The notes below the pieces were generated by a model. The model did no database searches and was not told where the DNA came from. It saw only the letters and a list, made by a program, of their open reading frames with translations. Below are positions 1-27,622 of a DNA stretch of 27,622 nt, in pieces (position 1 is the stretch's first letter; each line of letters opens with the position of its first letter). The stretch is from a virus: IMG/VR virus record IMGVR_UViG_3300005918_000102, positions 1 through 27,622 of that record. One strand, 5' to 3'. A program made the position numbers and the translations under genes.

Positions 1-1740
1 TTCGTTTTTCTGGTTAATAACAAAGCTCAGGCCCAGTCCATTGGTCTCGCAGTAGTCGTCCAGATCCTGCAGGCCCGTCAGGTCCAGCTCGCTCGAGTCC
101 TGTTCGATTTCGTTCACGCATAAATCGTATACAATTTGCGCGGGCTGCGCGTCCATAATCACGTGCTGAACCGCCCGGTGATAATTGCTGCGCTCGTATC
201 CGATTACCAGCGTGCCGTCCGGACCAGCCTTTACCTTTGCTTCGCCCAGCGTCCCGCTATAACTGTCGTCCGCCCACCAGGTACTGATATCGGTCTCGCG
301 TCTAAATTCCAGGGTATGCCCGTGGTCCTTGTTGTATCCGTATATCCGGATAAACGAACCGCTGCCCGCTGACCGGATCATCACCAGCTCATCGCTGCCC
401 GGTAATGCCACGACCGATCGGGCGTCCACGGATGTCGTGAAAGCCAGCTGTTCTATTTCGGCAAAGGTATCGATGTTCAGGCTATAAAGTTTTTGCGCTA
501 TCTGCTCGCTCACGAATGCAAAGTCGTCCGTGACGGTCAGGCCGCCTCCTGCAGTAAGGGTTCCCGATATATCGAATTCCGTGGGAGTCTCGTTTGTCGC
601 GCCCCACGGAAAACGCAGCACCTTGCAAATCGTGTTGTAATTGCTGTACAGGACATACGTGTATGAGGAGTTGTGGCAGATCGATCCCCGGGTCAGGTTT
701 GAAACGCTGCTCGCAATTTCGGTCTGCGTTACGCCGCGTGTATTCCGGGTGTTGCCATTGTAGTCCGTATAGGTCAGGGCAAGGATATCGCCTTTATAAT
801 TTTGGTTCAGCTGGATCTCCGTCACGAACAGGTCGCTGCCGTTCTTGTAATGCAAAAGATAGAGCGTGCGTTTGTTCCCGGTCTCGATTATGTCAAGGTC
901 AAATATTCCTTGCGAGTACGGACTGGTCTCCAAGTCCAGGGCGTCGAGGTTGATCTGCTTTTTGAGCGTCGTCATGTCCCGATCGTAAATCTTGAGCGAC
1001 GAGCTGCTCAGGCTGTCCCGGCCGACCATCACAACGTCGCCCTCGCTGGTCTTAACCGAAAATCCGTATGCTCCGGTCGTGGCATTCCCCACGCCGGCAA
1101 CATAATTAAATAAATGCGCCGAGTCTCCGGCGTCGCTGTTGTACGGATATCTGTGAGCTTCGGCCTGCACCAGCGGGGCGCTTGCGCTGCCGGTGCCGAG
1201 CGGCAGGTCGTTGAATATCAGGTGCGCCAGCGTCCGGTAATTTACGGGGCTCGTTGTCTGATCGGTCATCACCGTGCTGGCAATCTGGTCCGTCGCTCCG
1301 TCGTAGAATGTTACGCTCGTCCCGCCTTCCCAGTAGAAAAATTCGTTGTTTGTCCACATGCGGGTCATTGCCACGTACGGTCCCCGGCAAAGCCCGAGCG
1401 CTCCGTCCATATAATAATTGTAATCCACGATCTGCTTTTTGCTTCCGGCTCCGCCCATTCCCTTGCCGCCGGTGTCTGCGTATACCGCGTCCTCGGTCAG
1501 TGCGCCTTTCCAAAAATAATTGCCGGCGACTTTTACCGTGCCGTAAACTATCGGAATCGGGATCCCGCTCTGCGCGGTATTAATATTGTACGCCGTGAGC
1601 GGATCCGGCTGCGGCATGTCGTATGGAAAAAGCCAGGCGCCCAATGCCCCGCCGACAACTCCCCCGATCGGTCCGCCGACTTTATAGCCGACGAGGGTCA
1701 GGGCCGTGCGGGCTATTGATTTTTGGGTATTATCGCCCAT
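1..1740 (-). CDS. Tail tip / host-specificity protein (GTA g15 / lambda J-like), 3' end outside window
   Basis: The reading frame is open from ATG at 1740 to the left edge, giving the first 580 residues of a larger protein with no internal stop. I translated it by eye. The start overlaps the end of the peptidase gene by 11 bases and has an AGGA about 11 bases upstream. Residues 20-38 form a Gly-rich hydrophobic stretch (VGGPIGGVVGGALGAWLF). Around residues 58-75 is the segment SGIPIPIVYGTVKVAGNYFW, which resembles the N-terminal region of large phage tail-tip proteins. The middle is beta-rich and may form a propeller-like or repeat domain. As the last gene after the DUF2460, DUF2163 and NlpC/P60 genes, it holds the position of GTA g15 or lambda J, the central tip protein that contacts the host. 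The receptor-binding end would lie outside the window. Family assignment rests on position plus the N-terminal motif. Confidence 0.8.
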   Translation of the reverse strand, partial: MGDNTQKSIARTALTLVGYKVGGPIGGVVGGALGAWLFPYDMPQPDPLTAYNINTAQSGIPIPIVYGTVKVAGNYFWKGALTEDAVYADTGGKGMGGAGSKKQIVDYNYYMDGALGLCRGPYVAMTRMWTNNEFFYWEGGTSVTFYDGATDQIASTVMTDQTTSPVNYRTLAHLIFNDLPLGTGSASAPLVQAEAHRYPYNSDAGDSAHLFNYVAGVGNATTGAYGFSVKTSEGDVVMVGRDSLSSSSLKIYDRDMTTLKKQINLDALDLETSPYSQGIFDLDIIETGNKRTLYLLHYKNGSDLFVTEIQLNQNYKGDILALTYTDYNGNTRNTRGVTQTEIASSVSNLTRGSICHNSSYTYVLYSNYNTICKVLRFPWGATNETPTEFDISGTLTAGGGLTVTDDFAFVSEQIAQKLYSLNIDTFAEIEQLAFTTSVDARSVVALPGSDELVMIRSAGSGSFIRIYGYNKDHGHTLEFRRETDISTWWADDSYSGTLGEAKVKAGPDGTLVIGYERSNYHRAVQHVIMDAQPAQIVYDLCVNEIEQDSSELDLTGLQDLDDYCETNGLGLSFVINQKNE

Positions 1741-2167
1741 TCTCTTTTATCCTGTATACGCAAACCACTTTTGTCCATAACGATCTCAGCGGATGCCTCC
1801 GGACTCGATCCCCGCTTACGGCGTGAATAACCACGTCGCCTTCCATCAAGATTCCCATATGGCAGGGCGTGCCGTTCTGGTCCTTCATTAGAACAACGTC
1901 GTCCTCTTGCCGCTGCTCGATCGGATATCTGTCCGCCCACTTTTCAAGCTCCCGGGTGAATGTCTCGACGTCCAGCTGCTCGCTGTTCGCCAGATTCCAG
2001 TCGCGGCTCAGCTGAAACGGCGGCCGGTAGCCGGGCGGCAGCGCCCCGAACTCTTTGGCGACGGCCGTGGCGAATCGCTCGCAGTCCACGCCCTTGCCTT
2101 TGACTTCACAGGCCCACCGATAGGGCGTGCCCATCCATTCCATTGCTATCTCGCTCATGGATCTCAA
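1730..2167 (-). CDS. NlpC/P60-type cell-wall peptidase of the tail tip (GTA g14 / lambda K-like)
   Basis: This 145-residue protein has the NlpC/P60 cysteine-peptidase layout: the start of the fold GTPYRWACEVKG, a catalytic Cys in GVDC (residue 29), and a His in CHMGI (residue 103) followed by a second His in VIHAVSGDRV. Such tail-tip peptidases cleave peptidoglycan during DNA entry. The Cys motif reads GVDCERF rather than the common GxDCSG, as I recall for GTA-type peptidases. The start at 2167 is a TTG that overlaps the TGA of the previous gene; AGAGGA lies 6 bases before it. An ATG three codons in (2158) has no equally good ribosome site. The gene sits between DUF2163 and the large tip gene, as in GTAs and as K does in lambda. 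Confidence 0.87.
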   Translation of the reverse strand: MRSMSEIAMEWMGTPYRWACEVKGKGVDCERFATAVAKEFGALPPGYRPPFQLSRDWNLANSEQLDVETFTRELEKWADRYPIEQRQEDDVVLMKDQNGTPCHMGILMEGDVVIHAVSGDRVRRHPLRSLWTKVVCVYRIKENGR

Positions 2168-2967
2168 CCGCCGTCCTCTCGAACTGGTATGTCCGGAAAC
2201 CCGAAAAAATTAGCCTCGTTACTAAATCGGGCTTTGCATGTCGCGTATTCTCTTCGGCATTGTGGGTATAGTGCGTAGGTCTCACCGGCCGACGGCACTC
2301 CCGTCAGCTGCTTTAGTATCGTAAATTGTCCGCTCTGGCTGGCCACTACCATCCGGGTTTCGTCGTCCTCGTCCCCGCTCGTTACTTCCAGATATCCAAA
2401 TTGAAAATAATTATCTGCCTCGGTCCTGGCCGAGTCCTGCAGAACGGTCGCCGTGCATCCGGCGTCGAATGTGCCGGTCACCGAATGATCGGCTTTTACC
2501 AGCCCGCACCATTGGTTGTATATCCGGTATTGGCAGCTCGCCTCATAATCGTATTTGGGAACCATCCGATTATAAATATTCAGGTCTGATTTGAATTTGA
2601 TTTGCACGGTCGTGAAATTGAAAGTCACGTCCGCCGCCTTGCCCTTGAAAACCGACCGCCATTTCGTTGTGTCAGTCCGATTCACCCAGTAGACCTGTAT
2701 GATCGCGTTTTTTAATGAGCCGGTTCTCAGGTCTGCCGGTGTTATGTAATCCGAATGCCTGGGCAGAATCACGTCCTTGTTTAACGCCTGCAGGCTGGTC
2801 ATGCGCGGGACCGGCTGGCTGCGCATTGGTATCCGCGTGTAGGTCTGTCCGCCGAATGCAAAGCTCTTTTCCCACTCGTTGAAATAATACACCGTGCCGT
2901 CCGCGAGCGTGATTTTGATCAGCTCGATCAGCTTTAGCGGGGTCTCGGTCGGGTCGATGTCGGTCAT
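2164..2967 (-). CDS. Tail hub protein, DUF2163 / phage BR0599-like (GTA g13, lambda L-like)
   Basis: This 267-residue protein resembles the DUF2163/BR0599 family: N-terminal LIKITLADGTVYYFN region, and a C-terminal signature YPQCRREYATCKARFSN followed by FFGFPDIP. Family members form the tail hub between the distal tail ring and the central tip protein. Five Cys are present (residues 145, 154, 171, 237, 244). The pairs 145/154 and 237/244 have the same spacing (9 and 7) that I recall for the four iron-sulfur ligands in lambda gpL, so a [4Fe-4S] cluster is plausible. The gene overlaps both neighbours by 4 bases or fewer (ATGA with the DUF2460 gene), which points to translational coupling. Function is inferred from family and gene order. 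Confidence 0.87.
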   Translation of the reverse strand: MTDIDPTETPLKLIELIKITLADGTVYYFNEWEKSFAFGGQTYTRIPMRSQPVPRMTSLQALNKDVILPRHSDYITPADLRTGSLKNAIIQVYWVNRTDTTKWRSVFKGKAADVTFNFTTVQIKFKSDLNIYNRMVPKYDYEASCQYRIYNQWCGLVKADHSVTGTFDAGCTATVLQDSARTEADNYFQFGYLEVTSGDEDDETRMVVASQSGQFTILKQLTGVPSAGETYALYPQCRREYATCKARFSNEANFFGFPDIPVREDGG

Positions 2968-3560
2968 ACGTCTATCAGTTCCTCTTCCAGCTGCACGCCG
3001 TCGACATTGAAAATATTATAATCGTCCTCCGTGAACGGCAGGGTGTCCTCTGAAAAAAATACGCGGCGGTAAAATTCGCAGGTAACGGTCACCGCCCCGG
3101 CCGGTTCTTTTCCGGCCTTAAAGATAACGCGCCCGTCATCGACGTACGTGATGTCGTAATCCACGCCCTCGGTCTGAGTCACTCCAGCGTCCTTGACGGT
3201 CAGCGTCCCGCTCTTGATGTTCCAGCGGCTGAAGTCGTTCTCCGTAATCTGGAACGTGGTTTCGCTTCCGTCGCCCGTGCCTATGTTCTCGTCCGTCAGT
3301 TCAAAGAAACGAGGATCCTTAAACAGAAAGGTGTCGACGCTTCCGTATCGGGCATCAAAAAAATCCATCAGGCTCGTGAAATCCGTGAGCGTCAGAACGT
3401 TGAAATTCATTCGATAAAACTTCTTGTCGTGGTCGCTATTCTGGAAAACTTTGCGCGTCCCGGCCTCGCTCCGGACTATGGTATTCCGGAACGCCGGGAT
3501 CCGCTCAAGCGGGTATGCCCATGTCGCGCTCACCTCGTCATTAAAAACCAGATTGCTCAT
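2964..3560 (-). CDS. Distal tail protein, DUF2460 family (GTA g12, lambda M-like)
   Basis: This 198-residue protein carries the DUF2460 signature: the segment SLMDFFDARYGSVDTFLFKDP (residues about 82-102) followed by FELTDENIGTGDGSETTFQ. Proteins of this family form the distal tail ring at the end of the tail tube and connect it to the hub. The C-terminal half is beta-rich and ends in a run of acidic residues. The gene starts with an ATGA overlap on the tape measure stop and ends with the same overlap onto DUF2163. Identification rests on the motif and on the fixed order tape measure, DUF2460, DUF2163, peptidase, tip protein. Confidence 0.87.
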   Translation of the reverse strand: MSNLVFNDEVSATWAYPLERIPAFRNTIVRSEAGTRKVFQNSDHDKKFYRMNFNVLTLTDFTSLMDFFDARYGSVDTFLFKDPRFFELTDENIGTGDGSETTFQITENDFSRWNIKSGTLTVKDAGVTQTEGVDYDITYVDDGRVIFKAGKEPAGAVTVTCEFYRRVFFSEDTLPFTEDDYNIFNVDGVQLEEELIDV

Positions 3561-5737
3561 CCTCTATATCCCCTTACGCCATCGCGCCGGATGCCGCCCA
3601 TTGCCCCGACTATCGCGTCCTGATTTCTTTGCAGAAAATCATAAAAACTCGTGGGGTCCATTGCGCTGATATAATTGTTTGTCGTCGGCCCCGCTGCTTT
3701 GCCGCCGCCGCCTTCGCGGATCATCTGGTACAGGTTCTGCTGATCCCGGCCGGTCAATACGATCTCGCCCTTGGTCAGCATCTTCGGCACCAGATCACGG
3801 CCCGCCCGGCCGCCGACCGGTCCGCCGAATGCCAGCCCTTCCATTTCTCCCGTCGCCGGATTAAACCCCATGTCGCCCGTTCCAGCTGCGGCCGCCGGGC
3901 CCGGTGCAAATGCGGCTATCAATTTCAATGATGCCTGCTGCGCGATTATCTGATTGATTGCCGAGCTAAAACTCCGGAACATATCCTCCAGGTTTGCCAG
4001 CTCGCCCTCCATCACGTCAAAGAAAACCGTTTGAACCGTATCGGCCGCGGCCTTCCATATATCCATCATCACGCCGCCCGCTTTTTTGTATTCCTCAAGC
4101 ATTTCCTGAAAGCGTTCCTTGATGGTCAGCACTTTTTCGGCGTTGAAATTCCAGCTGTCGTTTAGTTCTTGCATCGCGCTATTTGTATCGCCCAGCGTCG
4201 CGTTCAATCCCTTGACGTTTGTGTCGGTATCGGTCACCGTCTTGTCCGGTGCTTTTTCGCCGGGTTTTCCGTTAAATAAATCCGCGAACGAAAAATCGGC
4301 CTCTCCGCTCAATAGCTTTTTCAGGTTGTTTATCTGATCAAACTTTGCCTGTGCTGATGCCTGCAGTTTTTCTTGATATACCAGTTGGTTCTTGAGCGCC
4401 GCGACCTCTTCCTTCCGCAGCGAGATCGATTCGGCCTGCTCTCTTGCAATAATTTTCCTCAGTTCGGCCGCTCGCTCGGTCAGTCCCATTTTGTCAAGAT
4501 AGTCCAGCTCGCTTTGATATGCGGGATCCACAGAGCTACCGACTCCGCCCTCGAGCTTTGCCCGGGTCGAGCTTATGTCCTGATTGATTTTAATCAATGC
4601 CTTATGCGTCCGGCTGGCCTCGTCCTCGACCGAGTCCGCCAGTCCCAGCGCAGCCAAGCCCTGGAAGAGCTTGCCCATCAACTGGAAAAGTTTCTGAAAA
4701 GCCATCGACATCGAACTCACCATATTCATAACCGTCTGAGCGATTGCCGGTAGGTTTGCAATTATTGTTCCGGCCGTGTCCGCCCAGCGCTGCACGTTAT
4801 CAATCCAGTCGTCCAGCAATTCGTTGATTTTGCCGGTGGCTATCATCTCGTTGAATTTCTTTCGGAACGAAGCCACGACGTTGCCTATGATTTCCCCTAT
4901 GCGCTTTATCCGGCTCACCACATCCTCGCTGCGCAAAAAGTCCCGGATGTCCTCGCCCACTTTTTTCACTTCCTCAAAGATTCCGGCGTTTGCGATTTCG
5001 AGTTTGATAATTGTCAAACTATCAGATATCATGGACTGGATTCCCGTCCAGGTTGTGGCCAGTTTTTTGCTCATTCCGGCAATCCCGAACTGGGGGTCCG
5101 TCAACATCCGCGCCACGGCCTTCTGGAATTCCGGCAGGCTCAATTTGGTTATGTCGTCGATCCCCATCTTGGTCTGCATAATGCCCTTGAAGATCGCGCC
5201 CGGGCCTCGTGTCAGAAAGTTTCCCTGCCTCCATGCGCGTCCCATCACTGTGGCCATCATGTCCATTGATACGCCCGCTGCGGCCGCCGCGTCCGCCACG
5301 CCTACGATCGCCTCCTCCACGTCCTCGCCCAGCACACCGAAGGCCTGAAGCCGTTTGGCGGAGCCCGCTATCTCGTCAATCGTAAACGGGATTTTCTTGG
5401 CAATATCCCATAGCTGACTGAATACCCGGTCGCCCGCTTCGGCGCTGCCCTTGAGCGTCTGGATCTGAATGCGCAGCTTCTCAAAGTTATCGGCCGTCTG
5501 GACCGCGCTCTTCGCCAGGTTCACGGTCATGTCGATCATTTTCTTTGTCGCGTATACGCCCGCGCCCAGCACTGCGGCCTCAAATGCAAAAACCGCCATC
5601 TCGCCTTTTTTGAAGATTTCCTTTAGCAGGTTGCCGCTTTTTTTTGCCCGCTTATTCATTGAGTCAAATGCCGCGCGGGTCTCGTCGATTGCCCGCAGGA
5701 TTATCACCATTTGTTGTTCGTCAATTTTAACGCCCAT
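3557..5737 (-). CDS. Tail tape measure protein
   Basis: The protein has 726 residues. After a short start (VKIDEQQMVIILRAIDETRAAF) it shows a Gly/Ala-rich hydrophobic segment (about residues 48-68), then a TP901-type core with long helices, including KLRIQIQTLKGSAEAGDRVF and the IPFTIDEIAGSAKRLQAFGV region. Coiled-coil rich sequence follows. The C-terminal part contains GLAFGGPVGGRAGRDLVPKM and TKGEIVLTGRDQQN, common at the end of tape measure proteins. Tape length sets tail length; using the usual rule of about 0.15 nm per residue this predicts a tail near 110 nm. The ATG overlaps the TAA of the frameshifted chaperone (TAATG), so translation is probably coupled. Confidence 0.95.
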   Translation of the reverse strand: MGVKIDEQQMVIILRAIDETRAAFDSMNKRAKKSGNLLKEIFKKGEMAVFAFEAAVLGAGVYATKKMIDMTVNLAKSAVQTADNFEKLRIQIQTLKGSAEAGDRVFSQLWDIAKKIPFTIDEIAGSAKRLQAFGVLGEDVEEAIVGVADAAAAAGVSMDMMATVMGRAWRQGNFLTRGPGAIFKGIMQTKMGIDDITKLSLPEFQKAVARMLTDPQFGIAGMSKKLATTWTGIQSMISDSLTIIKLEIANAGIFEEVKKVGEDIRDFLRSEDVVSRIKRIGEIIGNVVASFRKKFNEMIATGKINELLDDWIDNVQRWADTAGTIIANLPAIAQTVMNMVSSMSMAFQKLFQLMGKLFQGLAALGLADSVEDEASRTHKALIKINQDISSTRAKLEGGVGSSVDPAYQSELDYLDKMGLTERAAELRKIIAREQAESISLRKEEVAALKNQLVYQEKLQASAQAKFDQINNLKKLLSGEADFSFADLFNGKPGEKAPDKTVTDTDTNVKGLNATLGDTNSAMQELNDSWNFNAEKVLTIKERFQEMLEEYKKAGGVMMDIWKAAADTVQTVFFDVMEGELANLEDMFRSFSSAINQIIAQQASLKLIAAFAPGPAAAAGTGDMGFNPATGEMEGLAFGGPVGGRAGRDLVPKMLTKGEIVLTGRDQQNLYQMIREGGGGKAAGPTTNNYISAMDPTSFYDFLQRNQDAIVGAMGGIRRDGVRGYRG

Positions 5738-6506
5738 TATCGGCCTCCCTTATCCTTCGCCATCTGCTCCATGACCTCGGCCCTAATTGCTGCCACGGTA
5801 TTCATGCGCGACATCAGCCATTTTGGTTGATCGAATATTCCGCCGGGGAGCGGTAAAAATCCCCGCGAGTAATGCGAATAGATTTCCAGCAGCCACCACG
5901 TTTCTTCCGTGATGATCGAAATGGGGCAGCGGTATGATCGCTCTCCCGTTTTTTTGTCCGTGAAAACCGGTGCCGGTGCGTTCTCTATACATCCGCGCTT
6001 CTCCCGTGTAGCCCTTGCCTTTTTGATCTCGTATTCGGCATCGCTGCGAGGCTGGCATTGGGCACATGTCCAGCCTTTGGCGAGAAACGATACCGCTATT
6101 TCGAGTTTTTTGCCGTCTCCGGGGGGGTTGTAGAGCGCATGATCGCATCGGCCACAATTTCAACCGCCAAGAACATATTGACCCGGTTCCAGTAGTCCGC
6201 TCCGGGCCCGGACTTCAGTTCGCCGTTTTCGTCCTGGAAGTTTCGCACTTCGATTATATGGTCCTTCAGAAAATCTCTGATTACGCACATCGCCCTTTTG
6301 CCGTCAGGCCCGAGAATGGTTGCCGCCAGTTCCTTGCTCTGCGCCCCAGTGGTATTGCCTGCCGGTTGCATCAGCTGGAAAGCGGAAAAAACCGGCATAT
6401 AAACATCTATGTCCAGCGGCTTCATATCAAATTCGGTCTGTTTGTCCCCCGTGTCGGCAGCGGAGATAAAAACGTATTTTGTAAGCGACATCATTTTCAC
6501 GGCCAT
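5737..6506 (-). CDS. Tail assembly chaperone, long form by -1 frameshift (gpGT-like)
   Basis: A -1 shift at 6111-6105 (A AAA AAC) joins the first 134 residues of the short chaperone to 122 residues encoded in the -1 frame, giving about 256 residues and ending at TAA 5739-5737, which overlaps the tape measure ATG (TAATG). The extension is coding-like: I see LEIAVSFLAKGWTCAQC at its start and WWLLEIYSHYSRGFLPLPGG then IFDQPKW near its end. The -1 frame has a TGA just upstream (near 6150) and no ATG until the last 30 codons, so it can hardly be made except by frameshifting. The extension has four Cys (about residues 148, 151, 173 and 194) that may bind metal. In lambda-like phages the T part recruits the tube protein and the G part holds the tape measure. 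Confidence 0.8.
6096..6506 (-). CDS. Tail assembly chaperone, short form (gpG-like)
   Basis: This 136-residue protein lies directly between the tail tube and tape measure genes, the position of lambda G. It is preceded by a strong ribosome site (AGGAAGG, about 9 bases before ATG). The sequence has no strong motif; it is mixed alpha/beta with FSAFQLMQPAG near the middle and a Pro/Lys end (TTPPETAKNSK). The last codons contain the heptamer A AAA AAC in the zero frame, followed two codons later by TAG. Chaperones of this kind coat the tape measure before the tube polymerises and are not part of the finished virion. Identification is from position and the frameshift structure rather than sequence similarity. 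Confidence 0.8.
   Translation of the reverse strand: MAVKMMSLTKYVFISAADTGDKQTEFDMKPLDIDVYMPVFSAFQLMQPAGNTTGAQSKELAATILGPDGKRAMCVIRDFLKDHIIEVRNFQDENGELKSGPGADYWNRVNMFLAVEIVADAIMRSTTPPETAKNSK
6105..6111 (-). promoter_or_regulatory. Programmed -1 ribosomal frameshift site (A AAA AAC)
   Basis: Read on the minus strand, codons GCA AAA AAC contain the canonical X XXY YYZ heptamer A AAA AAC in the zero frame. The zero-frame stop TAG follows two codons later. Shifting back one base opens a 122-codon frame ending exactly at the tape measure start. A second slippery stretch, C CCC CCG (seven C at 6121-6127), lies five codons upstream and is a possible alternative. I did not identify a downstream stimulatory structure. 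Confidence 0.75.
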
Positions 6507-6543
6507 TGTTTTTCCTTCCTAAAAATGCGGGGGGGTTTCTCTC

Positions 6544-6573
6544 TTTAAACCCAGTAGAACCCGCTGGTTGCAG
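6544..6573 (-). promoter_or_regulatory. Putative tail-operon promoter
   Basis: On the minus strand, CTGCAA (6573-6568, 3/6 to the sigma70 -35) is followed after 18 bases by TTTAAA (6549-6544, 4/6 to the -10). The predicted start near 6537 gives a leader of about 30 bases before the chaperone ATG at 6506. The weak -35 would need an activator; the 17-base Fis-like palindrome lies six bases upstream of it. The same arrangement is seen before the portal gene. This is by-eye pattern matching. Confidence 0.35.
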
Positions 6574-6578
6574 TATGG

Positions 6579-6595
6579 AGTTTAGTAATTAAACT
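6579..6595 (-). repeat. Fis-like palindromic site, copy 2
   Basis: The minus-strand sequence is AGTTTAATTACTAAACT, an interrupted palindrome (AGTTTA / TAAACT, 5-base centre), identical over 17 bases to 15961-15977. Its inner 15 bases fit the Fis pattern G-N2-YR-N5-(A+T-rich)-YR-N2-C. It lies 6 bases after the stop of the tail tube gene and about 50 bases upstream of the predicted start of the tail chaperone operon. Confidence 0.6.
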
Positions 6596-6601
6596 CTCGT
6601 T

Positions 6602-7528
6602 TTAGAGCATTCGGAACTTGAATTCGTCGTCGTCTCCGGTCAGCTCGGCTTCAATGTTGAATATGTTTATGCCGTCCCGGGTGTCCGGATTCACGGCCGT
6701 CAGCTGCGCGGCCGGCAGGCGGACTTTCACCTGGTTCCCGCTAACGCTGCCGATAGTGAATACCGTGGCAAATTCCGTGCTGGCCTTAAACAGGGTATAA
6801 AAGTTATTGGTCGCCAGCAGCACCGCCTCCGGATCCACACCGAACGTTCCTTCCCGCTTTGTGATCCGCAGGCCGTACAGTCCCTCGTCGCTATTCAGGT
6901 CCGGCACGCGGCTGATAACGTTCCCCAAATTGACGTTGATCGCCGAGGCCCGGGCTGCGTAGTCGTTGATCGTGAAAGTCATGCTTTCACAGATCGGCGG
7001 CAGCTCGTTGTTTGTGAATGTGGGCGTGGGCAGCGCCTGGTCCGACGGGTCATTGTACTTGCCCTGGAATTCAAAACTCAGTTTGGCAAATTCACCGGCC
7101 ACAACCGCCAGCTGGACATTGCCGACGCCGCCGGTCAGTTTGTATTCGATGCCGTCAAAATTGCATTCCATTGTCACGCTTCGGTCATTGGTCGCGTCGC
7201 TGACCGGGCTGTATTCTGCGTAGGTCGCGGTATAGTCAACCGTCAATCCGCAGGCGAGCATAATGGCATTGAATTCAGCGGGATCCGCAGCCGACGGAAC
7301 GCTGCCGTCTCCGCGTATGTCCACGTCGAATGTCACGGTATAAATGGTCTGGCCGATCCGGACTCCCGACGGGCTCTTGGTCCCCCGGTAATTATTCCGC
7401 TTCAGCGCATTGCCGCCCGGCACCACCCGCAGGTTGCTGATCAGAATGGCATCGGTCGGTCCGGGCGTGGCGTCCGTCCCGTAGCTGCTTTCGTTTGCCG
7501 CAACTAATACTGTGTTCTCTTCGTACAT
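6602..7528 (-). CDS. Major tail tube protein
   Basis: This 308-residue, beta-rich, acidic protein begins with MYEENTVLVAANESSYGTDA followed by a Pro/Thr stretch and ILISNLRVVPGG, the start typical of phage tail tube subunits. It contains the pattern TVTFDVDIRGDG, and ends with a beta-rich domain (NIFNIEAELTGDDDEF). Tube subunits stack as hexamers around the tape measure. It lies between the tail terminator-like gene and the chaperone genes, the usual place. AGGAG sits 7 bases upstream of the ATG in a 21-base gap. Confidence 0.87.
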   Translation of the reverse strand: MYEENTVLVAANESSYGTDATPGPTDAILISNLRVVPGGNALKRNNYRGTKSPSGVRIGQTIYTVTFDVDIRGDGSVPSAADPAEFNAIMLACGLTVDYTATYAEYSPVSDATNDRSVTMECNFDGIEYKLTGGVGNVQLAVVAGEFAKLSFEFQGKYNDPSDQALPTPTFTNNELPPICESMTFTINDYAARASAINVNLGNVISRVPDLNSDEGLYGLRITKREGTFGVDPEAVLLATNNFYTLFKASTEFATVFTIGSVSGNQVKVRLPAAQLTAVNPDTRDGINIFNIEAELTGDDDEFKFRML

Positions 7529-7549
7529 GGTTAGCTCCTATTCAAATTT

Positions 7550-8023
7550 TCAATCAATTGTTCGCTCTTGAATTTCCCAACGGATGTCAACTGCCCAGCA
7601 GTATACGTCACTCCTTAATTCGGGAACTATTTCTCCGGCCGTCGGCAACTGGCTATTTAAAGCCGTGCCGTTTACCTGCCGATTGGTTCTGTATTTAACT
7701 TGAAGCAGCTCGGCCATCGCGTCAACCTGGTTATATGATATCTCCGAATCGGCGATGCCCTGTTCCTCGTATAATCCAATAAAAAGATGAATGCTTGCCA
7801 GCCGTGTCGTGCGTATCGTGCTGTAGTTGTCTCGGTCCTGACTCATGATCGCCGCCTGAGTTATCTCGATTCCGAACGCCCGATTGCCATTGGCCGCGTC
7901 TTTGAATTTAGAGTCGAAGTCGTCCGGGTCGTCATACTGGACTTTTCGGGTGTAGACATTTACCACGCCCGCAACCGCCTCGGTCAGCGTTTTAATTTCC
8001 GCCGCTATCAGAGCCCAGGTCAT
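7550..8023 (-). CDS. Tail terminator-like protein (gpU-type position)
   Basis: This 157-residue protein has the size and layout of tail terminators: a helix at the start (WALIAAEIKTLTEAVAGV), then beta strands with a long polar loop, a helix (YNQVDAMAELLQVKYRT), and a final strand pair ending DVYCWAVDIRWEIQER. Tail terminators cap the tube and join it to the head connector. The gene lies between the HK97 gp10-like gene (ATGA overlap) and the tail tube gene, where lambda U-type genes are found. Sequence similarity to a named family could not be confirmed by eye. Confidence 0.65.
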   Translation of the reverse strand: MTWALIAAEIKTLTEAVAGVVNVYTRKVQYDDPDDFDSKFKDAANGNRAFGIEITQAAIMSQDRDNYSTIRTTRLASIHLFIGLYEEQGIADSEISYNQVDAMAELLQVKYRTNRQVNGTALNSQLPTAGEIVPELRSDVYCWAVDIRWEIQERTID

Positions 8024-8574
8024 GATTGGCTGTCCAGTCTGCGGTTGACCGCCCTGACCGCCTGATTCATCAGGCTCGACATCCGCTGCCTCATGTTATC
8101 TTTGTTCGATAAATAAGCGGTTGTCATAATCTTCAGGCCTTTGCGGGCCTGCTCGCCGCCCTGACTTTTTGCCTTCATCTTTCTTCCGATCAGGAATGCA
8201 ATCGTCCGGACTTCTTCTTCTGTTTCCGGGGCAATGATCCGGCGCACCCACTCGTCCAGAACTCCCGGAGGCGGCTGCTTGGTCGGCCAGCTTCCCCCGT
8301 GTTCAATTACAAGCGAATATTTCTGCACGTTATAGATCTTGATCCGTCTATCGCCGACCCGCCCCTCGACCGGGCTGATTCTGAATCCGCCAGCATAATT
8401 CCCGGTTACTCCGTGCGCCAAAAACTGCGCCATGTCCGAGCTCTTTGAATGGATTTCGCTGGCACTCATTATTAGCCAAAGAATTAGCACCCGGTCCAGA
8501 ACCTTGGGCATCGTCTTGTGGATGAAGCTCATCTGCTCGGTAACGTTTGAAAAATCTGCGTGCACTTGCACCAT
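8020..8574 (-). CDS. HK97 gp10-like head-tail / tail completion protein
   Basis: The 184-residue protein starts at ATG 8574, which overlaps the TGA of the previous gene (TGATG); the frame is open further upstream, but that part is low-complexity Arg/Gln sequence overlapping the connector gene and is rejected. The core resembles HK97 gp10-type proteins: HGVTGNYAGGFRISPVEG, then NVQKYSLVIEHGGSWP and PPPGVLDEWVRRII, followed by a helical segment (AFLIGRKMKAKSQGG). Such proteins act at the head-tail joint or tail completion. Position between connector and tail terminator fits. Confidence 0.7.
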   Translation of the reverse strand: MVQVHADFSNVTEQMSFIHKTMPKVLDRVLILWLIMSASEIHSKSSDMAQFLAHGVTGNYAGGFRISPVEGRVGDRRIKIYNVQKYSLVIEHGGSWPTKQPPPGVLDEWVRRIIAPETEEEVRTIAFLIGRKMKAKSQGGEQARKGLKIMTTAYLSNKDNMRQRMSSLMNQAVRAVNRRLDSQS

Positions 8575-9260
8575 CAGGTGTCGTCCCGTGGATGCAGCGG
8601 TCGTCTGTGCCGGGAATTGAATTCCGTATCGTAATCCGCGACTGCCGTTGCCGGTGCGATGTGGTCTTTGTTGCCAAATAACCGTTCGCCATATCTGCGC
8701 TCGTATTCTTTGGCGCTGTCTGCCAGACTGCGCCCGGGCGCGGTCCGGTCCACTTGGCTTGCCCGGCGGCTGTCGTTCGATTGGTGCGCGGCCTTTGCCG
8801 AGCCCGTCCTGCATGCGTTTGCGGCCGCCAGATTCAGGACCGCCAGATCGTGATATGCCGGGACGTCCGCGATGTCCGAAGTGTATTTCGTAAAATAAGA
8901 CACGAAGCGTTCGGTCTTTGACGGGGTGTTTCTTTGAAAGTAAATATTGACGATTCCCGTGGCTTCCTTGAAAACGCTCCAGTATTTTTTCATCAAGAAC
9001 GATTTGGGGTTCTCGCCTGCCGGGTATTCGATATCCAGCAGGGTGCTGAATCCGTAAGTGAATGCCGAGGGTACCGCGTAGACGTCCGTGCCGTTTCCTG
9101 TGACCGATTGATTGGCCTCGATCGGTATGTCTTGGCTGTATTGGTCTACCGCGTTCTTGATCGCGTCGTTGAGCGAATCTGTGGCGTCGTCAAGCGTGAT
9201 TCTCTGCTCTTGCAATAGGCGCGATACCTTGGTCCGGGCATCCGTCAGGCTGGAGCTCAT
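8574..9260 (-). CDS. Head-tail connector / adaptor protein
   Basis: The 228-residue protein opens with helices (SLTDARTKVSRLLQEQR, ATDSLNDAIKNAVDQYSQD) and continues with a beta segment (TDVYAVPSAFTYGFSTLLDIEYP) and further helices, ending in a Lys/Arg-rich tail with ADSAKEYERRYGERLFG. This helical adaptor-like layout and the place right before a gp10-like gene suggest the ring that binds under the portal (gp6/gp15-type). The C-terminal 40 residues are polar and probably disordered. I see no diagnostic motif, so the role is inferred from position and predicted structure. Confidence 0.6.
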   Translation of the reverse strand: MSSSLTDARTKVSRLLQEQRITLDDATDSLNDAIKNAVDQYSQDIPIEANQSVTGNGTDVYAVPSAFTYGFSTLLDIEYPAGENPKSFLMKKYWSVFKEATGIVNIYFQRNTPSKTERFVSYFTKYTSDIADVPAYHDLAVLNLAAANACRTGSAKAAHQSNDSRRASQVDRTAPGRSLADSAKEYERRYGERLFGNKDHIAPATAVADYDTEFNSRHRRPLHPRDDT

Positions 9261-9263
9261 GGT

Positions 9264-9620
9264 TTACTTCCCGGCCATAATTGCCGTGGATCCTGCACCG
9301 CCTGCAGCGTACTTTGTGCATTTCACCCGCACGGCCGCCCATGCGTTGTCCGCGAGCGAATACGCTGCCGCGTTATTGGCGTCCCGGGCGCTGCCCGCTA
9401 TGGTGGTCAGCAGCTTGGGGCTTCCCATGTCGTTTTCTGTAAGAGTCGCCACGGCTTCTACCGTGAATGTGATCTCATTATCGACCGCGCTCTCGAGTTT
9501 AAACCAGAATGTAATGTCGTCAATTCCTTCGACGGGTATCCAGTCTCCGCTCTCGACTTTGGTCGGCGTGAGCGCAACCAGTCCGCTGAACGGTCTGCCT
9601 GGGGTGCTGCGTACTGTCAT
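9264..9620 (-). CDS. Small beta-rich structural protein, possible head decoration
   Basis: This 118-residue protein, rich in Ala, Thr and Val, looks all-beta (ITFWFKLESAVDNEITFTVEAVA, AWAAVRVKCTKYAAGG, then STAIMAGK at the end). It has a good ribosome site (AGGAG) and follows the capsid gene after two terminator-like hairpins. Small beta proteins at this place are often capsid decoration proteins or minor structural proteins. No family was recognised, so this is a hypothetical structural protein by context. Confidence 0.6.
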   Translation of the reverse strand: MTVRSTPGRPFSGLVALTPTKVESGDWIPVEGIDDITFWFKLESAVDNEITFTVEAVATLTENDMGSPKLLTTIAGSARDANNAAAYSLADNAWAAVRVKCTKYAAGGAGSTAIMAGK

Positions 9621-9641
9621 GGTTTGTCTCCTGCTTTGTTT

Positions 9642-9684
9642 AAAAAAAGGCGGACGGAAGAGGCTTGCCGCGTCCTCTCCCGCC
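9642..9684 (-). terminator. Hairpin terminator after the capsid gene (distal)
   Basis: On the minus strand GGCGG and AGAGG pair with CCTCT and CCGCC around a 10-base loop (with a short internal bulge) and are followed directly by seven T (9648-9642). This is a classic intrinsic terminator layout. It lies in the 117-base gap between the capsid stop and the next gene and leads straight into that gene's ribosome site, so it would lower rather than abolish downstream expression. Confidence 0.65.
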
Positions 9685-9697
9685 CTATGCTCTGCTC

Positions 9698-9716
9698 AAA
9701 AACACCCTACCGGTGT
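9698..9716 (-). terminator. Hairpin terminator after the capsid gene (proximal)
   Basis: On the minus strand ACACC-GGTAG-GGTGT forms a 5-base-pair stem followed by a run of T (9702-9698). It lies 22 bases after the capsid stop codon and upstream of the stronger hairpin at 9642-9684. The short stem makes it the weaker of the pair. Confidence 0.45.
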
Positions 9717-9737
9717 GGGTGGGAAAAAAAGCGGAGC

Positions 9738-12665
9738 CTAAACAAGAGCCCCATAGAAAGTCCGGTAATCAGTTACCGCTCCGCCGTATTCATGGCGAGC
9801 CCGATACCGAATCTGGTCATTGGTAAACATCGCCCCGACGGTCGGAGCGTCCGCTGTCAGCAGCTGCGGTTTCTGCTTGCCCTGGACAAAGCCCAGTTCA
9901 ATGGTATCCCATTTGCGGGGATCCGCAACCAGATACCAGTTGTTTGTGTCGCTGCGCAGATAGGGGCACAGAAGGATTTCAGCCTTATTGTACTCCGTAT
10001 TGATGTCGTTATGCTCAGAGCCCGGGATAAACTTGGTCTTGAGAATAACTTCAGCAGCAGCTTCCAGGTCGATCGGCACAACCAGATACTTGGGCGTGAT
10101 CCCGAACACGTCGTGAGTGTCCAGATCCTGCTGGCCCCACATGGCAACCCGTCCGGCGCGGAACGTGGTATTTGAAAGCGCCGAGCTTCCGCCGTTGCCG
10201 TGCGCACCCGTATACAGGGCGGTGCCGTCATAGATATCCGTGTCGTTGATGGCGCTCGTGTAGCTCATCATAAGGTCGAACACGAAATAATTGAGGGTGC
10301 GGTTTGCCGCACGCCCCATCCGCGTGGTCAGCGTGGTGAACTTCCGAAGGTCATCGCTTATGATGGCCTCGCGGCTGATACCGATATAGTTCCCGCGCTT
10401 CGTCGGAGAATAGTTCCCCGTCTCTTCCGTCGGAGTATCGAACTCCGTATACGCGGCATTTTCAGCCACGGTATCCAGATTCTCGAATTCTCCCATCTGG
10501 ATGAAGTCCTGCTGCTTGAAGTCATTGATCGGGCGGACCTTCACAATTTTTTTCCACAGCGGATCGCCGGAATCATATTCCATTACCATATGCTTGGTCA
10601 TGGAATTCCCCAGCATGGTGGCAAAGTCCGAGACCGAAATGGCCTCGTGAAGCAGGCTCCGTCCGTACATGGTACGCGGCTGCCCGGTCACTTCGAGGTC
10701 GCCCGTGAACCTTTCATACAGATCCCGGATCCCCCGGAACCCGCTTTCGCGGATCGGCCGCAGGCTCTCCTCGCGGAGGTCGCCCTCGCCGGTAACGATC
10801 GGCACTTCGCAAACGATATCGAACACGTTCTGGAAATGCTCAACCTTCTTGGTCCGCTCGTCCTCGGTCACCTGCATCGGGATCAGCTCCCCGGGGACAT
10901 TGGCCGGGCGGTCGCCCTCGGCGATGCCGGCGGGAATCACGTCCCCGTAGACCTTCTCGAATTTGAGGATGCATTCACGCACATCCTTTTCCTCAAATTC
11001 GCTCGCCCCCTCGTACTTTTCACGCACGAGATTCTTGGCTTCCAGAGGCAGGCGGCTTTCACGGAGCAGACGGTCCACTTCGTTCTTGACATCGCGGAGC
11101 TGCATTTCCTGCAGCCGGGCAAGAACGTCCACGCCTTCAATAACCAGGCCGCCTTCCTGCCCGGTGATGTCCTTGATCTTTTCCGGCAGATTCGGCGCGT
11201 TTATCGTACCATCGTCTGCCGGTTTATTCGCGCCACCCGTGGCTTCAGCGAACATCGCTTTGAGCCGGGCTTCTCGATCCTTGTCTCTGTCCTCTTCCTG
11301 AAGTCCCTGAAGTTTCACGAGAACAGATTCTTTGTTCTCTTCATTCAGTTCCAGTTTGAAACGGTCATCCGTTTTGGCGGCGGCCGCCAGGATGGTCTTG
11401 GCCCTGTCCTCATCGGACACGCCCTCGAAAGTCATGCCTTCTGTGACGCCCGTGATCATTGCCACGAGGATCGCCTCAATAAGTCTCCATGCATTCATGC
11501 TACTGCTCCCAAAGAAAAATGATTCTACTAAAGAAAAAAAGCGTTTACTCTCAACTGGTTCTATGATTTCGCCCCCCGCGCTGGGGTGCGTTACTACGGT
11601 CACTTCGGCAAGGCTCGTTACATGCTGGACGTACCAGACCTTTTTCCCGTTCTTGGTTCCCTCTTCCAGCTCTCCTTTGCCGTCTATGGAAAGGCCGAAC
11701 GGTTTTTTGATCTTGAACTTCCATGCGGACATCAAGCTTTTTTTCATCCACTCTGCATCTTCGCTTACGCAGAGGTCGGCAAATAATTTTCCTTCTGTGA
11801 GCTCGGGGTTTTTGTACCACCCGACTACGTTCTTGGGAAATCCCTCCGGTATAGCGGCACGCATAGTCGGAGAAATGTGGTTGAAGAACTCCTTAATATC
11901 AGTCATATCATAGGCCATGCATTTGATCGGTTCGCCTGCTTCATCGGCCTCTTTTACTATTTTGAACATGTCGTCCATTGACGCATCGGTATATATGGTG
12001 TCGTTATGGCTCTGCCCTTTTTCGATCAGAACCACCCGCCAGATATCTCCCGACGGATCCGGCTGCGCCTCGCAAAGCTCGAGCGGGAAATACCCTTTTG
12101 ATTCTTTGGCCATCAGCTCCAGCTGCTGGCCGTCGACTTGCTGGCCCCATTGGATATCTGATTTCCACATGGTGACCAGCCCGAGGTATTCGCTCTGCAG
12201 CTTCGGCGCCATTTTCATCTGCTTCATCAGCTCCAGGGTTTCTTCGGTATCGAATCCGGTTTTGACGATCTTCGCGGCGTCGGACTTGCTCAGGCCATAG
12301 TCCTTTACGAGCAGGGTCTTGAGCATTTTTTCAATGCCGCCCTCGACGTCTCCGGCCTCTTCTTTTATCTTGAGGAAATCGATTGCTTCTTTTGTCTGGC
12401 CAATCATTTTCCCTCCGCATGACGGGCACGCGGTTTCGACGCACGGCGTTCCCTTTTCATGCGCTGCCGTTGCTCCACAGGTAATGCATACGCAGGTATC
12501 GACACCGCCATCATTCTGTTTGGGCCCGCCGACTCCCTGGCCTTGACCGGCAACCTCTTCTATGCGCTTTGCCTTCTCGGCCTCTGCCTTTGTGGCATAG
12601 CTTCCGAGGGTTTTTCCTGATTCGCTTAACACACAAAATTTGCCGCCGATTTTCTTGATATGCAT
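9738..12665 (-). CDS. Fused prohead protease - scaffold - major capsid protein (gpT-like)
   Basis: This 975-residue protein starts at ATG 12665, overlapping the previous TGA (TGATG), with GGAG 10 bases upstream. Domains in order: a short KFCVLSESGKTLGSYATKAE segment common at the start of phage proteases (about 4-34); a zinc ribbon (CxxC...CxxC at 60/63 and 80/83); a protease domain (about 180-370) with candidate catalytic Ser 326 in FGLSIDG and the downstream pattern HVTSLAEVTVVTHPSAGG; a charged coiled-coil scaffold region (about 430-600); and a Mu gpT-like capsid domain (about 640-975) ending DQIRYRARHEYGG. The protease should remove the scaffold during head maturation. The catalytic His is unclear; His 263 is a candidate. 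An internal start at 11498 could make the scaffold-capsid part alone. Two hairpins follow the stop. Confidence 0.87.
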   Translation of the reverse strand: MHIKKIGGKFCVLSESGKTLGSYATKAEAEKAKRIEEVAGQGQGVGGPKQNDGGVDTCVCITCGATAAHEKGTPCVETACPSCGGKMIGQTKEAIDFLKIKEEAGDVEGGIEKMLKTLLVKDYGLSKSDAAKIVKTGFDTEETLELMKQMKMAPKLQSEYLGLVTMWKSDIQWGQQVDGQQLELMAKESKGYFPLELCEAQPDPSGDIWRVVLIEKGQSHNDTIYTDASMDDMFKIVKEADEAGEPIKCMAYDMTDIKEFFNHISPTMRAAIPEGFPKNVVGWYKNPELTEGKLFADLCVSEDAEWMKKSLMSAWKFKIKKPFGLSIDGKGELEEGTKNGKKVWYVQHVTSLAEVTVVTHPSAGGEIIEPVESKRFFSLVESFFFGSSSMNAWRLIEAILVAMITGVTEGMTFEGVSDEDRAKTILAAAAKTDDRFKLELNEENKESVLVKLQGLQEEDRDKDREARLKAMFAEATGGANKPADDGTINAPNLPEKIKDITGQEGGLVIEGVDVLARLQEMQLRDVKNEVDRLLRESRLPLEAKNLVREKYEGASEFEEKDVRECILKFEKVYGDVIPAGIAEGDRPANVPGELIPMQVTEDERTKKVEHFQNVFDIVCEVPIVTGEGDLREESLRPIRESGFRGIRDLYERFTGDLEVTGQPRTMYGRSLLHEAISVSDFATMLGNSMTKHMVMEYDSGDPLWKKIVKVRPINDFKQQDFIQMGEFENLDTVAENAAYTEFDTPTEETGNYSPTKRGNYIGISREAIISDDLRKFTTLTTRMGRAANRTLNYFVFDLMMSYTSAINDTDIYDGTALYTGAHGNGGSSALSNTTFRAGRVAMWGQQDLDTHDVFGITPKYLVVPIDLEAAAEVILKTKFIPGSEHNDINTEYNKAEILLCPYLRSDTNNWYLVADPRKWDTIELGFVQGKQKPQLLTADAPTVGAMFTNDQIRYRARHEYGGAVTDYRTFYGALV
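11496..11510 (-). promoter_or_regulatory. Internal ribosome binding site and ATG for scaffold-capsid product
   Basis: Within the protease-capsid ORF, GGGAG (11510-11506) lies 7 bases before an in-frame ATG (11498-11496; residue 390 of the full protein). Translation from here would give about 586 residues, starting MNAWRLIEAILVAMITG, and lacking the protease. The break falls at the linker between protease and scaffold domains. Lambda makes its scaffold Nu3 from an internal in-frame start in the protease gene C in the same way. Confidence 0.45.
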
Positions 12666-13222
12666 CAGATAATTTCTCCTCGCTTCCACGTCCACTTCGG
12701 ACCGTAGATGCAATAGATTGTGATCGTGACCGCCGTCAGTTTCATGCGCGAGATTTCGCGCTTGGCGATCGTCCGCGGATCCTTGGGCTTCATCCAGAAC
12801 CGGCGGCCGCCGCCCTTGCCGGGCGAGGCGGCTTTTGCCAGATTTTTCTTATGCCCGATATCGTCCCACTTGTCAAGCATCGATTTCCCGGCCGTGACTT
12901 CCGGCAGCTCCAGCTGCTCGGGCTCCGGTTCAGGTTCCGGCTTGATTTTCGTGGAATCGAATTCGCTATAGAGTTGGAGCAGCTCCGTTTGGTCCATAGA
13001 TTCCAGGTCGTCAGTTATCCCCATCCCCCGCATCTGATCGATAAATGCAGGCTTCGAAACATTCAGCGTCCACTCTTCCACGGCGGGCGCGGGGTTTTTC
13101 TTGATCGTGGTCTGGCATCTCTGGCAAAATTCCCCATCGGGCAGCGCATTACGGGTGCACTGATTTCCGCTCGCTTCAAAAATGCGTTTGCATTTCCGTT
13201 TTTCCTCTTTCTTCTTAGCCAT
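12665..13222 (-). CDS. Cys-rich hypothetical head-region protein
   Basis: The 185-residue protein begins with a Lys-rich segment and four Cys (residues 11, 22, 33, 36; CKRIF, QCTRN, FCQRC) that may form a small zinc site. An acidic Pro-Glu repeat (PEPEPEPE, about 96-103) follows, then MLDKWDDIGHKK and a Gly/Lys-rich basic stretch (PGKGGGRRFWMKPKDPRTIAKREISR). It is encoded between the MuF-like gene and the protease-capsid fusion with a strong ribosome site (GGAGG) and overlaps the fusion start. No known family recognised; mixed basic and acidic low-complexity sequence suggests a minor virion or assembly protein. Confidence 0.7.
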   Translation of the reverse strand: MAKKKEEKRKCKRIFEASGNQCTRNALPDGEFCQRCQTTIKKNPAPAVEEWTLNVSKPAFIDQMRGMGITDDLESMDQTELLQLYSEFDSTKIKPEPEPEPEQLELPEVTAGKSMLDKWDDIGHKKNLAKAASPGKGGGRRFWMKPKDPRTIAKREISRMKLTAVTITIYCIYGPKWTWKRGEII

Positions 13223-13237
13223 CGTATTTTCCTCCGG

Positions 13238-14182
13238 TCAACAGTTTGCGGCAAGGAGGTCGTTCTCCGCGAACGAATCCTCAGTATTAAAATATGGATT
13301 ACTGGCAAGGTCAATCTCGCTCGGCATTTTTAGGCTGTGCGTACATCCGCAATGAATCACTTCGCCAGCGTCTGCGTCCGGATCCCCCGGGTACAGTAGC
13401 AGCGCTTTGGTTTCCGGGTTTTCAAAAGCGTCGCCCATCGCCACGCTCGTTCCGTCCAGCATCACGTGCCCGGGCCTGGGTGTCTGTCCGGCTCCGAACA
13501 TCATTCCGTGATGCCATGTCTTTTCCGCCCCGGGTATAATTTGGGCGACCTGAAGTGATTGCAGGTGCAAAGCAAAGTTATTTATTTTCATGGTCTCGGT
13601 TCTGAAGATTCTCCACGCGGCCGAGTTGACGTTCCGGATTCCCCCGGCCTGTCCCTCCAGCGTCCCGCGCATAATCTTGCTGATCTTAACTATCGCGTCC
13701 GGGGCTCCCGTCTGCTGGATCATCGCCAGCTTTACCAGCTCATAAATCTCGGCCGCTGCCTCCTCTGTTACGCTCACGATCTGCGTCAGGCTCAAATCGA
13801 ATACGGCGCTTGTGAACGGGTCCATAAATACGGGGTTGAAATACGAGGCCGTCTGTGCGGTTGCAAATCTCACGTTATTGGTAAATGGTAGCAATACGTT
13901 TCGAACGCCCGCCTGTGCGCTCTGGTCCAGCGACGGGCCCAGCAGCTGTGCGTATTCCATGTTGAAATTCAGCAGAACCTTGTCCAGCTCGTCCCGGACT
14001 CGTCCGAAGTCCCGGTTTTTCCACGTGCTGGCCGGCAGCCTGTGCAGGGCGGCCGTCATATTGTCGCTGGCCGTCATAAGCAGCGCCTTGACTTGGTCGC
14101 TGTATCCGCGCAGAACGAATTCCGCGTCCTGCATCAGGGCGTTGACTTCCGCCATATAGGCTGCCTGTCTTTTGCTGGCCAT
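13238..14182 (-). CDS. MuF-like minor head protein (SPP1 gp7 / Mu F type)
   Basis: The 314-residue protein has helical N-terminal and middle regions and a C-terminal MuF signature: FRTETMKINNFALHLQ, then RPGHVMLDGTSVAMGDAF followed by LLLYPGDPDADAGEVIHCGC. MuF proteins associate with the portal and are injected or stabilise it. It starts on the portal stop (TAATG overlap). The conserved order portal, MuF, protease/capsid supports the call. Confidence 0.87.
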   Translation of the reverse strand: MASKRQAAYMAEVNALMQDAEFVLRGYSDQVKALLMTASDNMTAALHRLPASTWKNRDFGRVRDELDKVLLNFNMEYAQLLGPSLDQSAQAGVRNVLLPFTNNVRFATAQTASYFNPVFMDPFTSAVFDLSLTQIVSVTEEAAAEIYELVKLAMIQQTGAPDAIVKISKIMRGTLEGQAGGIRNVNSAAWRIFRTETMKINNFALHLQSLQVAQIIPGAEKTWHHGMMFGAGQTPRPGHVMLDGTSVAMGDAFENPETKALLLYPGDPDADAGEVIHCGCTHSLKMPSEIDLASNPYFNTEDSFAENDLLAANC

Positions 14183-15783
14183 TAGTCGTCTGCCTTCTGT
14201 TCGGCTTCGGGTTTGACTTTGCCAGCCGGTTCATTCTTAGCCGGTGCGCCCTTGCCGTCCTTGCCTTTCATCTCGAGCTTCAGCTGCTCGAGTTTGTCCA
14301 GCAGGTCCATGCCCTTTTTTAGTCCGAATTCATTATCCTGTCCGGGGGTTTCCGTGGATTCCGTCAGGTTCAATCCGTATTCGTTTGCGATTTTAACAAA
14401 TGAGGTTTTGGCGCTCTCGGGATCCACGCCGATCTGCTGCACGCCCATGACCAGAGCTTCCGCCAGTTTGCCCAGCACCTCGGCTGTCAGTTTGCGGTCG
14501 ACTCCGCTGACGCTCGGCAGTTCCCAATGGATTGCCTGTGTCATTTTGTATACATCGTCCTCGCTTGCGTTCGGCAGATATTGTTCTATCTGATAACGGG
14601 TCCGGTCCTCTAATATCATTTTGACCTGGCCCTGCTTGCGGATCAGCCGCTTCTCGATCGGCTGGCTTTGTTCCCGGGCGGTTGCTCGATTTGTGTTGTC
14701 GCCCGACACCACCCAGTGCTCGGGAATCCCGGCACCGGCAAGTGAAAATCGGGTGATCGTCCGGATGAAGGTTTCCGTGTCTGTCGACTTCAGGTCGGGC
14801 GTCATAAATTCCGCCTCAACGCGGTCGTTGCATACGAACACGGAGCTCACCCGGGGATCCGGCGGCGTGTATCTGGATACCTCTTCTTTGCTCGATCCCT
14901 TGAGTGTGATTTTCATAATGAAATGGTAAAGCAGCAGGCTTCGTTCTGCCACCTGAAATATGAATTGGTCCATCAGGTCCAGCGCATCCAGCATCGGCAT
15001 CAGCTCGCTGTAGCCGCGATTCTGCGACGGCAGCCGGTTGATCTGCCACAGGAAACACGGGGCAATATATTTGTTGCCTTCCATGCCCTTGCCTGATATC
15101 TGATCTGTTGAAACCCCCAGCCGTCCGTCGATGTCCTGCATCACTCCGTAGACGTAGCTTTCGTCCGAATAATCTTTGCTCTGCGGATCTGTATAAACCC
15201 GCCAGAAGCGTTTCTGATTCTCTGGGTTTCGATCGATGTTTGTCACCAGCCGGGGATCCACATGCCCGAACTTTACAACCCGGCTTTTCGTGGTCTCCGC
15301 CACCGGCTCTATCTTTTCGCCCAGCAGATTCAGTTCCTTGATTTCGGCTTCCAAATTACGGTTGAAGTTGTTGTCGTAATCGTGGACCATCCGCGTGATA
15401 ATCGGCTCGAGCGTCGCCTCGTATTCCTTGTCGATATGATACTTGATTTCGTCGCCCAATGCGAAGTCGGTCATCATCTCAATAATGCGTTTGGCGTATG
15501 GGTTGATGCTGAAGATTTCCACGCACTGTTTTTGTATCGTGCGCTTGTCCGTCAGGTTCATATCGAACCGGCCGGCATTGGCTTCGTGGTATCCGTCGCC
15601 GTCCTCGACGCCGTCGCTGAAATGGTATGCTGCTTCGTGCACGTCCGCCAGTCGCCGGGCGTATACGCCGCTTATCTTTTTGATGTCCTCGATTTGTGCC
15701 TGGGCGGTTTCCAGCTGGTACTGTTGTTCCTGAAGTAGCTGGTCGTATTCGCGGAGTTTCTTGGTTGTGGTCAGTCCGAGCAT
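14182..15783 (-). CDS. Portal protein
   Basis: This 533-residue protein has a coiled N-terminal helix (EYDQLLQEQQYQLETAQAQIE), the portal-type core INPYAKRIIEMMTDFALGDE, VDPRLVTNIDRNPENQKRFW, and the helical stem region SELMPMLDALDLMDQF, followed by a conserved MKITLKGSSKEE. The C-terminal end is rich in Lys/Pro/Ala (residues about 500-533) and probably disordered. The portal forms the dodecameric vertex through which terminase packages DNA. AGGGGG lies 7 bases before the ATG. It is the first gene of the head operon, after a 206-base gap that holds predicted promoters. Confidence 0.87.
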   Translation of the reverse strand: MLGLTTTKKLREYDQLLQEQQYQLETAQAQIEDIKKISGVYARRLADVHEAAYHFSDGVEDGDGYHEANAGRFDMNLTDKRTIQKQCVEIFSINPYAKRIIEMMTDFALGDEIKYHIDKEYEATLEPIITRMVHDYDNNFNRNLEAEIKELNLLGEKIEPVAETTKSRVVKFGHVDPRLVTNIDRNPENQKRFWRVYTDPQSKDYSDESYVYGVMQDIDGRLGVSTDQISGKGMEGNKYIAPCFLWQINRLPSQNRGYSELMPMLDALDLMDQFIFQVAERSLLLYHFIMKITLKGSSKEEVSRYTPPDPRVSSVFVCNDRVEAEFMTPDLKSTDTETFIRTITRFSLAGAGIPEHWVVSGDNTNRATAREQSQPIEKRLIRKQGQVKMILEDRTRYQIEQYLPNASEDDVYKMTQAIHWELPSVSGVDRKLTAEVLGKLAEALVMGVQQIGVDPESAKTSFVKIANEYGLNLTESTETPGQDNEFGLKKGMDLLDKLEQLKLEMKGKDGKGAPAKNEPAGKVKPEAEQKADD

Positions 15784-15818
15784 CCGAGCCCCCTATTAGG
15801 TGTTTGCTTTCGTAGGGT

Positions 15819-15846
15819 ATTGTGACACGGATTTTATGCCTGTCAA
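15819..15846 (-). promoter_or_regulatory. Putative promoter P2 before portal
   Basis: On the minus strand a perfect TTGACA (15846-15841) is followed after 16 bases by CACAAT (15824-15819, 4/6 to the -10). Predicted start near 15812, about 29 bases upstream of the portal ATG. The perfect -35 and short spacer make it a plausible constitutive sigma70-type promoter. Confidence 0.45.
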
Positions 15847-15923
15847 AGCCTGGTTTTCGATAGGTGCACTTGTTACAACCGGCGGTGTGCCGGGCTTTTG
15901 CGTTCTTTTCGGGGAGGTTTTCC

Positions 15924-15953
15924 TTTATAAGTCGTGTATTATGTGGCTGTTAA
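15924..15953 (-). promoter_or_regulatory. Putative promoter P1 before portal
   Basis: On the minus strand TTAACA (15953-15948, 5/6) is followed after 18 bases by TATAAA (15929-15924, 5/6). Predicted start near 15917 would give a leader of about 130 bases to the portal. The Fis-like palindrome lies immediately upstream, centred near -52. Confidence 0.5.
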
Positions 15954-15960
15954 ATGGGGC

Positions 15961-15977
15961 AGTTTAGTAATTAAACT
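15961..15977 (-). repeat. Fis-like palindromic site, copy 1
   Basis: Minus-strand AGTTTAATTACTAAACT, 17 bases identical to 6579-6595. It is an interrupted inverted repeat with A+T-rich centre matching the G-N2-YR-N5-YR-N2-C Fis pattern. It lies 12 bases after the stop of the Fis-type gene and just upstream of promoter P1. Confidence 0.6.
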
Positions 15978-15989
15978 TCTGGTTTGGCC

Positions 15990-16217
15990 TTATTTTCCCA
16001 GCATTTTTCTAAAAGTTCTGTAATTTACGCCTAAATGCTGCGCTGCCCGTTTTCCGCTGCCTGCCCGCCGCAGGGCCGTCGTGGCGATCGCCCGGTCGAA
16101 GGATTCGCGCATCTGATAATAGACCGCGCCCTTGGGATAATTATCGATCGTATCGTCCAGCGATTCCTGCAGTTCGCCCTCAAACCGTTCTCTTGCTTTT
16201 GCCAATTTACGCTCCAT
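15990..16217 (-). CDS. Fis-type helix-turn-helix protein, putative late regulator
   Basis: This 75-residue basic protein has a C-terminal Fis-family HTH (about residues 47-74: ALRRAGSGKRAAQHLGVN then YRTFRKMLGK), matching the family pattern RAA..LG(I/V)..(R)T.RK(K/M)L. The N-terminal 45 residues are helical and could form the dimer interface; E. coli Fis has 98 residues, so this is a little shorter. Fis-type proteins bend DNA and act as activators or architectural factors. The start overlaps the end of the GT9 gene by 11 bases and has no clear Shine-Dalgarno site, so expression may be low or depend on read-through. It is the last gene before the head-operon regulatory gap, which holds a Fis-like site. 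A role as late-gene regulator is inferred. Confidence 0.75.
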   Translation of the reverse strand: MERKLAKARERFEGELQESLDDTIDNYPKGAVYYQMRESFDRAIATTALRRAGSGKRAAQHLGVNYRTFRKMLGK

Positions 16218-17367
16218 TTATATATATCCATTTAGGGCCATTGTTGATCTCCACCGTGATGTCGTTTCCTACTTTATTCAGGTTCTTGATCTGGTCGTCC
16301 GGTATGGTCCGCCAGTCCAGCGGCTTGACCATAATCCCTCCGGCCGTTGCCAGCGGAATGTCCACGATTTCCCGCTCTTCTTTTCGTTGCCTGCCTATGC
16401 CTCGGCCGAGATCGGGAGCGCCTGAAATCGGCATGATTTTATAGTCGGGCATTGAGGCTTTGCGCACGCCGTTCCACGGCTTGCCGGCCAGCGCGTCCTC
16501 GGCTGCGCGGATGATCTGCGTTGGCTCGTAACTTCCACATCGCCATTGGTCGCACGTCAGCCAGTTTCTGCTCAGGCACCAGTTGTGTTCCTGGCACGGG
16601 TAGCACTCAAGCGTCGGCGTGAAAATCGTGGCCGTCTTATGAAATGCCGGGTTGTAATTCTTCTGAACGGTCCCGGCGCAAAAAAGGGATATCGTTTGCA
16701 CGCCCACGGCGCAGGCGAAGTGGTATAGTCCGCTGTCGTTCGTGATAAACAGCTTGCATTTCGATATCAGATCAAACGTCTGGTCGATCCCGATTCCGGT
16801 CAGGTCTTTGCACGGGTATACGTATTCATCCGGCAGGCCCACGCTCGCTATTTTGCAATCCTTCAGCCCTTTCACTATTTCGGGATATCGCTGGTAGCGT
16901 TTGCGGATATAATTAAAATTATTGATTCCGCCGTTGCCGATCAGCACGTCATACGATTCGGGATCCGTGAATTTGTCTCCGCGTATCCGCCGCCAGTTCA
17001 TCGGCAGCGTCGGCTTGATCAATCCCAGGCCTGATTCGAATATCTGATTATAAAATGCCACCTCGTTTCCGGCGTGCGGAACCGTGTTCTGATAAAGCAC
17101 GGGGATGTCCCGGTACGGCACTCGCGTCAGGCTAATCGCCCCCTGATAATTTTTCTCATTCCACCACAGCGGTTTGTGCTGCTGATTCACCGGCGTCACG
17201 GTCGCGCCCTTGCTCTCGGCCAGGGCGGTCATGTATCCGCAAATGCCTTTCCGGTATTCGCCCATCGCTATATCGGTCGGTCCGTATTTGAGGCAGATTG
17301 CTTCGTAGCCTTCTGTCTGCTGGATCTGGTTTCCGAGTCCTGCTTTGGTGAAAAATATTACCTTCAT
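16207..17367 (-). CDS. GT9 (heptosyltransferase-like) glycosyltransferase with C-terminal extension
   Basis: The 386-residue protein starts at ATG 17367 (ATGA overlap with the previous gene; AAAGGCG about 7 bases before); the frame is open further upstream but that is low-complexity shadow sequence. It shows the GT9 C-terminal signature LFITNDSGLYHFACAVGVQ (NDSG at about 210-213), with the N-terminal Rossmann segment GLGNQIQQTEGY. Six Cys lie in a cluster after it (about 255-277; ECYPCQEHNWC, TCDQWRC). GT-B enzymes of this family transfer heptose or similar sugars. The last roughly 85 residues (from about 300) are not GT9-like and may be a separate domain. It is the last enzyme of the glycan block. 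Confidence 0.8.
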   Translation of the reverse strand: MKVIFFTKAGLGNQIQQTEGYEAICLKYGPTDIAMGEYRKGICGYMTALAESKGATVTPVNQQHKPLWWNEKNYQGAISLTRVPYRDIPVLYQNTVPHAGNEVAFYNQIFESGLGLIKPTLPMNWRRIRGDKFTDPESYDVLIGNGGINNFNYIRKRYQRYPEIVKGLKDCKIASVGLPDEYVYPCKDLTGIGIDQTFDLISKCKLFITNDSGLYHFACAVGVQTISLFCAGTVQKNYNPAFHKTATIFTPTLECYPCQEHNWCLSRNWLTCDQWRCGSYEPTQIIRAAEDALAGKPWNGVRKASMPDYKIMPISGAPDLGRGIGRQRKEEREIVDIPLATAGGIMVKPLDWRTIPDDQIKNLNKVGNDITVEINNGPKWIYINGA

Positions 17368-18377
17368 TTGTTCGCCTTTATAAATTCTTCCAGCATTTCC
17401 GAGAACCGGTTCCCCGTATACTCCAGTCGCACCCGCTCCTGCCCGCGCCTGGCCACGGCCTGTCGTTCGGGATCGTGTGTCAGCCAGTACTGGATTTTGT
17501 CCTGCAGCTCTTCCTTGGTTTTCCACGTGTCCAGATGCACGCCCGGCTTGAACAGCTCCTCGATGCCGTTCACGTGATCGGTCAGCATAAAGCCGCCCGC
17601 TGCCAGGCAGTTAATTACCCGCTCGTTCAGATATCGGTATCCGTCCGGCCGCACGTGCGAGTTCAGATTGATCTTGCTGGTCTTGTAAATGTGCGGCAGC
17701 TCCTCGGCTGCCCGCCATCCCCGGAACGTCGTTTGTGGCAGGCCGCCAACGCCGAACCATTCGCGGGGGAACTTGTCGTTCGGTCCGTAGATGTTCAGCG
17801 TCCCCAGCCCGGCCACGGCCTCCACGATTTCAGCCCTGCCCATAAGCACCTCGGGATATTCCGCCTTTGGGTAAAGGTTCGAACAGGCGAGCGAGATATC
17901 GCATCGCTCATCGTCAACCCTTCCCGATCGGAAATGCAGGAGGTCATGCGGCGGCGGGTACAAACAGATTGCGGGCGTGCCGATCTCTCTGTATTTTGCG
18001 ACCGATCCCTTGCAGCATGTTACGGCCAGATCGAACTCACTAGCTATGGTGGCCGCGTCATCGTTCTTGTCCATTTCAAAAGGATCGTCGATCGTATGGT
18101 ATATCTTCGGCACGATCTGTCCGCCGGCACAGCTGCGCATCATTTTCGCAAGCCCGTACTTGTAATCGTATTTGCAGTTGCTCCAGAATAAAATATCCGG
18201 CTCAAAGCAACCCCATGAATAGCAAATCAGCTCCTCGATATTCGCCAGCGGCCGGCCTTCCCTTTTACTGCTCCTGGTCGGTATGTGTAGCACCTCATGC
18301 CCGGCTGATCTGAATCCGTATTCAATGTTCTTGGTCGAGTCCGTTAGGTCTCGGCCGCCGCAGAGCAGAATCCTCAT
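17364..18377 (-). CDS. CgeB/GT4-like glycosyltransferase
   Basis: This 337-residue protein (ATG 18377, ATGA overlap with the GT-D gene; AAGGGA 6 bases upstream) starts with MRILLCGGRDLTD, a GT-B Rossmann start, then has a first half with YSWGCFEPDILFWSNCKYDY. The second half carries the family's C-terminal part: IYGPNDKFP, TFRGWRAAEELPHIYKTSKI, LNERVINCLAAGGFML and HVNGIEELFKPGVHLDTW, as in CgeB/YkvP-type group 1 transferases (an E-x-G-type donor-binding segment). Soluble GT-B enzyme; donor and acceptor unknown. The frame is open upstream (residues MAAKRNGKKH) but the ATG chosen has overlap and ribosome site. Confidence 0.8.
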   Translation of the reverse strand: MRILLCGGRDLTDSTKNIEYGFRSAGHEVLHIPTRSSKREGRPLANIEELICYSWGCFEPDILFWSNCKYDYKYGLAKMMRSCAGGQIVPKIYHTIDDPFEMDKNDDAATIASEFDLAVTCCKGSVAKYREIGTPAICLYPPPHDLLHFRSGRVDDERCDISLACSNLYPKAEYPEVLMGRAEIVEAVAGLGTLNIYGPNDKFPREWFGVGGLPQTTFRGWRAAEELPHIYKTSKINLNSHVRPDGYRYLNERVINCLAAGGFMLTDHVNGIEELFKPGVHLDTWKTKEELQDKIQYWLTHDPERQAVARRGQERVRLEYTGNRFSEMLEEFIKANK

Positions 18378-19102
18378 GTGGTTTCCCTTATGTTTTTTAC
18401 CATTTCTTTTTGCTGCCATTCCTTGGTCCGGTAGCGCTTGCGGTTATACAGCCCGACGTACGGATCGAAGCAGGCTCCCATGTCCAGCATAACCGGCGCG
18501 GCGTCGCCCATAATTATCAGCAGGTCGTGCATTACCAGATTTGTGGCGAAGCCCGCTGCGAAGCAAATCACGTCTGCCTCCTGTGCGTAGGGCAGGCATT
18601 GCTTCGTGATTTCCGCCGCGTTATAGACGGCGTCCGTTATGTGGACTTTGACAAACCATTCCGGGTGAACGATCTCCAGCTTGCTCAGGTGCGGTCCGCC
18701 CACCAGAAGCACCCGCTTCTGATTCAGCGCATTAAATAACGGCGCGATATATCCGTTGCAGTTTGCGGCCGAGATGGTTTCCTTGTAAACCCACGGCAGG
18801 CGCTGCATGCCGTTTCGCATCTGGTAATCGTATACGTCGCCGTCCAGATTCGGCCCGCAGTTGAATCCGAAAAAGGTGAAGCACGGATTTGTCAGCGTCT
18901 TTTCCAGCTGCTTGCCTATGTCGCCGGCCATCGGCACGCCATCGCTGTTGATCTTGCCGTCGCCGCGTACGATCGAGCTCCACTCGCCGTCCCCGTAGTT
19001 CGCCTGGCTGAACGGCCAGCTCTCTTCCACGGCGTCCACGTAATCCTTGAAATCGATTGTAAACCATTGGCACCGGAGTCTTTTTCCTCTGCTCTGCTTC
19101 AT
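18374..19102 (-). CDS. GT-D type glycosyltransferase-like protein (DUF1792-related)
   Basis: The 242-residue protein has the GT-D hallmark ANYGDGEW at residues 35-41 (the YGDGE/RFGDGE motif that binds metal-nucleotide sugar), and a C-terminal Rossmann-like part: VLLVGGPHLSKLEIVHP, then VICFAAGFATNLVMHDLL and MLDMGACFD. GT-D enzymes add sugars to serine-rich adhesins or similar acceptors. The start overlaps the radical SAM stop by ATGA and the gene runs into the GT4-like gene the same way. N-terminal residues are basic (KQSRGKRLRCQ). Assignment is by motif; donor and acceptor unknown. Confidence 0.7.
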   Translation of the reverse strand: MKQSRGKRLRCQWFTIDFKDYVDAVEESWPFSQANYGDGEWSSIVRGDGKINSDGVPMAGDIGKQLEKTLTNPCFTFFGFNCGPNLDGDVYDYQMRNGMQRLPWVYKETISAANCNGYIAPLFNALNQKRVLLVGGPHLSKLEIVHPEWFVKVHITDAVYNAAEITKQCLPYAQEADVICFAAGFATNLVMHDLLIIMGDAAPVMLDMGACFDPYVGLYNRKRYRTKEWQQKEMVKNIRETT

Positions 19103-20394
19103 TGGTTTTCCTTAAATAAAATGCGGAACTTTCGTTTTTTCCACCACTTGTATATCCGCCGGTACAGCCCGTCCAGCGGCAGGCTAATAAGTAGCCGGGT
19201 AAACGGTCGCAGGACCGGCCAGCTCGCTATGATCGACGTCAGCTTCTGCAGCCGGTTGATCTTATGCTTGAGCGGAGTGTTCAATATTGTCCGGTCAAAG
19301 AACGTGTCGCTGAACGCCTCGGTCTTGCCGTCCCATAGTCCTTGCTCGATGCAGTAGTCCGCTATTTTGCATTTGGGGTATGGCTGAAAGATCGACGCCC
19401 ATACCAGCTCCGGCCGGCACGCGATATTCAGGTCCAGAGTTTCCAGCATCTGGTCAAGCGTTTCGTTCGGCAGCCCCACCATATTCTCGGTCCGGAATTT
19501 CAGGCCGTGCCGGTGCAGGATCTCGCATCCTGCCAGTATTGTTTCCTTGCTCATCTTGCGGCTCAGCAGCTGCGTCCGGATTTCGTCGTTCCCGCTTTCG
19601 ACCGCAAAGGTCACGCCCGTGCATCCGGCATGCACGAGAAGCTCGGCCGTCTCGTCCGTCAAAAGCTCGATCCGGATCTGGCAATGGAAGTCCACGCCGA
19701 CATTATCGGCATATTTAACGAGCAGCTCCTCGAGGTTCGGGTTTGCCAGAAACTCGTCGTCCTGGAAATAGATCATTTTCAGCGGGTAGCGTTTGAGGTC
19801 CGTGCATTCGTCTATCACGTGGTCGACCGCCCGGTGCCGTACCCAGCGCTGGCCTTTGTATATTTTCCGGTATGTGCTGTTGAAACAATACGGGCAGTTG
19901 TATGGGCAGCCCCGGCTGGTCATCACGTTCTTGATCGGGTTCAGATAGTTATTGGCGTCCTCATATAAAAAGTCGCGGTCCGGAGGCTCGATGTCGTCAA
20001 TGTGCTGCAGCGCCACCGGTTCAATAACGCCTTTGATCGGATTCTCCAGCCAGTCAATAAATGATTGCTCGGCCTCTCCGCGTATGATCGTGTCCACGCC
20101 GTCATCTTCAATGAATTCCGGATAAAGCGTCGGGTGCGGTCCGCCCCATACGCTGGGGATCCGGTACGTGGTGGTGATCGTCCTGTGCGCTTCCAGCATG
20201 GTCCGGTGCTGCCCGGTCGTCACCGAATAGGCCAGAAAGTCCGGGTCGTATACTTCTATCTGTGGATGGAAAAGCCCGTCCTTGATGCTCAGCCATTGCG
20301 CCCTGTGCCCGGCGCGTTTCAGGGCGGCCGCCAGATAGGCAATGCCCAGCGGTTCTATAATAAACGGTTCAACAATAAATAGTATTTTGCTCAT
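19099..20394 (-). CDS. B12-binding radical SAM enzyme
   Basis: The 431-residue protein has a cobalamin-binding type N-terminal domain (about 1-140; AYLAAALKRAGH, WGGPHPTLYPE) and a radical SAM domain beginning MTSRGCPYNCPYC with the 4Fe-4S cluster Cys at 163, 167, 170 (CxxxCxxC). Further landmarks are FAVESGNDEIRTQLLSR and MVGLPNETLDQM. Class B radical SAM enzymes of this kind typically methylate unactivated carbon (or do other radical chemistry) on sugars, natural products or other metabolites. It is co-transcribed with three further SAM methyltransferases and four glycosyltransferases. C-terminal 60 residues are basic and aromatic (RRIYKWWKKRKFRIL). Substrate unknown. Confidence 0.87.
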   Translation of the reverse strand: MSKILFIVEPFIIEPLGIAYLAAALKRAGHRAQWLSIKDGLFHPQIEVYDPDFLAYSVTTGQHRTMLEAHRTITTTYRIPSVWGGPHPTLYPEFIEDDGVDTIIRGEAEQSFIDWLENPIKGVIEPVALQHIDDIEPPDRDFLYEDANNYLNPIKNVMTSRGCPYNCPYCFNSTYRKIYKGQRWVRHRAVDHVIDECTDLKRYPLKMIYFQDDEFLANPNLEELLVKYADNVGVDFHCQIRIELLTDETAELLVHAGCTGVTFAVESGNDEIRTQLLSRKMSKETILAGCEILHRHGLKFRTENMVGLPNETLDQMLETLDLNIACRPELVWASIFQPYPKCKIADYCIEQGLWDGKTEAFSDTFFDRTILNTPLKHKINRLQKLTSIIASWPVLRPFTRLLISLPLDGLYRRIYKWWKKRKFRILFKENQ

Positions 20395-21047
20395 GGTTTT
20401 TCCAGCATAAAGATTCGGTTGATATAATGGACTTGCCCGTCGCAGGCTTGCGGCACTTCCTGATATGATTTGAATGCAAAGCCCGCGTGCCGGGCTATCT
20501 CGATCATGGTTTCAATCGACGGCATGAATAAATGCGCTTTCATGTTTCCCAACCGCGTGGGCTTCGGCCTCTGCAGGCCCGTGTAGCCGTCCGCGTTGGG
20601 CAGAACGATCATCAGCTGCCCTTGGGCCTCCATAACCCTAAAGATCTCACACAGGGCGATGTAGGGCGCTGGGCTGTGCTCTAAAACGTGGGAAGCGAAC
20701 ACGATTTCGAATTTGCCGGTCCACTCGGCTGGCATCCCGTGCATATCGACGCGCTCGACCGCTGCTCCCGGGGCGTTTGCCCGGATCTCCCGTGCCTCCT
20801 CGCCGAATATGGTTATGGCCATCACGGTCTCTTCCGATCCGTACCGCTCGACCAGCTGCCGGGTCTCCCATCCGCAGGCCGGGCCAATGTCCAGCACTTT
20901 CGGGAAGTCAAGTATTCCCCAGCCGACGTTCGGCAGCATTTCAATAATTGCCTGCTTGTTTTTGAACAGGCTGGCGCTCCGGTCGATCCGATCGGGGATT
21001 CCCTCGTTGATGTCCGGGCTCGGCTGGTAATATTTACTGAGGTCCAT
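20391..21047 (-). CDS. Class I SAM-dependent methyltransferase A
   Basis: The 218-residue protein has motif I VLDIGPACGWETRQLV (residues 51-66), the acidic/post-I region AITIFGEEAREIR, and motif II/III VERVDMHGMPAEW, FEIVFASHVLEHSPAPYIAL, and QGQLMIVLPNADGY. This is the Methyltransf_11/23-type fold used for small molecules and sugars. The gene overlaps the previous one by 14 bases and the next by 4. Substrate unknown, but the glycan context suggests O- or N-methylation of a sugar or linker. Confidence 0.8.
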   Translation of the reverse strand: MDLSKYYQPSPDINEGIPDRIDRSASLFKNKQAIIEMLPNVGWGILDFPKVLDIGPACGWETRQLVERYGSEETVMAITIFGEEAREIRANAPGAAVERVDMHGMPAEWTGKFEIVFASHVLEHSPAPYIALCEIFRVMEAQGQLMIVLPNADGYTGLQRPKPTRLGNMKAHLFMPSIETMIEIARHAGFAFKSYQEVPQACDGQVHYINRIFMLEKP

Positions 21048-21615
21048 GCTTGTTCCCCTTCCGTATCTGGATTCCGGTCTCGTGATCGGGCCGGAAGTTA
21101 TATTCCTTTATGTCTCCGCTGACTGTCACCTCGTGTGTCTGGTCCTTTGCGAACGCGTCGGCCGCCAGCTGGACCAATGACTCGATATCATACGCCCATT
21201 TGTGCGTCTCCTCGTGTATCGCCCAGTTCAGCCGATCGGCCAGCGTCGGTCCGGGCCAGATTTCCTTGTCCGCCCCGAGGTGCTTCTTTCTCAGAAAGGC
21301 CTCGTCGTGATTAACGTATGCCGTGGCCAGCAGTCGCAGGTCCGGGCAGGTCACGGTCATGCACGCCCCGGGCTTCAGCAGTTCGAACGCCCGCTGCAGT
21401 AATATGATTCCCTCCGGCCTGGTCAGATGCTCGATAATGTGCAGGGCTATAATCTCGTCCATGCTGTTCGGTCCCCACGGCAGTTTGTCCGTCACGAAAT
21501 TCAGCTTATAATACGGCGCCGGGTTGTCCACCGGTTTCGGCCAGATATCTATTCCGGCAAAGCCCGGCCGGCGGCATCCGCGGCCGCCGCATCCGATATC
21601 AAGTTTTCTTGGCAT
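21034..21615 (-). CDS. Class I SAM-dependent methyltransferase B
   Basis: The start is ATG 21615 with an exact AGGAGG 6 bases upstream; the longer frame from 21639 is not supported. The 193-residue protein has motif I KLDIGCGGRGCRRPGF at its very start (residues 4-19), so it lacks the usual N-terminal cap, then IDIWPKPVD, MDEIIALHIIEHLTRPEG and KPGACMTVTCPDLRLLAT. It resembles small predicted SAM-dependent methyltransferases seen in glycan gene clusters. The C-terminal end is basic (KGNKHGPQ). Substrate unknown. Confidence 0.75.
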   Translation of the reverse strand: MPRKLDIGCGGRGCRRPGFAGIDIWPKPVDNPAPYYKLNFVTDKLPWGPNSMDEIIALHIIEHLTRPEGIILLQRAFELLKPGACMTVTCPDLRLLATAYVNHDEAFLRKKHLGADKEIWPGPTLADRLNWAIHEETHKWAYDIESLVQLAADAFAKDQTHEVTVSGDIKEYNFRPDHETGIQIRKGNKHGPQ

Positions 21616-22321
21616 TGTTTTCCTCCTGTTCAAATACAAAATTGTCGCCCTTGATTCTCTCTGCTGTGTATCCGTGCTGTCTGAGAATCAAGCAGACCTG
21701 TGGAACGTTATTCGGCGCAACCTCCGCCACGATAACCGGCCGGTCGCGTTCTATCAATTCCGCTGCTCCGGTTATGGCCTCCGCTTCCATTCCCTCGATG
21801 TCAATCTTGATCAGTCCGATCGGCGGCTTGCCCGCTATGGCCCACTCCACGTCCAGCGGCCGCACGATCGTCCGTCTGAATCCCGTCACGGTTTTCGAGT
21901 AGCGCATCGTGTCCGTCATTATCATCGTGGAGGCTCCGAGGTTTCGCCGCTCGTCCGCGTAAATATTGCAGATCGGGGAATACATAATCTTCTGCCTGTC
22001 GCCTATGGCACACCGGCGGACCGTTATATTCGTCTTGTCGTTCAGCCATATGTTCGCTTTTAATAGCTGGCAGATTTCCCTGGTCGGCTCGTATGCAATG
22101 ACATGGCCGAACGCCCGGGCCATGCTGATCGTGTGATATCCAAAGCACGCCCCGAGATCGATTGCCGTCTTTTGGCCGTCCGCATATTTGGCAATGGCCG
22201 TGCGTACCCACGGCTCCGGGTTCCCACTCTTGACCAGCTCGCTCACCCGCTCGTTCTCGAACACGATAAAGGCTCCGAGCTCATTCCTGCAAATCTGCCG
22301 CTCTGGTTTATCGGTATTCAA
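21599..22321 (-). CDS. FkbM-family methyltransferase
   Basis: The 240-residue protein has the FkbM-type features: TAIDLGACFGYHTISMAR (about 52-69), VIAYEPTREICQLLKANIWLN, and the characteristic LIKIDIEGMEAEAITGA near residue 175, followed by RPVIVAEV. FkbM enzymes O-methylate hydroxyls of sugars or polyketides. The start is TTG 22321 with AAGGGA 7 bases upstream and overlaps the previous gene by 14 bases. No in-frame ATG is available before the SAM motif, so TTG is preferred. Confidence 0.85.
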   Translation of the reverse strand: MNTDKPERQICRNELGAFIVFENERVSELVKSGNPEPWVRTAIAKYADGQKTAIDLGACFGYHTISMARAFGHVIAYEPTREICQLLKANIWLNDKTNITVRRCAIGDRQKIMYSPICNIYADERRNLGASTMIMTDTMRYSKTVTGFRRTIVRPLDVEWAIAGKPPIGLIKIDIEGMEAEAITGAAELIERDRPVIVAEVAPNNVPQVCLILRQHGYTAERIKGDNFVFEQEENNAKKT

Positions 22322-23027
22322 ATTTGATTCCCTTCCGGTACTCTTCGTCCCACACCTTTTTCCCCAGCCCGCCGCCGTAGTGCATCAGCACCGGGTCCGT
22401 TATCTTGTTGTATTCCTTGAATTTAATGGTCAGCGTATAGGCGCATCGCTCATGCGGCAGCAGCCACGGGTCCAGGTCTTTGCCGTACATTTGCTTCCAC
22501 GCGTAAACCGCCATGTTCAGCGCAAACATAGTTCCCTTCCGGTGCTCGCTGCTGGTCTCTCGCATGTCCCGCCACAGGTCAAAGAATTTGTGCGTCCTGC
22601 TGTTGACGCGGAAGCCCAGCGGTGATGCTAGGTATTTCTGGTCCGGCTCCACGCCTAAAATCCGCTTGACCAGCGGCATCTCGACCGTCACGTCGTGGTG
22701 CATCGGCACGGTCGTCATCGATAGCTCGTGGCGCATCATTTCCACGAACGGGAATCCCTCGAATAGCACGATGTCCGTGTCAAAGAATAATACCTGATCG
22801 CCCTTTTGAAAGAAGCTGTCAAGCTCCAGCTTCAGCCACCGGCTGTCCATGAATTCCCGGGTTTTGTAATTGGCCTCCGCGTGCCGGATCTCGCAGTTCG
22901 CGTATAGGCCACGGTCCTTGGTTATCACCACGATCGGCCCGCGCCATCCTGCTGCCCGGACCGAATAAACGAACCGGTATAGGTATTTCGAGTATCGGAT
23001 ATCGGCGATCGTGCAAACGCATTCCAT
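22308..23027 (-). CDS. GT-A type glycosyltransferase with DxD motif
   Basis: The 239-residue protein has the layout of nucleotide-diphospho-sugar transferases: MECVCTIADIRYSKYL, WRGPIVVITKDRG, and QVLFFDTDIVLFEGFP with DTD at about 83-85 (the metal-binding DxD). A second half with LMHYGGGLGKKVWDEEY carries a His-Gly segment as in GT8-like enzymes. It starts on a TAATG overlap with a good AGGAAG ribosome site. First enzyme of the glycan block after the small genes. Donor and acceptor unknown. Confidence 0.75.
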   Translation of the reverse strand: MECVCTIADIRYSKYLYRFVYSVRAAGWRGPIVVITKDRGLYANCEIRHAEANYKTREFMDSRWLKLELDSFFQKGDQVLFFDTDIVLFEGFPFVEMMRHELSMTTVPMHHDVTVEMPLVKRILGVEPDQKYLASPLGFRVNSRTHKFFDLWRDMRETSSEHRKGTMFALNMAVYAWKQMYGKDLDPWLLPHERCAYTLTIKFKEYNKITDPVLMHYGGGLGKKVWDEEYRKGIKFEYR

Positions 23028-23356
23028 TATTTCTTCCTGCCAAATGAGTGTGAGTTTATCGCCGGTCCGTCGCTGTCCCCCTGGTCGTCCGTTTTAGGTA
23101 TCTGCCCGAATCCGTCATATGGGTTTTTGCTTTTGTCCGGGGTCTCCATAAACTTTACGTCAGATGGGTTATTTCCGTAGCGCTTTTTCTCTTCGGGCTG
23201 GATCTCCAGCACCCGGGTGTCATAGCCTTTCGTCCGCATTCCGCACAGCCATGCCAGCCCGCCCAGCAGCGCAAACGGCGCGGCTACAAGCATCATAATT
23301 GCTCCGATTATTCCGGCGATTCCCAGCCCCACGATTCTCCAGTATTTTCTCCACAT
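23027..23356 (-). CDS. Small membrane protein
   Basis: The 109-residue protein has a hydrophobic stretch (about residues 8-39; WRIVGLGIAGIIGAIMMLVA then PFALLGGLAWLCG) that could form one long or two short membrane helices, followed by a polar acidic tail with Gly/Pro/Asp repeats (QIPKTDDQGDSDGPA). It overlaps both neighbours by one base (TAATG). No family recognised. Such small membrane proteins between terminase and head genes have no fixed role. Confidence 0.65.
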   Translation of the reverse strand: MWRKYWRIVGLGIAGIIGAIMMLVAAPFALLGGLAWLCGMRTKGYDTRVLEIQPEEKKRYGNNPSDVKFMETPDKSKNPYDGFGQIPKTDDQGDSDGPAINSHSFGRKK

Positions 23357-23835
23357 TACTTTTCCTTTCTTGTTTCATTGGTTTTGGGATTCGGCAGTTC
23401 GATCAGCGTCGTGCCGCATTCCGGGCAGGCCGACTGGCCCGGGAATGCAAAGCCCTCCAGGCATTCCGTGTCCGGGCAGATGTGCGTCAGGCCCAGATCG
23501 TGGCTTAACAGTTCCGGCCAGTGCACGCCCCGGACTTTCATGCCGAAGAACAGCGTGGCTTTGCTTTCCGGGAATGAATTGGCCAGCGATCGCTGCAGCG
23601 CCCTCTGCTTCTCGATCGGCATCGGCTCGTCGACGATAATCGCGTCGACCGCGTTCGCGTCCAGAAAATTCCCGTTAAGGTTCACAACCTGGAACTTCTC
23701 GTGGCCGGTTATGCTTCGATAGGCTGCCCCGCATTCCCGGCACGTGCTCACCAGAAACGAGTCCCCCTCGTGTTCGCCAGTCAATATCCGTTCATGACTG
23801 TACTCAAGCTCCGCGCATTCACATTTCTTATCCAT
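23356..23835 (-). CDS. Zinc-ribbon hypothetical protein
   Basis: The 159-residue protein has a Cys-rich start (KKCECAELEYSHERIL, then STCRECGAAYR) and a second cluster near the end (HICPDTECLEG, SACPECGTTLIELP). The CxxC pairs suggest two zinc sites, and the final CPECG is a typical zinc-ribbon knuckle. The middle (VVNLNGNFLDANAVDAIIVD) is Rossmann-like in look but not diagnostic. No known function recognised; zinc-ribbons of this kind are common in phage packaging and transcription proteins. Confidence 0.7.
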   Translation of the reverse strand: MDKKCECAELEYSHERILTGEHEGDSFLVSTCRECGAAYRSITGHEKFQVVNLNGNFLDANAVDAIIVDEPMPIEKQRALQRSLANSFPESKATLFFGMKVRGVHWPELLSHDLGLTHICPDTECLEGFAFPGQSACPECGTTLIELPNPKTNETRKEK

Positions 23836-24106
23836 TCGGCTTCTCCTTTTTCCGTGGCCCGTTATCGATGTCGTCCCAGCTGTCCAGTATTTTCTGTACC
23901 GGGTTGGGTTTGTCCCGCTGCTCCATGTAGCGAGTGGTCGCTCCGGCTGTCGGAGCCAGCGGCATGGCTCCGCTTTTCTCGAACTGCTCGATCACCCGCC
24001 GCATGTCATCCCGGCCGCCGCTGTTGTCCGGGAGCTTTACCTCGTGGAATCCAATGTGTGCTTTGCGGCGTCTGAGTTTTGCCCACAGCCATTTGAATAT
24101 TCTCAT
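23828..24106 (-). CDS. Small hypothetical protein with basic N terminus
   Basis: The 92-residue protein starts MRIFKWLWAKLRRRKAHIGF, an amphipathic basic and aromatic helix, and ends with NPVQKILDSWDDIDNGPRKKEKP. The ATG overlaps the previous stop (ATGA). No family recognised. The ILDSWDDI stretch (73-80) is nearly repeated in the head-region 185-residue protein (MLDKWDDI, 115-122). Confidence 0.6.
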   Translation of the reverse strand: MRIFKWLWAKLRRRKAHIGFHEVKLPDNSGGRDDMRRVIEQFEKSGAMPLAPTAGATTRYMEQRDKPNPVQKILDSWDDIDNGPRKKEKPNG

Positions 24107-24387
24107 TTTTCGTTCCTTCTCAGATAGTCCTGGATAATCCGTTCGGCAGTTTCCTTCTGGTCCTCGCCCACGATCAGGCTGCTGGGATCCGGCCGCTGCA
24201 GGGTCCGGACCTGGCTTTCCAATATCTGCACCCGCTTGGTCAGCCGATCGACCGCCTCGGCCAGCTCGGCTATCTTGACCTTGTCGCCTTTAAAGAATTC
24301 CGGCCGGCTGTCCTTGAGGTCCATGTGGAGCTTGTCCGGCAGCTCCTCGGGATTGCCCTGAAATTTGAAATCGCTGTTTTCTGGCAT
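24103..24387 (-). CDS. Small coiled-coil hypothetical protein
   Basis: The 94-residue protein is acidic at the start and has a heptad-like coiled coil (IAELAEAVDRLTKRVQILES, then QVRTLQ; about 41-68) and a helical end (ETAERIIQDYLRRNEK). It follows the large terminase directly (one base gap, ATGA into the next gene). A small terminase partner role is possible but not shown, since small terminases usually precede the large subunit. Confidence 0.6.
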   Translation of the reverse strand: MPENSDFKFQGNPEELPDKLHMDLKDSRPEFFKGDKVKIAELAEAVDRLTKRVQILESQVRTLQRPDPSSLIVGEDQKETAERIIQDYLRRNEK

Positions 24388-24388
24388 G

Positions 24389-26263
24389 CTATCTCCTTCC
24401 GCGTTTGTTCAGCCCGCCGACCGTCCGGGGTTTCAGGATCCCGAAGCCCGTGGTCTGCATCGCATTGTAGTTCTGCATCCGCCGCTGCTTTGAATTTATC
24501 TCGTCCGGGCCCATGCCGTCCCGCTTGTCCTGCTCCAACATCAGGCCGAGGTCGTCATATAATACGGGCTCCCGGCCTTCCATCCAGGCCAGCATATCAA
24601 ACGCATCGGCGAACCGGAAGTGGTCCTTGCCCTCGACTTTGCTCCAGCGGTATCGCTCCTCGTCCTTAACCAGCACCTTGGTCAGGCTCTCCATGCTCTC
24701 CAGCCAGAAGCCGTCCTGAAAATCCTCATAGCCCTGTGGCACAATCACCTTCCGCTGCTGCCACATTTTATGGCTTTCGCTCAGCAGCCAGTCCCGGTCG
24801 ACCGTCATAATGTCGTGCTCTTCGTCCAGCGCCCAGCCGGTCAGCCGTAGCTTGTTCGCCTGTCCCTGCCGGCCGCCGGTTATGCGCACCAGTATCACGC
24901 GGGTCGCGCCCGACATATTGCTCTGAAATTCCAGCGCCGGGTTTGTTTCGGGCTGGCTATCGATCGCGGCGGTCGTCACGTTAAACCGCTCGAATACGCT
25001 GGCCACCTCATTCCAGCTTTCGCAGCGCAGGGTGCTGAGAATCATCTTGCGTCGCGGGCTGCCCTCTTTCGAGCTCACCGATAGGCTGATCTGCACATCG
25101 TAATGCTTGCCCACATCCACTCCGGCCGAGGTCTCGCATTTGCTGTAGCTTTCGAATCGCGTGTATTTCTGTACGCAGTTTTCTATCAGCTCCCGTGTTA
25201 CCTGTGCCCCGCTTCCGCTGTATTCCAATCCGAGGCGGCTGTTAAAGAATAGCTGTATCTCCTCGTCGTTCCCCTCGGCCGCCAGCAGCTCCCGCCATAG
25301 GTCCGCCAGCGTGGCGTTCAATTTCATCATCTGCGAGATCTCGTATCCGCTGCGCCGGTGTCCGGGATTCGTGGCTATCCATTTGCCGCCGTACCGTTTG
25401 GTCTTTCCCTTGGTCGTCCATTTATTCCGGTCCTGCATTTTCTTGCACAGCGGGCATCTCATCAGCACGTCGCGGTTTGATTTCTCGCTCCACTCGGTAT
25501 CGTATAGCTTGTAGCTGATATGGTTGCCCTCGGCGTCGTGCTTTTCCTCCACGACCGTCTCAAAGAAATCGGCCTTGAAAAATTCCTTGCATTTGCTGCA
25601 CTTGTAATGCCAGACCTTCTGATCGGTGTTCACGAATTCCTTGGCTATGCCGGTATTCGGCACCGTCGGGTTGCCCAGCAGCCGCCACAGCTTGTACGGG
25701 CTGTTCTGCATGCGGTCGCTGGCCTTCTTTATATTCGTCTGGTTGCATTCGTCCAGCTCCTCGATCACCACCATGTCTGCCGGGAACGATTTGAATCCCG
25801 ATGATGAATTTGAGGCCGTGATGCACCAGCGGCCTGCTCCCATTGTCCGCATGTAGCGGTTTCGGCCTTTCTTCTTTTCCGTCTTTTCCAGCCGGGCGTA
25901 TTCCGGGACCGTATCGCACAGCGGGTCCATGCGGTCCTCAAAGAATTTGTTCTTATCCGTGTCCGTGGGAAATACGTGAAAAACCTTCAGCCCTACTTTC
26001 AGGGCCGCCACGATATCAACCGTTGCTTCCTCAGTCTTGCCCGTCTGCACGCTGGATTTCATCACCACCTCGGCGGCGGCGTCCTGGAATATTTTCATCA
26101 TATACGGCATGTCGTCAAAGGTCATGCGCTTGCCGCTGGTATTCCTGTGGTGCTTCTGGAACAGGTTCAGCCGTTCCTTCTTTATCGCCTGCAGGATCAG
26201 CTTCCGCTTGCGGGCGTCTATCGGGATCTCGTCCTCGTTAGAGCGTTCTAAATTTTCGGCCAT
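24389..26263 (-). CDS. Phage terminase large subunit (GpA family)
   Basis: The 624-residue protein shows the GpA family pattern: Walker A SSVQTGKTE at 70-78, Walker B DMVVIEELDE at about 163-172, a zinc ribbon with CSKC (221/224) and CPLC (269/272), and the nuclease core beginning AGVDVGKHYDV near residue 390 with a candidate catalytic Asp. The motor translocates DNA into the prohead through the portal and cuts it. The gene starts 26 bases inside the end of the methyltransferase gene. The 3' end has a Gly/Lys/Arg tail. The ATPase and zinc-ribbon motifs make this a firm call. Confidence 0.95.
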   Translation of the reverse strand: MAENLERSNEDEIPIDARKRKLILQAIKKERLNLFQKHHRNTSGKRMTFDDMPYMMKIFQDAAAEVVMKSSVQTGKTEEATVDIVAALKVGLKVFHVFPTDTDKNKFFEDRMDPLCDTVPEYARLEKTEKKKGRNRYMRTMGAGRWCITASNSSSGFKSFPADMVVIEELDECNQTNIKKASDRMQNSPYKLWRLLGNPTVPNTGIAKEFVNTDQKVWHYKCSKCKEFFKADFFETVVEEKHDAEGNHISYKLYDTEWSEKSNRDVLMRCPLCKKMQDRNKWTTKGKTKRYGGKWIATNPGHRRSGYEISQMMKLNATLADLWRELLAAEGNDEEIQLFFNSRLGLEYSGSGAQVTRELIENCVQKYTRFESYSKCETSAGVDVGKHYDVQISLSVSSKEGSPRRKMILSTLRCESWNEVASVFERFNVTTAAIDSQPETNPALEFQSNMSGATRVILVRITGGRQGQANKLRLTGWALDEEHDIMTVDRDWLLSESHKMWQQRKVIVPQGYEDFQDGFWLESMESLTKVLVKDEERYRWSKVEGKDHFRFADAFDMLAWMEGREPVLYDDLGLMLEQDKRDGMGPDEINSKQRRMQNYNAMQTTGFGILKPRTVGGLNKRGRR

Positions 26264-27590
26264 TTTTCTTCAGCTCTCCTTTGATGTTGTTCTCTCGGCA
26301 CCAGCGGGTGTATCGCTGGACAATCACGTCGCAATAATGCCTATCTTCGTCCGCCAGGTAGCACGTGCGCTTGTTTTTCTCTGCCGCTATCAGGGTTGAT
26401 CCTGATCCGGCAAACGGGTCATAGACCAGCCCGCGCACGGGGCTGCTGTTGTGGATTGCCTGCTCTGCCAGCGCCACCGGCTTCTGCGTCGGATGCACGT
26501 ACTCGCCGGCCGGGTCTTTTGAGATATCCCACACGGTTGCCCGTTCCTTCATCTTGGCCAGCAGTTCAATAAGCTCTTCCTTTTTCATCTGGTCAAAATC
26601 GGATAGGCTGCTGTTCAGTACCTGCGTGGTGGCCGTCCTATCGCCATGCCAAGTAGCTCGATTTTCTTTCGTGCAATAAAATATGGGCTCATGGGCCCAG
26701 TGATAATCGCTGTGTCCCAATACCATGTGCTTCTGCCAGATCAACTGCTGCCTTATAACCAGCCCGGCCTTGTCCAGCGCCCGCTCAAAGATCGTGTGGT
26801 TTTTGGATGCATAGCATACGTAAATTGCGGGCGCCGGTCCGGTGATGCCCGGCACGTGCCGGAATACGTTGTAAATCAGTTTGAATAAATCGTCGCCCCG
26901 CAGGTCGTCGCCTTTTATAACTTCCCATTCTCGGTCGTTCGGGTTATTCGTTCCCTTGTAGCTCACCCCGTACAGCGGGTCCGTGAATACCATATCGGCC
27001 TTCTTTTTTTCGAACAGCTTCTTCACCGCCTGGCCGTCCGTGCTGTCGCCGCACAGGAGCCGGTGGCGTCCCAGGTCGAACATCATGCCCGGCTTTGCTA
27101 TAACCGGACAGTCGGTTGCCTCCGTGTCGTCTCCTGTGGTGTTCTGCAGCCTGGTCACCTCAAACTTGCGGTCGAATTTGCGCCAGTCGATTCCGGGCAG
27201 CGTCACGCTGTTCATCATCTGCGAGAGGTCCAGATTGGCCTCGACGGAAAAGTCGTGGATTCCCTCGTAGGTAACGGCTCCGTATGTCGCCACGATCTGC
27301 AGCAGGATCTGCTTGGCTTCCCGTTTATTGCTGGCCGGGATCTCAACCGCCGGCAGCGGTCCGGCTAATTTCCAGCCGTCTGCAATCATTTCCTGTATGA
27401 CTTTCACCCGCTGATGGCCGTCCAGTATATTTTTCTTCCACGTGAATAGCGGGATCCGGAAGCCGTGCTTCTGCAGGCTGCGCTTCAGCTGCTTCCTCTG
27501 TCGCTCGGCCAGCGCCTTCAGGTTGCCCTGGAAATCGGTCAGCTCGTCCGGGTCGTATGCGTGCGTGCCCTTGCATTTGATGGCAATCAC
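26238..27590 (-). CDS. ParB-like nuclease domain fused to DNA methyltransferase
   Basis: The 450-residue protein has a ParB/sulfiredoxin-type N-terminal domain (ILDGHQRVKVIQEMI at about 55-69) and a C-terminal DNA methyltransferase: LGRHRLLCGDSTD (about 173-185), catalytic motif IV written DPLY (204-207, VFTDPLYGVSYKG) and SAM motif YDPFAGSGSTLIAAE near the end. Such ParB-methylase fusions are common in phages, methylating adenine or cytosine (N6/N4) of phage DNA to escape restriction. The start drawn here is GTG 27590, but the frame is open to the window edge, so a longer protein is possible. Motif IV has Leu where the usual DPPY has Pro. Confidence 0.87.
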   Translation of the reverse strand: MIAIKCKGTHAYDPDELTDFQGNLKALAERQRKQLKRSLQKHGFRIPLFTWKKNILDGHQRVKVIQEMIADGWKLAGPLPAVEIPASNKREAKQILLQIVATYGAVTYEGIHDFSVEANLDLSQMMNSVTLPGIDWRKFDRKFEVTRLQNTTGDDTEATDCPVIAKPGMMFDLGRHRLLCGDSTDGQAVKKLFEKKKADMVFTDPLYGVSYKGTNNPNDREWEVIKGDDLRGDDLFKLIYNVFRHVPGITGPAPAIYVCYASKNHTIFERALDKAGLVIRQQLIWQKHMVLGHSDYHWAHEPIFYCTKENRATWHGDRTATTQVLNSSLSDFDQMKKEELIELLAKMKERATVWDISKDPAGEYVHPTQKPVALAEQAIHNSSPVRGLVYDPFAGSGSTLIAAEKNKRTCYLADEDRHYCDVIVQRYTRWCRENNIKGELKKNGRKFRTL

Positions 27591-27622
27591 GCCCTTTTTC
27601 GCCGAGGTTTCTCTTTTTAAAG

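Follow-up and report, generated by a model that had tools for sequence, protein, structure and literature searches.

We describe an eight-gene cassette of predicted sugar transferase and methyltransferase genes nested among the head and packaging genes of a tailed phage (the window, i.e. the whole 27,622-nucleotide stretch analysed, is IMG/VR record IMGVR_UViG_3300005918_000102). Judging from sequence and analogy, the cassette is, on balance, probably a virion-glycosylation module, whose cytoplasmic enzymes would equip a virion protein with a methylated glycan. This role, suggested earlier in the sequence-only reading, is still read from sequence and analogy, but now has strong comparative support, namely the recurring position of related cassettes in head modules, the precedent of the mycobacteriophage Corndog, and the function of the founding GT-D enzyme in glycosylating a protein. 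The claim that no described system has this gene set holds for the exact set of eight genes, which is new, but not for the general kind: glycosyltransferase and methyltransferase genes among head genes are known already from the cluster O mycobacteriophages, whose virion is glycosylated.

Organization of the cassette and its flanks

The cassette occupies positions 16207-23027 of the - strand (ORF listing), between the terminase and portal genes of a siphovirus-like head operon. Its eight co-directional genes comprise, by predicted type, four sugar transferases, three SAM methyltransferases and one B12/radical SAM enzyme. They are consecutive and overlapping, as the sequence-only reading had proposed, and translationally coupled; the overlaps measure 4-17 bases, and the first gene overlaps the preceding ORF by 1 base. 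Pfam and PHROG matches, together with these overlaps, place the glycosyltransferase and methyltransferase genes within the head/packaging operon. The mechanical ORF starts of three genes (MT1, CgeB-like and GT9) were replaced by better-placed ones, each behind a Shine-Dalgarno-like stretch. The features, in the order of transcription, are:

24389..26263, - strand: large terminase (TerL), upstream anchor (phrog_675, E 1.7e-70)
23027..24387, - strand: four small ORFs (o94, o92, o159, o109) in the terminase-cassette interval (ORF calls, overlaps)
23027-23356, - strand: o109, directly upstream of the cassette; 36-residue hydrophobic stretch at residues 5-40 (hydropathy)
22308..23027, - strand: GT-A-like glycosyltransferase, tentative (PF03407, E 0.0077, below cut-off; DTD at residues 83-85)
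21599..22321, - strand: FkbM-type methyltransferase, TTG start (PF05050, 1e-14; TIGR01444, 3.6e-22; phrog_8156, 1.9e-24)
21034..21615, - strand: class I SAM methyltransferase MT1, start revised to 21615 (PF13489, 5e-4, below cut-off)
20391..21047, - strand: class I SAM methyltransferase MT2 (PF08241, 2.5e-9)
19099..20394, - strand: B12-binding-domain radical SAM enzyme (PF04055, Radical_SAM, 2.7e-27; PF02310, B12-binding, 1.9e-14)
18374..19102, - strand: predicted GT-D-fold glycosyltransferase (structure model and Foldseek; DGE at residues 38-40)
17364..18377, - strand: CgeB/GT4-like glycosyltransferase, start revised to 18377 (PF13524, Glyco_trans_1_2, 3.7e-28)
16207..17367, - strand: GT9 (heptosyltransferase-type) glycosyltransferase, start revised to 17367 (PF01075, 4.3e-11, 43 bits against a cut-off of 22)
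15990..16217, - strand: small Fis/HTH-like protein between cassette and portal, overlapping the end of the GT9 gene (PF02954, 6.7e-4, below cut-off; phrog_10100, 1.8e-4)
15819..15846, - strand: TTGACA-16-CACAAT, promoter-like, within the 206-nt gap upstream of the portal gene (consensus scan only)
14182..15783, - strand: portal, downstream anchor (phrog_10963, 7.9e-18)
9738..12713, - strand: major head protein fused to head protease, candidate glycan acceptor (phrog_4523, 1.7e-60)
6602..7528, - strand: tail protein, candidate glycan acceptor (phrog_290, 1.7e-17)

The proposed location is correct as to its flanks, TerL and portal, but the interval also holds the four small ORFs on the TerL side, none of which has a PHROG match, and the Fis-like HTH ORF on the portal side. 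No flippase, polymerase or lipid-carrier gene was found in the cassette (ORFs and Pfam). The reported lack of a membrane anchor is valid for the eight enzymes, but the adjoining o109 has a hydrophobic stretch. Co-transcription with head genes finds support in the overlaps on the terminase side and is weaker on the other: because a 206-nt gap with a promoter-like site precedes the portal gene, the cassette is coupled more clearly to the terminase than to the portal genes. The promoter-consensus scan returned 10 sites in the region against 7.0 expected.

Phage Mae-JY22 has a homologous portal (27% identity to that of the window, E 1e-34) and capsid; its terminase and portal genes are 58 bases apart, with no cassette. 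Absence from this nearest capsid/portal relative fits an accessory module.

Predicted enzymes

Five of the eight enzymes (FkbM, MT2, B12/radical SAM, CgeB/GT4-type and GT9) exceed the curated Pfam cut-off, and a structure model supports the GT-D assignment; these six calls of the sequence-only reading therefore stand. The call of MT1, with its match below cut-off, is weaker; a homologue in the head-module cassette of contigs L010 and L023 (43-47% identity) reaches PF08241 at 2e-10. The GT-A-like gene stays tentative, being called from the DxD motif (DTD) and a sub-threshold match; comparison with the GT-A family of other phage cassettes gave an hhalign probability of 3%.

Structure prediction, proposed earlier as a check on the enzymes, gave a model of pLDDT 90.5 for the GT-D protein, but only 31 for the GT-A-like one (single-sequence model). 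The product of 18374..19102 is predicted to fold like the founding GT-D enzyme 4PHR, its sole significant PDB match (Foldseek E 3.4e-5, probability 1.00, TM 0.60/0.53), and the DGE motif (the conserved acidic DxE) is invariant in the 13 sequences of the phage family. The window protein itself has no Pfam match (PF08759 and PF22882 included), and two of its relatives match PF22882 (GT-D-like; best 1.4e-5). The founding enzyme (DUF1792, dGT1) acts on the adhesin Fap1, whose growing O-glycan it extends by a sugar (PMC5063993), and this role, being protein glycosylation, is counted in favour of virion glycosylation. The phage proteins differ from it in forming a separate subfamily with ~15% identity, and neither an SRR adhesin nor accessory secretion genes were seen.

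The radical SAM gene has all the expected parts: CxxxCxxC (residues 163-170), the radical SAM core and an N-terminal B12-binding domain. It forms a virus-only clade with its counterparts in L044 and L045, and no curated equivalog exceeded its cut-off. The nearest solved structure, matching residues 154-363 only (E 2.2e-18), is AprD4 (6FD2) of apramycin biosynthesis, a deoxygenating diol dehydratase acting on a sugar-bearing pseudodisaccharide (PMC5461906). AprD4 deoxygenates, whereas the B12-domain radical SAM enzymes GenK and GenD1 C-methylate sugars.

The GT9 protein matches heptosyltransferase II (PDB 1PSW, 1.6e-4) and fails the LPS heptosyltransferase I/II equivalogs (TIGR02193/TIGR02195; 39.3 bits against 134.6 needed). 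It is weakly related to the GT9-like family of phage GT-D cassettes (probability 33%, E 5e-4) and, after iteration, closer to the GT9 of L044.

Related cassettes in other viral contigs

The same ordered gene set, sought in other viral contigs, had no second exact instance, but related cassettes recur in head modules. A motif scan (NYGDGEW) followed by an alignment search identified 12 further virus contigs with GT-D relatives, all of these within sugar cassettes, with GT9-family matches alongside in nine and sulfotransferases in seven. Eight of these 12 cassettes lie inside the head module, three of them exactly between terminase and portal, so that the TerL-portal interval holds a cassette in L011, L027 and L029 as well as in the window. 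Of the rest, L021 and L026 have the cassette between a head-morphogenesis gene and the scaffold/capsid or protease/capsid genes that follow, L028 downstream of the portal, L031 ahead of the portal, where the upstream end runs off the contig, and L023 between capsid and tail genes, capsid first. A rough binomial estimate of this enrichment gives p ~0.01 if the head module is assumed to make up 30% of the genome, and 0.06 at 40%. The phages that share this position have terminases, portals and capsids of different families.

The relatives of the radical SAM gene, retrieved with a looser motif after a too specific one had given 0 matches, repeat this theme: four of the five closest viral ones belong to structural modules, close to the major capsid gene, and L044, L046, L047 and L035 all have a cassette in such a module. 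In L044 (radical SAM identity 48%) the cassette follows connectors and directly precedes a tail gene of phrog_290, the family of the tail protein of the window.

Among 50,697 phage records there were no genuine matches to the GT-D, CgeB and radical SAM genes. A scan of 84,980 prokaryote genomes with two short patterns, on which the result depends, found no GT-D family member, and exact 8-residue patterns, which were too strict, confirmed no IMG/VR relatives of the window terminase, GT-D and MT1. Two INPHARED matches (MT837051, MT837491) were rejected as bacterial contigs, judged by the housekeeping genes they carry.

Against a role in the virion speaks that in L025, L030 and L032 the GT-D gene lies outside the head module, and that insertions in the head operon may simply be tolerated there.

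Proposed role and alternative explanations

Among tailed phages, the literature examined reports glycosylated virions for actinobacteriophages, with an effect on antibody recognition. In Corndog and its relatives, the portal and protease genes flank genes for two glycosyltransferases, a GlcNAc-transferase and an O-methyltransferase; the enzymes are made in infected cells and were not seen in twice-banded virions (PMC4351075). Later papers report that such enzymes of mycobacteriophages have capsid and tail tube as their targets (PMC11600133, PMC12619734), and for cluster O virion glycosylation PMC11600133 cites Freeman et al. 2023. Compared by gene descriptions, Corndog gp35-gp38 resemble our cassette in combining a methyltransferase with several glycosyltransferases among head genes of the same direction, but number four (portal-protease) rather than eight (terminase-portal). 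GT-D, GT9, CgeB-type, FkbM and B12/radical SAM enzymes, all present in the window, are not reported for Corndog in the literature examined.

The recurrence of cassettes at similar places in many unrelated uncultivated phages suggests that the genes most likely decorate the virion with an unusual glycan. The enzymes would be made late and act in the cytoplasm, where one transferase would use host nucleotide-sugar pools to link a first sugar to Ser/Thr of an abundant protein of the capsid, head decoration or tail. The remaining transferases would lengthen the glycan, the FkbM and class I enzymes would O-methylate it, and the radical SAM enzyme may C-methylate or deoxygenate a sugar carbon. The finished glycan might shield the particle or alter its sticking to cells and surfaces.

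A broader proposal, which we regard as possible though short of probable, is that several unrelated lineages of uncultivated tailed phages repeatedly placed B12/radical SAM and GT-D/GT9 cassettes in their head operons. The capsids or tails would thereby carry glycans with O-methyl groups and either C-methylated or deoxygenated sugar carbons, sulfated as well in relatives, and such coats, unseen in isolated phages, would form a widespread class. If true, a glycan coat of its own would be a common phage strategy, and enzyme types unreported for virion glycosylation (GT-D, radical SAM and, in relatives, sulfotransferases) would be added to those known. The frequency and purpose of glycosylated phage particles thus become testable questions.

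It is rather unlikely that the enzymes instead modify LPS, capsule or some other glycan of the host by sugar addition or methylation, thereby excluding competing phages or keeping released virions off debris. GT9 is a heptosyltransferase family, and bacterial relatives of the radical SAM, GT9, FkbM and CgeB genes co-occur with surface-glycan-type genes, a point that also counts against a virion role. Several phage-borne relatives carry sugar-supply genes (NeuB/NeuA-like in L039 and L045, read by eye; LicD and a cytidylyltransferase in L044). Glycosyltransferase genes of pelagimyophages, proposed to alter the host O-antigen (PMC7029224), also speak for this explanation and against a virion role. 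These host-recognition-cluster or LPS-type genes of pelagimyophages and cyanomyophages are likewise phage-borne multi-gene sets, with variable radical SAM cassettes, but occur with tail-fibre genes in large myophages and are rich in GT8 and deoxysugar genes (PMC7029224), whereas our cassette is compact and interrupts a head operon of siphovirus-like type. Moreover, a change of the host surface does not predict recurrence within head modules, and would pay least at the late expression implied by coupling to the terminase. The cassette also has no flippase, ligase, or acyl- or lipid-carrier transferase, and the GT-D family was not found in the prokaryote genomes with the patterns used.

That the transferases and methyltransferases decorate modified genome bases just before packaging by terminase is improbable. 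The timing fits the placement beside packaging genes, and a DNA methyltransferase gene lies directly upstream of terminase (PHROG). From its DPLY and DPFAGSG motifs, however, we take this enzyme to be of the N4/N6 amino-methylating type, neither a C5 nor a hydroxymethyl enzyme. We know of no FkbM, CgeB or heptosyltransferase-type enzyme that acts on DNA, which counts against this explanation. Phage glycosyltransferases decorate DNA with diverse glycans, according to work cited in PMC12619734. Among the ORFs of the window, a late-gene fragment without early genes, no base-hydroxymethylase, TET-type or thymidylate-synthase-like gene was recognised.

Bacterial DNA misassembled onto phage genes (the objection raised in the sequence-only reading), or a degraded passenger, might be suspected in a metagenomic contig fragment, but is highly improbable, as independent contigs hold similar cassettes at similar positions and the junctions on both sides overlap. 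Because of these overlaps and a codon usage matching that of the head genes, we consider the cassette phage DNA: its codon usage correlates with that of the structural genes at r = 0.969 (0.94-0.96 between random halves of the structural genes), GC is even, GC3 matches the structural genes, and all frames are intact.

Gene order and coupling of the cassette

The window, one entire IMG/VR record of 27,622 bases, is a linear fragment in which every recognisable gene lies on the - strand, arranged as in tailed phages. A DNA methyltransferase, the large terminase and four small ORFs precede the eight-gene cassette; a small Fis-like ORF, portal, head morphogenesis, a protease-capsid fusion, connectors, tail protein, tape measure and tail-tip genes follow. 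The eight genes occupy the positions between terminase and portal assigned in the sequence-only reading. Two small ORFs lie at the cassette's edges:

23027-23356, - strand: small hydrophobic protein with a 36-residue hydrophobic stretch, immediately upstream of the cassette, 1-base overlap
15990-16217, - strand: Fis/HTH-like protein of 75 aa between cassette and portal, with a promoter-like site after it

The former has no relatives among the fetched loci; the latter is possibly a late regulator. Elsewhere, a canonical -1 slippery heptamer (A AAA AAC, 6105-6111, - strand) occurs near the end of ORF 6096-6506, and the -1 frame beyond it is open as far as the tape-measure start, as expected for the programmed frameshift of a tail-assembly chaperone.

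The cassette consists of phage-owned genes: neighbours share 4-17 bases (and the first gene shares 1 base with the ORF ahead of it), most follow a plausible ribosome-binding stretch, their codon usage correlates with that of the structural genes at 0.969, equal to the level among structural genes themselves, and GC is even across the window. Misassembly joining bacterial DNA to phage genes is very unlikely.

Close junctions form an unbroken chain from the terminase to the Fis-like ORF. The sole large gap at the cassette edges, 206 nt ahead of the portal, contains a TTGACA-16-CACAAT site, called by consensus match only. The cassette therefore looks coupled to the terminase, and transcription of the portal genes may start independently. 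The co-transcription with head genes proposed earlier is thus favoured on the terminase side and weakened on the portal side.

Enzyme identities

Pfam scores exceeded curated cut-offs for FkbM, MT2, the radical SAM enzyme with its B12-binding domain, the CgeB/GT4-type protein and GT9, while the matches of MT1 and the GT-A-like gene fell below them. The GT-D protein had no Pfam match, and 12 viral relatives were used to test this call. The structure model is confident (pLDDT 90.5), with 4PHR (DUF1792 with manganese) as sole significant PDB match, and the DGE motif is invariant in the alignment of GT-D relatives; the predicted fold thus supports the initial GT-D assignment. The nearest solved structure to the radical SAM enzyme is AprD4, which removes oxygen from a sugar-bearing substrate; GenK and GenD1 catalyse C-methylation of sugars (PMC5461906). 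The sequence does not tell these two reactions apart.

Recurrence in uncultivated phages

The closest relatives of the radical SAM protein are viral (L044, 48%; L045, 41%; L035, 37%; L046 and L047, 36%); bacterial relatives, from Chloroflexota, Fermentibacterota and other mostly uncultivated groups, reach 37%. The tree groups the window with L044 and L045 in a virus-only clade (99/97) and puts L046 and L047 on other branches, so the gene has entered phages more than once.

Gene order at viral radical SAM loci
L044, head side: protease, capsid, connectors, two GT4, GT9, methyltransferase, radical SAM
L044, tail side: after radical SAM, GT2, LicD, cytidylyltransferase, phrog_290 tail gene, tape measure
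L046: terminase, portal, capsid, radical SAM, second radical SAM-like gene, methyltransferase, GT9
L047: terminase, portal, capsid, radical SAM, GT8-GT9 fusion
L035: capsid, methyltransferase, radical SAM at contig end

Judged by homology to these genes, L056 and L076 have a similar-looking arrangement. Nearness to head genes is weak evidence, since these fill much of a phage genome; the repeated pairing with methyltransferase and GT9 genes is stronger. Apparent fusions include GT8-GT9 (L047:11930-13639), methyltransferase-GT9 (L056:11185-13557) and radical SAM-methyltransferase (L108:6548-8602).

Motif scanning and alignment searches found GT-D relatives in 12 other virus records, at 26-36% identity where aligned over their length (L032, a partial match, 23%); pattern-based searches miss divergent relatives, and the compared contigs are fragmentary. 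Surrounding structural genes were confirmed with PHROGs.

Position of GT-D genes
L011, L027, L029: between terminase and portal
L021, L026: past portal and head-morphogenesis genes, ahead of scaffold/capsid or protease/capsid
L028: immediately after portal
L031: ahead of portal, upstream end running off the contig
L023: past capsid, ahead of tail genes
L022: upstream of terminase
L025, L030, L032: outside the head module

Eight of the 12 lie inside the head module (p ~0.01 for a module share of 30% of the genome, 0.06 for 40%; these baselines are assumed and the values a guide only). Terminase families vary (phrog_38, phrog_2, phrog_15, phrog_3717, phrog_675), and GT-D cassettes thus occur in more than one phage lineage. 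GT9-family matches accompany GT-D in nine records and sulfotransferase matches in seven; the L023 methyltransferase is 43% identical to MT1. Sulfotransferase-family genes occur in cassettes in or beside the head modules of L021, L023, L026, L011, L028 and L031, which suggests that these phages have sulfated glycans. By eye only, we read genes as NAD epimerase-like (L011), pyruvyltransferase-like (L029) and NeuB/NeuA-like (L039/L045). In a 293-kb virus record (L111:10001-13026), radical SAM, FkbM and GT-D homologues adjoin, three gene types that the window also has.

The nearest sequenced relative for portal, head-morphogenesis and capsid proteins (27-29% identity) is Microcystis phage Mae-JY22, where 58 bases separate a terminase-like gene from the portal and sugar genes are absent. 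Its terminase has no detectable homology to that of the window, and Mae-JY22 is therefore a cassette-less relative, not a strict empty site.

Proposed role and alternatives

The coupled genes, enzyme families, position and recurrence are the observed basis for a mechanism in which the cassette, expressed late, would use host nucleotide sugars to assemble, in the cytoplasm, a short glycan attached to a virion protein; FkbM, MT1 and MT2 would O-methylate it, and the radical SAM enzyme would C-methylate or deoxygenate a sugar. Three points lead us to favour a protein-linked glycan: the enzyme that founded the GT-D family lengthens an O-glycan carried by the adhesin Fap1 (PMC5063993); the cassette has no lipid-carrier, flippase or polymerase gene; and modification of capsid and tail tube proteins is reported for Corndog-type phages (PMC11600133; PMC12619734). 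In those phages methyltransferase and glycosyltransferase genes sit between portal and protease (PMC4351075), whereas here they lie between terminase and portal.

Modification of the host surface, as pelagimyophage glycosyltransferases have been interpreted (PMC7029224), is a plausible though less likely alternative to virion glycosylation; similar enzymes co-occur in bacterial glycan-type neighbourhoods. DNA hypermodification by these enzymes is less likely still: the motifs of the DNA methyltransferase upstream of the terminase place it among the amino-methylating enzymes, and no base-hydroxylating gene was recognised in the window, a record without early genes.

Head-operon glycosylation cassettes as a kind are already known from mycobacteriophages; what is new is the presence of radical SAM, GT-D and FkbM enzymes, together with the recurrence of such cassettes across uncultivated phages. 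The exact eight-gene set was found nowhere else in sequence searches or the searched literature, in line with the earlier remark that no described system with this gene set was known to its author. Among 50,697 phage records, no genuine radical SAM, CgeB or GT-D match was obtained at E 1e-5. Two weak matches, MT837051.1 and MT837491.1, were rejected: labelled 'Bacteriophage sp.' and derived from human faeces, they carry ribosomal-protein, nusG, folD-like and glutamine-synthetase-like genes and appear to be bacterial contigs. In a spring-water phage (MW202462.1; L002:6007-7072), a 'mannosyltransferase' and FkbM methyltransferase pair lies ~1.5 kb upstream of the terminase, possibly a minimal version of the cassette theme.
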